From the IMG/VR virus record IMGVR_UViG_3300010938_000950, positions 62,001 through 126,000 of that record: 64,000 nucleotides of DNA. One strand, written 5' to 3'. The notes beneath the pieces are model-generated. The model ran no database searches. It was given only the letters and a program-made list of their open reading frames with translations, and was not told the origin of the DNA. This document shows, piece by piece, positions 1 through 64,000 of the stretch. Source of the DNA: a virus. How positions within the stretch are numbered: position 1 is the stretch's first letter; every line of letters begins with the position of its first letter. A program made the translations under genes and the position numbers.

Positions 1-365
1 CTTGCGATATCGTATTCACGATGACACACGCCGAATGTTTTTGGATGCCGGGCTTAGAGGGGTTTGCTGCTAATAAAATTGTGATTGCCCCTAGATATGG
101 CGGCCAATTAGATTATATGAATGATGATAACTCAATTCTTATAGATGGTAAAATTATTAGAGCTGATATGAGAATGCAATATTGGGAACCGTCACCATAT
201 GCAGAAGTTTTTGATCCTGATACAGATCAGGCGGCTGCTAAGCTTAAAGATGTAATTGCTAATTACGATGATTATTTGAAGAAGTTTTCTCCGGGTATGC
301 AAGAAATGGCTCATAAATTTACTTGGGAAAATGCTGCAAAACAAATTATAGGACTGTGCAAATGA
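1..365 (+). CDS. Glycosyltransferase, GT4-like, C-terminal part (5' end outside window)
   Basis: The open frame runs in from the left edge (first full codon at base 3), so only the last ~120 residues are seen. They start with the acceptor-loop signature of GT-B family 4 transferases, 'ECFWMPGLEGFAANKIVIA', followed by 'GGQLDYM'. This corresponds to the family pattern P..EGFG...EA.A...PVIA, which binds the nucleotide-sugar. The tail is a helical C-terminal segment. The stop overlaps the next start (ATGA), so it is translationally coupled to the GT2 gene downstream. Likely role: sugar transfer onto DNA, virion or host surface glycans. Acceptor and donor cannot be told. The true start is not in the window. 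Confidence 0.75.
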   Translation, partial: CDIVFTMTHAECFWMPGLEGFAANKIVIAPRYGGQLDYMNDDNSILIDGKIIRADMRMQYWEPSPYAEVFDPDTDQAAAKLKDVIANYDDYLKKFSPGMQEMAHKFTWENAAKQIIGLCK

Positions 366-1054
366 CAACTCTCAGTATTGTTATCCCGGTTTTTAACAAA
401 TGGAATTTTACCAAATCCTGTCTAAATGATCTTGCACAACTACCAAAAGATCATCAAATTATTGTTATTGATAATGCCAGTACTGATGGTACGAGCATCG
501 AACTTGATAAGCTGATCAAAGAATTATCATCTAAATATCCAGAGCGCGCAGAAATTGGCTATGTTGTGAATGATACGAATACTTTCCATTCCAAAGCGTG
601 TAATCAAGGTGCCCAATTAGCACAAGGCGATTATATTTTGTTTTTGAACAATGATATCAGAGTTCGAAGTAATCATGCTAATTGGACAAAAACTATTATT
701 GATGCTTGCGAATCTACCAATGGTCTTGTCGGTCCTACCATGGGTCTTTTAGACAAAAACCTTAATTTTGTTAAAGAGGCAAACGAACAATTAACTGGTA
801 ATTCTTATTTGGGCGGCTGGTGTATTGCTGCCAAAAAAGATGTATGGCATAAGGTTGGGTTTTGGAATGAAGAATTCCCATTTTACTTTAACGATACCGA
901 TCTAAGTTTTCGTGCCCGCCAGAAACAGATTCCAATTACTGTTGTACATTTACCAGATATCACGCATTTTGGTAAAATCTCAGCACAACAGATTAACATT
1001 CCGAAATTGTACCAAGAAGGACGAAACGTCTTTCTTAAGAAATGGAGTAAATGA
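362..1054 (+). CDS. Glycosyltransferase family 2
   Basis: A 230-residue GT-A fold transferase. Visible are the N-terminal strand 'LSIVIPVFN' (residues 4-12), nucleotide-binding 'DNAS' (37-40), the metal-binding DXD equivalent 'LNNDI' (95-99), and the acceptor-side 'FWNEEFPFYFNDTDLSFR' (167-184) with the usual ED/ND-D catalytic region. The frame is open upstream to 323, but the ATG at 362 is preferred because it overlaps the previous stop as ATGA and begins right at the first beta strand. Family members of this size are rhamnosyl- or N-acetylglucosaminyl-type transferases. The donor cannot be assigned. It sits with another GT and a sugar dehydratase, suggesting a glycan-modifying set. Confidence 0.85.
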   Translation: MTTLSIVIPVFNKWNFTKSCLNDLAQLPKDHQIIVIDNASTDGTSIELDKLIKELSSKYPERAEIGYVVNDTNTFHSKACNQGAQLAQGDYILFLNNDIRVRSNHANWTKTIIDACESTNGLVGPTMGLLDKNLNFVKEANEQLTGNSYLGGWCIAAKKDVWHKVGFWNEEFPFYFNDTDLSFRARQKQIPITVVHLPDITHFGKISAQQINIPKLYQEGRNVFLKKWSK

Positions 1055-1056
1055 TC

Positions 1057-1896
1057 ATGCCGGAAGGCCCTGAAGTTAAGTTAAGTGCCGATTTAATCAG
1101 ACCATTAGTAATTAATAGATCCATTATTAGTTTGGGAGTTACTGACAATAGTAGATACGCCAATTCTCCACCCGAAGGAATGAAGGCTTTTATAGATGCT
1201 ATTAGCTCTTCACCTAGCCCAACAACTGTTACTGAAGTGGAAGTTAGGGGCAAGTTTATGTACTGGGCCTTTAGTAATGGTTGGTATTTAATGAATTCTT
1301 TTGGTATGAGCGGGCAATGGTCTCCTAAAGAAGGAAAGCATCCTTGTTTCTTTTTAACCTTTGCCACACAACACGGACATGAGGACCAAATATATTTTAA
1401 TGACCCGCGTCATTTCGGAACAATAAAGTTTACAAATTCTGAAAAAGAACTCAACAAAAAACTTGATGAATTAGGTTGGGATCCGTTATCGATGCCACTT
1501 GACAAAAGTTTGCGGTGGCTTACATTTCAACTTTCCAAATCTAAAAAACCTATTGCAGAAGTTTTAATGGATCAATCACTTTTTTCTGGCGTAGGAAACT
1601 ATATCAGGGCCGAAGCGTTATATGCATGTAAGCTTTCTCCATGGAAAATTGCGAATCAGCTTTCCAAGGATCAAGTTGAATCGTTATGCATCGCTATTGT
1701 TGATGTGATGCAAGAATCATATCAACATCAGGGCGCCACCATTCATACTTATAAAACAGTGTATGGTGAAGAGGGGAATTACTCAACTAAGTTTAAAGTA
1801 TATGGCCAAAAACAAGATCCTTTAGGTCATAAAATTGTGAAACAGCAGACAGCAGATAAGCGAACGATTCACTGGTGTCCTGATATTCAATTATAA
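1057..1896 (+). CDS. Formamidopyrimidine-DNA glycosylase / endonuclease VIII family (Fpg/Nei), zincless finger
   Basis: A base-excision repair glycosylase/AP lyase of 279 residues. The N-terminus MPEGPEV carries the catalytic Pro2 and Glu3. An upstream ATG at 1051 overlaps the previous stop, but it would bury Pro2 under two residues; the GGAG at 1044-1047 lies 9 nt from 1057 and only 3 nt from 1051, so 1057 is chosen. The helix-two-turn-helix segment 'LFSGVGNYIRAEALYA' is intact. The C-terminal finger keeps its shape and its DNA-contacting Arg ('ADKRTIHWCPDIQ'), but three of the four zinc Cys are gone: the first CxxC reads PLGH and the second CPDI. This resembles the zincless fingers of NEIL1 and mimivirus Nei1. 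Substrate preference is not predictable. Confidence 0.9.
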   Translation: MPEGPEVKLSADLIRPLVINRSIISLGVTDNSRYANSPPEGMKAFIDAISSSPSPTTVTEVEVRGKFMYWAFSNGWYLMNSFGMSGQWSPKEGKHPCFFLTFATQHGHEDQIYFNDPRHFGTIKFTNSEKELNKKLDELGWDPLSMPLDKSLRWLTFQLSKSKKPIAEVLMDQSLFSGVGNYIRAEALYACKLSPWKIANQLSKDQVESLCIAIVDVMQESYQHQGATIHTYKTVYGEEGNYSTKFKVYGQKQDPLGHKIVKQQTADKRTIHWCPDIQL

Positions 1897-1905
1897 GGTG
1901 TTATT

Positions 1906-2898
1906 ATGTCTCCTACTTTGGTAAAAATTCTCGTTGCTGTTGGTGCTGTACTTACTCTCGGCACCTTAATTTTTATTATCTATAGTGTGCAACAAATCAA
2001 AGCACAACAAACCGCTATTCAATCTCAGCTTGTTGAACAAAAACAACTGGTGGACGGAATTATGCGCAGTCAAAGTCAGTTTGCTAGTAAAGATGATATT
2101 GAGAAATTTGCTAAAGACAACAATGTCAATTTAAAGGCGATTCAGGATGATTTGGATAAGCTGAATGCCCAAGTTACTTCAATTAATGTTATAATTGCAT
2201 CCAGTAAACCACAACATAGTACTAACATTCCAAGTACTCCTCCCGGTCCTAATAATCCAACTAACCCAAATCCAGTGGATCCTAAAAATCCAGACCCATT
2301 CGGTTACATGAAAGAGCAACAGAACTTGGCCTTGAATGAGGATTTCGGTTCCGTAAAAGTACCATTCGGTAAGGTTGGATTTTCAGCCTGGAAGGAAAAG
2401 CCATGGTCAATTGATATAAATCAAAGAGATTATAATCTAAGTACTGTTGTTGGAACTGATGAAAATCAAAGACAATATTTCTATAATAAATTTAGTGTAA
2501 CCACTGGCGGCAAGACCTATGATGTTCCAATCAAAACAGCTACTACTAAACAAGAATATCCAAGCCCAAAATTTAGCTGGTGGAATCCGCGCTTATTGAT
2601 GGGTTTGGATGGTGGTCTTAATATCACTCATATGCAAGGAGAGTTTACTCCAAGCGTAAATGTTGGTGTTATGTCCTATGGACAGTATAAGACAACCCCG
2701 GATCTCTCTATCCTAGAAGTAGGTGTAGGTTATGGTACGATTAATAAAACTGGTCAAATAATTGTTACACCAGTGGCTTATAACATAGGTAAAAATTGGT
2801 TTTCACCATTAATGAATAATACATACGTTGGCCCAAGCCTTCAAGTTGCGACTGATGGTTCTATTGGGGCAGGCGTTGGCGTAAGGGTAGGTTTCTAA
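1906..2898 (+). CDS. Membrane-anchored coiled-coil protein with proline-rich linker and C-terminal beta domain
   Basis: Not recognised as a family. The 330-residue protein has an N-terminal membrane helix (about residues 7-28), a Q/K-rich coiled coil (about 30-105), a Pro/Asn linker with repeated 'NPxxP' spacing (about 105-132), and a ~200-residue C-terminal part. That part alternates polar and hydrophobic residues like beta strands, is rich in Gly, and ends 'GVGVRVGF'. A terminal Phe is typical of outer-membrane beta proteins. The layout (inner-membrane anchor, periplasm-spanning coil, outer-membrane-like beta end) would suit an envelope-spanning protein such as a spanin-like factor or a superinfection factor. 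That is inference only. It is sandwiched between glycosyltransferase genes; its stop overlaps the next ATG by one base. Confidence 0.6.
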   Translation: MSPTLVKILVAVGAVLTLGTLIFIIYSVQQIKAQQTAIQSQLVEQKQLVDGIMRSQSQFASKDDIEKFAKDNNVNLKAIQDDLDKLNAQVTSINVIIASSKPQHSTNIPSTPPGPNNPTNPNPVDPKNPDPFGYMKEQQNLALNEDFGSVKVPFGKVGFSAWKEKPWSIDINQRDYNLSTVVGTDENQRQYFYNKFSVTTGGKTYDVPIKTATTKQEYPSPKFSWWNPRLLMGLDGGLNITHMQGEFTPSVNVGVMSYGQYKTTPDLSILEVGVGYGTINKTGQIIVTPVAYNIGKNWFSPLMNNTYVGPSLQVATDGSIGAGVGVRVGF

Positions 2899-3737
2899 TG
2901 CTACATATTCTCACTTTAACATGGAACGCGGCTGATAAAATTACTAAACTGCATGAGACACTCATGCCGGCTTTGGAAGGCATTGATTTTCAATGGTGGA
3001 TCAAAGACAATGCATCTAAGGATGACACGGTAGCTCGTGCTAACACTTGGGGTGATAAAGTTCATTGCATTGCTTACAAAGACAATCGACAAAATTTTTC
3101 AGAAGGTTGTAATTTTCTTTTCAACGAAGCAAAGCCAAGTGATAGTGATTATGTAATGTTGCTTAACAATGATATTATCTTTAATGATAAAGACTCTATC
3201 AAGAAGATGATTTCTATTATCGAAAAAGATAATTCAGTGGGTATGGTTGGTGCAAGACTATTATACACTGATACTGATTTACTACAGCATGCTGGTGTTG
3301 TTTTTAACCCAACTTATAAGACCCCAATGCATTTCCGTGCGGGCCAAAAGACTGATGCTGATGCTGAACGTGATCGTGAATTTCAGGTAGTCACCGGGGC
3401 AGTCTGCCTTACCAAAGGTGAATATTATCGTAATGCAAATCCAAAAACTAAGTCTGGTATAGCTGGAATGGATGAAAGCTATCATTGGGCATTTGATGAT
3501 GTAGATTTGTGTCTATCCATTAAATACAATCTGAATAAGAAGATTGTCTATTGTGGTGGTACCAATATCTTCCATGAAGAAAGTGCTTCTCTCAAAAAGA
3601 ATCAAGTTAATAAACTATTCTTGCCTCATAATTTGCAATATCTTTTCAAAAAGTGGCAAGATCGTTATGTTATTGATCAAGAAGCTTATACCAAAGATTC
3701 TAGACTCAATTTGTATCGAGGACCAAATGTCGGTTGA
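2898..3737 (+). CDS. Glycosyltransferase family 2 (second copy)
   Basis: A 279-residue GT-A transferase, clearly of the same superfamily as the gene at 362 but not a close copy. Motifs in order: 'LTLTWN' first strand, 'KDNASKDDT' nucleotide-binding loop, 'LLNNDI' metal-binding DXD equivalent, 'VGARLLY', and 'WAFDDVDLCL' at the acceptor/catalytic site. The start ATG overlaps the previous stop (TAATG). The 3' end overlaps the start of the DUF1653 gene by 11 nt. Probable role: adding a sugar to a phage or host-surface glycan using an activated sugar, possibly one made by the dehydratase at 3985. Confidence 0.85.
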   Translation: MLHILTLTWNAADKITKLHETLMPALEGIDFQWWIKDNASKDDTVARANTWGDKVHCIAYKDNRQNFSEGCNFLFNEAKPSDSDYVMLLNNDIIFNDKDSIKKMISIIEKDNSVGMVGARLLYTDTDLLQHAGVVFNPTYKTPMHFRAGQKTDADAERDREFQVVTGAVCLTKGEYYRNANPKTKSGIAGMDESYHWAFDDVDLCLSIKYNLNKKIVYCGGTNIFHEESASLKKNQVNKLFLPHNLQYLFKKWQDRYVIDQEAYTKDSRLNLYRGPNVG

Positions 3738-3984
3738 AGGGGGATATTACAAACACTTCAAAGGTAATATCTACCAAGTTATTGGTGTTGGTAAACATTC
3801 TGAAACTGGTGAAGAGTTAGTTATATACAGAGCATTATATGATAGCCCTCATGGATATGGTGCTATTTGGGTTAGGCCAGTTCCAATGTTTCTAGAGACG
3901 ATTGAGAGGGATGGAAAAATAATGCAACGTTTCGCGCCAATCTCTGATCAAGAAGCAATTGATGAGTTACACGAGAAGGTATAA
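3727..3984 (+). CDS. DUF1653-family protein
   Basis: An 85-residue protein matching the DUF1653 pattern: 'YYKHFKGNIYQVIGVGKHS', then 'TGEELVIYRALY', 'IWVRPVPMFLE' and a final 'RFAPI'. The function of the family is unknown; it is a small beta-rich domain common in bacteria and phages. The frame is open upstream to 3544, but that part is out-of-frame shadow of the glycosyltransferase. The ATG at 3727 is preceded by a GAGGA ribosome-binding site and starts just before the domain. It overlaps the upstream gene by 11 nt, suggesting coupled translation. Confidence 0.8.
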   Translation: MSVEGGYYKHFKGNIYQVIGVGKHSETGEELVIYRALYDSPHGYGAIWVRPVPMFLETIERDGKIMQRFAPISDQEAIDELHEKV

Positions 3985-4956
3985 ATGAAGAAAGTTCTTG
4001 TTACTGGCACATGTGGTTTTATCTTTGGTAATTTTATTCGTAAGGCTATTTATGACCAGAACCAGAAGAGGCCGCAGGATAGGGAGTATGCGTTCTCAAG
4101 TATAGACCGCGTCAGCTATCCAGGCAACTCTATGTACTGGAATAAGAACCACACCTTCTATCCGGCTGATATCCGCGATCAACATATCATAGATACGATT
4201 TTCCAATTTGAGAAGCCAGACGTAGTTATACACGGCGCAGCAGAAACTTTCGTAGATACTTCTTTGAAAGATCCAAATGCCTTCGTTACTTCCAACGTTC
4301 TGGGTACACAAGTTATCATTAATGCCTGTCTCAAACATAAAGTAGAAAGAATGATTTACATCTCTACAGATGAGGTGTATGGTCATTTAACTAGCGAATC
4401 TGACGCGCCTTGGAAAGAGGATGCCCTTTTGAATCCTAGAAATCCATATTCGGCCTCCAAAGCTGCTGGAGAACTGATGGTTAAAGCCGCTCACCAGACT
4501 CATGGATTAATTTATAACATTACTAGAAGCTCCAATTGCTATGGACCCCGCCAGTACGCAGAAAAGCTGGTACCGAAGGCAATAAAGTGTATCCTGCAAG
4601 ACCAGAAAATACCAATCTATGGTCAGGGCCTTCAAATTAGGGACTGGACTTATGTGGCTGACAATTGTACTGCCATAATGACGGTGTTAGATCGCGGTAA
4701 GCCTAATGAGGTGTACAACATTTCAGCAAATCAAGAGTTTACTAATATTGAAACTATTAATCTAGTCTGTAATGCTATGGGCAAAGGACATGATTTAATT
4801 TCTTTTATTCCCGATCCAAGAACTGGGCACGATTTTAGATACGCTATTGATACGACTAAAATTCGTGAACTCGGCTGGAAGCCTACATATAAGTTCAAAG
4901 ATGGTATCAGAGATACAGTACAGTGGTATCTAGATAATCAATGGTTTTTGAAGTGA
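3985..4956 (+). CDS. NAD-dependent nucleotide-sugar 4,6-dehydratase/epimerase (RmlB-like extended SDR)
   Basis: A 323-residue extended short-chain dehydrogenase. The Rossmann loop is 'TGTCGFIFGN' (7-16; the usual third Gly of GxxGxxG is Phe14 with Gly next to it). The catalytic set 'STDEVYG' (127-133) and 'YSASK' (155-159) has the Thr-Asp-Glu plus YxxxK combination typical of dTDP-glucose 4,6-dehydratases rather than simple epimerases. 'NCYGPRQYAEKLVPK' and 'RDWTYVADNC' are the sugar-nucleotide-binding loops. It would turn an NDP-glucose into the 4-keto-6-deoxy intermediate for deoxysugars. It closes a run of glycosyltransferases, so it may supply their donor. It follows the DUF1653 gene without a gap. 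Confidence 0.85.
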   Translation: MKKVLVTGTCGFIFGNFIRKAIYDQNQKRPQDREYAFSSIDRVSYPGNSMYWNKNHTFYPADIRDQHIIDTIFQFEKPDVVIHGAAETFVDTSLKDPNAFVTSNVLGTQVIINACLKHKVERMIYISTDEVYGHLTSESDAPWKEDALLNPRNPYSASKAAGELMVKAAHQTHGLIYNITRSSNCYGPRQYAEKLVPKAIKCILQDQKIPIYGQGLQIRDWTYVADNCTAIMTVLDRGKPNEVYNISANQEFTNIETINLVCNAMGKGHDLISFIPDPRTGHDFRYAIDTTKIRELGWKPTYKFKDGIRDTVQWYLDNQWFLK

Positions 4957-4996
4957 TATAGTAAGGCGAGGAGCATACAACTTTAAAGGATAAATA

Positions 4997-6355
4997 ATGT
5001 CAGCGACATCTAAAACAGAGACAAACGAAAAAGAAGAAATGGTAGACGATATTTCTAAAGAAAAAGTTGAATCAGAAAATGCGGTTGATGCGTCAAAGCT
5101 TGCTGCATTAAAAGCAAAGAGCCAGGCCAAACAAGAGGAGAGTAAGATGGCGGCAAAAATTGTATCAAAGAAGGATAGAAGCATTGTATTGGGTGTACTG
5201 GGGTCTGGTCAAGCCGGCTCTAGAATTGCCGAAGCTTTTTATAAGTTAGGTTATGATGCTGTTGCAGTAAACACTGCCATTCAAGATTTAAAATTTATTG
5301 ATATTCCTGACTCCAACAAGTTGTTGCTTGAGTATGGTCTTGGCGGAGCTGCTAAAGAGATTGAAATTGGTCGTACCGCTGCCGAAATGCACCGCGGTGA
5401 AATTCTACAACTCATCAATGAAAAATTACAGAACTCTCAAGTGAATGTTCTATGTTTGAGTTTGGGTGGTGGTTCTGGTGCAGGCTCCTGTGAAACGTTA
5501 GTTGATATCATGGCCAACTTAGGTAAACCATTAGTTGTTATCACAGTTCTTCCAATGGATACTGAAGATGCCCAAACTAAAACCAATGCACTAGAAACTC
5601 TTTCCAAGTTAGCCAAACTAACTCAGAACAAAAAGGTTAATAATCTAATTGTGGTTGATAATGCTAAGATTGAAGCTATCTATCATAATGTAAGTCAGGT
5701 TGACTTCTATGGCACTGCTAACAAAGCTATTGTTGAGCCAATTGATATTTTCAATACACTTTCTTCAATGCCATCTTCTGTAAAAGGTCTAGATCCAATG
5801 GAGTGGGGTAAACTTTTCACTGATGGTGAAGGTCTTACTGTTTATGGTGAACTAACTGTAGATAATTTTGCTGAGGATACAGCTATTGCAGAAGCAGTTG
5901 TTAATAATCTAAATGGTAATTTGTTAGCTGGTGGTTTTGATCTTAAGCAATCTAGATATGTTGGTGTTATTATTGCAGCCAACAAAGAAGTTTGGTCCAA
6001 AATTCCAAGCTCTAGTATTACCTATGCTATGGCAATGGTCAATGATCAATGTGGAACTCCAAAAGGTGTATTTAAGGGAATCTACACGGTAGAATCTCCA
6101 GATCCAGTAGTTAAAGTTTACTCAATGTTTACTGGTCTTGGCCTACCAGATAGCCGTGTTTCTCAGCTTAAAAAAGAAGCCCAAGAACATATGCAGACTG
6201 TCAAGGGCAAAGATGAACAGAGAAATCTTAACCTTCAGTTAGATACCGGAACTAATGAAACTGTCTCCGCTGCGCAGAAGGTTAAAGAAAAGATGGCACA
6301 GAAGGCTTCCGCATTCGGTAAGCTTGTAGGTGGTGTGGTTGATAGGAGAAAGTAA
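4997..6355 (+). CDS. Phage tubulin/FtsZ-like GTPase
   Basis: A 452-residue GTPase of the tubulin/FtsZ/TubZ superfamily. The first nucleotide loop is 'LGSGQAGSR' (68-76), the tubulin signature is 'GGGSGAG' (157-163; Ser for the usual Thr), and an LDPMEW segment (265-270) is placed where the T7 synergy loop supplies the acidic residues that trigger GTP hydrolysis in the neighbouring subunit. Residues 1-60 are a charged, probably disordered N-terminal extension. The last ~55 residues are a basic, Gln/Ala-rich tail, which in phage tubulins makes filament contacts. Phage tubulins (PhuZ, TubZ) build cytoplasmic filaments that position replicating DNA and capsids in large phages; the role here is inferred. 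AAGGA lies just upstream. Its stop overlaps the next gene by one base. Confidence 0.88.
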   Translation: MSATSKTETNEKEEMVDDISKEKVESENAVDASKLAALKAKSQAKQEESKMAAKIVSKKDRSIVLGVLGSGQAGSRIAEAFYKLGYDAVAVNTAIQDLKFIDIPDSNKLLLEYGLGGAAKEIEIGRTAAEMHRGEILQLINEKLQNSQVNVLCLSLGGGSGAGSCETLVDIMANLGKPLVVITVLPMDTEDAQTKTNALETLSKLAKLTQNKKVNNLIVVDNAKIEAIYHNVSQVDFYGTANKAIVEPIDIFNTLSSMPSSVKGLDPMEWGKLFTDGEGLTVYGELTVDNFAEDTAIAEAVVNNLNGNLLAGGFDLKQSRYVGVIIAANKEVWSKIPSSSITYAMAMVNDQCGTPKGVFKGIYTVESPDPVVKVYSMFTGLGLPDSRVSQLKKEAQEHMQTVKGKDEQRNLNLQLDTGTNETVSAAQKVKEKMAQKASAFGKLVGGVVDRRK

Positions 6356-6657
6356 TGGAAACTGACATTCTAAAACACTTTATTGGCAAGAATGTAGAAG
6401 TCCTTGTTGGAGGTGTTTGGATTGAAGGTCACTTGCAACCAATTGCAAAAGGGGTAGTTACACTAGTTCCAACTGATGAAACTGCTCCTTTTTATGGGCC
6501 AACTGCTATGAAGGCCGATGTTATTCAGGCTATTAGGCAGGTTAAACGTTCAGGGCAGAGATTGTCAGAGCCAGTTCCAGAAATAAATCCACAACCAGTT
6601 GTTAGATCAAGTTTAGACCAAGTAACTCCTGGTCAACGTTTTAAGGGGAATCGATGA
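6355..6657 (+). CDS. Small Sm-like/SH3-like beta-barrel protein, unknown function
   Basis: A 100-residue protein coupled to the tubulin gene (TAATG overlap). The first ~60 residues, 'GKNVEVLVGGVWIEGHLQ' followed by 'KGVVTLVP', look like the short strongly bent strands of an Sm-type barrel. The remainder is a Pro/Gln-rich tail. A similar strand pattern is seen in the protein at 10071, so the two may be distant relatives. The function is unknown. Position suggests co-production with the tubulin, for example as a partner or adaptor, but nothing in the sequence proves contact. Confidence 0.6.
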   Translation: METDILKHFIGKNVEVLVGGVWIEGHLQPIAKGVVTLVPTDETAPFYGPTAMKADVIQAIRQVKRSGQRLSEPVPEINPQPVVRSSLDQVTPGQRFKGNR

Positions 6658-7022
6658 AAAGAACTAGAAGACTTACACGTAGGCAATTAAAAAATGCACA
6701 AGAACTTTTCTCTGAGTTATCAGATAAGCCAAAGAAGAGCCACAAGAAAACAAAACTTGTTCTTGCTTTGAGGAAGCATCTTACTGATACGGTAGAGCAG
6801 ACCACTCTTAGATCCACTAGAGTAGATCCTATTTTTAGTTTAGAGAATTACTTTGCCAAAAAGGCACAGAAAAGGCTAGAGAAACTTACTCATCGTGAGG
6901 AAAAGCGCCAGGCCAAGGCAGATAAAATTGCCGTCAGGGCCAAAGAAAAGGCGGCTAAGAGAGCAGCTCGTGAAGCTAAAGAAGCTAAGAGGACTGCCAG
7001 ACTAGCAAAAGAAAAAGTGTAA
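6654..7022 (+). CDS. Highly basic Lys/Arg/Ala-rich protein, possible nucleic-acid-binding protein
   Basis: A 122-residue, extremely basic protein. The N-terminus 'MKRTRRLTRRQLKNAQ' is followed by KKSHKKTK and a long C-terminal helix built of Lys-Ala-Glu/Arg repeats (about 68-122, for example 'RAKEKAAKRAAREAKEAKR'). The composition resembles histone H1-type or bacterial nucleoid proteins, so DNA or RNA condensation is a reasonable guess. A structural coiled coil is the alternative. It overlaps the upstream gene as ATGA and is third in the tubulin operon. Confidence 0.6.
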   Translation: MKRTRRLTRRQLKNAQELFSELSDKPKKSHKKTKLVLALRKHLTDTVEQTTLRSTRVDPIFSLENYFAKKAQKRLEKLTHREEKRQAKADKIAVRAKEKAAKRAAREAKEAKRTARLAKEKV

Positions 7023-7031
7023 GGCGGTTGT

Positions 7032-7889
7032 ATGGCAGATTTGATTAAAGGGCTTGACGTATCTGTTTACCAGGGCGACAATATCAATTGGAAAGCTGTT
7101 GCAGCAGCAGGTTACAAATTTGTTATTTGTCGTTGTGGTGTGGGCAATACTGCTAAAGACAAAAACTATGAAAAGAATATTGCCGGAGCAAGAGCGGCTG
7201 GCTTAAAGGTTGCAGCTTACCATTTCATTTATCCGCTTCCTACTATCCCAAGTCAACCATTGCGAGACCCAAAGGCCCAAGCTAAATTACATGCTGATTG
7301 GGCAGGTAATGACATTCTAGCTTGCTGCGATCTAGAATGGCCAGAGCCAGAAAACTGGAAAAAATGGGGATGTACAGCTCAGCAAATCATTGATTGGACA
7401 GTTGTGTATCTGGAAGAGTATGAAAGGTTAACTGGAATTAGACCTCTTGTTTATACTTATCCTTACTTTGCTAAAGCAATTAATCTTCCACCATCATTTG
7501 CTCAGAAATGGAAATTATGGATTGCTAGTTATACAGCAAAACCAGCTATTCCCAAACCATGGACTGATTGGGTTATTTGGCAAGATTCTGGAGGTAAAAC
7601 CACTAATCTACCAGGTGGTGGGCCTGTAGACACTAATAAAGCTCGCGATCTATCTTGGTTTGAAGAATTTGAAAATCGTAATAAAATACCAGAACCACCG
7701 CCTCCGCCAGTTGTAGAGCCAGTACCAGAACCAGAACCTCTACCACCAGTTGTAGAGCCTTCTCCACCTCCGTCACCACCACCACCTCCGGTGCCTACTC
7801 CACCAAAACCAAGTACCACAAATTTTTTCGTAGCTTTCATTCAAGAAGTGATCGAAATTGTGAAAAAAGTGTTTCAATCTAGGAAGTAA
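7032..7889 (+). CDS. Endolysin, glycoside hydrolase family 25 (lysozyme/muramidase)
   Basis: A 285-residue cell-wall hydrolase that cuts the MurNAc-GlcNAc bond of peptidoglycan. The GH25 barrel begins with 'GLDVSVYQGDNINW' (7-20, with the active-site Asp9), continues with 'AGYKFVICRCG' and 'AAYHFIYP', and has the catalytic pair in 'CDLEW' (Asp100, Glu102). The barrel ends near residue 215. Residues ~222-262 are a Pro/Glu/Val linker, and the last ~20 residues form an amphipathic helix ending 'VIEIVKKVFQSRK' in place of a classical wall-binding domain. Similar helices occur on the proteins at 28444 and 59567. There is no signal peptide. It follows the basic protein gene by 9 nt and has a GGCGG-type ribosome-binding site. 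Confidence 0.92.
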   Translation: MADLIKGLDVSVYQGDNINWKAVAAAGYKFVICRCGVGNTAKDKNYEKNIAGARAAGLKVAAYHFIYPLPTIPSQPLRDPKAQAKLHADWAGNDILACCDLEWPEPENWKKWGCTAQQIIDWTVVYLEEYERLTGIRPLVYTYPYFAKAINLPPSFAQKWKLWIASYTAKPAIPKPWTDWVIWQDSGGKTTNLPGGGPVDTNKARDLSWFEEFENRNKIPEPPPPPVVEPVPEPEPLPPVVEPSPPPSPPPPPVPTPPKPSTTNFFVAFIQEVIEIVKKVFQSRK

Positions 7890-7936
7890 TCGCACCAAGA
7901 GCGCCACAATTAAGAAGTAAGATTTGTCGAGAAAAA

Positions 7937-7964
7937 GGTATCAGTTATATATGATATCTGCATG
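7937..7964 (+). promoter_or_regulatory. Hairpin between a distant Shine-Dalgarno and the helicase start codon
   Basis: Inverted repeat TATCA (7939-7943) / TGATA (7952-7956) with an 8-nt loop, extendable by G-U and G-C pairs. No Shine-Dalgarno lies within 12 nt of the ATG at 7962, but AAAAAGG (7932-7938) abuts the 5' arm. If only the core stem folds, the Shine-Dalgarno would be brought to about 5 nt from the start. If the stem extends, its GG would be paired. Confidence 0.35.
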
Positions 7965-9488
7965 GCGAAGATCGTAATCAAAGGCAACACCTCGCAAATT
8001 ATCGAAGAAGCGGATGTCGAACACATTCTTGCTCTTGATAAACATTTATCATTCTATGTGCAGGGTGCAGAACATACTGCCGCATTCAAGGGCTATCTTA
8101 ATCGTGATGGAGATTGGATTAAGTGGGATGGTTTCAAAAAACTTCTTACCCCTACTTTACAGTTTCCTAGCGGATTAGTAGAGCGTGTAAAAGACTTTTA
8201 TCAAGCCGCATCAAAACCTATTGAAATACTAGATAAACGCGCACCTAAAAGTCAGGGGCGGCCTAGAAATATTCTTGATAATTTACAAAAGATTGGCAAA
8301 CCGCCTTACCCATATCAAACGGAAATTCTCGATGTCATTGACAAATATGATCGAGGAATTATTAAAGTAGCTACAGGAGGCGGCAAGTCCCTCATCGCTG
8401 CGTTAATTACTGCAAAATTGGGCAAGAAAACTGTCATTTACGTAATTGGCAAAGATTTGCTTTATCAATTTCACGAATTTTTCTCACAGTGTTTTAACGA
8501 GCCTATTGGTATTATTGGAGATGGCCAATGTCAAATTCATGATATCAACATTGCTAGTATTTGGACTATTGGACAAGCTATCGGTATGAAGAAAAATGAA
8601 ATTCTTCTTGATTCTGATGATGATGAAAAACTAATTAATAAAGCCAAGTACGTAGATATTCTGAAGTTAATGAAAGAAACTAGGGTTTCAATTATTGATG
8701 AATGCCATATGTCAGCTTGTGAAACTATTCAACAGATTTTTAAACACTCTAATACAGAATATTTATATGGGCTTAGTGGGTCTCCCTGGCGTGATGATGG
8801 GGCCGATCTAATGATTGAGTCTATACTAGGAAAATACATTGTTAATATTCCGGCCTCTAGACTTATCAAAGAAGGATACTTAGCACAGGCAATTATTCGT
8901 TTCCGTGTTACACCGCCATATCCTTATGAGTTAGAAAAGAATTACCAATCTATCTACAAAAAATACGTTGTTGAAAATGAGGTACGTAATGGTTTAGTGT
9001 TAGAGGCGGCCAAAGCTCTAGTAAAAAAAGGTTATCAAACACTAGTTCTATTTAGCAGCATCAAACACGGCAAAATTCTATATGAGTTATTTAAAGAGCA
9101 CATGAACTGTGCCATATTAGATGGCTCAAATGATAAAGATGAGCGCGAGAAGGTCAAGAAAGACCTAATGAATCATAAAATTGATTGTGTTCTTGCATCA
9201 CGTATTTTTGATATAGGCGTAGACATTCCAAGTTTATCTGGCCTAGTTATTGCATGTGGCGGCAAATCTACTGTCAAGGCTTTGCAGAGAGTCGGCCGAG
9301 TTATTCGTAAGTACCCTGGCAAAAAATTTGCTGTGGTAATTGATTTTGCAGATCAGGTGACATTTTTGGATAACCATTCTCGTATTAGACATAGTATCTA
9401 TTCTTCAGAAGATGGATTTGACGTATCGTGGCCGGCGGAAGTAAAGCAAACAAGGAAGAGGAAAAAGAAAAATGAGCAAGAAGAATGA
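7962..9488 (+). CDS. SF2 DNA helicase, UvsW/XPB-like
   Basis: A 508-residue superfamily 2 helicase. An N-terminal ~110-residue domain precedes the motor, as in phage UvsW. Motifs: Q-like 'PPYPYQTEIL', Walker A 'ATGGGKS' (137-143), Walker B 'IIDECH' (244-249), motif III 'LSGSPWRDDGAD', and motif VI 'QRVGRVIRKYPGK'. Enzymes of this group remodel stalled forks and branched recombination intermediates. It opens the replication block; the next gene starts inside its 3' end (17-nt overlap). The C-terminus is a basic 'KQTRKRKKKNE' tail. Confidence 0.88.
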   Translation: MAKIVIKGNTSQIIEEADVEHILALDKHLSFYVQGAEHTAAFKGYLNRDGDWIKWDGFKKLLTPTLQFPSGLVERVKDFYQAASKPIEILDKRAPKSQGRPRNILDNLQKIGKPPYPYQTEILDVIDKYDRGIIKVATGGGKSLIAALITAKLGKKTVIYVIGKDLLYQFHEFFSQCFNEPIGIIGDGQCQIHDINIASIWTIGQAIGMKKNEILLDSDDDEKLINKAKYVDILKLMKETRVSIIDECHMSACETIQQIFKHSNTEYLYGLSGSPWRDDGADLMIESILGKYIVNIPASRLIKEGYLAQAIIRFRVTPPYPYELEKNYQSIYKKYVVENEVRNGLVLEAAKALVKKGYQTLVLFSSIKHGKILYELFKEHMNCAILDGSNDKDEREKVKKDLMNHKIDCVLASRIFDIGVDIPSLSGLVIACGGKSTVKALQRVGRVIRKYPGKKFAVVIDFADQVTFLDNHSRIRHSIYSSEDGFDVSWPAEVKQTRKRKKKNEQEE

Positions 9489-10074
9489 TGATGGTGGAGA
9501 TTTAACACCCATTCCGAATGATAAATATAGAAAGTTCTTCGAGAAGTTTGCTGAAATAGATACCTTGGATGTGTCGCAATGGAAGGTTGCTCACATCCTC
9601 GGTTATTTTTGCAGAAAATATAAGCAAACCTATGGGATAGATTATTCTTGGAAGTTCAATAATCAAAGCCCAACCAAGTCTTTTGAGGTTTGGCAAGCCA
9701 ACACCCTAGCTGCCAAGTTATCGGCCAATCCTAAAATTCTACGAGACTATATTGATTGGGTATACCAAAACTATGTGCCCAAGACCAAAGCACGTTTCCG
9801 ATCTGTTTCTTTTATTACAAAAGATGAAATAGTACAGGATTATAAAATGAATGTATTGTTAGCTGGCCAAAAGAATTTACAAGTGGACCGTTCAACTCCA
9901 TTGCCACCTAATTATGTAGATATTGTGAAAGAGCTAGCTAATCTTAATGTTTCCACATACGGAGATTTGGCTTTTATTTCCCAGATGGATCCCATGCCAG
10001 ATAATATCGCTAAAGCTTTGGAAAAGTTGGCAGAGTTCGGGCTCGATCAAAACGTATTGAAGAGAATAGTATGA
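9472..10074 (+). CDS. Hypothetical protein in replication block
   Basis: A 200-residue protein I do not recognise. It has an acidic/charged first 15 residues, then a mainly helical body with aromatic clusters ('KVAHILGYFCRKYKQTYG', 'DYIDWVYQNYVP'). No catalytic motif is visible. It overlaps the SF2 helicase gene by 17 nt and the next gene by 4 nt (ATGA), and lies among helicase and loader genes, so an accessory replication role is inferred from position only. Confidence 0.6.
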   Translation: MSKKNDDGGDLTPIPNDKYRKFFEKFAEIDTLDVSQWKVAHILGYFCRKYKQTYGIDYSWKFNNQSPTKSFEVWQANTLAAKLSANPKILRDYIDWVYQNYVPKTKARFRSVSFITKDEIVQDYKMNVLLAGQKNLQVDRSTPLPPNYVDIVKELANLNVSTYGDLAFISQMDPMPDNIAKALEKLAEFGLDQNVLKRIV

Positions 10075-10604
10075 ATCAAACAATAATTGGCAGACACATT
10101 AAATGTATTCTTCGTAATTCTGTCGTAATAGAAGGCGTGGCGGAAGAATGGTCTGATGTCAGGGTAGTATTAAGATCATTAGATGGTGAAAGTTTAATGA
10201 TTATACACAAGCCCACCGACGATATACTTATGACCAAGGTTCTGTTGCACTCTCCAACGAATGATATTCCAGTAGAAACGCCTGAACCACCAAAAACTCC
10301 TGTGCCATCTGAAATGCAGGAGAAGATCAAGGAAAAATTGCAGGAAACACTGCAAATGACTGACGATCCGGAACTTCAGAAGAAAAGTGTAGAGGAACTG
10401 CGTCATCTTGTACACGAACAAGAACGACAAATTCTTGCACAAAAGAAACGTGAACACTTTGGCGTTCCTGGCGCCGCTAAGATGACTCAATATAGTTCAC
10501 CTTACATGCCAAGAGTGCATCCAAGGTCTAACGTAGCTCGTTCTGCGTATCAGCCGGGCAAATTACCCTCTTGGGCATACGGTCGCCCACCAAAGGATAA
10601 GTAA
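10071..10604 (+). CDS. Sm-like N-terminal domain protein with charged helical tail
   Basis: A 177-residue protein. Residues 1-60 ('IGRHIKCILRNSVVIEGV', 'VRVVLRSLDGESLMII') resemble a bent-strand Sm/SH3-like barrel. A Pro-rich hinge follows, then a Glu/Lys/Gln helix (about 82-125) and a Pro/Tyr/Arg tail. It is organised like the small protein at 6355, though longer. Function unknown. It is coupled to the unknown gene upstream (ATGA) and the loader ATPase downstream (TAATG), suggesting a replication or RNA-binding role by context. Confidence 0.55.
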   Translation: MNQTIIGRHIKCILRNSVVIEGVAEEWSDVRVVLRSLDGESLMIIHKPTDDILMTKVLLHSPTNDIPVETPEPPKTPVPSEMQEKIKEKLQETLQMTDDPELQKKSVEELRHLVHEQERQILAQKKREHFGVPGAAKMTQYSSPYMPRVHPRSNVARSAYQPGKLPSWAYGRPPKDK

Positions 10605-11305
10605 TGGAACCAATTGATTTCACTAGGAGCCGAGCACTTAACAACATTCCTAACAAAAAACTGCAGGAAAGACTTGACGCAGTTAATGCCGGCAATGAAG
10701 AGGACCAAGTCAAACGTGTCAGATTGATCGCATATAATCGATATGCAGAGAGTAATATTCCTTTAGAATATTGGGATCTCAAAATGGAGAAAGACTTCAT
10801 TGGGGACCCGCGTCTTAAACAGAAATATGATGAGTACGTAGCTGATGTAAAAGCTTCTCATCAGTCTGGCTCTTCTTTTTGCTTAGCCGGCGGACACGGT
10901 GTTGGAAAAACAATGACAATGGCTTGTATTCTAAAAAAAGCTAGTCAAAAGGGATATTCCTGTTTATACACAACGCTCAGTGATATCGTGAGTGTACTCA
11001 CTCAAGCTCCGGCAGAAGAAAGGTTCTTGGCACGTCAAGAACTAATCAAAGTAGACTTTCTAGTAATAGATGAATTTGATCCAAGATTTATGGCCTCTGA
11101 AAATGCGGCTGATTTGTACGCTAGAACACTGGAGAGCATTTTCCGCACTCGTAGTGCTAACAAACAACCGACACTGATGTGTACTAATAGCCCAAATGTA
11201 ATCGAGAGTTTTGGCGGCGCATTGAAGGCTAGTATTGGTAGTTTAATGAAGGGCTACACAAAAATATTCCCAGTATTGGGCGAAGATGTTAGGGGCAAGA
11301 AATGA
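10604..11305 (+). CDS. DnaC/IstB-like AAA+ ATPase, probable helicase loader
   Basis: A 233-residue AAA+ protein. A ~90-residue helical N-terminal part precedes Walker A 'AGGHGVGKT' (95-103), Walker B 'FLVIDEFD' (152-159) and sensor 1 'LMCTNS'. Size and motif spacing fit DnaC-type loaders, which open the DnaB ring onto single-stranded DNA using an N-terminal helicase-binding domain. The gene directly precedes, and overlaps as ATGA, a DnaB-type helicase, the usual pairing. The assignment as the cognate loader is inferred from this. Confidence 0.82.
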   Translation: MEPIDFTRSRALNNIPNKKLQERLDAVNAGNEEDQVKRVRLIAYNRYAESNIPLEYWDLKMEKDFIGDPRLKQKYDEYVADVKASHQSGSSFCLAGGHGVGKTMTMACILKKASQKGYSCLYTTLSDIVSVLTQAPAEERFLARQELIKVDFLVIDEFDPRFMASENAADLYARTLESIFRTRSANKQPTLMCTNSPNVIESFGGALKASIGSLMKGYTKIFPVLGEDVRGKK

Positions 11306-12747
11306 GTTTTGATGATTTGGAAATGAGGGTGCTCAAAACTATCACTACTAATAAGAAGTTTGGTCTTGATTTTGCCAATGAAAATGATCCGAAACTCTTT
11401 TCTGGTGAGTTGTGGAATTTTGCTAATGTAGTTGTTGGTTACATAAAAACTCATAAAGAATTACCAACTATTCGTGTTATCAATGAGAAGCTTTCAAAAG
11501 GCAATAACGATAATCTTCTAAAAAAGATTAACTCGGTGTGGGATGCCTTACAAAAGACGCAAGCTGATGATAAGGAATATAAACACGATCTTGATAAACT
11601 CAAGAAACGTTTTGCTGAAAAACAACTGCTCGATACATCTAGCTTATTGAGCAAGTTGGAGCCGGGCAGCATTGATGTAAATAAAACCATCGTTGAGATG
11701 CAGAAAACGATTCAATCAATTAAAGGTTTGAGTCAGGCGCGTACATTCGAGCGCAGAACTTTAAAAGATGAAGTTCCACATTTCCGTGATGAGTATAACG
11801 CAAAGCTGGAAAATCCTGATTTCGATGCTGGTATTAAAACCGGCTATACATTCTTAGATTACGTTACTGATGGTTTACGTCCCGGCGAACTTTTATTGAT
11901 TGGTGGTGAGTCTGGTGGTGGTAAGTCCATGTTGCTCATGAATATGGCTTTACAAATTTGGTTACAAGAAAACCAGCAATTACTTGATGAGTATTTGCAA
12001 GGTGGTGATTTAGAGCAAATACAAGCTCGAATCAAACCAGGCGTTAATGTAATGTATTTTTCGCTGGAAATGCCTTTCAAGCCTTGCCGTAATCGTGTAC
12101 TCGGCCGATTATCCTCTAATCCTACCAAATTAATTCGTACAGCCAAATTAAACAATGAAGAAGCGGCAAAACTTAAAAAAGTTTTAAAGTTTGTCCAATT
12201 ATATCAAGCTCAATTTGAAATTATTGACATTCCTCGTGGTGCCACAATGGAAAGTCTTGAGTTGATATATGAGGAAGCCAAAGTTATGTATGATCCTAAA
12301 ATCATTGTCATCGACTATCTTGGTTTGATGGATTATGAAGGCGGCAAAGACATGGATGACTGGCTCAAGCTTGGTAAGATTGCTGAACGCATCCATGAAT
12401 TTGCTCGTGTACACAACGTTACTGTTTTAAGTGCTGTGCAGTTGAATCGAAACAAAGGCGCAAAAGAAGAAGACAAAATTGGTCTGCATCGTATTGGTCG
12501 TTCAGCCTTGATCATGACCAATGCTAACATTGCTATCCAAATTGAAACACGTGCAAACGAGAAGAATTTTCCAGATATGAAATACCACATAATTAAAAAT
12601 CGTGATGGAGAATTAGGAGATGGCCGACTCATCAAAAATTTGGCTTGTGGTACACTTTTGGATGAAAAAACCGAAGAAGATCCAACTACTTTCGAGATGC
12701 GAGATCCTGATGATATTTCTGAAAAGATTGAATTATTAGACATATAA
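11302..12747 (+). CDS. Replicative DNA helicase, DnaB-like
   Basis: A 481-residue hexameric helicase of the RecA-like DnaB family. The N-terminal ~140 residues are helical, as in the DnaB collar. The motor has 'PGELLLIGGESGGGKSML' (Walker A), 'VMYFSLEMP' (motif 1a, the E of FSLEM being catalytic), 'IIVIDYLGLM' (Walker B) and 'VLSAVQLNR' (sensor), followed by 'NADIAIQIE'-type strands and 'IIKNRDGELG', the DNA-binding and arginine-finger region. It unwinds DNA 5' to 3' ahead of the phage polymerase. A ~12-residue insertion between Walker A and motif 1a is noticeable ('LDEYLQGGDLEQIQARI'). Confidence 0.92.
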   Translation: MSFDDLEMRVLKTITTNKKFGLDFANENDPKLFSGELWNFANVVVGYIKTHKELPTIRVINEKLSKGNNDNLLKKINSVWDALQKTQADDKEYKHDLDKLKKRFAEKQLLDTSSLLSKLEPGSIDVNKTIVEMQKTIQSIKGLSQARTFERRTLKDEVPHFRDEYNAKLENPDFDAGIKTGYTFLDYVTDGLRPGELLLIGGESGGGKSMLLMNMALQIWLQENQQLLDEYLQGGDLEQIQARIKPGVNVMYFSLEMPFKPCRNRVLGRLSSNPTKLIRTAKLNNEEAAKLKKVLKFVQLYQAQFEIIDIPRGATMESLELIYEEAKVMYDPKIIVIDYLGLMDYEGGKDMDDWLKLGKIAERIHEFARVHNVTVLSAVQLNRNKGAKEEDKIGLHRIGRSALIMTNANIAIQIETRANEKNFPDMKYHIIKNRDGELGDGRLIKNLACGTLLDEKTEEDPTTFEMRDPDDISEKIELLDI

Positions 12748-12758
12748 TAGAGGTCAAA

Positions 12759-12929
12759 ATGCAGGATAAAGTAGTGGCAGAAGCCGTCAGAATAGAGTAC
12801 GAAGAGAAGACCGGAAAACTATATATAGTTTTCGAGGTTAAAGATGAAAAATATAAACAAGATATCAAAGCCAATTGGACAAAAGATATAGAATTTAGAC
12901 TAGTAGATAAATCTTTGGTGATGGGATGA
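12759..12929 (+). CDS. Small hypothetical protein (56 aa)
   Basis: A 56-residue reading frame starting MQDKVVAEAVRIEYEE and ending LVDKSLVMG. It is supported by a GAGG ribosome-binding site 5 nt upstream and by an exact ATGA overlap with the gene at 12926. It fills the only gap between the helicase and that gene. Alternating charged and hydrophobic residues ('KLYIVFEVKDEKYKQDI') suggest a small beta-rich domain. Function unknown. Confidence 0.7.
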   Translation: MQDKVVAEAVRIEYEEKTGKLYIVFEVKDEKYKQDIKANWTKDIEFRLVDKSLVMG

Positions 12930-13273
12930 AAAAGAGACAGATTGATAATCTGAGGGAACTAATCAATATGGAATACCCTCACATTTGTTTGAACACGAAT
13001 GATTTTCAGCAATTTATACAAATACCCTGGGAGGCTAAGCGCTTTTATCCAATGCGGGGTCGTGGAAATTGGTATGAGAAAAGAGGCTTCTTTCACAATG
13101 GTAAAACTGCCGTCTGGGCAACACTTGGCATGAAGCCTAACCATATTAAGATTGCTGATAAAGAAATTCCAACATTAAGTAGTGGCGCTTATTGGTCTCA
13201 AGAATTTTCTTTTGAAGAAGAAGGTAGTCCACGAATCATTCAAAAAATGATGAAACTAAAAGCATTCTGGTAA
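12926..13273 (+). CDS. Hypothetical protein
   Basis: A 115-residue basic protein rich in aromatic residues, for example 'RGRGNWYEKRGFFHNGK'. No known motif seen. The start overlaps the stop of the 56-residue gene (ATGA), and the product lies between the replicative helicase and zinc-ribbon genes. It probably belongs to the early/middle transcription unit. Function unknown. Confidence 0.6.
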   Translation: MKKRQIDNLRELINMEYPHICLNTNDFQQFIQIPWEAKRFYPMRGRGNWYEKRGFFHNGKTAVWATLGMKPNHIKIADKEIPTLSSGAYWSQEFSFEEEGSPRIIQKMMKLKAFW

Positions 13274-13282
13274 GAGGATAAC

Positions 13283-13591
13283 ATGCCAACTTATGAACAT
13301 CGTTGTGATACTTGCAAACATGAATGGGAGGAATCTTATTCTATAAAAGCAGATCCGCCTAAACAATGCCCTGAGTGTAAAGCAGAAACTGTAACAAGAC
13401 TTATTTCTGGAACTGCCAAAGGGGTAGTTGAACTGTATGGTCAAGACCTAATAGACAAGGTTAAGTCTGATGCTCAAAAAATCAAGGCAGAGGCGGCTAA
13501 AGATGAAAAGGTGTACGCCAATTTGTTAGGCGAAGATAAATATCAAAGCTTACAAAAACAAATGGATCAGCGTAGACGCGAGCGCCGATGA
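13283..13591 (+). CDS. FmdB-family zinc-ribbon protein
   Basis: A 102-residue protein. The N-terminal zinc ribbon 'MPTYEHRCDTCKHEW' with a second pair 'CPECKAETV' follows the FmdB/CxxC-CxxC-SSSS pattern of small regulatory-looking zinc ribbons. The C-terminal half is a charged helix ending 'DQRRRERR'. The role of the family is unclear; possibilities are transcription or nucleic-acid binding. A shorter relative follows at 13822. GAGG is upstream and ATGA overlaps with the next gene. Confidence 0.75.
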   Translation: MPTYEHRCDTCKHEWEESYSIKADPPKQCPECKAETVTRLISGTAKGVVELYGQDLIDKVKSDAQKIKAEAAKDEKVYANLLGEDKYQSLQKQMDQRRRERR

Positions 13592-13815
13592 ACGAAGACC
13601 GTCGCATTCAATTATCTGGTGATATGCTTGCCTGTAAACATACAGTTAAAAAATTATTGCGCAGAATTTTTGATCTGGAATATGACACCCAAACTTCCAC
13701 AGAAGAGAAGATGTCTGAAATCAAAAAGATTAAAGATGAAATGATAAAAGTTGGTGCGGAAATTGACAAGATAAAAAAAGAGATTACATTACTTGGAAAC
13801 TATAACGTAAATTGA
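13588..13815 (+). CDS. Small coiled-coil protein
   Basis: A 75-residue, Lys/Glu/Ile-rich, almost wholly helical protein; heptad-like spacing through 'KIKDEMIKVGAEIDKIKKEI' suggests a coiled coil. Coupled to the zinc-ribbon gene by ATGA overlap. Function unknown. Confidence 0.6.
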   Translation: MNEDRRIQLSGDMLACKHTVKKLLRRIFDLEYDTQTSTEEKMSEIKKIKDEMIKVGAEIDKIKKEITLLGNYNVN

Positions 13816-13821
13816 GGATAA

Positions 13822-14016
13822 ATGCCGACGTATCTTTATGAGTGTCCCGATCATGGGGAATTTGAACATCAACATTCAATTAATGATGAGTTAGAATTTT
13901 GTCCTAAATGTCAGGAAGAAAAATCCACCTCACCGCATAAAGTAAAAAGGCTTATTGCTGGTGGTAGTGGTTTTATACTGAATGGGAGCGGTTGGGCTAA
14001 AGACAACTACAGCTAA
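13822..14016 (+). CDS. Second FmdB-like zinc-ribbon protein, first ligand pair altered
   Basis: A 64-residue relative of the protein at 13283, starting 'MPTYLYECPDHGEFEHQH' and continuing with 'CPKCQEE'. The first CxxC has become CPDH, so a Cys3His site is possible. The C-terminal 'RLIAGGSGFILNGSGWAKD' is the Gly/Ser-rich tail commonly seen after FmdB ribbons. Function unknown; probably a duplicated pair with the larger protein. Confidence 0.7.
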   Translation: MPTYLYECPDHGEFEHQHSINDELEFCPKCQEEKSTSPHKVKRLIAGGSGFILNGSGWAKDNYS

Positions 14017-14017
14017 T

Positions 14018-14167
14018 ATGAAAAACAAGGGCGGAGATAACGATAAACATAAGTTAGAGCACGTAGTTGAGTTGCTTAAGTTTGCGTTGTCCCTTGACGA
14101 TGATGAGATAATAAAATCTACTGTTGAATCGGTTATTGAAATTTTAGAAGAGGAAATCGGTAAGTGA
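14018..14167 (+). CDS. Small acidic helical protein (49 aa)
   Basis: A 49-residue protein, MKNKGGDNDKHKLEHVV at its start, with two predicted helices rich in Leu, Ile and Glu ('VVELLKFALSLDDDEI', 'VESVIEILEEEIG'). The frame is open back to 13982, but that part lies inside the zinc-ribbon gene; the ATG at 14018, two bases after its stop, is the likelier start. Function unknown. Confidence 0.5.
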   Translation: MKNKGGDNDKHKLEHVVELLKFALSLDDDEIIKSTVESVIEILEEEIGK

Positions 14168-14169
14168 AT

Positions 14170-14203
14170 TCGAGACGTTGTAGTGCTCGATATCTAATTT
14201 TTT
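14170..14203 (+). terminator. Possible weak intrinsic terminator
   Basis: TCGAGAC (14170-14176) can pair with GTGCTCGA (14183-14190) with one bulged G and a 6-nt loop. After 7 nt comes a run of six T (14198-14203). It lies between the small-gene cluster and the sigma-factor promoter, where a terminator would make sense. The stem is short and the T-run is not directly adjacent. Confidence 0.35.
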
Positions 14204-14230
14204 GATGCCGTATCAATAATGGAGTATAAC
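14202..14230 (+). promoter_or_regulatory. Sigma70-like promoter for the sigma-factor gene
   Basis: TTGATG (14202-14207), exactly 17 nt of spacer, then TATAAC (14225-14230). The start of transcription would fall near 14237, about 24 nt before the ATG at 14261. It is one of the few clear vegetative-type promoters in the window, so the phage sigma factor would be readable by host polymerase. Confidence 0.6.
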
Positions 14231-14260
14231 ATTACTTTCGACTAAAGTGAGAGAAGACTA

Positions 14261-14890
14261 ATGCTGACAGAACAAGAAGCACATGACCTAATGACCAAGT
14301 TAATCGATCTTAGAACTCAGGCAAAAGAGACCGGAGATGCTAAGATTGTTGCTCAACTCAAGCGTCATGAACAGGAATGCATTGAAAAATTTCGATATCT
14401 AGTCACCATGAAAACTGGCCGTTACAAGGCGTTCAGTAATTATGAGGATTTAAATCAAGAGGGCTTTGAAGCTCTGATCAAAGCAATGAAAACCTTCAAA
14501 CCAAATAAGGGATCTTTCTTTGCGTGGGCACATAATTATATTGGTACTCGTATTTCTAGAAGTGCCAATTTGCACACGACTATTCGTTTCCCGCTGAAGG
14601 TTGCTAAGGCCAATACCCCGCACAAAGAGTCTGTAATGCCTGTGCAGGTTGAGGAACGTTATTGCCCTGATAAGGAGCTTGAGGACTCTCAAGTTAATCA
14701 TGCTATTCAGAGTGCTCTATCTGTCCTTTCGAAAGAACAGAAGGAGATTATTAGCCTAGCATACGGTTTTGATGGTGATAAACCTATGTCTATTAACAAG
14801 ATATGTAAGAAATTGAACATATCTCGATTGAGCTGTATCAAAACGATCAACAGCGCTCTTTCTATGATGAAAGAGAACATCAAAATATAA
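14261..14890 (+). CDS. RNA polymerase sigma factor, sigma70-family
   Basis: A 209-residue protein. Residues ~25-110 match sigma region 2: 'YEDLNQEGFEALIKAMKTF' is the core-binding and -10-binding helix set and 'GSFFAWAHNYIGTRISR' corresponds to 2.3-2.4. Residues ~150-209 match region 4, with the helix-turn-helix 'MSINKICKKLNISRLSCIK' that reads the -35 element. The linker between is short, as in ECF or phage sigma factors. It would redirect RNA polymerase to phage promoters, probably late genes. It has its own host-type promoter, and its ribosome-binding site is weak (GAGAG). Confidence 0.82.
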   Translation: MLTEQEAHDLMTKLIDLRTQAKETGDAKIVAQLKRHEQECIEKFRYLVTMKTGRYKAFSNYEDLNQEGFEALIKAMKTFKPNKGSFFAWAHNYIGTRISRSANLHTTIRFPLKVAKANTPHKESVMPVQVEERYCPDKELEDSQVNHAIQSALSVLSKEQKEIISLAYGFDGDKPMSINKICKKLNISRLSCIKTINSALSMMKENIKI

Positions 14891-14945
14891 CTAGCTCATT
14901 AGCTAACAAACTAAAGTTTTTGAACTTAATTCTTAAGGACGAATT

Positions 14946-17450
14946 ATGCAGGGATACACTTATTCTCAGGTTTTGGAAGCATCAAAAGAATATTTTTCGG
15001 GTGATGAATTTGCCGCTAAAGTTTTCGTTGATAAATATGCTTTGCAAAATTTGAAAGGTGAGTTTCTAGAACTCACCCCTACCGACATGCACCGTCGTTT
15101 GGCCAAGGAGTTTGCTCGTATTGAAGCAAAATATCCCAATCCACTTGATGAAGAAACTATATTTCAACTTATAGATCATTTTAGATTTATTGTGCCGCAG
15201 GGCAGTCCAATGTCTGCCATTGGAAATCCTTACCAGCTACAAAGTCTTTCTAATTGTTTTGTCATCCAGGGTGTACATTCCAACAAATTAGATTCCTACG
15301 GTGGAATCATGTTAGCAGATCAAGAACTAGCCCAAATAATGAAGCGTCGTGGAGGATGTGGTTTAGATATTTCCGGTATACGACCTAAAGATGTAATTAC
15401 TAATAATGCCGCCAGAACTACTGACGGCATTGCTGTCTTTATGGAAAGATTCAGCAATACCTGTCGTGAAGTAGCTCAGAATGGACGCCGTGGTGCAGAG
15501 ATGCAAACCATTTCTGTTAATCATCCAGAAATAGAAACCTTCATTAACATAAAGCGTGATTTAAAGAAAGTTACTGGTGCAAATATTTCAATTAAACTCA
15601 ATGATGAGTTTATGCGTGCAGTTAAAAATGGCGAAGATTATATTCTGCGCTGGCCAGTTGATAAATCACCAGACGAAGCAAAAGTAACTAAAAAGGTTAG
15701 TGCTAAAGACATATGGAACCAAATTATTGATTCGGCCTGGGCCTCAGCAGAACCTGGTCTTCTATTTTGGGATACTGTAAAAAAGAATACTCCGTCAGAC
15801 ATCTATTCTATGTTTGGTCATGATTCTATCTCTACAAATCCATGTGGAGAGATAGTTCTCCCCGCTTACGATGCTTGTAGATTACTGGTGTTAAATCTAA
15901 CAGGGTACGTGTCGAATCCTTTTACCAAAAAAGCCTCCTTTGATTTTGCCAAATTCAAAGAGCATACTATTATTGCTCAACGTTTAATGGATGATATTAT
16001 CGATCTAGAATTAGAGTGCATTGATCGTATCATGGCTAAAATTGAATCCGATCCTGAGCCGCTGGAAGCAAAGCTCGTTGAGATTAATTTGTGGAAAAAG
16101 ATTCGTGACATGAATACCAGTGGTCGTAGAACTGGATTAGGTATTACGGCTTTGGGTGATACTCTGGCTATGCTTGGAATTAAGTATGGCTCCAAAGATT
16201 CAATTACCATGACAAGAAAAATCTACCGTGCACTTGCTGTAGGTTCTCATACTTCATCTTGTATTATGGCAAAAGAACGTGGTGCATTTCCAATCTTTGA
16301 TTATAAACTAGAGAAGAACCACGCATATTTAAATGATATTTTCGAAGACTGTGGCGAAGAAGTTAAGCGGATGTGGAGAAAGTATGGCAGGAGAAATATT
16401 GCCAATACCACAACTGCGCCAGCCGGCTCAGTATCTGCATTAACTCAAACTACGTCTGGTATCGAGCCTGTCTTTTTGCTTTCATATGTTCGTCGTAAAA
16501 AACACAATCCGTCTGATAAAAATGCTCGTATTGATTTTACCGATGCTATGGGTGACAATTGGCAAGAGTTCACTGTTTATCATCACGGTGTAAAAAAATG
16601 GATGGATATCACAGGAGAAACGGATCTACAAAAATCTCCTTATTGGGGAGCAACTTCTGCGGAAATAGATTGGGTAGCTTCGGTTGACATCCAAGCCGCT
16701 GCACAACAATCTATTGATCATAGTATTAGCAAAACTTGCAATTTGCCAGAAGAAGCAACTAGAGAACTTGTATCTGAAGTGTATATGAGGGCATGGGAAG
16801 CGGGCTGCAAAGGATTCACTGTTTATCGTGATAAGTGCCGTGATGGTGTGCTGATTAGCTCCTCCACTCCTAAAAAATCACAAGATGGAAGGCCATTTAA
16901 TATTGAAACCCACATGGCCCCTAAGCGTCCACCTGAATTAGTTTGTGATATTAAGAAAGCTAAAGTTCAGGGAGAACAGTGGACTATATTTGTTGGTTTA
17001 TTTAATGGTAAACCTTATGAGGTATTTGGAGGATTATCAAAGTATGTAGATATTCCTAATAAGTACAAAACAGGCAAGATTGTAAAGAATGGTAAAGTAG
17101 AAGATATTACTACTTACAATTTAGTTGTTGGTGAAGGTGAAGATCAAATGTTAATCAAAGATATAGCTAATGTCTTTGAAAATGCTAACTTTGGAGCTTT
17201 TACTCGCACTATTTCTCTAGCTTTACGTCATGGTACTCCGGTACAATATGTAGTAGAACAATTACAAAAAGATAAACATTCAGATGTAACTTCTTTTTCC
17301 AAAGTAGCGGCAAGAGTTCTTAAGAATTATATTGCCGATGGAACTAAATCTACTGCCGAAAAGAAATGCCCTAAATGTGGAATGGAGAATAACTTTGCTT
17401 ACCAAGAAAAATGTCTTACATGTATGGGTTGTGGTTGGAGCAAATGCTAA
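14946..17450 (+). CDS. nrdJ: Ribonucleoside-diphosphate/triphosphate reductase, class II, adenosylcobalamin-dependent
   Basis: An 834-residue class II reductase that makes deoxynucleotides, using B12 to generate the thiyl radical. Seen: the redox Cys in 'SLSNCFVIQG' (Cys104), 'RRGGCGLDISGIRP', the active-site loop 'STNPCGEIVLP' (Asn298, Cys300, Glu302), the 'TTTAPAGSVSALTQTTSGIEP' phosphate-binding region (16421-16485), and the C-terminal 'CPKCG...CLTCMGCGWSKC' Cys-rich tail that reduces the active-site disulfide. The NPCGE form and single-chain layout separate it from class I. No intein or intron interrupts it. Unlike class I, it needs no oxygen or small subunit but requires cobalamin from the host. 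It has an AAGGA site and a 55-nt leader. A hairpin overlaps the stop codon. Confidence 0.93.
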   Translation: MQGYTYSQVLEASKEYFSGDEFAAKVFVDKYALQNLKGEFLELTPTDMHRRLAKEFARIEAKYPNPLDEETIFQLIDHFRFIVPQGSPMSAIGNPYQLQSLSNCFVIQGVHSNKLDSYGGIMLADQELAQIMKRRGGCGLDISGIRPKDVITNNAARTTDGIAVFMERFSNTCREVAQNGRRGAEMQTISVNHPEIETFINIKRDLKKVTGANISIKLNDEFMRAVKNGEDYILRWPVDKSPDEAKVTKKVSAKDIWNQIIDSAWASAEPGLLFWDTVKKNTPSDIYSMFGHDSISTNPCGEIVLPAYDACRLLVLNLTGYVSNPFTKKASFDFAKFKEHTIIAQRLMDDIIDLELECIDRIMAKIESDPEPLEAKLVEINLWKKIRDMNTSGRRTGLGITALGDTLAMLGIKYGSKDSITMTRKIYRALAVGSHTSSCIMAKERGAFPIFDYKLEKNHAYLNDIFEDCGEEVKRMWRKYGRRNIANTTTAPAGSVSALTQTTSGIEPVFLLSYVRRKKHNPSDKNARIDFTDAMGDNWQEFTVYHHGVKKWMDITGETDLQKSPYWGATSAEIDWVASVDIQAAAQQSIDHSISKTCNLPEEATRELVSEVYMRAWEAGCKGFTVYRDKCRDGVLISSSTPKKSQDGRPFNIETHMAPKRPPELVCDIKKAKVQGEQWTIFVGLFNGKPYEVFGGLSKYVDIPNKYKTGKIVKNGKVEDITTYNLVVGEGEDQMLIKDIANVFENANFGAFTRTISLALRHGTPVQYVVEQLQKDKHSDVTSFSKVAARVLKNYIADGTKSTAEKKCPKCGMENNFAYQEKCLTCMGCGWSKC

Positions 17451-17468
17451 TATCAATTAACTAGCATT
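17443..17468 (+). other. Inverted repeat across the nrdJ stop codon
   Basis: AATGCTA (17443-17449) and TAGCATT (17462-17468) are perfect complements with a 12-nt loop; the left arm contains the last Cys codon and stop of nrdJ. There is no T-run, so it is not a standard terminator. It may stabilise or process the mRNA, or affect the poorly marked start at 17478. Confidence 0.35.
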
Positions 17469-17477
17469 GTCATAAGA

Positions 17478-17876
17478 ATGAAAGGCACTATACTTCTCAA
17501 TTATAATGAGGATACCCGTCAGGTCGAAGAGGAAGAAAAGGCTAGATTTCTCAAGCTAATTCTAGAACAATGCTTCGAAAATACGGATGTGGCAACCCAA
17601 ATTCAAACAATTTGGAGTTCCGATGGTCCCTTGCCAGCTTCTCAAAAAGTAAAATTGAGAGGTATCCTCGCTACTTACGGCATCCAGGTTATAGATGATC
17701 TTGATGGCCATATGCAAATTTATTTGGAAAATGACCTAATTGCCGAATGGTTCAAGTGTACTTATAAATTAAAGAGAGACTTGCGTGCTATAGATCCGCG
17801 TAAGCGCATCTATCTTGAAATGGAAGTTAATTGTTGGTCAGTTTTTGACGACAAAGAGGAACCAGAAACAGAATGA
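17478..17876 (+). CDS. Hypothetical protein
   Basis: A 132-residue acidic protein. Residues ~75-130 alternate beta and helix ('YGIQVIDDLDGHMQIYLEND', 'RDLRAIDPRKRIYLEMEV'). No catalytic motif recognised. It lies between nrdJ and the PhoH gene and overlaps the latter's start (ATGA). There is no strong Shine-Dalgarno before its ATG. Function unknown. Confidence 0.6.
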   Translation: MKGTILLNYNEDTRQVEEEEKARFLKLILEQCFENTDVATQIQTIWSSDGPLPASQKVKLRGILATYGIQVIDDLDGHMQIYLENDLIAEWFKCTYKLKRDLRAIDPRKRIYLEMEVNCWSVFDDKEEPETE

Positions 17877-19186
17877 GAAAAACTTACGTACTTGATACTA
17901 GTACCTTAATTTATGACCCGGTTGCATATAAATCTTTTACCCACAGTGATGTTATCATTCCCATTGCTGTACTTAACGAGCTGGATAAGCTAAAGAAAGG
18001 CTCTAATGAAGCTAGCAAGAATGCTAGAGTAGCAATTAGATTATTAGATGAAATTGCCAATCAAGGCGACATCAGTACTGGTATTTTATTAGATGATGAT
18101 ATTATGCTTAGTATTGATGCAACTTATCGTGATTTAAGTAATCCGGCTTATCTAGGATTTGGCGATCCAACTTATGGAGATACTCATATTTTAGCTTGCT
18201 TGTATGCAGCTTGGATAGGACATGCTTCACACGATGTAGTATTGGTTAGTAATGATATTAATTTGCGTGTTAAAGCCAAATCCCGTGGCATTGACGCTGA
18301 ATCTCATGAAGGAGCAAAATACTCCCTCAGTGATTTGTATGCAGGATTTCAGACTATTGTGAACGAAGATGCGGGTTTAGCCTTACAGCAAGATGGTAAG
18401 ATTGATCCCCGAGTTTTTGGTATTCATCTTAATCCAAATGAGTGTGTGTTATTCCAAGCAGATAACGGTGATGGTATCGCTATGGGACGCAAAGTAGCAA
18501 CGGATTGTGTCAAATTAGTTCGTAAAGTATTTCCATGGAATATTGCTAGTCGTAACAAGGAACAGCAATTTGCTATGGATTTAATTATGGATAGAAATAT
18601 TGACCTAGTTACACTAATTGGTAGGGCTGGTACTGGTAAAAGTTTAATTGTTCTTGCTACTGCATTAGAATTAGTTCTTGGTAGAAAAGAATATGATAAA
18701 TTCATTATCTATCGCCCAATTCAACCAGTTGGTAATGATATTGGTTATCTACCAGGTACCATGGAAGAAAAATTAGCGCCATGGTTCCATGCTATTATGG
18801 ATAATTTTGAGATGTTATTTACTCCTAAAAATGGAGGTGGCGACTGGAAACGTGAACTAGAAATGTACCAGAAAAAGGGCAAAATTGAGATGGAAGCTAT
18901 CACCTATATTCGTGGTAGAAGTATTCCAAATGCTATTATTCTAGTTGATGAATGTCAAAACTTATCTAAAGAAGACGTAAAAACAATACTTACCCGTGCC
19001 GGTGAAAACACCAAAATTATCTTGACTGGTGATATAGAGCAGATTGATAATTCGCTACTAGATGCTACCAGTAACGGATTAACTCATGTTATTGAGAAGT
19101 TTAAAGACTCTGAGTTAGCTGGTCATATTACCTTCACTCAGGGTGAGCGTAGTAAGTTGGCTTCTAAAGCCGCTGAAATTTTGTAA
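17873..19186 (+). CDS. PIN-PhoH fusion protein (PhoH2-like RNA helicase/ribonuclease)
   Basis: A 437-residue two-domain protein. Residues 1-~150 form a PIN ribonuclease domain: 'YVLDTSTLIYDP' with Asp8, 'LNELDKLKKGS', and a late acidic site 'LVSNDINLRVKA'. Residues ~225-437 form a PhoH ATPase: Walker A 'GRAGTGKS', 'IIYRPIQPVGNDIGYLPG', Walker B 'IILVDECQN' and 'LTGDIEQID'. Bacterial PhoH2 proteins unwind and cut RNA. Phages often carry PhoH alone; the fused PIN domain suggests RNA turnover rather than phosphate control. It overlaps the upstream unknown gene by 4 nt. Confidence 0.9.
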   Translation: MRKTYVLDTSTLIYDPVAYKSFTHSDVIIPIAVLNELDKLKKGSNEASKNARVAIRLLDEIANQGDISTGILLDDDIMLSIDATYRDLSNPAYLGFGDPTYGDTHILACLYAAWIGHASHDVVLVSNDINLRVKAKSRGIDAESHEGAKYSLSDLYAGFQTIVNEDAGLALQQDGKIDPRVFGIHLNPNECVLFQADNGDGIAMGRKVATDCVKLVRKVFPWNIASRNKEQQFAMDLIMDRNIDLVTLIGRAGTGKSLIVLATALELVLGRKEYDKFIIYRPIQPVGNDIGYLPGTMEEKLAPWFHAIMDNFEMLFTPKNGGGDWKRELEMYQKKGKIEMEAITYIRGRSIPNAIILVDECQNLSKEDVKTILTRAGENTKIILTGDIEQIDNSLLDATSNGLTHVIEKFKDSELAGHITFTQGERSKLASKAAEIL

Positions 19187-19195
19187 GGAGCTTTC

Positions 19196-19570
19196 ATGTC
19201 TAAGAAGAAGAATCAACCTGGTGCTGAAGTGGTATTGACCCCAGATGAGAAACCTGCTGAACCCACCGTAAATGCTAATGGTGTGCCACTTGGCTCTGTT
19301 GTTCCAGTACCACTGGCCGGTGCCCCTGCTAAGTTAACTGATATGGATCGTATGGCTCTAGAGTTGGCTCGCCAACAGAGACTAACTGCATTAGCCGATG
19401 CTAAAACGGCCATTGCTCAGAACGAAAAAGCAGAACTAGCTTATAAGTACGTAGTACTTCAGCTTTATATGAAGTATGGTCTAACTGACGCGGATGCTAT
19501 TAGTGAAACTGGTGAGATCGTTAAAAACGGTGCTCTAATGGCTGCTCAACAACAACAGAAGACACAGTAA
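19196..19570 (+). CDS. Hypothetical protein, helical C-terminal half
   Basis: A 124-residue protein. The first ~50 residues are Pro/Val/Ala-rich and likely disordered. Residues 50-105 form long helices ('DMDRMALELARQQRLTALAD'). The tail is Gln-rich. GGAG is upstream and TAATG couples it to the next gene. Function unknown; the layout would fit a small structural or assembly protein, but no motif shows this. Confidence 0.55.
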   Translation: MSKKKNQPGAEVVLTPDEKPAEPTVNANGVPLGSVVPVPLAGAPAKLTDMDRMALELARQQRLTALADAKTAIAQNEKAELAYKYVVLQLYMKYGLTDADAISETGEIVKNGALMAAQQQQKTQ

Positions 19571-19851
19571 TGGAATTTGAAGAACTCATTGGCCTAATCA
19601 AAATTAGAGAATACGTAATTAATTCTATTGCACTGCCTACCATTGATAGGAAGACGGTAAACGAACTGAATGGTATTCTCTTGTTATTGGACAAAAAAAT
19701 TATTGGCCTCTTGACAAGCGAGGACTTCAAGGATTATATTGGCTACACTAACGTGCAAGAAGCCAAAGAAGCAGCAGCACGTATTACAAATATCTATTCT
19801 GGAATTGAAAATAAAAACAGTTCCCTTCATAAACACATTAGACAGAAATAA
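19570..19851 (+). CDS. Hypothetical protein
   Basis: A 93-residue, mainly helical protein ('ELNGILLLLDKKIIGLL' is its hydrophobic core). Starts on the last base of the previous stop. Function unknown. Confidence 0.55.
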   Translation: MEFEELIGLIKIREYVINSIALPTIDRKTVNELNGILLLLDKKIIGLLTSEDFKDYIGYTNVQEAKEAAARITNIYSGIENKNSSLHKHIRQK

Positions 19852-19862
19852 TAGGTTACAAC

Positions 19863-20666
19863 ATGAGAATGAACGCTCCTAAAGAGCTGTTCAGTGATAA
19901 CAGCTTGGTCCGTCTCAAAAATCAGGATTGGCTGGATAAACAGAGGGTCGCCGGTAGAATTGCTGCCGAGACCCTCAAACTTTTGGAGGATGCTGTAAAA
20001 GGCAAAACCTTCCATTCCCTTATTGCATTAAATGAAATGGCAGAACACTATATCATTAAGAATGGTGGAACTCCTACTTTCAAAGGATACAAAGGGTTTC
20101 CAGCCGGTGTTTGTATCTCCGTTAATAAAGAACTAGTCCATGGTATTCCTAAAGACTATGTTATGGATGATGGTGATATCGTGAGTTTTGATCTGGGTGT
20201 AACATACCAGGGCGCTATCGCTGATACAGCAATTACTTGTATTTTTGGTACTCCTAAATTAGAAAGACATACTGCCCTTGTTAGAGCAACTGAAGAGTGT
20301 TTAATGAAGGGCATTGAAGCTATTCAGGTTGGTAAACGTTTAGGGGTCATCGGGCAAGCAATCTCTCAACATGCTAAAACGTATGGTTTTGGCTTAATTA
20401 ATAATTATGGCGGCCACGGATTAGATTGGAATACTCCTCATGCTCCGCCCTTCGTAGAAAATAAATCAGATTCCGGACGTGGAATTCGAATTACACCGGG
20501 ATTAGCAATTGCTATAGAGCCGATGCTCGTGCTTGGTTCAACCACCACCACTACATTAAGTGACGGTTGGACTGTAGTTACTCCTGATCTAGGAGCGCAT
20601 TTTGAGCACTCTGTATTTGTACATGAGGATCATGTGGAAATCATTACTGATAGGAGCAAATTGTAA
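19863..20666 (+). CDS. map: Methionine aminopeptidase, type I
   Basis: A 267-residue pita-bread metallopeptidase that removes the initiator Met. All five metal ligands are present: Asp110 ('SFDLG'), Asp121 ('IADTA'), His185 ('YGGHGLD'), Glu219 ('AIEPM') and Glu248 ('HFEHS'). The substrate His93 ('LVHGIP') is also kept. Length is that of a bare type I enzyme with a short N-terminal extension. A phage copy may speed maturation of virion proteins or replace a host enzyme. Peptide deformylase is not seen nearby. Its stop overlaps the start of the small gene at 20666. Confidence 0.92.
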   Translation: MRMNAPKELFSDNSLVRLKNQDWLDKQRVAGRIAAETLKLLEDAVKGKTFHSLIALNEMAEHYIIKNGGTPTFKGYKGFPAGVCISVNKELVHGIPKDYVMDDGDIVSFDLGVTYQGAIADTAITCIFGTPKLERHTALVRATEECLMKGIEAIQVGKRLGVIGQAISQHAKTYGFGLINNYGGHGLDWNTPHAPPFVENKSDSGRGIRITPGLAIAIEPMLVLGSTTTTTLSDGWTVVTPDLGAHFEHSVFVHEDHVEIITDRSKL

Positions 20667-20836
20667 TGAAAATTACTTTCGACGATAAAAGCTTTATCGA
20701 ATGTAAGAAATCCGATAATCCTGGTAAAGTAGTTATTACTATTTCTGCGAAAGATCATACTGATCCTCTCAAGAAAATCACTAATGCAGTTGAAATCACA
20801 ACTGATGAATTCAAGAAATTGATTTCTGAAATATGA
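20666..20836 (+). CDS. Small hypothetical protein (56 aa)
   Basis: A 56-residue frame starting MKITFDDKSFIECKKSD. It overlaps the map stop by one base (TAATG) and ends just before the Shine-Dalgarno of the kinase gene. 'KVVITISAKDHTDPLKKITN' followed by a helix gives a beta-beta-alpha pattern. I recall similar short proteins in other large phages but know no function. Confidence 0.7.
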   Translation: MKITFDDKSFIECKKSDNPGKVVITISAKDHTDPLKKITNAVEITTDEFKKLISEI

Positions 20837-20843
20837 GGTATGT

Positions 20844-21392
20844 ATGAGGGTTTATTTTGTAGGAAGTCACTCCACAGGCAAAACGACTTGTGCTAGGTAT
20901 GTATCTGAAAAATATGATATGCCAATGATCACCGAAGTGGCTAGGGCAGTATTATCAGAGAAAGAACTTCAGCTAGATAGTCTGCGCTATAATATGGACT
21001 TGGTTGATGAATATCAAGAAGCTATATTTTTTAGACAATTAGCTGAGGAACAGAAACATTCAAATTTCGTATCTGACAGGAGTTTTGACTGTTTGGCATA
21101 CGCGGCCCAACATACACGCATCTTACCCAAGCTATTACTTAGCGATCAGACTGGTCCTTATATTCAAAAGTTAAAGGCCCCAGATTCATTTATATTCTTC
21201 GTTCGACCAAGCCGTGCTACCTTGAGGGCTGATGGTGTCAGAGAAAGTTTAACATGGGATGGCGTGGTCGCAATTGACGCTATGATTAAGTATATGTTAG
21301 TCCAGTGGGAATTGCCTCATTTTCAAATTAATATGGATAATATGCAAGAAAGAGTCCAACTAATTGATTCTGTTTTGGCTCTACATAGGTAA
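20844..21392 (+). CDS. P-loop kinase/ATPase, NadR-like (AAA_28 type)
   Basis: A 182-residue P-loop protein. Walker A 'VGSHSTGKTT' lies at residues 6-15, followed by 'ITEVARAVL', matching the pattern of the ribosylnicotinamide-kinase part of NadR and related AAA_28 proteins. 'FVSDRSFDCLAYA' holds the Walker B-like Asp-Arg, and 'FVRPSRATLRADGVR' is lid-like. A nucleoside or nicotinamide-riboside kinase role is likely, but the substrate is not certain. GAGG precedes the ATG at 20844. Together with the macro-domain gene at 27472 it hints at NAD metabolism. Confidence 0.7.
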   Translation: MRVYFVGSHSTGKTTCARYVSEKYDMPMITEVARAVLSEKELQLDSLRYNMDLVDEYQEAIFFRQLAEEQKHSNFVSDRSFDCLAYAAQHTRILPKLLLSDQTGPYIQKLKAPDSFIFFVRPSRATLRADGVRESLTWDGVVAIDAMIKYMLVQWELPHFQINMDNMQERVQLIDSVLALHR

Positions 21393-21393
21393 G

Positions 21394-21415
21394 ATATACT
21401 AAAAATTTGGTATTC
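21394..21415 (+). promoter_or_regulatory. 22-bp near-palindromic element upstream of fibre gene (copy 1)
   Basis: The element has a CTAAAAATTT core flanked by ATA and GGTAT. It matches 18 of 22 bases with the element at 46469-46490, also upstream of a fibre gene. It contains TATACT (21395-21400), a possible -10. It could be a late promoter or operator read by the phage sigma factor or another regulator. Confidence 0.45.
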
Positions 21416-21443
21416 TCTTGAATAATTACGTTCAAGAGGATGC
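21410..21443 (+). promoter_or_regulatory. RNA hairpin masking the Shine-Dalgarno of the collagen-like fibre gene
   Basis: CTCTTGAA (21415-21422) pairs perfectly with TTCAAGAG (21431-21438) around an 8-nt loop. The stem extends outward through GU and AU pairs to 21410/21443, about 13 pairs in all. The right arm contains the only Shine-Dalgarno (AAGAGGA, 21434-21440), and the ATG at 21444 follows immediately. Folding would block initiation unless transcription starts inside the stem, as in T4 late genes. Confidence 0.6.
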
Positions 21444-23129
21444 ATGAGTGGTATTCTAACACCAGGATATTTGAGATGGGACGGCACAAAGTACGTCCTA
21501 GACCAGGATGTGGAAATCGTTGGTCCAGCCGGTTCACAAGGGCCAGCCGGGCCTGTAGGCCCCGCAGGTCCACCTGGTCCTAATGGTACTGCAAGTGGAG
21601 ACTTGCTAGGAACTTACCCAGGCCCCATTGCTGTAGTTGGTTTAACCGGCATTTCTGGTGTTGTAAGCTTTGGTTCTGGTATCCTTAATCCTACCATTAC
21701 TCAGGTAACTACTGGTGCTACTAGTGGTCAAGCTTTAACTTATAAAGCCCAAAATGCAACTAATTTTGGTGGCAACGTAGTATTGCAGAGTGGTACGGGC
21801 ACCACGGCCGGATTGGTTAGGTTTTTGGTTGGCACCAATCTAGCTGGATATTTTGATGCAAATAGGTTATTTAGAGTAGGCCCAAGCGCCGAATCTGCAT
21901 TTGTTGGCCCTAACGGAACGTCTCCAATTGCTGGCACCGATTATTTATTTGGAGGTAATGCTGCTGGTAGCATGTGGATGCAACTATTTAGCGGCTCTTC
22001 ATCCAGTAGAGCAGCGGTAGCAGTATATAATACTTCAGTTGGCGCTACAACTACCAATGGTATAAGTATTCAAGCCGCCGGATCTACTCACGCTATTACC
22101 TCTTATCAAAACCAGGGAGTAATCGAACAGTCCGGTTCATCTACCTCCGCATTAGTATTTGGTAAAGTTCTTGGTGATGGAACTAGCCGTGGAGTAACGG
22201 GCCGTATTTTCCAGTCAGGAGCTTGGAGCATCGGCGATCTAAGTAGTTCCTCTTCTTTTAGTCAAGCTGGCCTCTCCGGGCCTCTAATTACCTTTGGATA
22301 TGCTAGTGGCACTATGACAACTACAAGTGGTCAGAGTATAATTTATAGTACTAATACTCCTTATGTGTCTCCGTTCCCTCCAACAGGCTCTTTAACATTA
22401 CAAGGTAATACTGCCGTAGCCAACTATATAGGCACAACACTAGTTTTCGGTGGAAACTCTACTAAGTTTATTACTTCCCAGGGAAGAAGAGTTAAAGTAG
22501 TTACTACAACTGCTACCACCGTTAACGTTGCAGCCACAGATGAAATAATCAATATTGGAACTTTAGCTGCACCATGTACAGTTAACTTACCAGCAAGCCC
22601 TACAACCGGTGATACTTATACTATTAAAGACGCTAATGGTAGTGCCGGCACATTTAATATCACTGTAAATGGAAACGGCGTTAACATTGATGGTGGTTTT
22701 GCAAGCATTACCATAATGACCAATTACACACAAGCTACATTTGTGTACAATGGTACTACTTGGATTTCATCACTAACTAACAATATTTCACCAAATGCTG
22801 GTTATACTTCAGTTGTAAATATTCCTGGAGGCGGAAGCACAACTGTAACTGGTTTTGATCAGTTAATTTTATGTGATACACTCGGAGGACTTTGCACGGT
22901 TACGGCTCCGGCTACACCACAAGTTAATATGAGGTTTACAGTTAAAGATGCCAACAGTAATGCAGCAACTAATAACATTACTGTAAATGGAAATGGTAGG
23001 ACTTTAGAAAATCCAAATTCACCAGGCACTTATACGTCTCCAATTTTATTAAATACTAATAATAGATCGGCAACATGGGCTTACGATCCAACTAGAAATA
23101 GGTATACTTTGGTATCAATAGTACCATAA
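21444..23129 (+). CDS. Collagen-like tail fibre protein
   Basis: A 561-residue structural protein. Residues 27-47 are seven Gly-X-Y triplets ('GPAGSQGPAGPVGPAGPPGP'), a collagen-like trimerising stalk often seen in phage fibres. The following part is Ser/Thr/Gly-rich with 'LQSGTGTTAGLVRF', a pattern shared with the giant fibre at 49979. The C-terminus has two copies of an ~80-residue trimer domain ('VNLPASPTTGDTYTIKDANG' and 'VTAPATPQVNMRFTVKDANS'), also found at 49482 and at the end of the 49979 protein. It probably binds host surface glycans. Translation is likely controlled by the masking hairpin. Confidence 0.82.
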   Translation: MSGILTPGYLRWDGTKYVLDQDVEIVGPAGSQGPAGPVGPAGPPGPNGTASGDLLGTYPGPIAVVGLTGISGVVSFGSGILNPTITQVTTGATSGQALTYKAQNATNFGGNVVLQSGTGTTAGLVRFLVGTNLAGYFDANRLFRVGPSAESAFVGPNGTSPIAGTDYLFGGNAAGSMWMQLFSGSSSSRAAVAVYNTSVGATTTNGISIQAAGSTHAITSYQNQGVIEQSGSSTSALVFGKVLGDGTSRGVTGRIFQSGAWSIGDLSSSSSFSQAGLSGPLITFGYASGTMTTTSGQSIIYSTNTPYVSPFPPTGSLTLQGNTAVANYIGTTLVFGGNSTKFITSQGRRVKVVTTTATTVNVAATDEIINIGTLAAPCTVNLPASPTTGDTYTIKDANGSAGTFNITVNGNGVNIDGGFASITIMTNYTQATFVYNGTTWISSLTNNISPNAGYTSVVNIPGGGSTTVTGFDQLILCDTLGGLCTVTAPATPQVNMRFTVKDANSNAATNNITVNGNGRTLENPNSPGTYTSPILLNTNNRSATWAYDPTRNRYTLVSIVP

Positions 23130-23141
23130 TGTAGGAGTAAT

Positions 23142-23513
23142 ATGAATTCTGTAGATAGACTTTTTAAATTAGCAGAACATTTCGCAAATAAAATATCTTT
23201 AGCCCAAGCGCAGATGGAAACTCAACCTGCTCAAATAGAGCAAATACTACAGGCCGCTGGTTTATGGGATAAAGCTAATGAAGTATCTCCTTTATTGAGT
23301 GCTGCTGGTGTGGATAATGATCCTGTAGTTATCAATTTCCAAGTTGATCCTCAGCTAAATATTAAGTTTCTAGTGACAGCTTCACCGCCGCCAGCCGCTA
23401 CCAAACTAGCTGGTTTATTAAAAAATAAATATGCAGCAGCAATGAAAGCTGCCTTAGTAAAAGCTGGAGCCAAAAGGGAAGCACCAGTAGATATTAAATG
23501 GTTAACTTTCTAA
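23142..23513 (+). CDS. Hypothetical protein
   Basis: A 123-residue protein, helical at both ends ('NSVDRLFKLAEHFANKISLA'; 'AGLLKNKYAAAMKAALVKAG') with a short beta segment between ('VVINFQVDPQLNIKFLV'). GGAG precedes the ATG. It lies between fibre and oxidoreductase genes. Function unknown. Confidence 0.55.
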   Translation: MNSVDRLFKLAEHFANKISLAQAQMETQPAQIEQILQAAGLWDKANEVSPLLSAAGVDNDPVVINFQVDPQLNIKFLVTASPPPAATKLAGLLKNKYAAAMKAALVKAGAKREAPVDIKWLTF

Positions 23514-23544
23514 AGAAATACTTTGTCTGATATAATAAGAGGGC

Positions 23545-24753
23545 ATGAAAGATTTTGATGTCGGTATTATTGGAGCTGGTGTAGCTGGTGCATTTGCAAC
23601 GTTAAAACTTGCAAAAGATCATAAGAACGTTAAAGCCATATTATTTGATTTAGGAAGACCTCCTATGAAACGCAGAAGGCAACTAGAAGGTTGGCTGGGA
23701 TGCTTTCCAAATAGTGACGGAAAACTATATCAAACTGATATTGGTAAGGTGGCGCAATTGACTGGCCTCCGTAGGGCCAAGTCTGCGTATACGTGGTTTA
23801 GACATATTTTAGAAGAGGTTGATGATTTTAAAGTCATCAAAGACCGTTCTCCTGTAGCGGCAATGGAGAAGAAAATTAAAAAATTGGGATACGAAATTAC
23901 TCTCAATGATTACGTTCAAATATATCCAAAAGAGATTCATGCTCTTTCTAAATATATGGCTGAAGTAATTGAGCGTGATAAAAATATCACCTTCAATTTT
24001 GATAGTGAAGTACTTAGAGTTACTAAACAGAAGAATATTTTTATTGTTTCTACCGAAGACCAAGAGTACCGCTGTAAGAAGATTATTGTGGCTGTTGGAC
24101 GTAGTGGTTGGCGATGGGCTAGAGACCTTTACAAAAATTTTGGTATTATAGATAATAATGATATTGCTCGTTTTGGTATTCGTGTAGAAACTAACTCCAG
24201 TATTATGAAGGATTTTAACAAATCCAACTGTACATTGACTAGGCCAGATTTAGAAATTGGACCGTTGTCTTGGTTTGGTACAGTAATACCAGAAGATCAT
24301 TTGGATTTAGCAATTTCTGCATTTCGATCTAACGAGAATAGATGGAAAACAGATAAAGTGTCTTTCAATTTAATTGGTAATCGACCATTTCCTGGAGCTG
24401 GTTTTGAAGAAACCGATAGAATGGGCAAACTGGCATTCGTATTGGCTAATGACAGAATAGTTAAGGAAAGAGTATCTGCTATATTAAATGAAAAAAGCAG
24501 AATATCAGTCATCCAAGAATATAGTTGGTTGAAACCTGTAATCGAAGAGTTGTCTATTATCATTCCAGAAATAACAAGTAAGGCATATTTTCATGTTCCT
24601 ACTATCATTCCATCTGCCCCGCCCATTAATATAGGTGATAACTTAGAAACTGAAGTTGACGGAATGTTTGTAGTTGGCGAAAGTGCTGGTATTCATGGTA
24701 TATTAGCTGCTGGGATCATGGGCGTTATAGCCGCAGATGCCGTTTGTAAGTGA
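23545..24753 (+). CDS. FAD-dependent oxidoreductase
   Basis: A 402-residue flavoprotein. The dinucleotide-binding motif 'VGIIGAGVAGAFATLKLA' (Gly10, Gly12, Gly15) is at the N-terminus, 'KIIVAVGRSG' is the second FAD motif, and the C-terminal 'VDGMFVVGESAGIHGILAAG' is the GD-like motif that closes over the flavin. The whole resembles COG2509-type FAD-dependent dehydrogenases. Substrate unknown; it may oxidise a metabolite or modify a nucleic acid or protein. This is an unusual cargo gene for a phage. The ribosome-binding site is AGAGGG. No neighbour gives a clear pathway. Confidence 0.8.
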   Translation: MKDFDVGIIGAGVAGAFATLKLAKDHKNVKAILFDLGRPPMKRRRQLEGWLGCFPNSDGKLYQTDIGKVAQLTGLRRAKSAYTWFRHILEEVDDFKVIKDRSPVAAMEKKIKKLGYEITLNDYVQIYPKEIHALSKYMAEVIERDKNITFNFDSEVLRVTKQKNIFIVSTEDQEYRCKKIIVAVGRSGWRWARDLYKNFGIIDNNDIARFGIRVETNSSIMKDFNKSNCTLTRPDLEIGPLSWFGTVIPEDHLDLAISAFRSNENRWKTDKVSFNLIGNRPFPGAGFEETDRMGKLAFVLANDRIVKERVSAILNEKSRISVIQEYSWLKPVIEELSIIIPEITSKAYFHVPTIIPSAPPINIGDNLETEVDGMFVVGESAGIHGILAAGIMGVIAADAVCK

Positions 24754-24760
24754 GAAATCA

Positions 24761-25135
24761 ATGGCTAATCCAACTAACAAAAATAAAACTAGTACAGATC
24801 AAACGCCAAATTTACCATCTGGTACAGATGAATCAAAAGATGGTAATCTTAAATATAATTTAAGTAAATTTGAATATGATCTGTATCATGAAGAAGATGA
24901 TGTTGCTGAGAAAGTAATTAGAGTTAAAAGAGTTTCCATGCCCAATAAAGGTGAAAAATGGAAAATCTTTGAAGACAATAAAGTCATGTTTGTTGTTGAG
25001 GGCACCAAACTAACGAACAAAGAAAAAGAATTTCTACGAACAATTGACGGAGTCAATTTTCTAATTACTCAATACAAGCAAGGTATCAAATCTTTTAATT
25101 CTTTGAAAAAAGAGATTAAGAAAAAATTGAAATAA
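24761..25135 (+). CDS. Hypothetical charged protein
   Basis: A 124-residue protein. The first ~40 residues are polar and probably disordered (Asn/Thr/Ser/Lys). The rest has 'EKWKIFEDNKVMFVVEG' and a C-terminal helical 'LKKEIKKKLK'. The frame opens at 24737 inside the oxidoreductase gene; the ATG at 24761 follows its stop and has GAGAAA upstream. Function unknown. Confidence 0.55.
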   Translation: MANPTNKNKTSTDQTPNLPSGTDESKDGNLKYNLSKFEYDLYHEEDDVAEKVIRVKRVSMPNKGEKWKIFEDNKVMFVVEGTKLTNKEKEFLRTIDGVNFLITQYKQGIKSFNSLKKEIKKKLK

Positions 25136-25141
25136 CGGGGG

Positions 25142-25169
25142 TTGACAATCCTCCCATAATTCTTACATT
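25142..25169 (+). promoter_or_regulatory. Possible sigma70-like promoter
   Basis: A consensus TTGACA (25142-25147), a 16-nt spacer and TACATT (25164-25169; four of six consensus bases). It lies in a 66-nt gap and would start transcription near 25176, ahead of the exonuclease gene at 25202. The weak -10 keeps confidence low. Confidence 0.4.
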
Positions 25170-25201
25170 AGCTTAGGCAACCAATGCTAGAGGTGTATCG
25201 T

Positions 25202-25819
25202 ATGAATTATGTATTTTATGTCGCTGATATTGAGACTACTGGATTAGATTCCCACAAGCATGACATAATTGAATTGTCGTTGCGACGATTGGGTGATGAC
25301 AGTGAGAATGCTCAAAAAACTTGGTGTTTCAAGCCATTAACGCCAGAGACTATTGATTCGACTTCATTAAAAATTAACGGCCACAAATTAGAAGACCTTC
25401 TTCATAAAACTAAGGAAGGTCGCGAGCGTTATCAAGATCCAAATGTAGCGATAGTAGACGTGGAAAACTGGCTAGCAGAAGATGGTGTTCCCGCTGAAAA
25501 GAGATTCCTCATTGGTCATAATATTGCGTTCGATAAAGAAAGACTTCAAGTTTTCTGGGCTAAATGCAATTCAGAAAGCTCTTTCCCTTTTGGCCGCCGC
25601 TTAATTGATACAATGGAAAACGCGCTCTTTTTTGATTATTGTTTAGAAGAATTTGCTGAAGGGTATAGTTTAGCTAATCTAAACAAAAAATATGGAATTA
25701 AGAATGAGAAAGCTCATACAGCAGCGGCCGACGTTAATGCTACCAAAGAAGTTTTTGAGAGACAGGTAGATTTAATGAGAAAACTTATTAAGTTAGGAAA
25801 AGAACACGGCATCCTGTGA
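25202..25819 (+). CDS. DnaQ-like 3'-5' exonuclease (DEDDh), copy 1
   Basis: A 205-residue exonuclease. ExoI 'VADIETTGLD' (Asp9, Glu11), ExoII 'LIGHNIAFDKERL', and ExoIII 'KAHTAAADVNAT' supply the DEDDh metal-binding residues. Such stand-alone enzymes act in proofreading, RNA or oligonucleotide trimming. An ATG at 25184 is in frame, but the one at 25202 has AGAGG eight bases upstream and begins right at the first strand. A second copy lies at 62771, moderately diverged. Its stop overlaps the next gene (GTGA). Confidence 0.88.
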   Translation: MNYVFYVADIETTGLDSHKHDIIELSLRRLGDDSENAQKTWCFKPLTPETIDSTSLKINGHKLEDLLHKTKEGRERYQDPNVAIVDVENWLAEDGVPAEKRFLIGHNIAFDKERLQVFWAKCNSESSFPFGRRLIDTMENALFFDYCLEEFAEGYSLANLNKKYGIKNEKAHTAAADVNATKEVFERQVDLMRKLIKLGKEHGIL

Positions 25820-26790
25820 AGATTTTGTATGCAGCGTCTCATAATCAAAATGCTAGAATTCAGCTTTCACGTTTCTTGAAGGCTATGGATAAATCTAACC
25901 ATCAGATCAAGATAGCTGCTTATAAAAAATCTTCACCTAAAAATGTTAATATTGATTGGACTTTGGATGCTTTACTTAACATTTATCGTCCTGACTTGCT
26001 TTCTCTTTATAGTGATAACCTAAGTATTTATCTGGAGCAAGTCAAAAGTTTTGCGCCAGATTTGATTATTAGTGATTTAGAATATTTCACGAGCAGCGTT
26101 GCGAACGAGTTGAATATTCCATTGTGGCAGTGTAGTTCATCATTAATCAATTATGCTCTTATAAGAAACGAAAAATATAACCTTGGATTATTCAAATATC
26201 ACGCACACGCTCTTAACAGAGACACTATACATTCTCAAAGAATGATTAATATTCTAGATAACTCTAATAGAAATTTTGTGTATTCTCATTATGGTGACAT
26301 GGCAGATCCGCCTTCGTTACTTGATGGTTTTCAATGGATTAGACCTTATCATCAAACTGCTAAAAATTATGTCCCGTGCCAGCACTTCATGACTGCTGCG
26401 TTTTCGGTGCCGGATAAAAAACTAATAGCGTTTTTGAAAAACTATCCTGATAGTATTGTTTTTATTGACGATCCGCGCGAGAGTTACCAGAATCCGCAAG
26501 TTAAGGATATAAGGATCGAGGACGAGTATTACTGTAATCTTAAAAATTCTGTCTTCTATGTTTGTCAAGGACAAACAAGCTTTTTGGCAGATGCATTTTA
26601 TAATGGTAAGTACGCCCTTATATTCCCTGATTATGAGGACGCCGAATCTCTTACTAATAGCCAACTAGCTCAGAAAATAGGTATTGGAAGTATCATGACT
26701 TATACAGATGACTTACCAGATCAGTCTTTGGTTGAACCGGTTTATTCCAACTCAACCAAATATTTACATGAACATATAGAGGAATTATGA
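25816..26790 (+). CDS. GT-B-fold glycosyltransferase (GT1/GT28-like)
   Basis: A 324-residue protein with two Rossmann-like halves. The start 'MKILYAASHNQNARIQLSRF' and mid region 'FAPDLIISDLEYFTSSVANE' are the N-terminal acceptor domain. 'FYVCQGQTSFLADAFYNGK' followed by 'LIFPDYEDAESLTNSQLAQK' is the sugar-nucleotide-binding C-terminal signature (H/Q-G-G-...-G-P, then E...N). It starts at a GTG overlapping the previous stop and is coupled to the HAD gene. Donor and acceptor unknown; it could modify phage DNA bases or host glycans. Confidence 0.7.
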   Translation: MKILYAASHNQNARIQLSRFLKAMDKSNHQIKIAAYKKSSPKNVNIDWTLDALLNIYRPDLLSLYSDNLSIYLEQVKSFAPDLIISDLEYFTSSVANELNIPLWQCSSSLINYALIRNEKYNLGLFKYHAHALNRDTIHSQRMINILDNSNRNFVYSHYGDMADPPSLLDGFQWIRPYHQTAKNYVPCQHFMTAAFSVPDKKLIAFLKNYPDSIVFIDDPRESYQNPQVKDIRIEDEYYCNLKNSVFYVCQGQTSFLADAFYNGKYALIFPDYEDAESLTNSQLAQKIGIGSIMTYTDDLPDQSLVEPVYSNSTKYLHEHIEEL

Positions 26791-27449
26791 AGTATGCTGC
26801 TTTTGATGTTGGTAATGTCTTATTCAATGTCAATTTTCCTGATTTCGTAAATAAGCTTTCCAAAACCTTAAATATCTCTGTTGAAGAGGCTACATACTTT
26901 ATGAATCGTAGTCAGAAATTACATGATTTAGGACTAACGGTTATGAAGGATGAATTAATTGACCATTTACACATTAAATCGTCAGTTCTTAGAGATGATT
27001 TAATTCGAGAATGGAATAATTGTATTACGCCCGCCGATTGGTTGTTGAATAAATTAGATACTATATGTAATACTCATAATATTCAGGTGGCTTTATTATC
27101 TAATGTTGGATTAGAGCACGCTGTTAGAATGAGAGAAATGCTTAGTTCATATTCTTTTTTCAAAGAAGGTATCACTCATTTTAGTTGTGAGGTAGGGGCT
27201 CGTAAACCTACTATTTTATATTATCAAAGTTTTTTGCAATTACATCCAGAATTTCAAGGATGCCCTTATTTTGATGATTTAAGGGAAAATCTAGAGGTAG
27301 GAGTAAAATTTGGATTCAAACCTTTTAGATTTTCTTTAGAAGAGATCACTGGCCCCAATTATCAGGAAGAGCTGTTCAATGCAGAAATGGAAAGTTTTGA
27401 GGCTCACCTTATTCAAGACCCTAGAATGGATGATATATTCAATTCGTAG
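26787..27449 (+). CDS. HAD-superfamily hydrolase
   Basis: A 220-residue haloacid-dehalogenase-like phosphatase, similar in layout to YihX. Motif I 'AAFDVGNVLF' gives the nucleophile Asp7. Motif II is 'VALLSNVG', motif III 'GARKPTILYY' the Lys, and motif IV 'YFDDLREN' the metal-binding Asp pair. The helical cap lies between motifs I and II. It probably removes phosphate from a sugar phosphate or nucleotide, and its coupling (ATGA) to a glycosyltransferase favours a sugar phosphate. Confidence 0.8.
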   Translation: MKYAAFDVGNVLFNVNFPDFVNKLSKTLNISVEEATYFMNRSQKLHDLGLTVMKDELIDHLHIKSSVLRDDLIREWNNCITPADWLLNKLDTICNTHNIQVALLSNVGLEHAVRMREMLSSYSFFKEGITHFSCEVGARKPTILYYQSFLQLHPEFQGCPYFDDLRENLEVGVKFGFKPFRFSLEEITGPNYQEELFNAEMESFEAHLIQDPRMDDIFNS

Positions 27450-27471
27450 AGCCGATTTATAAGGACACAAT

Positions 27472-27963
27472 ATGAACAAAGATAGTAATCAATCCGCCAA
27501 GTTATTTCAGCCACAGGGTAGAGTTAAGGTAATTCAGGGAAGTATTGTATCCCCACAAAATGCCGGTCTTAGATTTGTACTTAATGTAGCTAATACGGTT
27601 GGCAAGGCTGAGGGTCCAATGTATACTCTTTTTGAGAAGAAATGGCCAACCGTCAAAAGAGAGGTTCGTGGTTGGTATACTACCCGTGATGGCAAATACA
27701 AGCTTGGAGCAGTTCACACAGTTGCTGTGCAAAGCGATACTTGGGTAGTCAGTATGTTATGCCAAGACGATGAGCTTAATACTCAGGACGATGCATTACG
27801 TACTTGTTTAAAAGAAGTATGTAAGTCGGCTAAATATGAGAAGGCTACAGTTCATGTTTCTACTAAGTTAACTGATGCTATGCCCGCACTACAACAACTT
27901 CTTACTGAAGAGTTGGTAGAACAAGGTGTTTCTGTTAACTTTTATGAAGAGCCACAAGCGTAA
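27472..27963 (+). CDS. Macro-domain-like protein (ADP-ribose binding/hydrolysing)
   Basis: A 163-residue protein with a macro-domain pattern: 'VKVIQGSIV', 'FVLNVANTVGKAEGPMYTLF' (the NxAN...G.G region that cradles ADP-ribose), 'KLGAVHTVAVQSDTWVVSML', and a C-terminal 'EKATVHVSTKLTDAM'. Members remove ADP-ribose or process ADP-ribose phosphates. Length is normal for a single domain. In a phage it might reverse host ADP-ribosylation defences or recycle ADP-ribose; that is inference. AAGGA precedes the start. Confidence 0.65.
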   Translation: MNKDSNQSAKLFQPQGRVKVIQGSIVSPQNAGLRFVLNVANTVGKAEGPMYTLFEKKWPTVKREVRGWYTTRDGKYKLGAVHTVAVQSDTWVVSMLCQDDELNTQDDALRTCLKEVCKSAKYEKATVHVSTKLTDAMPALQQLLTEELVEQGVSVNFYEEPQA

Positions 27964-28428
27964 GTGATTTGGCTTAATTTAGTTCTTCCTCAAGATCATT
28001 ATCTTGATGATGAAGAAGATGACGCCATAATTTCACATAATGGAATGACGAAACTCAAACCGGGAGACCGAGTTGATTGTCGTGTGAAGGCGTCCACCAT
28101 AGTCAGCCCTTACAAAAGCTATGATGAAATCAAGACTTTTGAAATTGTTGCAACTGATGATCATGGCTTCTACTTATATGTACCTCACTATTATAGTTTG
28201 AAGGGAACTAGTATCGCCGATCGATACCAATGTAAGGCCCTCGGTATCGATCAGAAATTTCTAAACGAAGAGATTATTTACATTCAAGGCAATATGGTGG
28301 CTTCTATTCATGAAACTATGGATGGGCTGTGTTGTAAAATATGTAAAGAGTTCTATCGGTACGCAGCCAGTAATCAAGAAGATGGCTCATTAATTTGCTA
28401 TTCATGCCGTCAAAATCCATATCGATAA
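27964..28428 (+). CDS. Hypothetical protein with C-terminal zinc finger
   Basis: A 154-residue protein starting at GTG right after the macro-domain stop. The C-terminus has two Cys pairs, 'CCKICKEFY' and 'CYSCRQNPYR', a treble-clef or ribbon-type zinc site. The rest is beta-rich with 'KPGDRVDCRVKAS' resembling a small barrel. Function unknown; nucleic-acid or protein binding is possible. Confidence 0.6.
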   Translation: MIWLNLVLPQDHYLDDEEDDAIISHNGMTKLKPGDRVDCRVKASTIVSPYKSYDEIKTFEIVATDDHGFYLYVPHYYSLKGTSIADRYQCKALGIDQKFLNEEIIYIQGNMVASIHETMDGLCCKICKEFYRYAASNQEDGSLICYSCRQNPYR

Positions 28429-28443
28429 AGAAGTATTATTGGT

Positions 28444-29235
28444 ATGGCAGATTCGTTCGAAAGCTATTTTCAGGGACTGATTAATCAAATAAAGTCCTTG
28501 TTTAGCTATAAAAAGCAACCAAGTGCTCCAGCGGTCGGGACCCCTTCGACTCCGCAAACGCAATTTATAGGGTCTCCTGGAGGCTACAAAGCGCCAATCC
28601 ACGGCCAGTGGTACAATCTTGGCGGGTTTGACTTAAGCATGGTCCGATATGACGATCCTCAAGGCGCTAAGAAGGGCCGAGGGCACAAAGGCGTAGATAT
28701 GAGCGCTTCGGCTGGAACTCCTATTTATCCAATGGCACCAGGCGTAGTTACTCAAGTTAGTACTACCAAAATTGGTGGCAATAATGTTAGTATTAAACAC
28801 GATAATACTTTATCAACTTACTACGCCCATATGGCAACAGTTAATGTTCATCCTGGAGATAAAGTAGATACAGACACCATTATTGGCACAGTTGGAAATA
28901 GTGGTAATGCTGGGGATATGGATAATCCATCAGTGACTACCGAAGGCGGTAGAACTTTTCCACATCTTCATTTTGAGGTTCATGTCGGCGGCCAAGCGGT
29001 TGATCCAGCTAGATATTTTTCTATTCCGCCTTACAACAGTGATTATGCTCGCAATCCAAAAAAGTATTTAAACTTTTGGGCTAGCGATAAAGCCAAACAA
29101 GAAGCACAAGCTTTTAATATGAAAGATCATCTTTCATCACGCAGGGTAGCCTTCTCCAGAGATATTGATGCTTTAATGAAAGTATCTTTTGAATATTATA
29201 AGCTAACTAAAAAAATTAGCGATCGACCCAAATAA
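28444..29235 (+). CDS. M23 (LytM-type) peptidoglycan endopeptidase
   Basis: A 263-residue zinc peptidase that cuts peptide cross-links of the cell wall. The metal site is HKGVD (His81, Asp85) and HLH (His174, His176), with the catalytic His129 in 'YYAHM'. The N-terminus is an amphipathic helix ('FESYFQGLINQIKSLFSYKK', residues 5-24) followed by a Pro/Thr linker, not a signal peptide. Similar helices end the GH25 lysin and start the protein at 59567. It may be a tail-associated enzyme for entry or a second lysis enzyme. Its 3' end overlaps the convergent fibre gene by 20 nt. Confidence 0.92.
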   Translation: MADSFESYFQGLINQIKSLFSYKKQPSAPAVGTPSTPQTQFIGSPGGYKAPIHGQWYNLGGFDLSMVRYDDPQGAKKGRGHKGVDMSASAGTPIYPMAPGVVTQVSTTKIGGNNVSIKHDNTLSTYYAHMATVNVHPGDKVDTDTIIGTVGNSGNAGDMDNPSVTTEGGRTFPHLHFEVHVGGQAVDPARYFSIPPYNSDYARNPKKYLNFWASDKAKQEAQAFNMKDHLSSRRVAFSRDIDALMKVSFEYYKLTKKISDRPK

Positions 29236-29539
29236 GCACTATTTCAATATTTGAAAGTAGATTTCCAGTTGGTGGAATTAAATTTGGTTTGCCCACGGAG
29301 TACCAAATTTCATACTCATTAGTATTGGTATTATATCCTTGCAGTTTGTAGTATGTGTTAAATCCGGTAGTTACTAGTTGTGTAGAGTTAAGCTCTTCCG
29401 TACTCACAGTTGGCACATAAGCTGTGGTAAAAAAAGCACTATCAAATGCTTGTGTGCCGTGGCTGCCAGAGTATTGGCCTTTCCAACTCAGAAAGCTTAC
29501 CAAATTAAATATTGAGCTTTGATCAGTTACTAGCGCCAT
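29216..29539 (-). CDS. Small tail-fibre-associated protein
   Basis: A 107-residue protein at the 3' end of the minus-strand fibre run. The segment 'YYKLQGYNTNTNEYEIWYSV' matches 'YYKVSGYNPNTSSYETWVIA' in the 36324 protein, and both end in 'I-I-W/G-W' strands. They are a pair of short proteins each following a long fibre gene (29547, 36836). There is no clear Shine-Dalgarno; translation may be coupled to the upstream gene. It may be a fibre tip or chaperone. Confidence 0.65.
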   Translation of the reverse strand: MALVTDQSSIFNLVSFLSWKGQYSGSHGTQAFDSAFFTTAYVPTVSTEELNSTQLVTTGFNTYYKLQGYNTNTNEYEIWYSVGKPNLIPPTGNLLSNIEIVLIWVDR

Positions 29540-29546
29540 AATAATA

Positions 29547-32084
29547 TCATGCGGTTAGACCGCCAGCTCCATTCCAAGTTAAGTAAATTCCATTTTGTAG
29601 ATGTAGCCAGCGGGCTGTACCGTTAACAATTCCTCCGCTTGTATATACTCCATTACCCGTTGTTCCATTAAGAGTGAAATGAGTATTATCTATAACTGTA
29701 ATTACAAAAGTGCCATTGGCAGCAGTGTTACCATTAACACCCGAAATAACAACTGTTTGACCAGTTGTTAAACTATTGGCTGCAGAAGTTGTAATTTGAA
29801 TAGGTGAAGTGTTGCTGGCGCCAGTTACCGTAAGTGTAGCAGTGTTTTCTGTACTTAGAGTAAAAGTACCAAAATTAGTTCTACCTTGTCTAATAAATGG
29901 AGCAGTACCCATTAGTCTCTGATTTAATCCATAGGCCGTAATTCCTGCGCTTGGATAAGGCAGTACTAAAGCAGGGTCAGTTGCTATACCTGCCCATATT
30001 TCCCAAGGTAATACCTCGGTGGTTCCGGTGAATGGACAATCTCCTGCGTTGGATGAATATACAGTTGATGTTCCAGAAACGCCATCAGCGTTGGCCCATC
30101 CTGCCAAGGCACACATTTCAGGAGCAAAATCTCTGTATGTAAATCCTACATTAAAATTTGCTCCCCATCTAGCCTGTATTCCGCCATAATCTCCGGTGTT
30201 ATTTCCACCGTATATAAATGGTCTATTTGAATTTGCAGGGGGCGGAGATGGTTCGTTATCTGGCAATCCAAACGTTACAAATCCGCTGGTACCACCACCT
30301 TGCGGTCTAGTATATAAAAATACTGCTTGTCCACTATCATCTCCTACAATGGTAGTACGCGGTGCAAGAGAGACGTTGGCTGTTCCAATTAACGTATTTG
30401 CGTACTGTGTTCCTAAGTTGCTGGTTAAATCTAAATATTGAGATATATGGGTGGTTGTTCCGCCAATAGAAAAATCACCAGCCGCACTACCTCCGTAGCC
30501 TACACTTATTGATGCATAAGCTGGACCACCATTGATATTCCATGGTTCACCTGCTACTCTAACTTGCCATCCACTGGAGTGCGGACTTTGAAGTATTATT
30601 CTACTATTTTGTGACACATCGCTTCCTCCAGTATAACCAATGCGAGTGACGGTGCCTCCACCCGTATAGTTTCCGTTACCAGAAGATCCGTTCAAAGTAA
30701 ATATACCAGATCCAATTCTAGTAATTGTCCATGTACCATTGGCGGCCGTATTACCGTTCACACCGGAAATTGTAACTCTTTGTCCCGTATCAAAATATGA
30801 AACAGCATTAACGCTAACGTTAATTTGAATAGGAGTAGTATTTGTTGCGCCAGTTATAGAAACACCAGTAACTCTATTATTGTCACCAAGCAACAAATAT
30901 TCTGACATTCTTGTTTCAGTTTCATATAGCCACCAACTCATACCGCTTTCAGGAGGAGGCGTATCAGTTGATCTATATTCAATAGTATAAGAATTAGTTG
31001 CAGTATTGGTAGCAGTTATTTTAAAAACACCTGAATTTTTGGTTGGATATAAATTACTTTTAAGAACTAATATTCTGCCAGTATCTCCAGTTGTAGGTGC
31101 TGTGCCGTTCACAACTGTTCTCGTAGCAGTAGGAATTTGTACCGCATAAACGGAGGGCGCGCCACCAAAATTTATACTAGCTCCCGTTCCAGATGCCACT
31201 AGTAAGCCTTGTGGTAAAATTGAACACGAATTAGCAACATAAGCTCCAGCTAATGTTGTCCAGAGTAGTCTCATTTGTGTTGAGCTAATAACTTCTACTT
31301 TACTTGGACCAAAATTTCCAAGGTTGCTGCTAATACCGTACATACCAGTTCCACTACCAGATTGAATAGCGGTATAATCTCCAGTATTCATTCCGTGAGG
31401 GAATTGAGTTGTGATAGTAACAGGGTTGCCAGTAGCGGTGACAATTCTATTTGGACCACAAGCAACACCACCAACGCCAGCAGACGAAACATTATTACCA
31501 GTGTTCATTGTGCCAGTTCCACCAGTACAACCTGTAAAACTAGTTCCAGTAGTACCAGTGTAAGTGACTGTTTGTACGCCTGCAGTTGTTATGACATAAA
31601 TTGTTCCAGAAGTCGGAAATCCCGCCGTAGAAACAACGTTAATTGTTGCCGTAGGCAATGCAACGTTATTGGAACCTGCAGCAATAGTTGTTGTAAAGCC
31701 AGAAGACATTGTGCCAGTTCCGCCTGTACAATTAGTAAAGGTAGTAGCGGTAGTTCCAGAATATTTAACTATCTGTACACCATCACTAGTAGTTACGTAA
31801 ATAGTTCCAGAGGCTGGAAATCCTGTAGTTGAAGTTACGTTAATAGTTGCTTGGGGTAAAATCTGACCGTTGGAACCAGCCGCAATCGATGTGTTTTGAG
31901 ATATTGTAAAAGATTGGTTATTAGAATTGTTTAAATCAAATCCGGTGTGTCCTACAACAGAGTATCCTAATATCTTATTCAAAAATACAGCAGTATTAAA
32001 TAAATAAGATACGTGTGCAAAACTTGAAGCGCTCGTGTATCCGCTGGTAGAAGCTGTGAAATCTCGTAGTATATGAACTGTCAT
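29547..32084 (-). CDS. Tail fibre/adhesin with inserted repeat modules (family A)
   Basis: An 845-residue fibre. The N-terminus 'MTVHILRDFTAS' and later 'SGMSWWLYETE', 'RIILQSPHSSGWQVRV' and C-terminal 'LHLQNGIYLTWNG' are shared with the proteins at 34036 and 36836. Near the N-terminus are two tandem copies of a ~65-residue module ('SNGQILPQATINV...FTNCTGGTG'). Two FCCH-like modules ('VTISGVNGNTAANGTW', 'VVISGVNGNTAANGTF') interrupt the scaffold. The second splits the otherwise continuous C-terminal motif (about 29612-29842). It is probably a trimeric receptor-binding protein. Confidence 0.75.
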   Translation of the reverse strand: MTVHILRDFTASTSGYTSASSFAHVSYLFNTAVFLNKILGYSVVGHTGFDLNNSNNQSFTISQNTSIAAGSNGQILPQATINVTSTTGFPASGTIYVTTSDGVQIVKYSGTTATTFTNCTGGTGTMSSGFTTTIAAGSNNVALPTATINVVSTAGFPTSGTIYVITTAGVQTVTYTGTTGTSFTGCTGGTGTMNTGNNVSSAGVGGVACGPNRIVTATGNPVTITTQFPHGMNTGDYTAIQSGSGTGMYGISSNLGNFGPSKVEVISSTQMRLLWTTLAGAYVANSCSILPQGLLVASGTGASINFGGAPSVYAVQIPTATRTVVNGTAPTTGDTGRILVLKSNLYPTKNSGVFKITATNTATNSYTIEYRSTDTPPPESGMSWWLYETETRMSEYLLLGDNNRVTGVSITGATNTTPIQINVSVNAVSYFDTGQRVTISGVNGNTAANGTWTITRIGSGIFTLNGSSGNGNYTGGGTVTRIGYTGGSDVSQNSRIILQSPHSSGWQVRVAGEPWNINGGPAYASISVGYGGSAAGDFSIGGTTTHISQYLDLTSNLGTQYANTLIGTANVSLAPRTTIVGDDSGQAVFLYTRPQGGGTSGFVTFGLPDNEPSPPPANSNRPFIYGGNNTGDYGGIQARWGANFNVGFTYRDFAPEMCALAGWANADGVSGTSTVYSSNAGDCPFTGTTEVLPWEIWAGIATDPALVLPYPSAGITAYGLNQRLMGTAPFIRQGRTNFGTFTLSTENTATLTVTGASNTSPIQITTSAANSLTTGQTVVISGVNGNTAANGTFVITVIDNTHFTLNGTTGNGVYTSGGIVNGTARWLHLQNGIYLTWNGAGGLTA

Positions 32085-34028
32085 TTAAGCTCCACTCGCA
32101 AGGAAATTGTATGGCAGTATTGCCCCATCCCATGGAAGACATATACCATTAACTAAGTGAATAAATTCACCACTATTGCCAATTAAGAAAAATGATGGCA
32201 ATCCTCCAAACGTAAGCCTAAATGGTCGCATTTTAGCTCTGGCAAATGAAAATTGTCCAGCAGTTGATGAAACTGACATTATGGCTTCTCCAGTCACAAC
32301 CTGTGCCAAACTTTTTTGAAATCCTAGTAATGAGTTTAAATTAAAACCCACAGTGTACGTAGGGCCTACAGTGGCATTAGCAGTATCACCAACTAAATTT
32401 CTACTAAGTAATTGGTGTGACCTGGTTATTCCATCAAACCCTGTCATTCCAAACGATGTACAAAAAGAATCAGTTCCAGTGCTGTTATTAAGAGCATTAC
32501 CTCCTACTAAAACTGCTATTAAATTTGGATCCTGAGTTTGTGAATATAATCTTAGAGGTGTGGTGGCCATAAAATAAAGTGCTGATGAACTATTTGTAGG
32601 AGATTTAACATGGGCAAAAATAAAATCAGTATCTGCAACTATAGATACAAACCCATTTGCACTAGCAGTTGTACCTGTAATACTACCAGTTCCGTTTGTT
32701 CTTTCGGTCATTGTGGCATTTGATCCAGAACCGGAAAATGCACTTCCATTCCAGCTACCATTTGGAGATCCAACTACTCCGAATAATCCGAAAGCATTTG
32801 CTGCACCTCTAAGTATAAATTGGAATTGTGATGGTACTGCACCAGGATTTATATTAGGGGCGCCAGTAAATGTACCAATAAAATAATTACCATTTGCTAT
32901 CGACAGTTGTGAAGCTGCCGTAACATCAATTACACGATAACTGAGAGAGGCTCTAGCAGTTAAATTATTCTTCAAAGTAGAGATATCAGTAGTTCCTCCA
33001 CTGAATGGTACAATCTTTACCTGGTCACTAGATGGTACTGCAATAATTCTATAAATGGAATCATCAGTACTAGGAGGATTAGTTGAAACTGATCCATTAG
33101 GCGATAGAGTGCCGGTTCCACCAGTGCAACCAGTAAATATCTGCCCAGTAACAGAATTGCCAGTTGTTAAAGTACCAGAACCACCTGAACATCCAGTAAA
33201 GCTCGTAGCTGTAATACCCGTATAAGTAACTATTTGTTGTACGTTTGAAGAGGTAGTGACATTAATAGTTCCAGATGTTGGGAAGCCTGTTGTAGAAGCT
33301 ACGTTGATAGTTGCTTGTGGCAATACTTGTCCGTTCGATGCGGCAGAAATTACGGTATTAATTATTCCAGTATAGTTAACAGTTTGTAGTCCACTACTGC
33401 TTAATATAAACAAAGTTCCGCTACTAGGAAATCCTACGGTAGATTGTACAGATATAGTGGCTTGTGGTAATGTCAAACCTGCGGATGCTGGGGCAATTCC
33501 ACTTCTAGGTCCAGCCAACCAAACAACTACGTGTTTTCCAATCATAGATTGAGAAAATGGTTGTGAAGAGGCGGCAGTTAGTGAGTCTCCAATTGCAGAA
33601 GTTACTCCATCATTTCCAACAGCAAGTACGGACGAGCCCTCAAAAAATCCAGTCGGACCACTTGTGGGTGATATTGGTATTCCACCGGGGACAGTGACTT
33701 GTCCACCACTCACATAGTTGGCGTTTCCTGTAGCGCCATTTAGAGCAAATTGTGTAGAATTAACAACAGTAACATTCCATCCACCATTAGCGGCGGTATT
33801 GCCCTGAACACCGTAGACTCCAACTAACTGGTTATTAGATAGTCCATGTGGAGTAGAGGTGGTAATTACGATCGGATTAGCATTGGATGCAGCCGTAACT
33901 GTAAGTATCGGTCTAGTACCATTTACACAATAGGACCAGAACTCGTAGCACAATTTCATAAAAATAGGTACATCCCTACCATTTGTGCCAGTTGTATATT
34001 GTAATCCTCTGAGAAATTTGATGGCCAT
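32085..34028 (-). CDS. Tail fibre/adhesin with nested repeat modules (family B)
   Basis: A 647-residue fibre related to the one at 38606: both begin with a 'FLRGL/FCRGL' block and 'YEFWSYCVNG'/'YEFWGYCVNG', and both end with an 'INGI-W-N/D-ILP' block. An FCCH-like module ('LVGVYGVQGNTAANGGW') sits near residue 50-110. One TINV-type module begins at 'LPQATISVQST', is broken after 'QTVNYTG' by a complete second module (33141-33362), then resumes at 'FTGCTGGTG'. AAGGAAA precedes the ATG. It is probably a host-binding fibre or its distal part. Confidence 0.75.
   Translation of the reverse strand: MAIKFLRGLQYTTGTNGRDVPIFMKLCYEFWSYCVNGTRPILTVTAASNANPIVITTSTPHGLSNNQLVGVYGVQGNTAANGGWNVTVVNSTQFALNGATGNANYVSGGQVTVPGGIPISPTSGPTGFFEGSSVLAVGNDGVTSAIGDSLTAASSQPFSQSMIGKHVVVWLAGPRSGIAPASAGLTLPQATISVQSTVGFPSSGTLFILSSSGLQTVNYTGIINTVISAASNGQVLPQATINVASTTGFPTSGTINVTTSSNVQQIVTYTGITATSFTGCSGGSGTLTTGNSVTGQIFTGCTGGTGTLSPNGSVSTNPPSTDDSIYRIIAVPSSDQVKIVPFSGGTTDISTLKNNLTARASLSYRVIDVTAASQLSIANGNYFIGTFTGAPNINPGAVPSQFQFILRGAANAFGLFGVVGSPNGSWNGSAFSGSGSNATMTERTNGTGSITGTTASANGFVSIVADTDFIFAHVKSPTNSSSALYFMATTPLRLYSQTQDPNLIAVLVGGNALNNSTGTDSFCTSFGMTGFDGITRSHQLLSRNLVGDTANATVGPTYTVGFNLNSLLGFQKSLAQVVTGEAIMSVSSTAGQFSFARAKMRPFRLTFGGLPSFFLIGNSGEFIHLVNGICLPWDGAILPYNFLASGA
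33141..33362 (-). repeat. Complete TINV module nested inside another module
   Basis: About 222 bp (74 codons) coding 'SNGQVLPQATINVAST...FTGCSGGSGTLTTGN', placed in frame between the 'VNYTG' strand and the 'FTGC' strand of a second module. The exact ends are uncertain by a few codons. Confidence 0.6.
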
Positions 34029-34035
34029 ATTTTCC

Positions 34036-36315
34036 TTAAGGTACTAGTGGGGGCCCGCCCCAAAAAATATACATTCCCCTTCGCATATGCTGAAAAGAAC
34101 GATTAGTATCGTGTGTTAACGTATATTCTCCAAAATTAGTTCTTCCTTCCCTTATATGCGGAATAGTTCCTATAAATCTTGCTTCTGTATTTGGAAAACC
34201 TACCCCACCTCCCCAATCGTTAACAGTGCCCCCTATCACATCTACAGATAATAATTCAGTTGCTCCTAACCAAGGATTATCTCCTGCGCTTCCATCAAAC
34301 ATAGGACTTCCGCCTTGCCCTACTCCGGAAACATACGTTAATAGAGATACTCCCGCTGATATTGGAACAGGGGTGGTAGTATTTTCATTTGCTTGCATAC
34401 TAACACCCTGGGAACGATTATTAATAGTAGTTGAAGTACCAAAAAGCCAACTACCATCATTTAAACTATTACCACTGCTTGATCCTAATCCACTTCCTAT
34501 ACAGTATAGTCGCGCTTCGTTATTCGCTGGAATTAGTGGCGGCTCAACTTCTGGCATACCAAATGATACATAAAATGATTTGGGATCGGTTGCATTTCCT
34601 GGCCTACGCCCAAACATTGTAACACCTAATCCATATCCATCATCTCCAATTATAGTATGTCTATATGAAATTGATGTTAGTGTACTAGTGTCTCCGCAAC
34701 CGGGAGCGCCACCAATATAAATGCTACTGTTACTATTATAATATAGTGGCGTATGTAAATGTCTACCAGCTACTGGAAAATCTCCGGCCGCATCACCACC
34801 AAATCCTGGTATGAAGGTAATTGGTGCACAGTTGCTTTGATCTGTATTTGTTTCATTGCAAATTCTAACCTGCCATCCAGTAGAGTTTGGGCTTTGTAAA
34901 ATTACACGTGGTGTAGTAGAATTACCATTGCCCCTGTACGACCCCGAAGGACTACTATTTACTGCTCCATTAGCTGGGGCATTAGCATCGCTGGCATATA
35001 AATACCAATTCATACTATCTGTAGGCTCAATTGGCGGCAAACTTGGAGAGTAGAAAACAGCTCCGCCAGTACTCATAACACCAGTACCGCCTGTACATCC
35101 TGTAAATGTAGTTGCCGTAATTCCAGTATATGATACTTGCTGTACGCCTGCTGCTGTGGTTACGAAGACAGTTCCAGATGGTGCAAATCCGGCACGGACA
35201 GCACCGCCAGTGGTCATTAATCCAGTACCGCCCGTACATCCTGTAAATGTAGTTGCGGTAGTTCCTGTATATGATACTGTTTGAGTGCCAGTGCTAGTGG
35301 TAACAAAAATAATACCAGTAGTAGGAAATCCAGTAGTTGAAACTACGTTAATAGTGCCTTGTGGTAATCTAACGTTATTGGATCCTGAAGCAATAGTTGT
35401 ACTTGCTGTATTTGTAGAAGCCACGTTAATGGTGGCCTGAGGTAAAGATTGTCCGTTAGAACCGGCGGCAATTGTGGTAGCTACTCCTGCTACAACCTGT
35501 GAACCACCAAGTATACTTCCGCTGCCTCCTGTACATCCTGTAAATGAGGTTGCAGTTGTACCGGTATAATTAACTGTTTGCCTGCCTGCTGGAGAGCATA
35601 TAAATATAGTTCCGCTCGTAGCAAATCCAGTAGTAGAAGTGACGTTAAGTGTAGCTGTAGGTAATGAGATACTAGCTATAACAGAGTTACCAGTAGACAT
35701 AGTGCCAGTACCTCCAGTACAACCTGTAAAAGTAGAGCCTGTAGTACCAGTATATGTAACTGTTTGTGTTCCAGCATTTGTAGCAACTAAAATGGTTCCA
35801 GATGTTGGGAAACCAGAAGTCGAGGCTACGTTAATGGTTCCTGTTGGTAAGGAAACGTTATTGGAAGCAGCGGCAATTGTGGTTGTACCACTAAGAAATG
35901 TACCAGTTCTATAGTTTATACGATAAGAGTTTGTGCTTGTATCATATCCATCAATAAGAAAACAACCAGAATTATATTGTGGATTAGTTGTGCTTCTTAA
36001 AACTAATAATCTGCCAACATCAACTTGACTAACTACTCTAGTGGCGACTGGAATAGAAACAAAGAACTCTTTTCCTGAACTTAAATTAATGCCAGCCCTA
36101 GTTCCTGCTGCGAAAGTTGGTGTGGCGGCTGTAGGAGTAGAGTCCGCTGTTGAAATTAATAAAGTACCAACTGAATTAATATTAAAATTAGTATCACCTA
36201 CATAAGTGTAAAGCAAAACTCTACGCAAAAAAATAGCCATTAAATAGGAAGGTATCCATTTCCTATTTGTACTAGTATCTTGTATTACGTAGTCTCTGAG
36301 TAAATGTCTTGCCAT
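34036..36315 (-). CDS. Tail fibre/adhesin with inserted and nested repeat modules (family A)
   Basis: A 759-residue paralogue of 36836: 'LLRDYVIQDTSTNRKW', 'IFLRRVLLYTYVGDTN', 'DSMNWYLYASD', 'RVILQSPNSTGWQVRI' and C-terminal 'MRRGMYIFWGGPPLVP' are shared. Between 'YRINYRTG' and 'IEPTDSMNWYLY' (continuous in the 29547 protein) are four copies of the FTGC-containing TINV module, one of them nested inside another (35191-35409). The remainder is a Gly/Asn-rich beta scaffold. AAGGTAA precedes the start. It is probably a receptor-binding fibre. Confidence 0.75.
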   Translation of the reverse strand: MARHLLRDYVIQDTSTNRKWIPSYLMAIFLRRVLLYTYVGDTNFNINSVGTLLISTADSTPTAATPTFAAGTRAGINLSSGKEFFVSIPVATRVVSQVDVGRLLVLRSTTNPQYNSGCFLIDGYDTSTNSYRINYRTGTFLSGTTTIAAASNNVSLPTGTINVASTSGFPTSGTILVATNAGTQTVTYTGTTGSTFTGCTGGTGTMSTGNSVIASISLPTATLNVTSTTGFATSGTIFICSPAGRQTVNYTGTTATSFTGCTGGSGSILGGSQVVAGVATTIAAGSNGQSLPQATINVASTNTASTTIASGSNNVRLPQGTINVVSTTGFPTTGIIFVTTSTGTQTVSYTGTTATTFTGCTGGTGLMTTGGAVRAGFAPSGTVFVTTAAGVQQVSYTGITATTFTGCTGGTGVMSTGGAVFYSPSLPPIEPTDSMNWYLYASDANAPANGAVNSSPSGSYRGNGNSTTPRVILQSPNSTGWQVRICNETNTDQSNCAPITFIPGFGGDAAGDFPVAGRHLHTPLYYNSNSSIYIGGAPGCGDTSTLTSISYRHTIIGDDGYGLGVTMFGRRPGNATDPKSFYVSFGMPEVEPPLIPANNEARLYCIGSGLGSSSGNSLNDGSWLFGTSTTINNRSQGVSMQANENTTTPVPISAGVSLLTYVSGVGQGGSPMFDGSAGDNPWLGATELLSVDVIGGTVNDWGGGVGFPNTEARFIGTIPHIREGRTNFGEYTLTHDTNRSFQHMRRGMYIFWGGPPLVP
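35191..35409 (-). repeat. 219-bp TINV module nested at the NVAST|GF site
   Basis: Exactly 73 codons, starting 'TASTTIASGSNNV' and ending 'MTTGGAVRA', inserted between 'INVASTN' and 'GFAPSG' of a host module of the SNGQ subtype. The unit at 41513-41731 has the same length and lies at the same site. Confidence 0.7.
35339..35367 (-). repeat. 29-bp exact inverted repeat, arm 1
   Basis: The 29 bases here are the exact reverse complement of 48856-48884. Both arms code the 'LPQGTINVVS' strand of a TINV module, on opposite strands about 13.5 kb apart. Confidence 0.85.
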
Positions 36316-36323
36316 ATTTTACC

Positions 36324-36839
36324 TTATTGAATCCATCGTCCAACTATTTTAATATCTATTAATGGATTTCCAGATGGTGGAGTGTAGAAAATTCCTAAAT
36401 CTACATTTGGTGGGCTGCTGTTTGGGTTAATCGGCAAGCTACCAGGAGTATTAAATAATTCTGGTCGTGGCACTATATTTTCTGCAATTACCCAAGTTTC
36501 ATACGAACTAGTATTTGGGTTGTATCCGGATACTTTATAGTAGATAGTTTGATCCTTAGGATGTGTCAAAATGGGGTTATTATCTACTTGTATAGATTGT
36601 GGCGCCAGAATTGGCCTGGTATCAAAATTAGTAGTAATTCCATTGTATACTTGATCTCCGGCAGATCCTATAATGTTGTTTACATTGACGGCATCATAGT
36701 TGCTAGCTAAACCACCATAATCTTGCAAAGATGATCCTCTCGCCAGATCAAAATCGGCACTGGCAAAAGTATTGGCTTGTCCACCAAAATTTTCACTAGA
36801 TCCAAAGTTGGTAATTGTTAAATCAAAAGCATAGCTCAT
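36324..36839 (-). CDS. Small tail-fibre-associated protein (paralogue of 29216)
   Basis: A 171-residue protein. The frame is open to 36896, but the ATG at 36839 overlaps the stop of the 36836 gene as ATGA and starts 'MSYAFDLTITNFG'; it is preferred. 'YYKVSGYNPNTSSYETWVIA' is shared with the 29216 protein. It probably forms the partner of the long fibre encoded just upstream. Function beyond that unknown. Confidence 0.65.
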   Translation of the reverse strand: MSYAFDLTITNFGSSENFGGQANTFASADFDLARGSSLQDYGGLASNYDAVNVNNIIGSAGDQVYNGITTNFDTRPILAPQSIQVDNNPILTHPKDQTIYYKVSGYNPNTSSYETWVIAENIVPRPELFNTPGSLPINPNSSPPNVDLGIFYTPPSGNPLIDIKIVGRWIQ

Positions 36840-38596
36840 GGTATTGTTTGTGGTCCATTCCAAGTAACGTAAACTCCTCGCTTTAAATGCATCCAACTAT
36901 GGTTGGCTTCGGTTGTTATCGAGAAGTTTCCAAAGTTTGATCTTCCTGCTCTTAAATGTGGTATTGTTCCTAGTATTCTGGGTTCTAGTGGCATTGAAGC
37001 TTCAATGCCTGCATTTCCATTCCAAGTGTTAAATGTACCAGCTATTAAATCTACAGAGAATAATTCTGTACTTAAACTCCATGGACTATCTGCTGCACTA
37101 CCATCAAATATTGGACTTCCAAATTGTCCAACACCGGATACATAAGTCCATAGGGACGGTGCACAACTACAAATAATTCCTCCTTGAGTTTGTGTTACTC
37201 CTTGCAGAAACGGGTTATGATTTGCATCACCAAAGCTACCAGCATAAATAATTCCAGGAGTCCAGGTAATATCATTTAGATTATCACCAAATCCGTTATT
37301 TCCTCCCGTGCTAAGACTGCTGCCTAGAACAAATAATCTTGCTACATTATTAACTGGTAATGGCAGTGGTTCATTTTCTGCTAAACCGAATGACGCAATA
37401 TAATTTTTTGGTCTTCCAGCATTGGATGGGTCTCGCCAGAAGCGGCTAAAAATAACTACACCCTGCCCAGTGTCGTCTCCAACTAGTGTTATTCTAAATT
37501 GCATCTGTTGATATTGTGATGGACTGTATGGAATACCGAATGATCCGGAATCGTCCCCAAATCCAGGAGCCATTCCTACATATTTAGTGGTGTTATTTGT
37601 GTTGTACCATAATGGACCATGCAGGTGCGGGCCTGCAACAGCAAAATCACCTGCTGAATTGCCGCCAAATCCTGGTATAGCTGTGATTAAAGGAACATTT
37701 CCATAATTACCATTGGTTTGAATATTTTGACTATAATCAGCAAAAGTCTCATGGCATAATCTTACTTGCCAACCCAATGAGTGTGGACTTTGTAAAATTA
37801 TACGCGGTGTAGTGGAGTTACCATAACCGCCATATGTACCATTGTTAACGCCCACCCAAGTACTATTTGGCGCACCTGATGTTGGAGTTAAAGTTTCAGC
37901 AGCATATAGATACCAGTTCATGCTATCGTATGGTTCAACAGGTGGATATCCCGTAGCCCCCATTGTTCTGTAGTCAATTATGTAACAGTTTGTTACTACA
38001 GTTCCTCCGCCAGCATATGCTCCATTACCCGTTGTTCCATTGAGCGTAAATTGCGTATTATTTAATACAGTAATGGTAAAAGTTCCATTAGCATTCGTGT
38101 TTCCAGTAACTCCCGAAATAGTTACTGTTTGTCCTGTAGTTAGGGCATGTGGTGCTGTAGTTGTTACCTGTATCGGGGAAACAGCATTGCCTGAGGTGGT
38201 AGACACACTATAGTTAAGCGCTTCAAAACCAGTAATTAAAAATATACCAGAATTGAATGTAGAGTTGGCTGTACTTCTTAATACCAGCAACCTGCCTACG
38301 TCAGAAAAACTAACAGTCCTTACTGAAGGAGGAACCCATACATAAAATTCTCTTCCGGTACCTTGATTAATACCAGCTTTAGTACCCACTGCGAAAGTTG
38401 GAGATCCTGTAGGCGTAGAGTCTGGAGTAGCAATTAACAAAGTTCCTACAGCGTTGATAGGATAGTTTGTATCACCAACATAACTATACAAAAGTATTCT
38501 TCTTAAAAAGATACTCATGAGATAGCCTGGTACCCACTGCCTACTAGCCGTAGTGATATTTTGAGTAACATAATCTCTAACTGTGTGTATAGCCAT
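36836..38596 (-). CDS. Tail fibre/adhesin, family A with one FCCH-like insertion
   Basis: A 586-residue fibre and the least interrupted member of family A. It has N-terminal 'HTVRDYVTQNITTASRQW', 'IFLRRILLYSYVGDTN', 'DSMNWYLYAAE', 'RIILQSPHSLGWQVRL' and C-terminal 'LKRGVYVTWNGPQTIP'. A single FCCH-like module ('VTISGVTGNTNANGTF' to 'GAYAGGGTV') lies between 'ALNY' and 'CYIIDYRTMG'. It contains no FTGC module. AAGGAATC precedes the start. It is the best reference for defining where modules were inserted in the relatives. Confidence 0.75.
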   Translation of the reverse strand: MAIHTVRDYVTQNITTASRQWVPGYLMSIFLRRILLYSYVGDTNYPINAVGTLLIATPDSTPTGSPTFAVGTKAGINQGTGREFYVWVPPSVRTVSFSDVGRLLVLRSTANSTFNSGIFLITGFEALNYSVSTTSGNAVSPIQVTTTAPHALTTGQTVTISGVTGNTNANGTFTITVLNNTQFTLNGTTGNGAYAGGGTVVTNCYIIDYRTMGATGYPPVEPYDSMNWYLYAAETLTPTSGAPNSTWVGVNNGTYGGYGNSTTPRIILQSPHSLGWQVRLCHETFADYSQNIQTNGNYGNVPLITAIPGFGGNSAGDFAVAGPHLHGPLWYNTNNTTKYVGMAPGFGDDSGSFGIPYSPSQYQQMQFRITLVGDDTGQGVVIFSRFWRDPSNAGRPKNYIASFGLAENEPLPLPVNNVARLFVLGSSLSTGGNNGFGDNLNDITWTPGIIYAGSFGDANHNPFLQGVTQTQGGIICSCAPSLWTYVSGVGQFGSPIFDGSAADSPWSLSTELFSVDLIAGTFNTWNGNAGIEASMPLEPRILGTIPHLRAGRSNFGNFSITTEANHSWMHLKRGVYVTWNGPQTIP

Positions 38597-38605
38597 ATCG
38601 ATTCC

Positions 38606-41600
38606 TTATATAATGTAGAACAAGCTAGATGGAAGTATTGTATTATCCCAAATAATGGCAATACCATTTTGAGTATTTAAGAATTGGCCAGTTGCTGTAC
38701 CAAATCTGTGATAGAGTGGCAAGGTAGTTCCTGTAAACTTTAATGTTCTTAATTTAACTCTACCCAAAGAATATTGTCCGGTTACTCCTGGTAGTGATAA
38801 TACACCATCTGAAGCTAGTACTGTACCTCTTGTAGTATTAAATGTTAATCTAATATCAGTTAAGTTAGACCCAAATGTTGGAGTACCATCTCCGCCTAGT
38901 GACTTAGCAAGCATTCTATAAGTTCTTATGGTGCCAGTTGTATCTTTCATAACGAATCCATTACCGATAGTTCCGCTGTTACCGCTAGTTCCGTCGCATC
39001 TAAATACTGAACCGTTAAATACTCCACCTCTACTTAATACTGCCACAGGATTTGTATCAGCGGCTTGAGTATAAAGTCTTATTGGAATTTCACAATGTAG
39101 ATACGAGGATGCATCACCACTGTTTACATCTTTGAAATGCATCCAGAAAAATGCAGGATCGGCAGCCATAGTCATAGCCATAGTGTTTGCTGGAATACCG
39201 TTGAAAATACCTCCACTTTGACTAGTAAACTGTGTTGTAGCATCTGTTTGAGGATCTCCTGTTACTGGGAAAGTAAGTCCATTCCAGTTGCCGCCTGGTG
39301 ATATAATGGTTCCAATAGTACCCGCAGTATCGTTGCCAAATAACTGTATTTGACTATTGGCTTGCCCTGGATTTATTCCAATGGATGAAGGATTGAACTG
39401 CATAACCATATAGTTACCGTTACCGCTACTGAATGTTTGAGCAAGACCAGCATCTACTATTCTGTAATTAATATTACTTCTTTGAGTAAATGACGGGTGC
39501 AAATTAGTTGGGTCTGGTGTTCCGCCAGTATTCAAATTAATTCTGATAGAATTTGGACTATTTACGGCTGTAATTATGTAAATACTATCTTCTGTAGTTC
39601 CAGAATTTGGCTTCCACATAATCAATAGCTTACCTACCATATTGCTAGTTGTAACAGTTTGAGTGCCGCCACTTGTCCATGAGCCGTTTGGAGTAGAGTT
39701 GTTTAATATAATACTATTACGATTGGCAATTGAGCCACCGCTGGTATAAGCACCACTAGCAATTGTACCATTTAGTGTTGCAACTCTATTACTAATTACT
39801 GTTGTTAATGCTGTAGTGTTAGCGTTTGGTAAACCATTAATACCAGATGTTATTACAGTTTGTCCAGTTAATAGTGTATGGAAATCAGATGTAGTAATGG
39901 TAATTGGTGACAGTATAGTATTACCAGTAGTCATAGCTCCGGTACCGCCAGAACATCCTGTAAATGTTGTGGCAGTAGTTCCTGTGTAGGATACAATTTG
40001 GTTTCCGGTACTGGTCATAATTGTAAATGAACCAGTTTGTGCAAAACTAATAAACACAGGATTACCTGTAGTCATAGTTCCGGTGCCGCCAGAACATCCT
40101 GTAAAAGAAGTGCCCGTGGTACCAGTATACGTTACAGGTTGATATCCGGTAGTTGTTAATACATATATGTAACCGCTAGTTGGGAAACCTGTAGTTGAAG
40201 CTACGTTAATAGTAGCTTGTGGCAGTACTTGTCCACTGGATGCGACTGCAATTGAAGTGTAATTGCTAGCTGGAGAGAAGGCTGTGAACACCGATCCGCC
40301 AGCAGAAGTGCTTCCCGTACCACCTGAGCATCCAGTTAGTGATGTGGCACTTACGCCAGTATAATTTATTAGTTGAGAACCGGCTGAGGTAGTAATGTAC
40401 AATGAACCGGCAGTTGGAAAATTAGTAAAAAATCCAGTGTTATTTACTGTGTTGCCAGTAAACATAGTTCCGAATCCGCCCAATGCACCAGTGAAGGAAG
40501 TGCCGGTTACACCAGTATAGGTAACTGTTTGATTGAATGGTCCGCCGCCAATTGGAATACCAATCAACAGAGTACCAGTTCCGCCCGTACATCCTGTAAA
40601 TGAAGTTGAAGTTAGTCCCGTATAAGAAACCGAAGTGGCCGCATAAACAACACCACCAGTTGACATGGTTCCACCACCACCAGAACATCCAGTGAAGGAA
40701 GTTCCTGTGGTACCCGTGTATGTGACTATCTGTGCACCAGAGCTTGTTGTTACATAAATAGTTCCAGAAGCCGCAAATCCTACTGTCGAGGCTACGTTAA
40801 TAGTGCCTTGTGGTAATGCCTGTCCGTTGGAGCCGGCAGCGATAGTTGTTTGAATAGAGTTGTCTGCTACACTGAGAGTTCCGCTAGTTGGAAATCCATT
40901 AGTAGTAGATACATTAATAGTTGATTGAGGTAATGATTGACCACTAGATCCTAGTGCAATACTAGTTACTACTGTAGTGGCAATATTTAATGTACCTGTC
41001 GTTGGAAATCCGGTAGTTGAAACTACGTTAATCGTACCGGTTGGCAATGCGATATTGTTAGATCCTGATGCAATGGTCGTACTTGCCGTTGCTGTGGCGG
41101 CTACGTTGATTGTAGCTGTTGGTAATGCTTGAATGCCAGTAGTGGTTGTGAAAGGTGCAGCAGTATTTGCATTAACAGTTGCCTGTGGCAAAGATGCTCC
41201 ATTCGATGGAAAACCAGTTGTGGTATTAAAGTATGTTGCATTGGAAATATTGTTAGTTGGGGTGGTAATTATCCAAGTTCCATTGGCAGTTGTATTTCCA
41301 GTGACGCCACTTACTACAACAGATCCTAAATTAGAATAAGAGTTCGCGGCCGTCATATTAACTGATATTGGTGCAGTTACTGCCCCACCAGTTGACATAG
41401 TGCCAGTACCACCAGAGCAACCAGTAAAGGTTGTTCCTGTAATACCGGTATAAGTAACTGTTTGTACACCACCGCTAGTCGTAACGTTAATTGTTCCACT
41501 GCTTGGGAATCCGATGGTGACAGTACCACCAGTTTGCATGGAACCACGTCCTAGAGTACATCCAGTAAAAGTAGTGGCCGTAATACCTGTGTACAGCACT

Positions 41601-42373
41601 TGTTGGATGCCTTCAGTAGTTTGTACATTTAAATATCCACCAGAAGGAAAACCAGTAGTGGATGCTACGTTGATAGTACCAGTAGGTAGTGAAACGTTGT
41701 TAGAAGAGGCTGCGATGGTTGTGCTAGCGGTTGTAGTAGAAGCAACGTTTATGGTAGCCTGAGGTAAAGATTGTCCGTTAGATCCCGCAGCAATAGTAGT
41801 TCTGTAATTAGAAACATTGTTAATTGTAAAGCTAGTAGCGGCACTTGTAAATGGATTGACATTGGTTGCACTGAAAACAGCATCCCCACTGACAGACGTA
41901 CTAACCTGAGCAGCAGTGTATCCATCATTTCCGATTGCTAAAACAGGGGTTCCTTCTGTAAAATTAACTGGCCATGCGAATGGGGTAGTATTAATGACAC
42001 CGCCGCCAGTATACGATCCATTTCCAGTTGATCCGTTTAAGCTAAATGTGGTTGTAGAAGTAACTGTAATTTGAAAAGTTCCGTTAGCGGCCAAATTTCC
42101 TAATACTCCAGAAATTGTAACTTGTTGTCCAGTAAATAGTGCGTGAGTTGTTGTAGTAGTAATAACGATTGGAGATACGCCAGCGCCTGTGGTATTTGAT
42201 ACGTTGTATGAAATGCTCATGGTGTTTGCAAATCCACCAGGCGTTTGCAAGCCGGTTCCACCATTAACGCAGTATCCCCAGAACTCATAGAGTACTTTTA
42301 AGAACTCGGAGGCTCTTCCAGTTTGGTTATAATTGTAAAATAGTCCTCGACAGAACCTTAGTGAAGTTGGCAT
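38606..42373 (-). CDS. Giant tail fibre/adhesin with at least eight TINV modules (family B)
   Basis: A 1255-residue paralogue of 32085 ('RFCRGLFYNY', 'VLYEFWGYCVNG', C-terminal 'NTQNGIAIIWDNTILP'). After an N-terminal FCCH-like module come about 650 residues of TINV modules with eight FTGC-type strands (one has FTGA and one LTGC). Several modules are interrupted by others, including a 219-bp one at 41513-41731 and a cascade of partial modules around 'TTVVTSIALGSSGQSLPQ'. A broken FCCH-like segment ('VVVSGVTGNTTANGTW') is also present. The C-terminal ~400 residues return to scaffold similar to 32085. GGAG precedes the start. Confidence 0.75.
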   Translation of the reverse strand: MPTSLRFCRGLFYNYNQTGRASEFLKVLYEFWGYCVNGGTGLQTPGGFANTMSISYNVSNTTGAGVSPIVITTTTTHALFTGQQVTISGVLGNLAANGTFQITVTSTTTFSLNGSTGNGSYTGGGVINTTPFAWPVNFTEGTPVLAIGNDGYTAAQVSTSVSGDAVFSATNVNPFTSAATSFTINNVSNYRTTIAAGSNGQSLPQATINVASTTTASTTIAASSNNVSLPTGTINVASTTGFPSGGYLNVQTTEGIQQVLYTGITATTFTGCTLGRGSMQTGGTVTIGFPSSGTINVTTSGGVQTVTYTGITGTTFTGCSGGTGTMSTGGAVTAPISVNMTAANSYSNLGSVVVSGVTGNTTANGTWIITTPTNNISNATYFNTTTGFPSNGASLPQATVNANTAAPFTTTTGIQALPTATINVAATATASTTIASGSNNIALPTGTINVVSTTGFPTTGTLNIATTVVTSIALGSSGQSLPQSTINVSTTNGFPTSGTLSVADNSIQTTIAAGSNGQALPQGTINVASTVGFAASGTIYVTTSSGAQIVTYTGTTGTSFTGCSGGGGTMSTGGVVYAATSVSYTGLTSTSFTGCTGGTGTLLIGIPIGGGPFNQTVTYTGVTGTSFTGALGGFGTMFTGNTVNNTGFFTNFPTAGSLYITTSAGSQLINYTGVSATSLTGCSGGTGSTSAGGSVFTAFSPASNYTSIAVASSGQVLPQATINVASTTGFPTSGYIYVLTTTGYQPVTYTGTTGTSFTGCSGGTGTMTTGNPVFISFAQTGSFTIMTSTGNQIVSYTGTTATTFTGCSGGTGAMTTGNTILSPITITTSDFHTLLTGQTVITSGINGLPNANTTALTTVISNRVATLNGTIASGAYTSGGSIANRNSIILNNSTPNGSWTSGGTQTVTTSNMVGKLLIMWKPNSGTTEDSIYIITAVNSPNSIRINLNTGGTPDPTNLHPSFTQRSNINYRIVDAGLAQTFSSGNGNYMVMQFNPSSIGINPGQANSQIQLFGNDTAGTIGTIISPGGNWNGLTFPVTGDPQTDATTQFTSQSGGIFNGIPANTMAMTMAADPAFFWMHFKDVNSGDASSYLHCEIPIRLYTQAADTNPVAVLSRGGVFNGSVFRCDGTSGNSGTIGNGFVMKDTTGTIRTYRMLAKSLGGDGTPTFGSNLTDIRLTFNTTRGTVLASDGVLSLPGVTGQYSLGRVKLRTLKFTGTTLPLYHRFGTATGQFLNTQNGIAIIWDNTILPSSLFYII
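41513..41731 (-). repeat. 219-bp TINV module nested at the NVAST|GF site (second case)
   Basis: 73 codons, 'TASTTIAASSNNV' to 'MQTGGTVTI', between 'INVASTT' and 'GFPSSG' of an SNGQ-type host module. Same length, same left end and same target position as 35191-35409, but clearly diverged in sequence. Confidence 0.7.
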
Positions 42374-42412
42374 TTATTCTCCGTTTAACCAAAATGTCGT
42401 ATTATTGCGTGT

Positions 42413-43372
42413 TTATGCGAACCAAGTGTCTAAGACCTCTGGAGTAGAATAAGGCCCTATACACGGGAAAGCTGGCGCATTTGCTAAAGAAATTTCTGTG
42501 TCTACCCAAACAACCGGAGTAGGAGTTGTACAGGAAGTATCATAAGCTCTTAATTTATAATATCTCACGGCGCTGGTAACTGTGATTGGTAAAACCCCAA
42601 CTTTGTACACTAATTTAAAATAATCCAGAGGTCTTGCAATATCCGCGACTCTAATATCTTGAATTAAAATATTTGGTTCTTCTTTATTGGCTGATCCTGT
42701 AGCTGTAATTGCACCAGTTCTCCAAAATCCAAAACCATTAACACCGTCGGTATACGATAAGGATGCTGCTGCTACAGAATTTAATTGTGTACTTCCAGAA
42801 TATCTAATACATTGAAATCCATTTAAATAGGCACGCAAATCTGTGCCATCGTGTGTTAATCCTATATGCGACCACTGCTGCAGGGGTATCGGAAAATCGG
42901 TAACTGTGAATGTAGCATTGGTACTCGAAGTTAAAGCAACTTGTGCTATCCAGTCTTGGCCACCGTTAGATGTAAGTGTAGAAATATTAATAGCTTGAAA
43001 GGGGCTCGTCCAACTTGAAGTAATTGTACTATCTCTATATTCTTTTCCAAATAATGTTGTATTATTTGTAGTAGTATAAGATTTTAAATATACCCAAGCC
43101 GACACAGTTAATGGCGGCGTAGGATTAATAGTTTTAGCGCCAGCCGCGTAATTTCTAGTGGCTGAGGCGCCGGTCGGAAAATTTCCTGTGCTAGGAAACT
43201 GCGCACAAGAGTCATCAAAAACGCCAGTTCCAGTCCTTACTATGGTATTAGTAATATTTAAATCTGTACTTACATCATTAGGTGAAGTGACGCCGGTATT
43301 TCTATACGGACCAGAACTTTCGTTAAGTCTCCACACTAAAATATCATGTTCGTCTGGTGTTACTCTACCCAT
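42413..43372 (-). CDS. LamG/concanavalin-like lectin-fold tail protein 1
   Basis: A 319-residue protein. The start 'DEHDILVWRLNESSGPY' and the strands 'LTVSAWVYLKSY', 'WSHIGLTHDGTDLRAYLNG' and 'IQDIRVADIARPLDYF' are the standard LamG/ConA-like jelly roll. The C-terminal 'VRYYKLRAYDT' is shared with the 43375 protein. It probably binds carbohydrate on the host surface. First of three tandem paralogues (42413, 43375, 44316). Confidence 0.8.
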   Translation of the reverse strand: MGRVTPDEHDILVWRLNESSGPYRNTGVTSPNDVSTDLNITNTIVRTGTGVFDDSCAQFPSTGNFPTGASATRNYAAGAKTINPTPPLTVSAWVYLKSYTTTNNTTLFGKEYRDSTITSSWTSPFQAINISTLTSNGGQDWIAQVALTSSTNATFTVTDFPIPLQQWSHIGLTHDGTDLRAYLNGFQCIRYSGSTQLNSVAAASLSYTDGVNGFGFWRTGAITATGSANKEEPNILIQDIRVADIARPLDYFKLVYKVGVLPITVTSAVRYYKLRAYDTSCTTPTPVVWVDTEISLANAPAFPCIGPYSTPEVLDTWFA

Positions 43373-43374
43373 GA

Positions 43375-44316
43375 TTAAAATCCTAACTTAGTCCAAGATT
43401 GCACTATTTCTATCGGCCCCAAACTACCACCACATGGAGGAGATGGTGCACCGTTGTAGTTTATTCCATTAGATACCCAATAAACTGGAGGAGAATTTGA
43501 ACAAGTTGTATCATATGCTCTTAATTTATAATATTGAGATAGTGGATTTGAACCTGTACCTGGGGATAACACTCCGTTTCTGTATACATTTTGAAAATAT
43601 GATTGTGGTCTAGCTACATTAGCAATTCTAATATCACATATTGAACATACTGGTTCTTCTGGATTTCCTGAGCCGGCTGGTATGGCACCTACGAACCATG
43701 GACCTGGAGTAGTGCCGTAGTTTATATTTCCGCTAGCTGTACCTGTAGCGACTATACTTCCATTAATATAGCCTATCTGAGTGGCACCATCATATGTTAG
43801 TCCAACATGTGTCCAATTATATAAAGAAATTGTGTTTTCAGCAGATACCGTACCTGCACCGCCAGATGCCGTAACAAAAAATAAGTCCCAGGCTGACGAT
43901 TGTGAGGTATATGTTCTATTTTGTAATCCCAATGCTCCAAATGTACTAGACCAGTTTCCGGTATTCATTTGTTTCATGAACGGATGCTGTGTAAATCCTG
44001 TAGTATTGTAGGCTCGCAAATAAATCCAAAAAGATATGGTAATAGGGGCTTGTAGCGTAAAATTATTAGCACCAGCAATAAAATTGCGAGGGCTGCTGCT
44101 ATTAGATCCTGTGAACTGTACACAACTGTTATTACCAGATGCAGCAAATAGACTCGGCTGTTGTAATAAGACTGTTCCTGATAACGTAGCTAAATCAGAA
44201 ACGGCATGTGAAGGGGCTGATGGAGAAGTAGAAGAATTTACAAACGGAGCTGCCGCTTCGTCTAATTTCCACACAACAAGATCATTATTATCTGGTTCTA
44301 TTCTAGTTCCTGACAT
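43375..44316 (-). CDS. LamG/concanavalin-like lectin-fold tail protein 2
   Basis: A 313-residue paralogue of 42413. It has 'DNNDLVVWKLDEAAAPF', 'ITISFWIYLRAYNTT', 'WTHVGLTYDGATQIGYING', 'ICDIRIANVARPQSYF' and the C-terminal 'SQYYKLRAYDTTC'. The carbohydrate-facing loops differ, so the binding target may differ. Its start overlaps the stop of the 44316 gene by one base. Confidence 0.8.
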   Translation of the reverse strand: MSGTRIEPDNNDLVVWKLDEAAAPFVNSSTSPSAPSHAVSDLATLSGTVLLQQPSLFAASGNNSCVQFTGSNSSSPRNFIAGANNFTLQAPITISFWIYLRAYNTTGFTQHPFMKQMNTGNWSSTFGALGLQNRTYTSQSSAWDLFFVTASGGAGTVSAENTISLYNWTHVGLTYDGATQIGYINGSIVATGTASGNINYGTTPGPWFVGAIPAGSGNPEEPVCSICDIRIANVARPQSYFQNVYRNGVLSPGTGSNPLSQYYKLRAYDTTCSNSPPVYWVSNGINYNGAPSPPCGGSLGPIEIVQSWTKLGF

Positions 44317-45038
44317 TATGGCACCGTTCCACCAAAGTATGCTTCAGCAAAATATGATTGAGGTCTTACTATATTTGCGAGTCTAACATCTTGCACAATT
44401 AAATTTCCACCATCTAATGAAGCGGTATCTGGAATAGTACCTACAAACCATTTACCAGGATTTCCACTATTACTTACAGCGCCACCACCTGGAACTAAAC
44501 TTCCAACTAATGTACCATTCAAATAAGCTCTCAGAGTGGTGCCGTCCCATGTTTCTCCTACATGAACCCACCTGCCTTGTGGTATTAAATAAGGAGAATT
44601 AATGGCTAACTCTCTTAGTGTACCACCCGTTGTTACGTAGGCTATCCATCTACCATCCGATGTGTTTCTAATATATAATCCACATGTGAGGAAGGGTGAA
44701 GACCATGATCCTGCTGAGTATTGTTTAGTAAAAATGGATCCGTAGCTGCTGGAATATCTTCTAACAAATACCCAAGCTGAAAGAGAGAAGTTAGCAGGTA
44801 CATCAACTCCAAATCCACCACCACTGCCATCATGATTTGAAGAGATATTTTGACCAGGAATATAAACTCCTTTGAAATCTGCGTCTATTTTGATGAGACC
44901 TGGAACTTCCGAAATTATACCACCATAATCCACCAGATCACCAGCAGAACCAGCAGTTCCTAAATTTTGACGATTTGGACCCGCTTCATTTAGTGGATAG
45001 ACTAAGATATCATTTGCATCTGGTTGTAATCTAGCCAT
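44316..45038 (-). CDS. LamG/concanavalin-like lectin-fold tail protein 3 (no C-terminal tail)
   Basis: A 240-residue third copy: 'DANDILVYPLNEAGPN', 'FSLSAWVFVRRYS', 'WVHVGETWDGTTLRAYLNG', 'VQDVRLANIVRPQSYF'. It ends soon after the fold and lacks the 'YYKLRAYDT' extension of the other two. GAGG lies before the ATG. A carbohydrate-binding role is inferred from the fold. Confidence 0.78.
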   Translation of the reverse strand: MARLQPDANDILVYPLNEAGPNRQNLGTAGSAGDLVDYGGIISEVPGLIKIDADFKGVYIPGQNISSNHDGSGGGFGVDVPANFSLSAWVFVRRYSSSYGSIFTKQYSAGSWSSPFLTCGLYIRNTSDGRWIAYVTTGGTLRELAINSPYLIPQGRWVHVGETWDGTTLRAYLNGTLVGSLVPGGGAVSNSGNPGKWFVGTIPDTASLDGGNLIVQDVRLANIVRPQSYFAEAYFGGTVP

Positions 45039-45045
45039 TCATGCC

Positions 45046-46428
45046 TCACGAGTATACTATTGTAAGTCGCGCATTATTACATATTACTCGGTCTGTAACT
45101 GCTCCACTAGTTTTCCAAATTTGAACTTCATATCTTGTTACTGCATCACTCCTAATTGTTCCTGGAGTTGTTCCAACGGTGAGTGGAAGCGATGTATATT
45201 CTGTTGTCACAGTATTGTTGAACTGGAATAAAGTATTTGTAATTGGTACATTATGAGTAGTATCAAATAATCTACAATATCCGTCAACACCAGCCGCTGA
45301 TACTTCTAGACTGGCCTTAAAGGTTATACTTCTAGTTCTTCCACTGTTATCAGTTAACAGCGCTGGATAAAGAGTAATATCTAACTCTCTTCCTCCGGTA
45401 CCTGCTGGTGTAGAGAACCCATTCATTTCCGTACCCGCAACAAAATTGATATCGGATGGCATAGCTAAGGCTAGAAGGGTAGTAATTAAAACAGGCGGGC
45501 TATAAGTGATGTTTATTCTTGCGTTTCTACAAATAACCTGATCATTTACTCCACCACCAGTGATATAAATCTGTACTTCATATTGAGCAACCATATCAGT
45601 TCGCATTAATCCGGCAGTTATTCCTGAATTTATTTCAGCAGATAATTCTACCGAAGTTAGACTGCTGGTAGACAGGGTGCTGCTAGCAATGATTGCATTA
45701 TTTGTAACATCTTTAATTCTTACGAATCCAGTAGCTGCAGCATTAGTTACCTCTAAGTCAGCAATGAATTTCATTGTTCTGGTACGACCATCCAGTGTAG
45801 TTGAAGGATACGGAGACATATCTACGGCACGTGCACCAACTCTAAATGGAGAAGATGAGTTGCTGTATCCATCGCCGCCAACAAATGTGATATCAACCGG
45901 CAACAAAGTAACTGTTGGTAGAATATTTAAAGTTACTGATTGTGTAACGGGTTTCCATATATACCCGTCCCAGGTAAGTACTTGATTTGTTGTAGGAGAT
46001 TGCGTAGAAACTGGCCTTCCCTGTAACCCGGTAACGTAAGGTAAAGCATGTGTATTGCCTAAATCTTGAGCTAATTGAATAGAATTAGTTGGTTCCCAAA
46101 CAATGCCATTCCAGCCCACAACTTGACCTGGTGAAGGGGCAGCACTGGAAAGTGGACGATTTTGTAATCCAATAACTAATGGATGAGAAGGTACTCCTCC
46201 CAAGTCTCCAGCAATTGTAACAACTTGCTGTGTGATAAGAGTTTCTATATTATCTAATCTGGCTCTAACAGTAGCAAAAGTACCACTTGGTTTAGCTCCT
46301 AATTCATTTTCAATTGCAATAATGGCATTTCTTAGTCGATTGACCGTATCTCCGCCAATAGGGGATTGATTATCTACCACAAGAGGTAAAGTAACATTAT
46401 TGTCTATTTGTGCAGGATAATTAGTCAT
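45046..46428 (-). CDS. Tail fibre protein with shared N-terminal attachment domain
   Basis: A 460-residue fibre. The N-terminal ~65 residues ('NYPAQIDNNVTLPLV', 'AIIAIENELGAKPSGTFATV') match the divergent fibre at 46534 ('NYPFSFDNNITLPGV', 'AVFAIETELGITPSGIYPDV'), which suggests the same virion docking site. Two 'DLG...VIGLQ/VTGLQ-RP-S' repeats follow. The C-terminus holds two copies of a ~125-residue beta domain (each with 'I-F-G--GYS/NGF' and a 'GRTR(T/S)M/I-F' strand). It is first in the minus-strand fibre run, facing the 46429-46533 control region. Confidence 0.78.
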   Translation of the reverse strand: MTNYPAQIDNNVTLPLVVDNQSPIGGDTVNRLRNAIIAIENELGAKPSGTFATVRARLDNIETLITQQVVTIAGDLGGVPSHPLVIGLQNRPLSSAAPSPGQVVGWNGIVWEPTNSIQLAQDLGNTHALPYVTGLQGRPVSTQSPTTNQVLTWDGYIWKPVTQSVTLNILPTVTLLPVDITFVGGDGYSNSSSPFRVGARAVDMSPYPSTTLDGRTRTMKFIADLEVTNAAATGFVRIKDVTNNAIIASSTLSTSSLTSVELSAEINSGITAGLMRTDMVAQYEVQIYITGGGVNDQVICRNARINITYSPPVLITTLLALAMPSDINFVAGTEMNGFSTPAGTGGRELDITLYPALLTDNSGRTRSITFKASLEVSAAGVDGYCRLFDTTHNVPITNTLFQFNNTVTTEYTSLPLTVGTTPGTIRSDAVTRYEVQIWKTSGAVTDRVICNNARLTIVYS

Positions 46429-46445
46429 GAAAGCCTTTGGATCTC

Positions 46446-46530
46446 TTAACGTTATTTTTTACTCAGATGTATGCTAAAAATTTAGTATACTTGTGTGGTA
46501 AGGACCTACCGCTATAGGCTGAAACGTTAA
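46446..46530. promoter_or_regulatory. Divergent control region between two fibre operons
   Basis: The 105-nt gap between the divergent starts holds TTAACGTTA (46446-46454) and AAACGTTAA (46522-46530), an inverted pair flanking the region. Between them lies the 22-bp near-palindrome at 46469-46490. The start at 46534 has no Shine-Dalgarno within 14 nt; TAAGGA (46499-46504) abuts a small CCTA/TAGG stem (46505-46518). Confidence 0.45.
46469..46490 (+). promoter_or_regulatory. 22-bp near-palindromic element (copy 2)
   Basis: Arms GTATGCTAAA and TTTAGTATAC around AA form a 10-bp inverted repeat with one mismatch. It matches the element at 21394-21415 at 18 of 22 bases and contains TATACT at its right end. 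As a near-palindrome between divergent genes it could serve both directions. Confidence 0.5.
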
Positions 46531-46533
46531 AAC

Positions 46534-49482
46534 ATGAGTAATTATCCCTTTAGTTTCGACAACAATATCACTCTACCTGGAGTTTCTGGAAGTTCGCAGG
46601 AAGATGTAGCTATTACTGCTCTGAGAAGTGCAGTTTTTGCTATTGAAACCGAGCTTGGAATTACTCCAAGCGGAATTTATCCCGATGTTAGAACTAGATT
46701 AGATATTTTAGAATCTAGAATTCAATTTGGAGTTTCTCCTCAAATTCCAAATGATGGTTATGTAAAAAGTCCTTTATATATTTGGAATGTCCCGCAAAAT
46801 ATAGTTTTAAGCATTAGCGATGGATATGGGGCACCTACCGAAAATAGACTAGACGGCTCTCTCTATATGAGAGGCGGGGATGGCTATGCCAATAATCAAC
46901 TTTATGTTAGACTAAATGGTCAATGGTATCCTGTACAAACTGAACAATTTACCGCAGCTAATGACTTAGCTGGGTATCCACCTGGTTCAGATGGACATTT
47001 AGCACAGACAGTTATTGGATTATATAATCATCCATTTAATACTACCATGGACACCGTGGGCGCCGTAGAAGATGGCTATCACGTTACCTGGAATAATATT
47101 TTAGGAATGTGGGAAGCTCAAACTGGATTTATTCCAGGTCGCGACCTCATGGCATTTTCTGGTCCTTACGGACGTACTGGTCAACAAGTTATTGGCCTTC
47201 AAGGTTTCCCTCTCTCAGGATTCCCTCCAACTGATGGATACACGCTAGTTTGGCAGGCGTCTGATAATCGTTGGGAACCACAAGCACGCGCTGTCATATT
47301 TGACGGGTACGTTGCTCGTGTCAACTTACGTTCCAACCGCGCTCAACAATCACCAATTTTAAACACCAAAACTGGAATTGTAAACTTTGGAACTGATACG
47401 AGCGGGCTGACTCTCGGAGCCACCAATGACTACGCTATAATTTTAGGTGGTGACCGAAATCTTTCATCTGGAATTCACTCCATCGTTGTAGGTGGTTTTG
47501 CTGGCAATTCTTCGGATGGTTACGCTCTTATTATTAATGGAAATTCCAACACAGCATCCGCCCAATATGCTACAGTTGTTAACGGAACTACCAATGCCGC
47601 TAGCGGTATACGATCATTAGTATTACACGGAACTTCCAATATAGCTTCTGGTGCTAATTCCTATATAGGTAACGGCGCTAGCAATACAACAGCGGCCAAT
47701 TTTTCTGCCGTACTAAATGGATCTTCTAATAGTATCTCTTCAGGATCTACCCATGCAGCAATCGGATTTGGTAATCTAAATCAAATAACGGGCGGCGCAG
47801 CTTCACAATTCTCTATCATCCTTGGCGGAACTACCAACGTTATTTCTAGCGCTGAAAATGTTCTCATCGGAGTTCCAGACAGTTCTGATTCAGCGGCCCC
47901 ACACTCTATTTTACTATCCGGTGTAAATAATTCAATTCTTACACTGTCTGATTACTCAGCTATTTTAACTGGCACGAATAACACAATAAATACGTCTTCA
48001 GAATATGGATTTATTGGAACTGGTCAAAATAATAATGCTACTGGCCATTTTTCTACTATCTTAAATGCAGATACTTCCACGGTAAATGGACAACACGCTA
48101 CGGTTCTAAAAGGTCTTAGTAATAGTGCAACCGGACAGCATTCCACCATTATTAATGGAAATAGTAACACCATAAATAGTGCCGGCTGGAGTATTATTCT
48201 AGATGGTTATAATAATTCTGTAACCGGCACAGGATCATTTATTGCAGATGGTTACAACAATAGTGTTTCCGGATTCTTTTCATCTATTCTGAATGGTAAT
48301 TTCAATATTATTGCGGGTAGAAATAGCACCATCATGAATGGTACTGGCAATAATATAGACACTAATAGTGCTGAAAGTGCTGTTATTTTAGGAAATAATA
48401 ATACGTTTGTCAACTCAACCAATGCACTTGTAACCGGTACTGGTAACGTACTAACAAATGCATCGCAGCAATTTGTATTGGGAGCTAATAACAGTACTCA
48501 ATCAGCCTTCTCATTTATCAATGGCAGTTTGAATACACTGGCAACGGGTTCAGCATTCAATAGAATTTTCGGTTCAAGTAATACACTGGGAGCAAATGCT
48601 TCTACCAATTTTATTATGGGCAGCTCCAATATTGTGGGACCAGCTAACGCTACATCAAATACAGTTATTTTAGGAACCAATAACCTTGTAGATAATTCTA
48701 GCGCAGCCTATGTGAGAGGATCTAGTAATATCGTAAGTTCTAATTTTGGTTTTGTAGACGGTCAGTTTGGTAAATCAAGAATGTTTGGCCAAGGAGTAAT
48801 GTCCAATTCTAGATTTACTGCAACCACAATCGCTGCCGGTTCCAATGGTCAAAGTTTACCACAAGGCACTATTAACGTAGTTTCCACGGCCGGATTCCCA
48901 TCCAGTGGATCAATAGCTGTCATTACTTCACTTGGTTTACAGTCTGTTACCTATTCTGGTACAACTGGTACCAGCTTTACAGGCTGTGCTGGCGGTAGTG
49001 GTGTTATGTCTACTGGTAATGCTGTAGGTAAGATTGGTGAAGTCCAATGGTCGCGCTTGGTATTGACTGGTAGATCAACTGGTGGAGCTGCAATTCCATT
49101 ACAATTACAAGATACAGTTGCTGCTAACCCAACCTTCGTTGATGGTTATTCTTATGATTTAAGTATCAAAGTTCTTATCGTTAATACTTCGCCAATCACA
49201 CCAAATCCAGTGGTTCCAGCAAGATATCACATAGATGTTCTTGCACATCAAGAAAGTGGTGTGTTGGTGTTGGATAATATCAATTATACATTGTCTACGC
49301 CTAACACAGTAGATAGTATATTTAGAACGCCTTGGACCGTTACGATTTCTACTAACGGCGCAAACCAAATGTTAGTAACAGTTGATGTTGAAGCGCTTAC
49401 CTCTTACGTACAACCAAGCAATACACCTTCTGATAGAAGAGCAATTGCTACAATTGAAATGCGAGAAATTTCGAGACTATAA
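46534..49482 (+). CDS. Large tail fibre with YadA-like head repeats
   Basis: A 982-residue fibre. Residues 1-60 are the docking domain shared with 45046. Residues ~150-260 have 'VIGL' repeats. Residues ~285-745 are a long run of short Asn/Ser/Gly repeats such as 'VVNGTTNAAS', 'LHGTSNIASG' and 'ILNGSSNSIS' with about 14-22 residue period, which resemble the beta-roll head of trimeric autotransporter adhesins (YadA/Hia). A single TINV module with 'FTGCAGGSG' follows (about 765-830), then a C-terminal beta domain. It is very likely a trimeric, elongated adhesin. Confidence 0.8.
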   Translation: MSNYPFSFDNNITLPGVSGSSQEDVAITALRSAVFAIETELGITPSGIYPDVRTRLDILESRIQFGVSPQIPNDGYVKSPLYIWNVPQNIVLSISDGYGAPTENRLDGSLYMRGGDGYANNQLYVRLNGQWYPVQTEQFTAANDLAGYPPGSDGHLAQTVIGLYNHPFNTTMDTVGAVEDGYHVTWNNILGMWEAQTGFIPGRDLMAFSGPYGRTGQQVIGLQGFPLSGFPPTDGYTLVWQASDNRWEPQARAVIFDGYVARVNLRSNRAQQSPILNTKTGIVNFGTDTSGLTLGATNDYAIILGGDRNLSSGIHSIVVGGFAGNSSDGYALIINGNSNTASAQYATVVNGTTNAASGIRSLVLHGTSNIASGANSYIGNGASNTTAANFSAVLNGSSNSISSGSTHAAIGFGNLNQITGGAASQFSIILGGTTNVISSAENVLIGVPDSSDSAAPHSILLSGVNNSILTLSDYSAILTGTNNTINTSSEYGFIGTGQNNNATGHFSTILNADTSTVNGQHATVLKGLSNSATGQHSTIINGNSNTINSAGWSIILDGYNNSVTGTGSFIADGYNNSVSGFFSSILNGNFNIIAGRNSTIMNGTGNNIDTNSAESAVILGNNNTFVNSTNALVTGTGNVLTNASQQFVLGANNSTQSAFSFINGSLNTLATGSAFNRIFGSSNTLGANASTNFIMGSSNIVGPANATSNTVILGTNNLVDNSSAAYVRGSSNIVSSNFGFVDGQFGKSRMFGQGVMSNSRFTATTIAAGSNGQSLPQGTINVVSTAGFPSSGSIAVITSLGLQSVTYSGTTGTSFTGCAGGSGVMSTGNAVGKIGEVQWSRLVLTGRSTGGAAIPLQLQDTVAANPTFVDGYSYDLSIKVLIVNTSPITPNPVVPARYHIDVLAHQESGVLVLDNINYTLSTPNTVDSIFRTPWTVTISTNGANQMLVTVDVEALTSYVQPSNTPSDRRAIATIEMREISRL
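48856..48884 (+). repeat. 29-bp exact inverted repeat, arm 2
   Basis: Exact reverse complement of 35339-35367, inside the only TINV module of the 46534 fibre. Confidence 0.85.
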
Positions 49483-49910
49483 TGGCAACAACAGTTAGAA
49501 CAACTAGAACATTAACCATGCCCGATATGTCGGACAGGTACCCAAGCAACAATCCTCCTGACGGCTATATTATTACTTTTAGTGGAGCCGATGGTTATTA
49601 TTTAGCTAAACCATTGTCTAGAATTTTAGCAATTAGTAGTCCAACTTCTCCATATACTCCAACAACTGAAGATGTTGTTTTAGTTCCAAATCACGTTGGT
49701 GTTTTTACAATTAATTTACCACTTGGTCAAACTCCTGGAAAAACTTTTTATATTAAAGATTTTGGTGGGGTTGCAGCAGCCAATAACATATTGGTTTCTG
49801 GAAACGGTAATAATATTGATGGCGCACCAAGCCAAACAATTACTTCAAATTTCGGTGGATTACAGGTAATTTGGAGTGGGGCCAGTTGGGCAATTATTTC
49901 GAACATCTAA
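49482..49910 (+). CDS. Small fibre-tip protein with shared trimer domain
   Basis: A 142-residue protein starting on the last base of the 46534 stop codon. The C-terminal ~85 residues ('INLPLGQTPGKTFYIKDFGG', 'SGNGNNIDG') are the same domain found twice in the collagen-like fibre (21444) and once at the C-terminus of the 49979 protein. The N-terminal part contains two 'DGY' motifs. It probably acts as a separate tip or adaptor of a fibre. Confidence 0.7.
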   Translation: MATTVRTTRTLTMPDMSDRYPSNNPPDGYIITFSGADGYYLAKPLSRILAISSPTSPYTPTTEDVVLVPNHVGVFTINLPLGQTPGKTFYIKDFGGVAAANNILVSGNGNNIDGAPSQTITSNFGGLQVIWSGASWAIISNI

Positions 49911-49978
49911 TATCTTCAAAATTCTACGCATTTAGAATAACGATAATCTAATAAAGAGACATCTCTCTAGGAGATTCT

Positions 49979-52900
49979 ATGGCAATACAGTACTATATGC
50001 GAGCCTACAATACAACTTTGTCCCAATATGTGGACTGGGTTGTAAATGATGCGCCAGACAGTATAGGAACTTTTTCTGGTTACCCAACTAACCAACTAGT
50101 CAATATTACTGTTAATAGAGTAGTACAGTCAAAAGTTGAGAATTTTCTAAAACCGAACCAATCTTTAGGTGGTACGGACGGCCTCTTCTTCCACGTTAAT
50201 AGTTACGATTGGCGAAATGCTGTTACCCCTATTCCCCCTCCTACCAGCTATACTGGTTTTCAGATTGAAAGAGGCGTAAATTTCGTCTCTAATATTACAT
50301 CGGCCTCCAATACTGCACCTATTACGATTACGACATCTTCCAATCATAATTTAGTAACTGGCCAAATTGTAACTATTAATGGAGTTTCTGGTAACGTAGC
50401 CGCTAATGGTAGCTGGCCCATTGTAGTTACTGGTTTAACCACTTTTACCCTAACCGGTTCTGTAGGTTCAGGAAATTCTGTTGTTGGTGGTAGTGTTTTT
50501 ACTCCGAGAGATATGTCTTCCCTTATTTGGGATGAACTGGGTGATATCTGGAGATTTGTTTTAAATACCAATGGTGATGGAACTTCTCTCGGAGCATCAC
50601 AATCTCTCAGCGTTAATAATCTACTTGTTGATGGTTTTCTGGCCCTTGGTTCTGACCCGGCTGATACTGGAATTATCAGAATTCCAAATAATCAATATAT
50701 CTTTTCTGAATCTAATCCAAGTGGAACTGATGTTCAACTAATTGGCGCTGATTTATTTAATAGAATTAAACTCGGAAGTACAGTAACTGATATTGTTTAT
50801 ACTCCAGGTGTTGTAGTAGTTGATGGATACGTGCAGCATGATGGAACTAGTGGAAATATCGCTGCTTCAACTGGATTTATTCGTGAGCAAAATAATACGA
50901 CCATAGTTGCATTCAAGAATGTTAATCAGTCATTTTCTGACATAGCGGCATTATCATCAAATTCATTTAATAATATAGTAATAGGCGATACAGTTAATAC
51001 GGGCACCATTCATAATACAGCCAGTGGTGTATTTAATATCACCGCTGCCACTGCCGCTAGTCCAGTTCAGATTACAGTATCTGCTCCAACTACTTTCGTT
51101 ACCGGACAAAGTGTTACGATCAATGGAATCACTGGTACCATCGGAACCGATCCAACTAATGGATTAAATGGTAAAACATTTGCAATTGTAGTATTGAGCC
51201 CAACTCAATTTACACTTACTGGATCTAACGGTACGGGATTAGCTTACACCAGTGGTGGTACAGTCACTACAAATAACGTTCATTCATTCCAGGTAGGTGG
51301 AACAACTCAAGTCGAAATTGGTGCTCCTTTTGTTAGATTTCCGTCTGGAATTACTTCACCATTCATCTATCAGCTTCCGGCTGCCCCAAGCACTAGCGGA
51401 CAAAATCTAACTATTCAATCTCAGAATGCTGGATTAGGCGGATCCAACGGTGGTAATTTAACTCTAACAACCGGTACTGGTACAACTAATGGTATCATTA
51501 ATTTACAGACTGGTGGAGTAACTAGAATAACATTAAGCGATACAACCGAAACTCATATTCATCAAATAATTACATTTGCTAATACTGTCGCTAACCCAAT
51601 CATTACCCAAAATACCGCAACTGCTGCTGCTGGTACTACGCTAACTGTACAGGCACAAGCAACTTCATTAGCCGCTTCTGCTGGCGGTAATTTAGCACTC
51701 AGCTCTGGAGCTGGCACATCTCAGTCTGGAAATGTATTCATTCAAACTGGAGGAACTACACAAATTGTTGTTTCCCCTTTGACTATCGCCCCAAGTGATG
51801 CAACTTTCGGTCCACCAACCAGCGGAACAGTTATCATTAAAGGCAATTTAGAAGTTCAAGGAGCAATGACTACCGTAGAAAGTACGGTTGTTGATATAAT
51901 TGGTAGAGTCATCCACGCTAATTGGGCAGATCCAATTGGATCTCCAAACGTTGCTCGTCCAACACAAAATGTTGGCTATAGCATCCATAGAGGCAACGTA
52001 GGTGGCCAGCCACGTGATGGTGCTGCTTGGATATGGACTGAAGGCGCACTTGATGGCGGAGCCGATGGTTATTGGAGAGCTGTAACTATCCATGGTGATG
52101 GCTATGGAACTGATAACTTCAATATTACAAACTCTATAAGTGCTGTTGGAGTAATGGGCAATGACTTTGTTGCAAGTTCTGACCCTGCACCTGTTTTAGG
52201 TTATATTGCCGCTAGTGGAAGTTTGAGAACAGCTAATAATGTTCCAGTAGCTGTTTCTAGAGACATCACAGCAACCACAACGGTCACCGCAGCCTCAAAC
52301 TTAGCTACGCTGCCTCAAGGAACTATAAACGTAGTTTCAACTGCTGCATTTACTACCTCTGGAACATTGCTAGTTCTATCATCAACTGGTGTTCAAACTA
52401 TTACCTATACTGGTACGACCGGAACAAGTTTTACGGGATGTGTTGGTGGTACTGGTACAATTATTACAGGTAGTATTGTTGGTCAAACTAATAATAGCAC
52501 TACTATTGCTGCTCCATCCAACGGACAAATACTTCCTCAAGGAACAATTAACGTAGTTTCAACCACCGGATTCCCTCAAGCCGGAACTCTGCGCATTTAT
52601 ACCACTACTAGCACGGGTGGTATTCAGAATGTGTCGTACACAGGTACCACTGCTACCAGCTTCACCGGATGTACTGGCGGTACCGGAACTCTAAATACTG
52701 GAAATATTGTAACTAGTATTCCTGCAACTGGAACTCAAGATTTAGTCCTACTGGGAACTGACTTCGGTAATCGTATTCTTCATGGAGCGCCAACCAGTAA
52801 TGCTGGTCATATCTTTAATACGACCACTGGATCTATTTATGACTTCCAGATTAATAGTGTATCTCAGGTTCAACTAAGGGGTGATACTGACGTAGATACA

Positions 52901-54673
52901 TTCACTAAGACTATTACTATTGCCCCAACAGTCAGTAATCCAAAGATTTATCAGATAGTCCGTCCAGACACTGGAGCCAATAATGGCTTCAACATGATGC
53001 TCCATGCTCAAGATGGACAGCAACAAACTGGTGCCAATGCTAATAACAATGGTGGTTTGTTAATTCTATCTTCTGGTACTGCAGGTACTGGAGGATCTGG
53101 TGCTGCTGGTACTGATGGTTACGTAGATATCAGAACTGGTGTAACTACTAAGATTAGAGTATTCCCAACAGATGCTGCTCCGCCTGGTCCAAGCACTAAC
53201 GATAATAGTATTCTCTATTTTGAAAATCTATTTAGAGTAGATACTGCACAGCTTACCCCACTATTTAGACAGGATGACACGGCAACCGCTACTGGACAGT
53301 CTTACACTATTCAGGCACAGAATGCAACCACTACAGGTGGCGCTCTAGTATTAACTTCCGGAACTGGTGCAACCACTGCTGGTGATGTTCAAATTAGAAC
53401 AGGTGGTGTTGATAAGGTAATTGTTCATCCAACGTTTACTGAATTTAGGGATACGGCAGAGGCGTTGCGTGTCACTCCAGTTTCTGCTGGTACTACACAG
53501 ATTACCTACGCAGCCACTGTAACATCTGCACAAATTAACCAGACTCAAACAGCTTCCACACCAAGCGCTCCGATGACCATTCAGTCTCAGGTTACAACTG
53601 CGGCATCAGGTCAGGGCGGAAACCTAATTCTAATTGCTGGTAACGCAACTGGCACTACTTCCACTGGCGGTAATGCTATATTAACTTCCGGAACTGGAAC
53701 AACAGTTGCTGGAAATACTCAGCTACAAACTGGTGGTGTTGATCGTGTTGTTGTACATCCAACATTTACGGAGTTTAGAGATGCCGCTGAAGCTGTACGC
53801 ATTACTCCAGTTTCTGCCGGCACCACACAAGTTACATTTGCATCCACAGTAACTGCTGTTTCTTTCAATCAGACTGCAACAGTTGGTGCTACAGGCGCTC
53901 CTTGGACAATCCAAGCACAAGCCGGAGCTTCAGGAACTGGTGGAGATATCTCTATCATTGCAGGAAATGCTACTACAACAGGTGGAGACGCCATTATTAC
54001 ATCTGGTACTGGTGCTACAGCCGGAAATGTTCAACTACAAACTGGCGCGGTAGATCGTGTAGTAGTTCACCCAACATTTACTGAATTTAGAGATACCGCT
54101 GAAGCTTTGCGTGTCACCCCGGTATCCACTGGCACCACTTCTGTTCAGTTTGCATCAACTGTATTATCTTCCAGAATATTCCAAGCAGACCTAACTACTG
54201 CTAGTGGAGTTGGAGCAACTCTGACTGTACAAGCTCAGAATGAAACTGGTGCAACGTCTACCGGCGGAAGTTTGAATCTAACTTCTGGAACTGGTACTTT
54301 GATGGATGGGTACACCAACCTACAAGCTGGTGGCTCCACCGTTGCAAGTGTCCATACTGATAAGTTTATCTTTGCCAAAGGATGGAGAAGAAACGTATCT
54401 ATGATCTCCAGCAGTGGAACGTACAATGTTTTGGATATGGACGATTATATTGCGGTAGTCAGCTTGTCTGCGGCATTCCAAATCAATTTACCAGCTTCTC
54501 CGATGATAGGCGATACATACGAAGTCAAAGACACCACCGGAAATGCAGTTACTTTCAATATCACCATATCTGGTAACGGTAAAAACATTGACGGTGCTGG
54601 TACATTTGTACTCACTCAAGCATACGCATCTGCCGCCTTTACATACACTGGTACGCAGTGGAGTGTGACATAA
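49979..54673 (+). CDS. Giant tail fibre protein
   Basis: A 1564-residue fibre, the largest gene here. It contains two FCCH-like modules (about residues 105-170 and 350-425), stretches of 'LQTGG...R' beta repeats, the block 'SGTVIIKGNLEVQGAMTT' which often precedes a fibre shaft, two TINV modules (FTGCVGG and FTGCTGG, about 760-910), and three long repeats with 'VHPTFTEFRD' (53390-54330). The last ~65 residues are the trimer domain 'INLPASPMIGDTYEVKDTTG', as in 21444 and 49482. AGGAG lies 5 nt before the ATG. A long tail fibre or tail spike role is inferred. Confidence 0.8.
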   Translation: MAIQYYMRAYNTTLSQYVDWVVNDAPDSIGTFSGYPTNQLVNITVNRVVQSKVENFLKPNQSLGGTDGLFFHVNSYDWRNAVTPIPPPTSYTGFQIERGVNFVSNITSASNTAPITITTSSNHNLVTGQIVTINGVSGNVAANGSWPIVVTGLTTFTLTGSVGSGNSVVGGSVFTPRDMSSLIWDELGDIWRFVLNTNGDGTSLGASQSLSVNNLLVDGFLALGSDPADTGIIRIPNNQYIFSESNPSGTDVQLIGADLFNRIKLGSTVTDIVYTPGVVVVDGYVQHDGTSGNIAASTGFIREQNNTTIVAFKNVNQSFSDIAALSSNSFNNIVIGDTVNTGTIHNTASGVFNITAATAASPVQITVSAPTTFVTGQSVTINGITGTIGTDPTNGLNGKTFAIVVLSPTQFTLTGSNGTGLAYTSGGTVTTNNVHSFQVGGTTQVEIGAPFVRFPSGITSPFIYQLPAAPSTSGQNLTIQSQNAGLGGSNGGNLTLTTGTGTTNGIINLQTGGVTRITLSDTTETHIHQIITFANTVANPIITQNTATAAAGTTLTVQAQATSLAASAGGNLALSSGAGTSQSGNVFIQTGGTTQIVVSPLTIAPSDATFGPPTSGTVIIKGNLEVQGAMTTVESTVVDIIGRVIHANWADPIGSPNVARPTQNVGYSIHRGNVGGQPRDGAAWIWTEGALDGGADGYWRAVTIHGDGYGTDNFNITNSISAVGVMGNDFVASSDPAPVLGYIAASGSLRTANNVPVAVSRDITATTTVTAASNLATLPQGTINVVSTAAFTTSGTLLVLSSTGVQTITYTGTTGTSFTGCVGGTGTIITGSIVGQTNNSTTIAAPSNGQILPQGTINVVSTTGFPQAGTLRIYTTTSTGGIQNVSYTGTTATSFTGCTGGTGTLNTGNIVTSIPATGTQDLVLLGTDFGNRILHGAPTSNAGHIFNTTTGSIYDFQINSVSQVQLRGDTDVDTFTKTITIAPTVSNPKIYQIVRPDTGANNGFNMMLHAQDGQQQTGANANNNGGLLILSSGTAGTGGSGAAGTDGYVDIRTGVTTKIRVFPTDAAPPGPSTNDNSILYFENLFRVDTAQLTPLFRQDDTATATGQSYTIQAQNATTTGGALVLTSGTGATTAGDVQIRTGGVDKVIVHPTFTEFRDTAEALRVTPVSAGTTQITYAATVTSAQINQTQTASTPSAPMTIQSQVTTAASGQGGNLILIAGNATGTTSTGGNAILTSGTGTTVAGNTQLQTGGVDRVVVHPTFTEFRDAAEAVRITPVSAGTTQVTFASTVTAVSFNQTATVGATGAPWTIQAQAGASGTGGDISIIAGNATTTGGDAIITSGTGATAGNVQLQTGAVDRVVVHPTFTEFRDTAEALRVTPVSTGTTSVQFASTVLSSRIFQADLTTASGVGATLTVQAQNETGATSTGGSLNLTSGTGTLMDGYTNLQAGGSTVASVHTDKFIFAKGWRRNVSMISSSGTYNVLDMDDYIAVVSLSAAFQINLPASPMIGDTYEVKDTTGNAVTFNITISGNGKNIDGAGTFVLTQAYASAAFTYTGTQWSVT
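53390..54330 (+). repeat. Three long tandem repeats in the giant fibre (about 330 and 312 bp)
   Basis: The segment coding 'VHPTFTEFRD(T/A)AEA(L/V)R(V/I)TPVS' recurs at about 53426, 53756 and 54068. The spacing is 330 then 312 bp (110 and 104 codons). Each copy runs on into 'T(I/V)QAQ/TIQSQ' and 'SGTG(A/T)T' strands. DNA similarity is visible, so the duplication is fairly recent. The outer ends are approximate. Confidence 0.7.
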
Positions 54674-54688
54674 AGATAAGGAATAACT

Positions 54689-55894
54689 ATGGCTTATAAT
54701 GTAACAGTTGTTGGACAATCCAGTTTAGATGCTTTTGGAAGAAGTAGGGTTTCTAATCCAACCACCATTTTCGATAGCAAACAATTGTTTGATGGAAGAA
54801 CCATATTCTGGTCAACTTCTACGGCGACTGGTGCATCGATTACTTTTGATGGTTATAGGGCATCTAGTACTTTATCCGTAACCAGCTCTGGTGGTTCCGA
54901 AGCTATCAAACAAACAAAAAGACGCTTTAATTACAGCCCTGGCAAATCTTTGCTTATCATGAACACATTTGTGATGGGCACATCTGCTTCTGGTACACGA
55001 AAAAGAGTTGGTTATTTTGATGCCAACAACGGAATTTTCTTTCAAGACAACGGTGGTACTAAATCTATGGTTCTGAGAAGCAGTGTGTCTGGCAGTCCTA
55101 GTGATACGATTGTTAACCAGGCAAACTGGAATATTGACAAGATGGATGGCACGGGAAGCAGCGGAATTACTCTTGATATTACCAAGGCTCAAATTCTATT
55201 TATTGATCTAGAATGGCTAGGAGTTGGCGCTGTAAGAGTAGGCTTTGTAATTAATGGGCTAGTTCACTATGCTCACCAATTTTTAACTGCCAACGTTGGC
55301 ACCTCCGTGTATATGTCTTCCCCTAATTTGCCAATTAGATATGAGATTACAAATACAGGTGCCGGTGGTGCAAGTTCATTAGAACAAATTTGTAGTACTG
55401 TAGTTGTAGAAGGAAATACGCAATCAGAAGGTATGCTATTATCTGCTGATAGAGGAGCTACCGCACTGGCCTCTGTTGATAATGCTGCCCTATATCCTCT
55501 AGTGTCCATAAGATTAGATAACACTAAACCTGGCGCAACCATTACTCCAGCACAATTAAGTGTATTGGCAACTACAGCGGGCGTAGATTTTAAGTGGGCT
55601 TTAGTACTCAATCCTACTATTGGTGGGTCTGATGCCGCATCCTGGACTTCTATTCCTAACAGTGCAGTGCAGTATGATGTTAGTAGAACAATCACTAATA
55701 CAGTAACAGGTGGTACTGTCATCGCATCGGGGTATGGTAACGATGCTGCAGCCATCACAGCTAACTTTAGTACCGTACTTACATTAGGATTAAGTATAGC
55801 GGGCGTATCTGATCAATTCGTGCTGGCCGTACAGAAAATTGGAGCGGGTACTGATTCCTTCGTGGGAGCTATATCCTGGCGCGAGTTTGAATAA
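54689..55894 (+). CDS. Phage structural protein (fibre/baseplate-associated), 'DAFGRSRVS' family
   Basis: A 401-residue beta-rich protein. The start 'QSSLDAFGRSRVSNPTTIFD' and 'YSPGKSLLIMNTFVMG' are the kind of sequence found in a conserved structural family of large and marine phages, whose exact place in the virion I do not know. There are no repeat modules. It is last in the plus-strand fibre run, and its stop abuts the stop of the convergent DHFR gene. Confidence 0.65.
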   Translation: MAYNVTVVGQSSLDAFGRSRVSNPTTIFDSKQLFDGRTIFWSTSTATGASITFDGYRASSTLSVTSSGGSEAIKQTKRRFNYSPGKSLLIMNTFVMGTSASGTRKRVGYFDANNGIFFQDNGGTKSMVLRSSVSGSPSDTIVNQANWNIDKMDGTGSSGITLDITKAQILFIDLEWLGVGAVRVGFVINGLVHYAHQFLTANVGTSVYMSSPNLPIRYEITNTGAGGASSLEQICSTVVVEGNTQSEGMLLSADRGATALASVDNAALYPLVSIRLDNTKPGATITPAQLSVLATTAGVDFKWALVLNPTIGGSDAASWTSIPNSAVQYDVSRTITNTVTGGTVIASGYGNDAAAITANFSTVLTLGLSIAGVSDQFVLAVQKIGAGTDSFVGAISWREFE

Positions 55895-56410
55895 TTATTT
55901 CTTGATTTTCTCGTAGATAACAACCATTGCCTTTAGGTCTGGTTTTTCTGGGGCTAACATTAGTGTCTGTTTGGCAATAAATTCTAGCGGATTGATCCAT
56001 GGAAATCTGGCAGCTTCTTGACCATACGACACATCTATCCAATTAGGCACGATAGTCAAATGAATTTCATCCGCAAATTCCATGCCAGCTTCATAAATAC
56101 GTTCCCCTCCTACAATCCAAACGTCTTTGCCATTGTCACAGGTATCTAACGCTTCCGGCACTGAGGCAAATACTTCGATGCCTTCATGATTAAGAACACC
56201 AAGTCCGTTAGCTAGTCGGCTAATAACAATATTTCGACGGTTTGGTAATGGTCTGCTACCAATTGATTCAAAAGTCTTCCTCCCCATAATAATGGTAGAA
56301 TTTTTTGTTTTACTGGCGAATAGCTTCATGTCTTCCGGATAATGCCACGGTAGTTTGCCATCTAATCCAATGTAGCCATTCTGACTAACAGCAGCGATCA
56401 TTTTAATCAT
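55895..56410 (-). CDS. folA: Dihydrofolate reductase
   Basis: A 171-residue DHFR: 'IAAVSQNGYIGLDGKLPWHYPED' region (56329-56404) with the folate-binding Asp/Glu loop, 'TIIMGRKTFESIG' (NADPH-binding), 'RRNIVISR', and 'VWIVGGERIYE', the conserved GGxxxY turn. It regenerates tetrahydrofolate and pairs with thymidylate synthesis. The neighbour is ThyX, which makes dihydrofolate less directly than ThyA, so the pairing is slightly unusual. GAGG lies 7 nt before the ATG. 9 nt separate it from thyX. Confidence 0.92.
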   Translation of the reverse strand: MIKMIAAVSQNGYIGLDGKLPWHYPEDMKLFASKTKNSTIIMGRKTFESIGSRPLPNRRNIVISRLANGLGVLNHEGIEVFASVPEALDTCDNGKDVWIVGGERIYEAGMEFADEIHLTIVPNWIDVSYGQEAARFPWINPLEFIAKQTLMLAPEKPDLKAMVVIYEKIKK

Positions 56411-56419
56411 CTGATTACC

Positions 56420-57067
56420 TCATCCAAAAATCTTTTCTTTAGTCCACCCAAAAGCTTCTAAAGACATATTAAATGATCCTGTCTCATATGTTTGTTGTAG
56501 CATGGTCTTAGCTAAATTAGCCACTTCAAGTTGGGCGCCATCTTCATTGCGCAGACCCTGGAAATGCATAAAAGAGCGGAAATTAAACATAACGTCTGCT
56601 GTTAATTGGTGGCAGTATGGTAGATAGAAACGAGCGCTTTCCTTAGCTCGTTTTCTGCTGTATCCCTTAGCTACTAGTCTTTCTAGGGTATCATGGTATT
56701 TCTTGAAAGATTCTTTATAATGCTGGAGAAGCAGTACTTGTTCATCTTCTGGCCAATCAATTGGTACATATCCTTTTTCTTCTTGTAGTTTCTTATATCT
56801 TGCCGACTCTCCATTGACTGATACCCCAATTCTATGTTTTAGGATATGGATGTGTGTGGCAATATCAGTGGTTACTAAAAAGTGTAGAGAAGACTTCTCA
56901 AATGGAGTATGATGACCATTTTGAGCTAGCATAGTTAACAGCTTATCCATACGTCCACGTTTTTCCTCGGTTAGGTCACGGGAGGTTGAAGTCCAAGCGG
57001 AGAGCGCATGCGTCTCATCAGAGCCGTAAAAACCTACTAGCTCTACTTTATTATCATAGTCTTTCAT
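56420..57067 (-). CDS. thyX: Flavin-dependent thymidylate synthase
   Basis: A 215-residue ThyX that makes dTMP from dUMP with FAD and methylene-tetrahydrofolate. The ThyX motif is 'KHRIGVSVNGESARY' (77-91): the usual first Arg is Lys, and one extra residue lies between HR and Ser compared with RHRxxSxNxxSxRY. 'FLVTTDIATHIHILKH' and 'RFYLPYCHQLTADVMFNFRS' supply the other nucleotide and flavin contacts. With NrdJ, DHFR and the IMPDH/GMPR-family enzyme it gives the phage control over nucleotide pools. Confidence 0.93.
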   Translation of the reverse strand: MKDYDNKVELVGFYGSDETHALSAWTSTSRDLTEEKRGRMDKLLTMLAQNGHHTPFEKSSLHFLVTTDIATHIHILKHRIGVSVNGESARYKKLQEEKGYVPIDWPEDEQVLLLQHYKESFKKYHDTLERLVAKGYSRKRAKESARFYLPYCHQLTADVMFNFRSFMHFQGLRNEDGAQLEVANLAKTMLQQTYETGSFNMSLEAFGWTKEKIFG

Positions 57068-57075
57068 GTATTATC

Positions 57076-57720
57076 CTATTGTTTAGCTGCAATCATTAAT
57101 TCAGAAATCAATTTATTCAAAGCAGGATCCGAGATAGATTCGGGTTTTCCTTCTTTGATGTTGGTGGCTTCAATCGCAAATCGTGCTTCTTCACCAAATG
57201 GCATCATCCAATAATACGACGAGTTCTTGAAGTTTTTAGCGTAATGGGGGCCAGAAAATCCAGGATCTATACCATAAAGTTCATAACCAACTCTCATACT
57301 CACAAAATAAGCTCGTCTTTCAAAAGCCGCACGAAATGGAGCTGGCCAGGGCAACAAGCATAGCAGTGCAAGGGGCACTACAATTTTCCATGTCAACACA
57401 AATAAGAGTAATAGCATCGGTAATGCCAGAATTTGTGGAAACAAATAGCCAAGTTTGAATGGTGCTGAGCCTACTCTTTTTTCATCGTAGATATGGACGC
57501 ATTCATGTATGAAAATTTCAGAGGCGGAAGGTCTGGCGGTGCTTGCCTCATTTGGCCAGTAAATAGTTTCTCCGATAGTAGTGACAAATGATGTCATGAA
57601 TGTCGGATTGAAAAACATTAACTTACCCAACAATTTCATCAACGGATCTTGATCTTTATATTTGATTTGTAGATTTGGGAAGTAAGTTTGAGCTTTTGTT
57701 ACTAGTTCGTCAAACGCCAT
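57076..57720 (-). CDS. Membrane protein with HExxH metallopeptidase-like motif
   Basis: A 214-residue protein from the ATG at 57720 (a GTG at 57726 overlaps the previous stop and is an alternative). 'EIFIHECVHIYDEKR' carries HExxH (His72, Glu73, His76), the zincin signature. It is followed by two hydrophobic stretches ('ILALPMLLLLFVLTW', 'IVVPLALLCLLP'), a hairpin that would anchor it in the membrane. A downstream third ligand cannot be fixed by eye. It may be an inactive or structural relative, or a true membrane protease acting on envelope or phage proteins. Confidence 0.6.
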   Translation of the reverse strand: MAFDELVTKAQTYFPNLQIKYKDQDPLMKLLGKLMFFNPTFMTSFVTTIGETIYWPNEASTARPSASEIFIHECVHIYDEKRVGSAPFKLGYLFPQILALPMLLLLFVLTWKIVVPLALLCLLPWPAPFRAAFERRAYFVSMRVGYELYGIDPGFSGPHYAKNFKNSSYYWMMPFGEEARFAIEATNIKEGKPESISDPALNKLISELMIAAKQ

Positions 57721-57722
57721 AT

Positions 57723-58025
57723 TCACCCTATTTCTTTAACTATAATTTCATCTGGTAAAAAACCGAAGGTAGACGGTTTAAAAGGAATATCCTTAAACCC
57801 TCCTGCTTTTGGGTTGATAATGAGCCGCCATCCCATCAAATAATTATTACACACGTCATATCTGCAATCTTCAGTTTCGAATATGATTCCACTGTAATCT
57901 TTGCATGAATACTTCTCGTATTCAAATTTAGTTGGGTAAAGAAACATATAGTTTCCTAACTGACATGCCGTACAATCTTTGTGGGTTTCAAGAAATACTG
58001 CAAGTTCTTTTTCTAAACTTTCCAT
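57723..58025 (-). CDS. Hypothetical Cys-containing protein
   Basis: A 100-residue protein. The ATG at 58025 has GGTGG about 8 nt upstream; a GTG at 58037 is in frame. Several Cys ('HKDCTACQLGNY', 'YSCKDYSG', 'EDCRYDVCNNY') could bind metal, but the spacing fits no motif I know. It overlaps the small membrane-protein gene by 38 nt in another frame. Function unknown. Confidence 0.5.
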   Translation of the reverse strand: MESLEKELAVFLETHKDCTACQLGNYMFLYPTKFEYEKYSCKDYSGIIFETEDCRYDVCNNYLMGWRLIINPKAGGFKDIPFKPSTFGFLPDEIIVKEIG

Positions 58026-58167
58026 AGAACAATCCACCTATAAATCCAGCAACGCCAGCCACAAAACCTAGCCAGCAACCAAATTTTACACCAGAATAGA
58101 GCGCTTCAGCCATGACCAGCCCAAAGAACATCCAGGCTAGTGATTTCCATAATTTGCATCTGTTCAT
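57988..58167 (-). CDS. Small two-helix membrane protein (59 aa)
   Basis: A 59-residue frame, MNRCKLWKSLAWMFFGLVMA at the start. Two hydrophobic helices (about 9-22 and 30-48, the second with Gly spacing 'GFVAGVAGFIGGLFYG') are followed by a basic end 'KFRKRTC'. The start overlaps the stop of the 58164 gene as ATGA. The size and topology fit a small phage inner-membrane protein such as a holin-like or superinfection factor, but there is no proof. The 3' end overlaps the next gene. Confidence 0.55.
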   Translation of the reverse strand: MNRCKLWKSLAWMFFGLVMAEALYSGVKFGCWLGFVAGVAGFIGGLFYGKFRKRTCSIS

Positions 58168-58358
58168 TTCTTATCAAAGAAATACTTATAATCGGCAAAG
58201 GAAAAGTAACCGAATGGCAATAAAAGCGCGCCTAGTGTAACTGGAACAATTGCTGGTAGGCCCTCAGCAATAGACCAAACAAGACCACTAATTAAAGCAA
58301 CATTTGTAAGTGCTGTTGCCGAAGCCGTAATAATTTTAATAGTTTTTGCAGTATCCAT
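58164..58358 (-). CDS. Small membrane protein (64 aa)
   Basis: A 64-residue protein from the ATG at 58358, which has GAGG five bases upstream; the frame opens earlier at 58385, inside the IMPDH/GMPR-like gene. Two hydrophobic segments ('ALTNVALISGLVWSIA', 'IVPVTLGALLLPFGYFSF') and a charged end. The neighbouring 59-residue gene also has two helices, so the two may work as a pair. Function unknown. Confidence 0.6.
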   Translation of the reverse strand: MDTAKTIKIITASATALTNVALISGLVWSIAEGLPAIVPVTLGALLLPFGYFSFADYKYFFDKK

Positions 58359-58365
58359 AATAACC

Positions 58366-59409
58366 TCACTTGATAATAACGTCATGCGGATGAGACTCTT
58401 TCAGCCCCGCACTGGTTATTCTTATAAATGTCGGATTATCCTTAAGCTCCTCTAAGTTACGTGCGCCTTGATATGAGCATCCAGATTGTAATCCTTCAAC
58501 TAGTTTAGTCATTATATTTTGGAATGTTCCCTTATAAGGGACCAACGCCGCCACACCTTCGATATGATTGGTTTTGTGGGTAGAACTTCCAACATATTCT
58601 TTGTAGATTACTTTGTCTATTTCCACTCTTCTACCCGGCGCTTCTTCACAGCCTGCAAAAAGATTTCCAATCATTACCATATCAGCAAAGCAAAGAGCCT
58701 TGACAATGTCTCCTGCGCTTTTGATTCCGCCGTCAGATATAAAACGGAACTGACGTCTTTTCTCGTGGGGATAGTGTTTAGTCCTTTCTAGTTCATTTAG
58801 CTGACGTTGAACTTCGGCAACATCAGCCAAGGCTGTGAATTGTGGCACACCATTGCCTGTTTCAATTCTGGTAGTACACAAACTACCTGGCCCCACACCA
58901 ACTTTAACCACATCAGCTCCAGCTTGCCATAGTCGGCGAGCGCCTTCTCCGGTAGCTACATTTCCAGCAATAATAAAAATATCTGGGTATTTTTCTTTAA
59001 TCCAACTAGTCATCTCCATGCACATTTTTGAATCACCGTGTGCCACATCAATACAAACTATCCGGATGCCAGCGTCTCGAAAGCGAGCAACCATTTCTCT
59101 GTCAGAAGGTTTCACGCCTATGGAAACGGCAAAATGCTCATTACCATAGTTATCAAAAATCCTGTTTGCAATTTGCAGTTGCTCTTTCTCATCCATGAAT
59201 CGATGTAAAATAGCTAATCCGCCACTTTTGATAATTTTTACAGCCATCTCTTCGCCAATAACCGTTTTCATGTTGGCTGGAATAATTGGGTGTGCAAATT
59301 CTAAACAGCCCCATTTTACTGAAACATCCACATCTTTTGAGCGACTTTCTATATCAGAATATTGTGGAACCAGAAGCACATCATCAAACGTCAAACCCTC
59401 ACGAATCAT
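58366..59409 (-). CDS. IMP dehydrogenase/GMP reductase family enzyme without CBS domains
   Basis: A 347-residue TIM-barrel enzyme. '[18 protein letters not shown]' is the family N-terminus. 'ICIDVAHG', '[15 protein letters not shown]', the catalytic loop '[20 protein letters not shown]' with Cys178, 'ISDGGI', and the C-terminal '[10 protein letters not shown]...[15 protein letters not shown]' complete the barrel. The CBS pair of bacterial IMPDH is absent, and no Arg-Tyr flap is seen between 'GSS' and 'EGV', so it is nearer GMP reductase in layout. It would shift IMP/GMP balance during infection. GGAGGT precedes the ATG, with a promoter at 59465-59493. Confidence 0.88.
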
Positions 59410-59464
59410 AGATTACCTCCAAACGACAGCCAGAATCGATATAACATTCGCCATAATAATGCAT

Positions 59465-59493
59465 ATTATACGAGACAAGTTTATTTAAAGCAA
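59465..59493 (-). promoter_or_regulatory. Sigma70-like promoter for the 59409-55895 operon
   Basis: Read on the minus strand: TTGCTT (59493-59488), exactly 17 nt, then a perfect TATAAT (59470-59465). Transcription would start near 59458, leaving a ~50-nt leader before the ATG at 59409. It would drive the IMPDH/GMPR-like gene, the membrane-protein genes, ThyX and DHFR. Confidence 0.65.
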
Positions 59494-59497
59494 TGAT

Positions 59498-59519
59498 AAG
59501 ATAATGATTTAATTATCTT
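59498..59519. promoter_or_regulatory. 8-bp inverted repeat in divergent intergenic region
   Basis: AAGATAAT (59498-59505) and ATTATCTT (59512-59519), perfect complements with a 6-nt spacer. It lies just upstream of the minus-strand promoter and before the plus-strand gene at 59567. It is more likely a protein-binding operator than a terminator, as there is no GC stem. Confidence 0.4.
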
Positions 59520-59566
59520 TGTCAAGGCTACAGCAAAGAAAATCATTAGTAAGACAGGGAGTTTAT

Positions 59567-60499
59567 ATGAGCCTAGATATTTTCAAATTAATTCAAGATT
59601 TGATTGGCGGCCTCTTTGGCTCTAAATCAAAAGAGAACGTATCTGTACCGATAGATAATTCTCCACCTACCACGAATCCACAAACTCAGGTAGTATCAGC
59701 CCCAGTCACATCCCCAATTTCAAATACAAGCCCTGTTACTACTTCTAGCCCTATTCCAAATCGTAATCCATATTCTGTTACTGGCTCTGGATTTATACAA
59801 GCAAACATGAATTTGGTTGGTGCAGCCAGAGAAGCAAACATTTTGAGAGAATTTCAGGAAGGTAATATTCCTGATTTTCTAAGAAACTTTGTTGATATTA
59901 AAGTGACAGATGGAATTAATACTATTATTTATAAGGTAATGCCTGATTACTTATCCATTGGTAGCGATGAAGATTACGTTAGAGTTCCAATGAATCCTCA
60001 CACGGCCCAATCCATTGCTGATCAGTATGACTGTACTTTAATCACCAGAAAAATGGTGAATGATATTTGGAAACGGTCTGTTAATAAACTATCACCAAAA
60101 CCCTGGGGCCCACCGTATAATGCTGACATGGAAAAAACCCATCGCATTGGCACCCATAGCAACACTATACAAAAGCAGTTAACATCTGCGAATCTTAACC
60201 CATTTTCATTAACATCAGGACACAAAAAAGATGTTGTATTAACCAATAGATTAGCGCCCAACAATCCTAATAGAAGAGTAGCTATATATGGATGGATACA
60301 GCTTAACGGTAAACCAATTCAAGATTTAAATCCGTCAAGTCATGATGATAAATATGCAGACTACAGTCATGGTATTAGACTAGCCGATAATATTGCAGTA
60401 GTAAACGGGCAACCAATGAGAATGAAAGATGTGTTTAAACATCCGACTTATTCAAAATTGGTTAGCGATGAAGGCCCTCTTAACTTTTTGAGCTATTAA
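59567..60499 (+). CDS. Uncharacterised secreted/envelope-type protein with N-terminal amphipathic helix (paralogue 1)
   Basis: A 310-residue protein from the ATG at 59567 (AGGGAG seven bases upstream); the frame opens with a TTG at 59519. Residues 4-20 ('DIFKLIQDLIGGLFGSK') form an amphipathic helix like those of the GH25 and M23 enzymes, followed by a Pro/Thr/Ser linker (~25-75). The body has 'YKVMPDYLSIGSDEDYVRVP', 'AQSIADQYDC' and 'THRIGTHSNTI', a pattern I recall from uncharacterised exported bacterial proteins. It matches the downstream protein over most of its length. Envelope or cell-wall action is likely but unproven. Confidence 0.6.
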   Translation: MSLDIFKLIQDLIGGLFGSKSKENVSVPIDNSPPTTNPQTQVVSAPVTSPISNTSPVTTSSPIPNRNPYSVTGSGFIQANMNLVGAAREANILREFQEGNIPDFLRNFVDIKVTDGINTIIYKVMPDYLSIGSDEDYVRVPMNPHTAQSIADQYDCTLITRKMVNDIWKRSVNKLSPKPWGPPYNADMEKTHRIGTHSNTIQKQLTSANLNPFSLTSGHKKDVVLTNRLAPNNPNRRVAIYGWIQLNGKPIQDLNPSSHDDKYADYSHGIRLADNIAVVNGQPMRMKDVFKHPTYSKLVSDEGPLNFLSY

Positions 60500-60501
60500 C
60501 A

Positions 60502-61893
60502 ATGAGTTTTGAACAGGATTTTGCAAAAACACCAGCCGGCCCACAAAGAGAGAGATTGGTTTATCAGGCAGTAGTCAGCCAAGGTAAACCTACTGATCTA
60601 TGGCCGGTTACTGTTAATGGTCCTCAAGGAACTAAAATCACTTTTTACATAACTAGAGATTTTCTTAAAGTAGGTAATCAATATCTACCAATGACTGCCA
60701 CTACTGCGCAGATGATAGCTAATAAATTTGGTATGTACTTACCCACTAATACTATTGCAGACCACGTATGGGCAGCGGCCAAGGCGGCCGGATCAACTGT
60801 CAATGTTGATCCACTAAGTGGCACAGGATACCAAGGTGCGGATGGCAAATGGTATTCGGGAGCAGATGTAGCAAATAAACGAATTGGTACCACAGACGCA
60901 GCAGTAGAATTTAGTAAAAGAGTTAATCAGCAGGTGTCCCAGAACCCTAACTCTCAAAAGGGGTTGGTGGATATCGGCAGTGGAGGTAAGTGGTTGACAG
61001 TGCCACCAGCCAGCGGCAGCTTGGGCTTACATGGGATTAGGCAGCCAGGTGGTATGTTGCAAAGCGGCTATGGTACCAAGCATCCAAACTATGAAGATCA
61101 TGTAGAGTACGGAACTTATGTTCGTTTAGTTGATAATAAAGTAACGGTACAACATGCTGATGGTCGCAAAGAGAGTATGACTATGGATCAATTCATAAAA
61201 AGTCCATACCGTTCCGCTCTTTTTATGGAAGGTCAAGACATTCGTGATGGCAGTATTGCTCAGTACAATATTAGAAGAGATAGGGCTGATCTTGCTAGCT
61301 TGGATCGTGGGACACAACCATCTCGGCCCTCTGGACCAAATTTAGACCAAGTGAACCAATTTTTAGACCAGGCATTAACTCAGGTAGCCAGTCGTATGAA
61401 AATTTATGGCAGGATCATTAAGCGGGCAAAAGGTGATATTAAAATTTTACCTAGTATAGGAAAAGATCCAGTTATCAAAGATTTGAGTGCCAAAAGTATT
61501 CCTGGTTACCCGCCTACCGGATATAGGGCTTTGAAAGCTGGCGAGAATAATACAGATGTTGGTATTGCTGCTAATAAAATTCTTCATACCTCTTCTTTAG
61601 GAGATCAGACACCATTCACTATCGATGGTAAAGAATATATGGGAAGAACCGAGCCCCATTTCCACCCATATCCGCCGCCTGGCACAAAACCATCTGAATA
61701 CGGTAAATATCCTAAGCCATGGGGCTGGCATAAAGGCGTAACAGTTTTCAAGAAAGCGGAAAGTGTTCCTAAAGTGTCAGGACCATCGAACACCCAATCT
61801 AGGATGGCATTATTACAAAAAATACAAGATACCCCTGTGGACGGAGATAGTACTATCGTGAATCTTCTTTCAGAAATTGAGAGAGATGTTTAA
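60502..61893 (+). CDS. Uncharacterised secreted/envelope-type protein (paralogue 2)
   Basis: A 463-residue tandem relative of 59567. 'TFYITRDFLKVGNQYLPMTA', 'AQMIANKFGMYLPT' and 'YGTYVRLVDNKVTVQHADG' correspond in order to segments of its neighbour. It lacks the amphipathic helix and instead has a C-terminal ~150-residue extension rich in Pro/Gly/His ('EPHFHPYPPPGTKPSEYGKY'). It may bind metal through the His cluster. The start lies 3 nt after the upstream stop. The 3' end overlaps the convergent infA stop by 4 nt. Confidence 0.6.
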   Translation: MSFEQDFAKTPAGPQRERLVYQAVVSQGKPTDLWPVTVNGPQGTKITFYITRDFLKVGNQYLPMTATTAQMIANKFGMYLPTNTIADHVWAAAKAAGSTVNVDPLSGTGYQGADGKWYSGADVANKRIGTTDAAVEFSKRVNQQVSQNPNSQKGLVDIGSGGKWLTVPPASGSLGLHGIRQPGGMLQSGYGTKHPNYEDHVEYGTYVRLVDNKVTVQHADGRKESMTMDQFIKSPYRSALFMEGQDIRDGSIAQYNIRRDRADLASLDRGTQPSRPSGPNLDQVNQFLDQALTQVASRMKIYGRIIKRAKGDIKILPSIGKDPVIKDLSAKSIPGYPPTGYRALKAGENNTDVGIAANKILHTSSLGDQTPFTIDGKEYMGRTEPHFHPYPPPGTKPSEYGKYPKPWGWHKGVTVFKKAESVPKVSGPSNTQSRMALLQKIQDTPVDGDSTIVNLLSEIERDV

Positions 61894-62111
61894 GCTCCCT
61901 TAATGCGATATACGATACGTCCCCTACTAGGATCATACTCCGAAACTTCAATTTTTACTCTGTCTCCTAACAGAATACGAACTGAATTTGTTCTGATTTT
62001 TCCACTTAAGGTACAGAGAACAGTGTAGTTATCACTTACCTGAACTTTAAACTGTCCCTTGTTAGCATCGATAACTTCGCCTTCAAACTCTAATCTATCA
62101 CGATCACTCAA
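61890..62111 (-). CDS. infA: Translation initiation factor IF-1
   Basis: A 73-residue protein, the length of bacterial IF-1 (71-72). It aligns along the whole OB fold: 'FEGEVIDANKGQFKVQVSDN', 'CTLSGKIRTNSVRILLGDRV' and 'VEVSEYDPSRGRIVYRIK'-type end, corresponding to the E. coli strands with 'SGKMRKNYIRILTGDKV' and 'YDLSKGRIVFR'. The ribosome-contacting basic residues Lys/Arg in the SGK-R and GRIVYR segments are kept. A phage IF-1 could favour phage mRNA start sites or keep translation running when the host shuts down. It is encoded on the minus strand with an exonuclease. Confidence 0.9.
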   Translation of the reverse strand: MSDRDRLEFEGEVIDANKGQFKVQVSDNYTVLCTLSGKIRTNSVRILLGDRVKIEVSEYDPSRGRIVYRIKGA

Positions 62112-62123
62112 TGTAGTATCCCT

Positions 62124-62774
62124 TTATTGTTTTAGTATTGTTGATATCATTTCGGATTGTTTGTAAATATCCGAAATGAATGCGTTACTCGCCGGCAAAT
62201 AAGATAGCCATGCCGAGCCCGAAATGCAAGGAATAGCCAAATTTTCTTTCTTTCCTAATTGCTGATAATATTTAACGTCTAAATGATTAGCTATGGTTTT
62301 CAAACTAGTCAAACCAATAATCAGTGGCGAAACCTGTTGCCACTCGTCATGCCAATACAAATATGAACGCAGATGTTCATCGATACCTAGAAAATTAATA
62401 AGACAACAATCCTGATAGATATCTTCATCCTTGCCGTGGACCAAGTGCACCAACTTACTCATCTTCACGATTTTGTCAATACCAAGTCCGTAATATAAAT
62501 CGGTACTAACAATTCTTTTTTTATCAAGGCGCAGGTCATTCAGTACTATTTCGAGGCGCTTGTACTTGTTTACCACTAGCGAATTTCCAAACTCGTCAAA
62601 CCACCATTTGTATAGAACTACTTTTTCAGTTCTTTCTTGGAAAATGTAATCGTATGGTTTAAGACGGCATGCTTTAATGATAAATTCTAGCTCTGGAATT
62701 TCTGTAAATCCAGTGACTAGTTTAATATGTTTATCTAATTTGGCGTGGAGCCATTCAATACTTGGGCTTCTCAT
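62124..62774 (-). CDS. Hypothetical protein
   Basis: A 216-residue protein I do not recognise. It is mixed helix/strand, rich in Tyr, Trp, Lys and Leu ('SYLYWHDEWQQVSPLIIGL'), with no visible catalytic motif. It overlaps the upstream exonuclease gene by 4 nt (ATGA). Function unknown. Confidence 0.55.
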   Translation of the reverse strand: MRSPSIEWLHAKLDKHIKLVTGFTEIPELEFIIKACRLKPYDYIFQERTEKVVLYKWWFDEFGNSLVVNKYKRLEIVLNDLRLDKKRIVSTDLYYGLGIDKIVKMSKLVHLVHGKDEDIYQDCCLINFLGIDEHLRSYLYWHDEWQQVSPLIIGLTSLKTIANHLDVKYYQQLGKKENLAIPCISGSAWLSYLPASNAFISDIYKQSEMISTILKQ

Positions 62775-63442
62775 TCTTGATCTAGTAATAGAGTTGGATC
62801 AAGCCCTTCATCTGCATCTGGTGTCACAACAGTGTGTACGTGAGTTTTAATAAACGGTAGGTAGTCTATTTTTCTTTCATCCACCAAATTGCGATAAAGC
62901 AAATAAGTATTTCTGCTATCTACTTTAGCATTGTGAGCTTCTGAAATTTTCTTAATGCCCACCATATCACAGCAAGCATGCAATTGTGTGCTCACTCGCC
63001 CGGTTGCCGTTTTAACAATGTTAAGTTGGGACGTATCATTTTCGTCTATAAATTTCTTAGTAAGTGAAATGGTGTCTAACCACAAATGTGCAGGAAATTC
63101 TTTACCGGAAGCCTCCCACATGGCATGTAAAAATTTTCTATCAAATGGAGCATTATGAGCAATGATACAGCGGTGTGCTGGTGTTAGACCATCTTCCGCA
63201 AAGAATTTTTCGCATTCAGCAATTACTGCGTCACGATCATAGCCTCGCTCTAGATCAGCCATTGTTTTCTTTGTAATAGCTAAGGCATCAAAATTTGCAC
63301 GTTCAGGATAAACACATTTAATTTGGCGCCAGAGTTGTACTCGGTCAGTAACTCGTATAATACCAATTTCAGTTATCTCGTGGTAACCGCTTTTTAAACC
63401 AGTTGTTTCAGTGTCAATTACGTAATATTGTAGTCCAGACAT
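62771..63442 (-). CDS. DnaQ-like 3'-5' exonuclease (DEDDh), copy 2
   Basis: A 223-residue exonuclease: ExoI 'VIDTETTGLKSG', ExoII 'IIAHNAPFDRKFLH', ExoIII 'AHNAKVDSRNTYLL' with the DEDDh residues. It resembles the copy at 25202 in layout ('GHNIAFD' versus 'AHNAPFD'), with the C-terminal ~40 residues differing. Possible roles are proofreading or trimming of RNA or DNA ends. Coupled to the unknown gene at 62124. Confidence 0.88.
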   Translation of the reverse strand: MSGLQYYVIDTETTGLKSGYHEITEIGIIRVTDRVQLWRQIKCVYPERANFDALAITKKTMADLERGYDRDAVIAECEKFFAEDGLTPAHRCIIAHNAPFDRKFLHAMWEASGKEFPAHLWLDTISLTKKFIDENDTSQLNIVKTATGRVSTQLHACCDMVGIKKISEAHNAKVDSRNTYLLYRNLVDERKIDYLPFIKTHVHTVVTPDADEGLDPTLLLDQE

Positions 63443-63452
63443 TCTTCCTCAC

Positions 63453-63755
63453 TTACCAAAATGCTTTGTTTCTCATGTAACATTCAAATTCTTGTTGAGT
63501 CGTTACGAATAATTTTTTACCATCCAACCACCACTCCATCGTTCCATCTCTTTTAATGGCGGCAGGCCCATCTTCATTATGAATTTTGTGTCTGCTGAAG
63601 AAAATACCAGTTGGCCGCTCATAATCTTTAACATAGATAGTGACATAATCTTCCCAATTGTGAGGGAACAGCAAATTCTCCACAAGAGCCCTAAATATAC
63701 TCCCAGGTCTCATATCTGTACTGTTGTTAAAATCACAAATATCAATACGTTTCAT
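63453..63755 (-). CDS. Hypothetical protein with 'NEDGPA' repeat-type domain
   Basis: A 100-residue protein. 'HNEDGPAAIKRDGTMEWWLD' is a short repeat type common in phage proteins (H-x-E-D-G-P-A-x4-D-G-x3-W). The rest ('SIFRALVENLLFPHNWEDYV') is helical. Function unknown. The ATG overlaps the stop of the SET-domain gene (ATGA). Confidence 0.6.
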   Translation of the reverse strand: MKRIDICDFNNSTDMRPGSIFRALVENLLFPHNWEDYVTIYVKDYERPTGIFFSRHKIHNEDGPAAIKRDGTMEWWLDGKKLFVTTQQEFECYMRNKAFW

Positions 63756-64000
63756 CTCTTATGAATTAAAGTTGGGTGTGAAATATAAAGTGGTATTATA
63801 TTTTTCTTCTTATATGATTCTTGTAACTCGGGACTTAAATATTGAAAACCGCTAATTATTTTACGACATTTGAACGAGCCACACTTACATTCCATCTTCC
63901 AGGTTTCGTGCGTGTCAGTGGATGTAGTTGAATAATCAAAAGTTAGTTCGGCCCCAGCAGGAATTACATATAAGGAATATAGAATGGCTCTATTGCCTAC
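63752..64000 (-). CDS. SET-domain protein, probable protein-lysine methyltransferase, C-terminal part (5' end outside window)
   Basis: The reverse strand is open from the right edge to TGA at 63754-63752, giving the last 82 residues of a protein whose start lies beyond the window. They carry the SET C-terminal signature: 'AILYSLYVIPAGAELTFDYS' (family: A...I..GeEL(T/F)-DY), then a post-SET cysteine cluster 'CKCGSFKCRKIISGF' (CxCGs..C). The Tyr of 'FDY' is the catalytic tyrosine of SET methyltransferases, and the Cys residues bind zinc together with one from the SET fold. It is coupled to the downstream gene. The substrate (histone-like, ribosomal or phage protein) cannot be told. Confidence 0.78.
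   Translation of the reverse strand, partial: VGNRAILYSLYVIPAGAELTFDYSTTSTDTHETWKMECKCGSFKCRKIISGFQYLSPELQESYKKKNIIPLYISHPTLIHKR

Follow-up and report, generated by a model that had tools for sequence, protein, structure and literature searches.

We consider it likely that a small module, T, has spread in a cluster of phage genes by recursive in-frame insertion, with whole copies flanked by short linkers entering loops of virion domains and turns of T itself and of a second module, F. The evidence lies in complementary halves, the bracket order of the fragments, relatives with empty sites, purifying selection, and conservation of the nests across separate assemblies. The window (the whole stretch of 64,000 nucleotides analysed) spans bases 62001-126000 of a virus record that is 209,766 bases long. 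Its genes at 29547-46428 all lie on the minus strand, and some of them bear copies of T, a module of ∼68 residues (consensus TTIAAGSNGVSLPQATINVASTTGFPTSGTIFVTTSAGVQTVTYTGTTATTFTGCTGGTGTMSTGNAV), and of F, an FCCH-like module (Pfam PF16190). The nests are found in the proteins W_32085 (32085-34028(-)), W_34036 (34036-36315(-)) and W_38606 (38606-42373(-), 1255 amino acids).

F modules matched E1_FCCH PF16190 with E values down to 1.2e-15. F-bearing whole proteins scored 57.7, 37.9, 40 and 35.1 bits, all above the cutoff of 29.5, and the W_32085 protein scored 25.4 bits, under this curated cutoff. A single T module did not match PF16190; its sole Pfam match was to Big_1 (E 0.043), under the cutoff. 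It also gave weak matches (E 7e-5 to 0.03) to stretches of PHROG 2885 and 708, which are baseplate wedge subunits, and of PHROG 4406 and 9689, which are virion structural proteins, suggesting that T-like modules are present in known tail and head proteins. The window further encodes, at 54689-55894(+), a homologue of a Synechococcus cyanophage virion structural protein (43-47% identity). These stretches and this homologue point to virion parts, and the T-bearing proteins are probably tail- or virion-like. When the phages collection of known phage genomes was searched, neither a relative of the 1255-amino acid protein nor a match to the T consensus was found.

Other features of the locus were recorded. 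The host proteins at 29547-38596(-) resemble a paralogous family, starting with MxxHLLRDY... or ...YEFWGYCVNG and ending with W(N/D/G)GxxxxP, with T or F inserts placed differently among their loops. Adjoining the module-bearing genes are three similar-looking proteins in a row (42413-45038(-)); the one that was tested matches the LamG/ConA-like lectin family. The 982-amino acid protein at 46534-49482(+) has NGxxNxASG repeats like those of YadA-type beta-roll heads (Pfam LbR_Ice_bind, 4e-7) and, close to the C-terminus, one T module that is not nested.

Split modules were traced by hmmsearch with one HMM of T and one of F. Seven T modules and one F module in the window are split, and every one is completed downstream within the same gene by a fragment with complementary model coordinates (Table 1). 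The fragments run 1-23, complete unit, 23-68 in both W_34036 and W_38606; 3-52, complete, 47-68 in W_32085; and 1-36, 1-36, complete, 40-65, 40-68 in the second array of W_38606, where F is divided into 1-48 and 46-66. The acceptor points are T positions ∼23, ∼36-39 and ∼48 (INVAST / GFPTSG, GTIFVTTS / GVQTVTYTG and VTYTG / FTGCTGG, respectively) and F position ∼47 (between TITV and TFTLNG), all of them between predicted strands.

Table 1. Coordinates of intact and split modules in the three nested proteins, numbered along the window
Feature	Position	Strand	Evidence
Outer T N-part (model 1-23), W_34036	35410..35478	-	hmmsearch
Inserted 73-codon unit (TAS linker + complete T + 2-aa linker), W_34036	35191..35409	-	hmmsearch 1-68, 104 bits; junction codons
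Outer T C-part (model 23-68), W_34036	35056..35190	-	hmmsearch; rejoined outer 109.8 bits, one 1-68 hit
Two tandem un-nested T modules, upstream in W_34036	35494..35883	-	hmmsearch
Outer T N-part, W_38606	41732..41800	-	hmmsearch
Inserted 73-codon unit, complete T with TAS linker, W_38606	41513..41731	-	hmmsearch; junction codons
Outer T C-part (23-68), W_38606	41378..41512	-	hmmsearch; rejoined 112.8 bits
Outer T, positions 3-48, W_32085	33363..33497	-	hmmsearch; un-nested orthologue in L011_9709
Inserted 74-codon unit, complete T at site ∼48, W_32085	33141..33362	-	hmmsearch
Outer T, positions 48-68, W_32085	33087..33140	-	hmmsearch; rejoined 82.5 bits
F N-part (model 1-47/48), opening of level 1, W_38606	41240..41377	-	hmmsearch, F residues 328-378 model 1-48
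Level 2 T N-part, degenerate, position ∼1-22	41159..41224	-	PSSM 17.7 (null maximum 4.2)
Level 3 T N-part (GIQALPTATINVAAT)	41093..41158	-	PSSM 20.3 (null maximum 4.2)
Level 4 T N-part (model 1-36), opening within level 3 at site 23	40973..41080	-	hmmsearch
Level 5 T N-part (model 1-36), opening within level 4 at site 36	40859..40966	-	hmmsearch
Level 6 T, complete, inserted within level 5 at site 36	40646..40849	-	hmmsearch
Level 5 T C-part (model 40-65)	40556..40642	-	hmmsearch; rejoined 82.0 bits
Level 4 T C-part (model 40-68)	40445..40537	-	hmmsearch; rejoined 84.0 bits
Level 3 T C-part (model 18/23-68)	40289..40429	-	hmmsearch; rejoined 70.4 bits
Complete T, second insert within level 2	40055..40258	-	hmmsearch
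Level 2 T C-part (model 23-68)	39914..40051	-	hmmsearch; rejoined 77.4 bits
Complete F within split F	39728..39913	-	hmmsearch
F C-part (model 46-66), closing of level 1	39656..39724	-	hmmsearch; also in L010 and L017

As had been predicted, the two 219-bp units are in frame and exactly 73 codons long, comprising residues 303-375 of W_34036 (TASTTIASGSNNV...GGAVRA) and 215-287 of W_38606 (TASTTIAASSNNV...GGTVTI). Both start with TASTTIA, sit between INVAST and GF of the host module, and contain a complete 1-68 module; fragments 1-23 and 23-68 of one outer module lie on either side of the unit. The third nest, in W_32085, does use another point, T being split at ∼48 by 74 codons. The proposed rule that an SNN unit is inserted into an SNGQ host holds for both 73-codon nests of the window, and fails in orthologues and in other nests: the inner module of W_32085 is SNGQ, and that of L010 is SNA.

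That the outer halves belong to one module was examined independently with an HMM for which 50 un-nested modules were taken from other viruses. Rejoined outer modules gave single module-spanning hits in 13 of 14 cases, against 0 of 12 for wrong-type joins, with join points chosen by hand under the guidance of HMM coordinates, which limits the test. The mean score of the 14 rejoined modules was 83.4 bits, compared with 99.7 for contiguous modules.

The two 73-codon nests could have arisen as one array, formed once and then copied to a second gene. Their outer N-parts are identical in protein (22/22) and are the best DNA pair of 105, and the TAS linker is common to both, so part of the history of the two nests may be shared. 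The original prediction had named full-length homology including the flanks, and paired relationships of inner and outer modules, as the marks of such a duplication. However, the flanks differ, and paired relationships were not seen: the similarity of the two inner modules is no more than average (rank 40 of 171 pairs), and among outer C-parts the pair comes at rank 26 of 66. Copying of a single array also leaves the nests at sites 36 and 48, and those in unrelated viruses, without explanation, and we regard it as quite unlikely.

Nests might also form without any insertion, if a tandem array lost a C-part (N1 N2C2) and the neighbouring C-part was then duplicated (N1 N2 C2 C2'). The W_34036 nest fits this scheme, since its outer and inner C-parts rank second in similarity among the 66 C-part pairs in the window (DNA 0.748), and this nest may have been affected by conversion or by partial duplication. 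The site-23 nest of W_38606 shows no such likeness (rank 46 of 66), site-48 nests have relatives in which the outer module is intact before insertion, and for the deep nests, with their mirror order, numerous deletions and duplications would have to be coordinated. We regard tandem loss and duplication as unlikely. The W_34036 C-parts (35057-35331) share 75% of 134 DNA bases, a high value for the family.

Further nesting in the W_38606 protein had been described as partial, which understates it. The whole protein parses as F, T(T), F(T(T(T(T(T)))T)F), and its deep array reads as balanced brackets of six levels (F>T>T>T>T>T), from which two side branches arise. The T modules opened at 23, 23, 36 and 36 are closed at 36, 36, 23 and 23, the mirror order that nesting requires. 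A stack parse of raw HMM hits left joins open in W_38606, because the N-parts of levels 2 and 3 were weak or missing; this was solved with segment PSSMs, scored against composition-matched shuffles. These two N-parts are degenerate, yet even they, the weakest openers, score far above the null maximum (Table 1). A stack (pushdown) parser then gave depth 6, and random orders of the W_38606 fragments yielded a valid nesting at any depth in only 4,899 of 2,000,000 cases, two segments missed by the PSSM tokens (Y at 580-587 and M at 775-788) having been added by hand before the parse. Both segments fall within HMM hits, and Y is also found in L009 and L010. Assuming bracket order, the two halves opened at 36 and the two opened at 23 would pair as listed in Table 1, and we infer that halves pair physically as brackets and not by swapping.

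AlphaFold gave a mean pLDDT of 30.5 for the deep nest (3 sequences) and 28.6 for the W_34036 protein (4 sequences). The models were unusable and were discarded; we therefore infer the fold of T from its sequence, as probably all-beta, a short antiparallel meander with adjacent termini. A profile search of the PDB returned designed Pizza NHL propellers, with E values inflated by the repeated blades of these targets, and the hits were kept only as a lead to a four-stranded meander. The low pLDDT values, and the T- and G-rich, low-complexity sequence of the arrays, would also suit a linear fibre or solenoid of half-module repeats, whose bracket pattern would be incidental, every module being unsplit once folded. 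Against this, the halves are balanced in number and complementary in type, and none of the relatives examined showed an orphan N-part; T is mostly a complete unit, 82 of 99 module proteins (79 further loci) having complete modules only; and rejoined halves resemble intact modules. Such a fibre has, in our judgement, little probability.

Every nest is kept in the orthologues of L009 and L010 (86 and about 68% identity), phage contigs of very large size (359 and 481 kb), and L017 keeps those nests that its contig reaches. An assembly artefact was ruled out, because these independent assemblies carry the same nests at such identities. The nests are under strong purifying selection: dN/dS is 0.02-0.12, alike for outer halves, inner units and the host part, and synonymous sites are near saturation, which together indicate that the nested architecture is old and maintained.

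The search for empty sites in other phages, which the original prediction had proposed, succeeded for site 48 and for host loops; among the relatives, no empty-site version of the site-23 nests was found. At site 48, T is intact in L011_9709 and contains another T in W_32085, L009, L010 and L017; in a tree, the intact module groups with the rejoined outer modules (support 90/81). L011_6853 has inserts at site 36 only, and L012_12410 and L037_4506 have them at site 48 as well. The whole ∼720-residue array of W_38606 is lacking between the same host strands in L011_2248 and L012_7695. L087_3552 has two T inserts, one of them itself nested, and both are missing from an L115 protein of 65% identity; this pair (L087:3552-5642 and L115:3992-5422), with clean presence and absence of T in two loops, appears well suited for reading junctions. 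L087 and L026 represent independent nests in unrelated viruses. The L026 nest, on an unrelated contig, has depth 3 by eye and by HMM fragments, its middle module being divergent and failing the full-length test.

Repeated nesting at one codon site had suggested a specific insertion route, and a dedicated site-specific element or recombinase could be imagined to move T there. Four nests in the window do open near T position 23, three of them with similar linkers. However, the insertions use one F site and no fewer than three T sites, as well as several host loops that are unrelated, in unrelated viruses, and neither target duplications nor inverted repeats were found at the insert junctions. 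Site-specific insertion also predicted separate clades of inner and outer modules; a tree, poorly resolved with 68 columns for 63 rows, did not separate them (12 changes for each label), and the inner modules do not form a clade. We consider such an element extremely improbable. Given the saturated synonymous sites, old insertion scars could have been erased, and the junctions are too old to read.

For recursive insertion of T, the following mechanism can be proposed: i) whole T copies with short Thr/Ala/Ser linkers would insert in frame into loops of host virion domains, and likewise at the three T turns and the F turn; ii) each turn of an antiparallel meander would present two adjacent chain ends, so that a domain with adjacent termini could be accepted with the host sheet unbroken; and iii) since the insert would be a complete domain at a chain turn, the split host could still close around it, and insertion could be repeated recursively. 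In the simplest view, the DNA route would be rare illegitimate or microhomology recombination filtered by selection, inserts being retained only where the fold tolerates them and the extra surface is useful. Their role may be the growth and variation of surface-exposed fibre or decoration parts of the virion. A bolder version, by which the modules of several phage lineages grow virion proteins by unlimited recursive self-insertion, as in a context-free grammar, through an active copying route that targets beta-turns, seems to us doubtful.

Empty and filled versions of one site in related phages make the order, the sites and the route by which domains enter loops of other domains directly accessible to study. 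The nests would also provide structure predictors and designers with a natural set of deeply interrupted domains, and repeat finders that treat such genes as tandem arrays will miss the nested architecture.

Domain insertion is common, but deep self-nesting is not. In a classical A1-B-A2 arrangement one domain interrupts another; here the insert is complete, both host halves are homologous to one domain, and uninterrupted homologues exist (L011_9709, L011_6853 and L115). E1_FCCH PF16190 is matched by F and not by T, and in the deep nest F itself is split. In PHROG 2885, 708, 4406 and 9689 the T-like stretch lies within long profiles, and the search output mentions no nesting. The literature searched, from which most subscription journals are missing, yielded no report of nested modules in phage proteins. 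Among 48,551 insertion events, a 2026 survey singles out a six-level structure in cyanobacterial RNA polymerase (PMC13114784), whose beta' Si3 region contains HABAS domains within HABAS domains, sometimes with swapped strands; this nesting is reported to be ancient and its mechanism unclear (PMC11515920). Si3 is the closest precedent, with a small domain (beta in Si3, probably so in T) likewise inserted within copies of itself to six levels, although the sequence profile of T found no HABAS match (barrel-sandwich hybrid, CATH 2.40.50.100) in the PDB. Whereas Si3 is a single, ancient insertion region in a cellular enzyme and has been observed in structures, the T and F nests occur in several genes and viruses, are seen at the sequence level, involve apparently other domain families, and have empty and filled sites among relatives. 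The phage nests look like the equivalent, in viruses, of the most deeply nested protein architecture described to date.

Follow-up and report, generated by a model that had tools for sequence, protein, structure and literature searches.

A putative SET-domain methyltransferase in a conserved nucleotide-metabolism operon of an uncultured huge-phage clade

The SET gene and its operon

The window analysed here is a stretch of 64,000 nucleotides, C1:62001-126000 of a 209,766-base IMG/VR record (IMGVR_UViG_3300010938_000950, contig C1). At its right edge a minus-strand frame (63752-64000), open at the window edge, encodes 82 amino acids, VGNRAILYSLYVIPAGAELTFDYSTTSTDTHETWKMECKCGSFKCRKIISGFQYL..., with the motifs GAELTFDYS and CKCGSFKCRKIISGF. 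An earlier note on this DNA had recognised in this fragment the C-terminal part of a SET domain with a post-SET cluster, encoded by a tailed phage. Rightward extension recovers the full gene on the minus strand, from C1:126246 to 125752. The intact protein comprises 164 amino acids, the 82 edge residues being its C-terminal half, and the frame is unbroken outside the window. The upstream half contains the SET-N glycines (GxG, in GGKGTF) and the NHxC motif (NHSCDPNC); GAELTFDYS and CKCGSFKC follow in the C-terminal half. Thus, with SET-N and NHxC present and the frame uninterrupted, the SET observation is confirmed.

This is further supported by profile searches. Across the 209,766-base record there is a single match to Pfam PF00856, which spans the window edge (E 1.6e-15, 55 bits, cut-off 22.4). 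The 164-residue protein matches the Pfam SET model over its full length (model positions 1-105) with 54.1 bits (cut-off 22.4) and E 2e-14. Searches of PHROGs and NCBIfam with the phage protein at E 0.001 returned no matching family. The features of the locus are as follows, in window coordinates.

55895-56410, minus strand: dihydrofolate reductase (DHFR; PF00186, E 1.7e-40)
56420-57067, minus strand: thymidylate synthase ThyX (PF02511, E 3e-32)
58366-59409, minus strand: IMP dehydrogenase / GMP reductase (IMPDH; PF00478, E 2.7e-93)
61890-62111, minus strand: translation initiation factor IF-1 (PF01176, E 5.5e-18), kept in phages with and without SET
62124-62774, minus strand: c6, a conserved protein of 216 amino acids and operon marker, no Pfam or PHROG match (alignment A4)
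62771-63442, minus strand: DEDDh 3'-5' exonuclease (DnaQ-like), conserved operon member (PF00929, E 5e-15)
63453-63755, minus strand: ORF of 100 amino acids with no assigned function (c18), coupled to SET, found in some relatives only (neighbourhood comparison)
63752-64000, minus strand: C-terminal half of the predicted SET-domain methyltransferase gene, an uninterrupted ORF with a Pfam SET match; full gene to 64246 (C1:125752-126246, 164 amino acids)
63866-63889, minus strand: post-SET cluster CKCGSFKC (Cys120, Cys122, Cys127), expected to form a zinc site with Cys74 of NHSC; all four cysteines invariant in 19 homologues, zinc expected from the family
63929-63940, minus strand: FDYS motif, residues 103-106, with the catalytic-type Tyr105 (from sequence and conservation in 19 homologues)

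The operon was delineated by neighbourhood comparison and by anchoring on the neighbouring genes c6 and c9, with functions taken from Pfam and PHROGs. Its order is dUTPase, HD dNMP phosphatase, c9, SET, zero to three small ORFs, DEDDh exonuclease, c6 and IF-1, then IMPDH, ThyX or ThyA, and DHFR. In C1 the SET start lies one base past the c9 stop and the SET stop overlaps the next ATG (ATGA), which suggests translational coupling. The c6 protein has 36 invariant columns in nine phages and always lies between the exonuclease and IF-1. SET occupies the identical slot on 22 further contigs of up to 481 kb, some of which are near-copies of each other; one contig (L094) ends before the slot. In six sister-clade contigs, whose c9 and c6 proteins are more distant, the operon is retained without SET. 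IF-1, described previously as being next to the SET gene, does belong to the same operon but lies four genes away, and it is equally kept in the SET-less sister phages, so that there is no sign of IF-1 itself depending on SET.

A convergent gene pair is often found between IF-1 and IMPDH. In the window this is a related protein pair with no assigned function (c0), at 59519-60499 and 60502-61893 on the plus strand, which is kept in several relatives. Right of the window, about 9 kb from the phage IF-1, lies a peptide release factor gene at C1:132950-134044 on the plus strand (L008:12950-14044; PCRF E 8e-43, RF-1 E 4e-38), with a homologue in one relative locus (L047).

The contig belongs to a phage. 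C1 carries a tail sheath gene, a DnaB-like helicase and a ribonucleotide reductase, and the terminase large subunit (TerL) is encoded in five SET-containing relatives, including the closest one (480,838 bases). The closest terminases of cultured phages are about 27% identical. The SET-containing phages are an uncultured lineage of tailed phages of 200-480 kb.

Conserved residues, predicted fold and structural relatives

A single-sequence scan of viral contigs found no relative of the SET protein; the profile scan alone succeeded. Guided by the profile, the IMG/VR scan recovered 11 loci, on contigs of up to 481 kb, that are 53-66% identical to the query along almost all of its length, and besides these 29 distant SET loci. 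Among ten aligned members of the phage family identity is 44-71%, with 33 invariant columns. In 19 distinct huge-phage sequences G17, H72, C74, P76, N77, D104, Y105, S106, C120, C122 and C127 are invariant, F103 is kept in 17, and N71 of NHS in 16, the other three having G, R and R. This conservation places the SET match far beyond chance. The median pN of 0.32 against a median pS of 0.73 is consistent with purifying selection, pS being near-saturated, such that a precise dN/dS is unobtainable. Post-SET zinc sites usually consist of the Cys of NHSC and three post-SET cysteines, and Cys74 with Cys120, Cys122 and Cys127 is expected to form such a site in the phage protein.

Compared with the Protein Data Bank, the single phage sequence matches MLL1 and ASH1L at about 5e-12, and a profile of ten phage homologues matches ASH1L (3e-17), MLL4/KMT2D (4e-17) and MLL1/KMT2A (1e-16), with the alignment running from SET-N through post-SET. 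While a first AlphaFold2 model from 10 alignment rows was poor (pLDDT 64.7), the model from a 31-row alignment, which was used instead, has a pLDDT of 92.6 and a pTM of 0.87. Foldseek with the predicted structure gives MLL1 as the best match (2.7e-11), ASH1L with a TMq of 0.68, and a probability of 1.00 to MLL and ASH1L. The model thus predicts with high confidence that the 164-residue protein adopts a SET fold (beta-clip with pseudoknot) like the SET domains of MLL and ASH1L.

MLL/KMT2 and ASH1L are the best solved relatives by profile and by fold and have NHSC and the post-SET zinc cysteines in common with the phage protein. They differ in being eukaryotic, multidomain proteins with histone H3 targets, and their longer SET-I insertion and extra domains are not found in the phage protein, in which the SET-I region is very short in the alignment with ASH1L. 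The vSET protein of PBCV-1, at 119 amino acids, is a likewise compact, virus-encoded SET enzyme, and matches the phage fold with a TMt of 0.79, a value from the weaker first model. In this algal virus vSET trimethylates host histone H3K27 (PMC7019647).

Distribution and origin of the gene

SET enzymes, most familiar as modifiers of histones, had been introduced in the earlier note as best known from eukaryotes with a few bacterial and giant-virus cases, a view that is out of date. Many bacteria have small SET-postSET proteins (PMC3980110), algal and giant viruses are known to encode SET proteins (PMC7019647), and tailed-phage SETs have already been annotated sporadically, so that the enzyme class as such is known. 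The small bacterial SET protein-lysine N-methyltransferases, e.g. the plasmid copy of Indioceanicola profundi, resemble the phage protein in size (roughly 150-200 amino acids), in combining SET and post-SET with no pre-SET, and in their motifs; the C-terminal extension F..LP.E.Q..Y is likewise present in the Indioceanicola copy, among others. They differ in being about 30-34% identical, in lying outside the phage clade and in not being known from a nucleotide operon.

The tailed-phage cases are less alike. The Menderavirus protein (Stenotrophomonas phages Ps15 and Moby) matches PF00856 with 30 bits, but it has 101 amino acids, has lost the His and Cys of NHSC (NSSDKPN), has an altered FDY and has no post-SET. 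Judged by these motifs it is probably not the same kind of enzyme, and a search with the Menderavirus protein (P0005) at E 0.01 returned Menderavirus matches only, with no kinship to the huge-phage SET. In Ps15 the SET annotation is ORF62 (PMC9025141), at L079:2551-2856 on the minus strand; given the missing His, Cys and post-SET, the designation as a SET domain protein may overstate its function. SET proteins of uncultured Caudovirales (BFVD, e.g. A0A6J5L8Y2) are annotated as tailed-phage SETs and match in fold (TMq 0.55), but at 13-21% identity they do not belong to the huge-phage family and have no known tie to its operon. A tblastn search of 50,697 phage records in INPHARED found no relative of the phage SET. 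A weak tblastn match in Kabachok (E 0.02) was rejected, as it lies in a 723-residue protein without a SET domain.

A single change, on a branch supported at 100/99, is enough to explain the presence of SET in a tree of six concatenated operon proteins. A second tree, built from 79 SET proteins, separates the 19 huge-phage sequences from the others by a branch with support 94/63 (96% of bootstraps) and places them amid bacterial SET-postSET proteins. The bacterial proteins beside the phage clade are about 30% identical; the best bacterial match, from Indioceanicola profundi, is 34% identical and has the C-terminal extension in common with the phage protein. Either a single acquisition or a single loss would fit this pattern, with the gene retained thereafter in all descendants sampled. 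A gain from bacteria is the natural reading, and a single loss in the sister clade is also allowed by the rooting. In searches of Myxococcota and Chloroflexota genomes relatives score just 60-78 bits, compared to 216-292 within the phage clade, and no donor was found. Two separate SET lineages on large viral contigs, one comprising L063, L065, L066 and L131 (TerL present on a 518 kb contig) and another comprising L056, L060, L061, L064 and L070 (TerL present on a 455 kb contig), indicate that SET genes entered large phages more than once.

In open-licence literature on SET domains with jumbo or huge phages we found no study of such an enzyme. While earlier tailed-phage SETs are isolated annotations, the gene is here a fixed core gene in a defined operon of an uncultured huge-phage clade. 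What is new is this deep clade with SET as a fixed operon gene, together with a natural SET-free control clade. The control clade, the 164-residue protein and the small number of neighbours make the role of non-histone SET enzymes in prokaryotes and viruses directly testable.

Proposed activity and candidate acceptors

From the intact gene, the full SET signature, the predicted fold, the invariant catalytic and zinc residues, the fixed operon slot and the single state change on the tree we infer catalysis and lysine specificity. With a probability of roughly 0.78, the product would be a catalytically active, SAM-dependent methyltransferase of class V (the SET-domain class), capped by a zinc-binding post-SET region and most probably directed at protein lysine, whose gene was gained once and kept by all sampled descendants. 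A single gain most likely took place in the ancestor of a clade of tailed phages of 200-480 kb, with the source among the small SET-postSET proteins of bacteria. The gene lies between c9 and the DEDDh exonuclease, within an operon for dNTP supply, exonuclease and IF-1. The enzyme would most likely transfer a methyl group from SAM to the side-chain amine of a protein lysine, the acceptor presumably being some protein of phage or host other than a histone. Its place in the operon implies that SET is expressed together with the nucleotide-metabolism genes, and the enzyme thus probably acts during metabolic takeover and DNA replication. Phe103 presumably occupies the Phe/Tyr switch position that sets the degree of methylation. 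A Phe at this switch would permit di- or tri-methylation, and we infer that the phage enzyme would give these products via Phe103. Although the SET-containing phages probably methylate some protein during infection, the fact that the operon can work without SET in the sister clade counts against the proposed role, as does the replacement of Asn71 of NHS in three of 19 members.

As to the acceptor, it is plausible, if somewhat short of an even chance, that the enzyme redirects the host by methylating one of its ribosomal, nucleoid or transcription proteins, in the way that vSET acts on histone H3; the earlier note had raised this for translation and nucleoid proteins. As a precedent, the compact viral enzyme vSET silences genes of its host (PMC7019647), and the presence of IF-1 in the operon and of a release-factor-like gene nearby suggests interference with translation. 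Bacteria, however, have no histone H3, which makes an H3 target of the vSET type impossible for the phage enzyme, and nothing in our analysis ties SET to a particular host protein. The presumed DNA-packing product at 6654, put forward in the earlier note as a substrate, was rejected since it is not conserved: it is absent from 10 of the 11 relatives and sister-clade genomes searched, with a partial match in one.

We consider it a tentative and rather doubtful possibility that this clade-defining lysine methyltransferase acts on the phage's own dNTP/replication module, e.g. c9 or the exonuclease, or on the matching host enzyme. A histone-methyltransferase-type enzyme would then control nucleotide supply post-translationally in a bacterial virus. 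The narrower version, methylation of a product of the SET operon itself, is unlikely; the simplest candidate would be the neighbouring c9, with its short basic segment and conserved lysines, the others being the exonuclease and IF-1. In the sampled SET-containing contigs c9 lies upstream of SET, adjoining or nearly so, and is its steadiest neighbour. Lys56 of c9 is found in 18 of 18 proteins from SET-containing phages compared to three of five from SET-less ones, and Lys88 in 89% compared to 0%. Since the two groups are two clades, kinship explains this suggestive contrast equally well, and other proteins have several lysine columns with a similar contrast. Moreover, c9, exonuclease and IF-1 are all retained in the SET-less phages.

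The SET fold alone is no proof of protein-lysine methylation, as the family includes the bacterial BurB, which turns free methionine into S-methylmethionine (PMC12542666). An enzyme of this type, acting on methionine or another metabolite and serving phage metabolism rather than protein marking, would suit a metabolic operon and the very short SET-I region. The phage profile picks up BurB at E 4.7e-11, in an alignment that continues past the post-SET region. However, BurB aligns only from position 50, leaving SET-N unaligned, whereas the alignments of histone-lysine methyltransferases cover SET-N to post-SET and their scores are 15-20 bits higher. The neighbours of SET are nucleotide enzymes rather than methionine enzymes, and we know of no methylated nucleotide that needs a SET enzyme. 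We therefore regard a small-molecule acceptor as improbable, compared to the preferred protein lysine.

It is very improbable that the gene is a bacterial one that reached the viral contig through an error of assembly or binning, or that it is a passenger without catalytic activity: the IMG/VR contigs are metagenomic and some distant SET matches on small contigs may be bacterial, but this is contradicted by the synteny of 22 other contigs with SET in the same slot and viral flanks, by the invariant catalytic residues, and by the tail sheath in C1 and TerL in its relatives.

Right of the window, C1:129838-142303 contains about 22 small ORFs, each starting with a CxxC zinc-ribbon-like motif. The few compared with Pfam gave no clear family. 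Some show weak mutual similarity, and the run looks like a diverged paralogue array.
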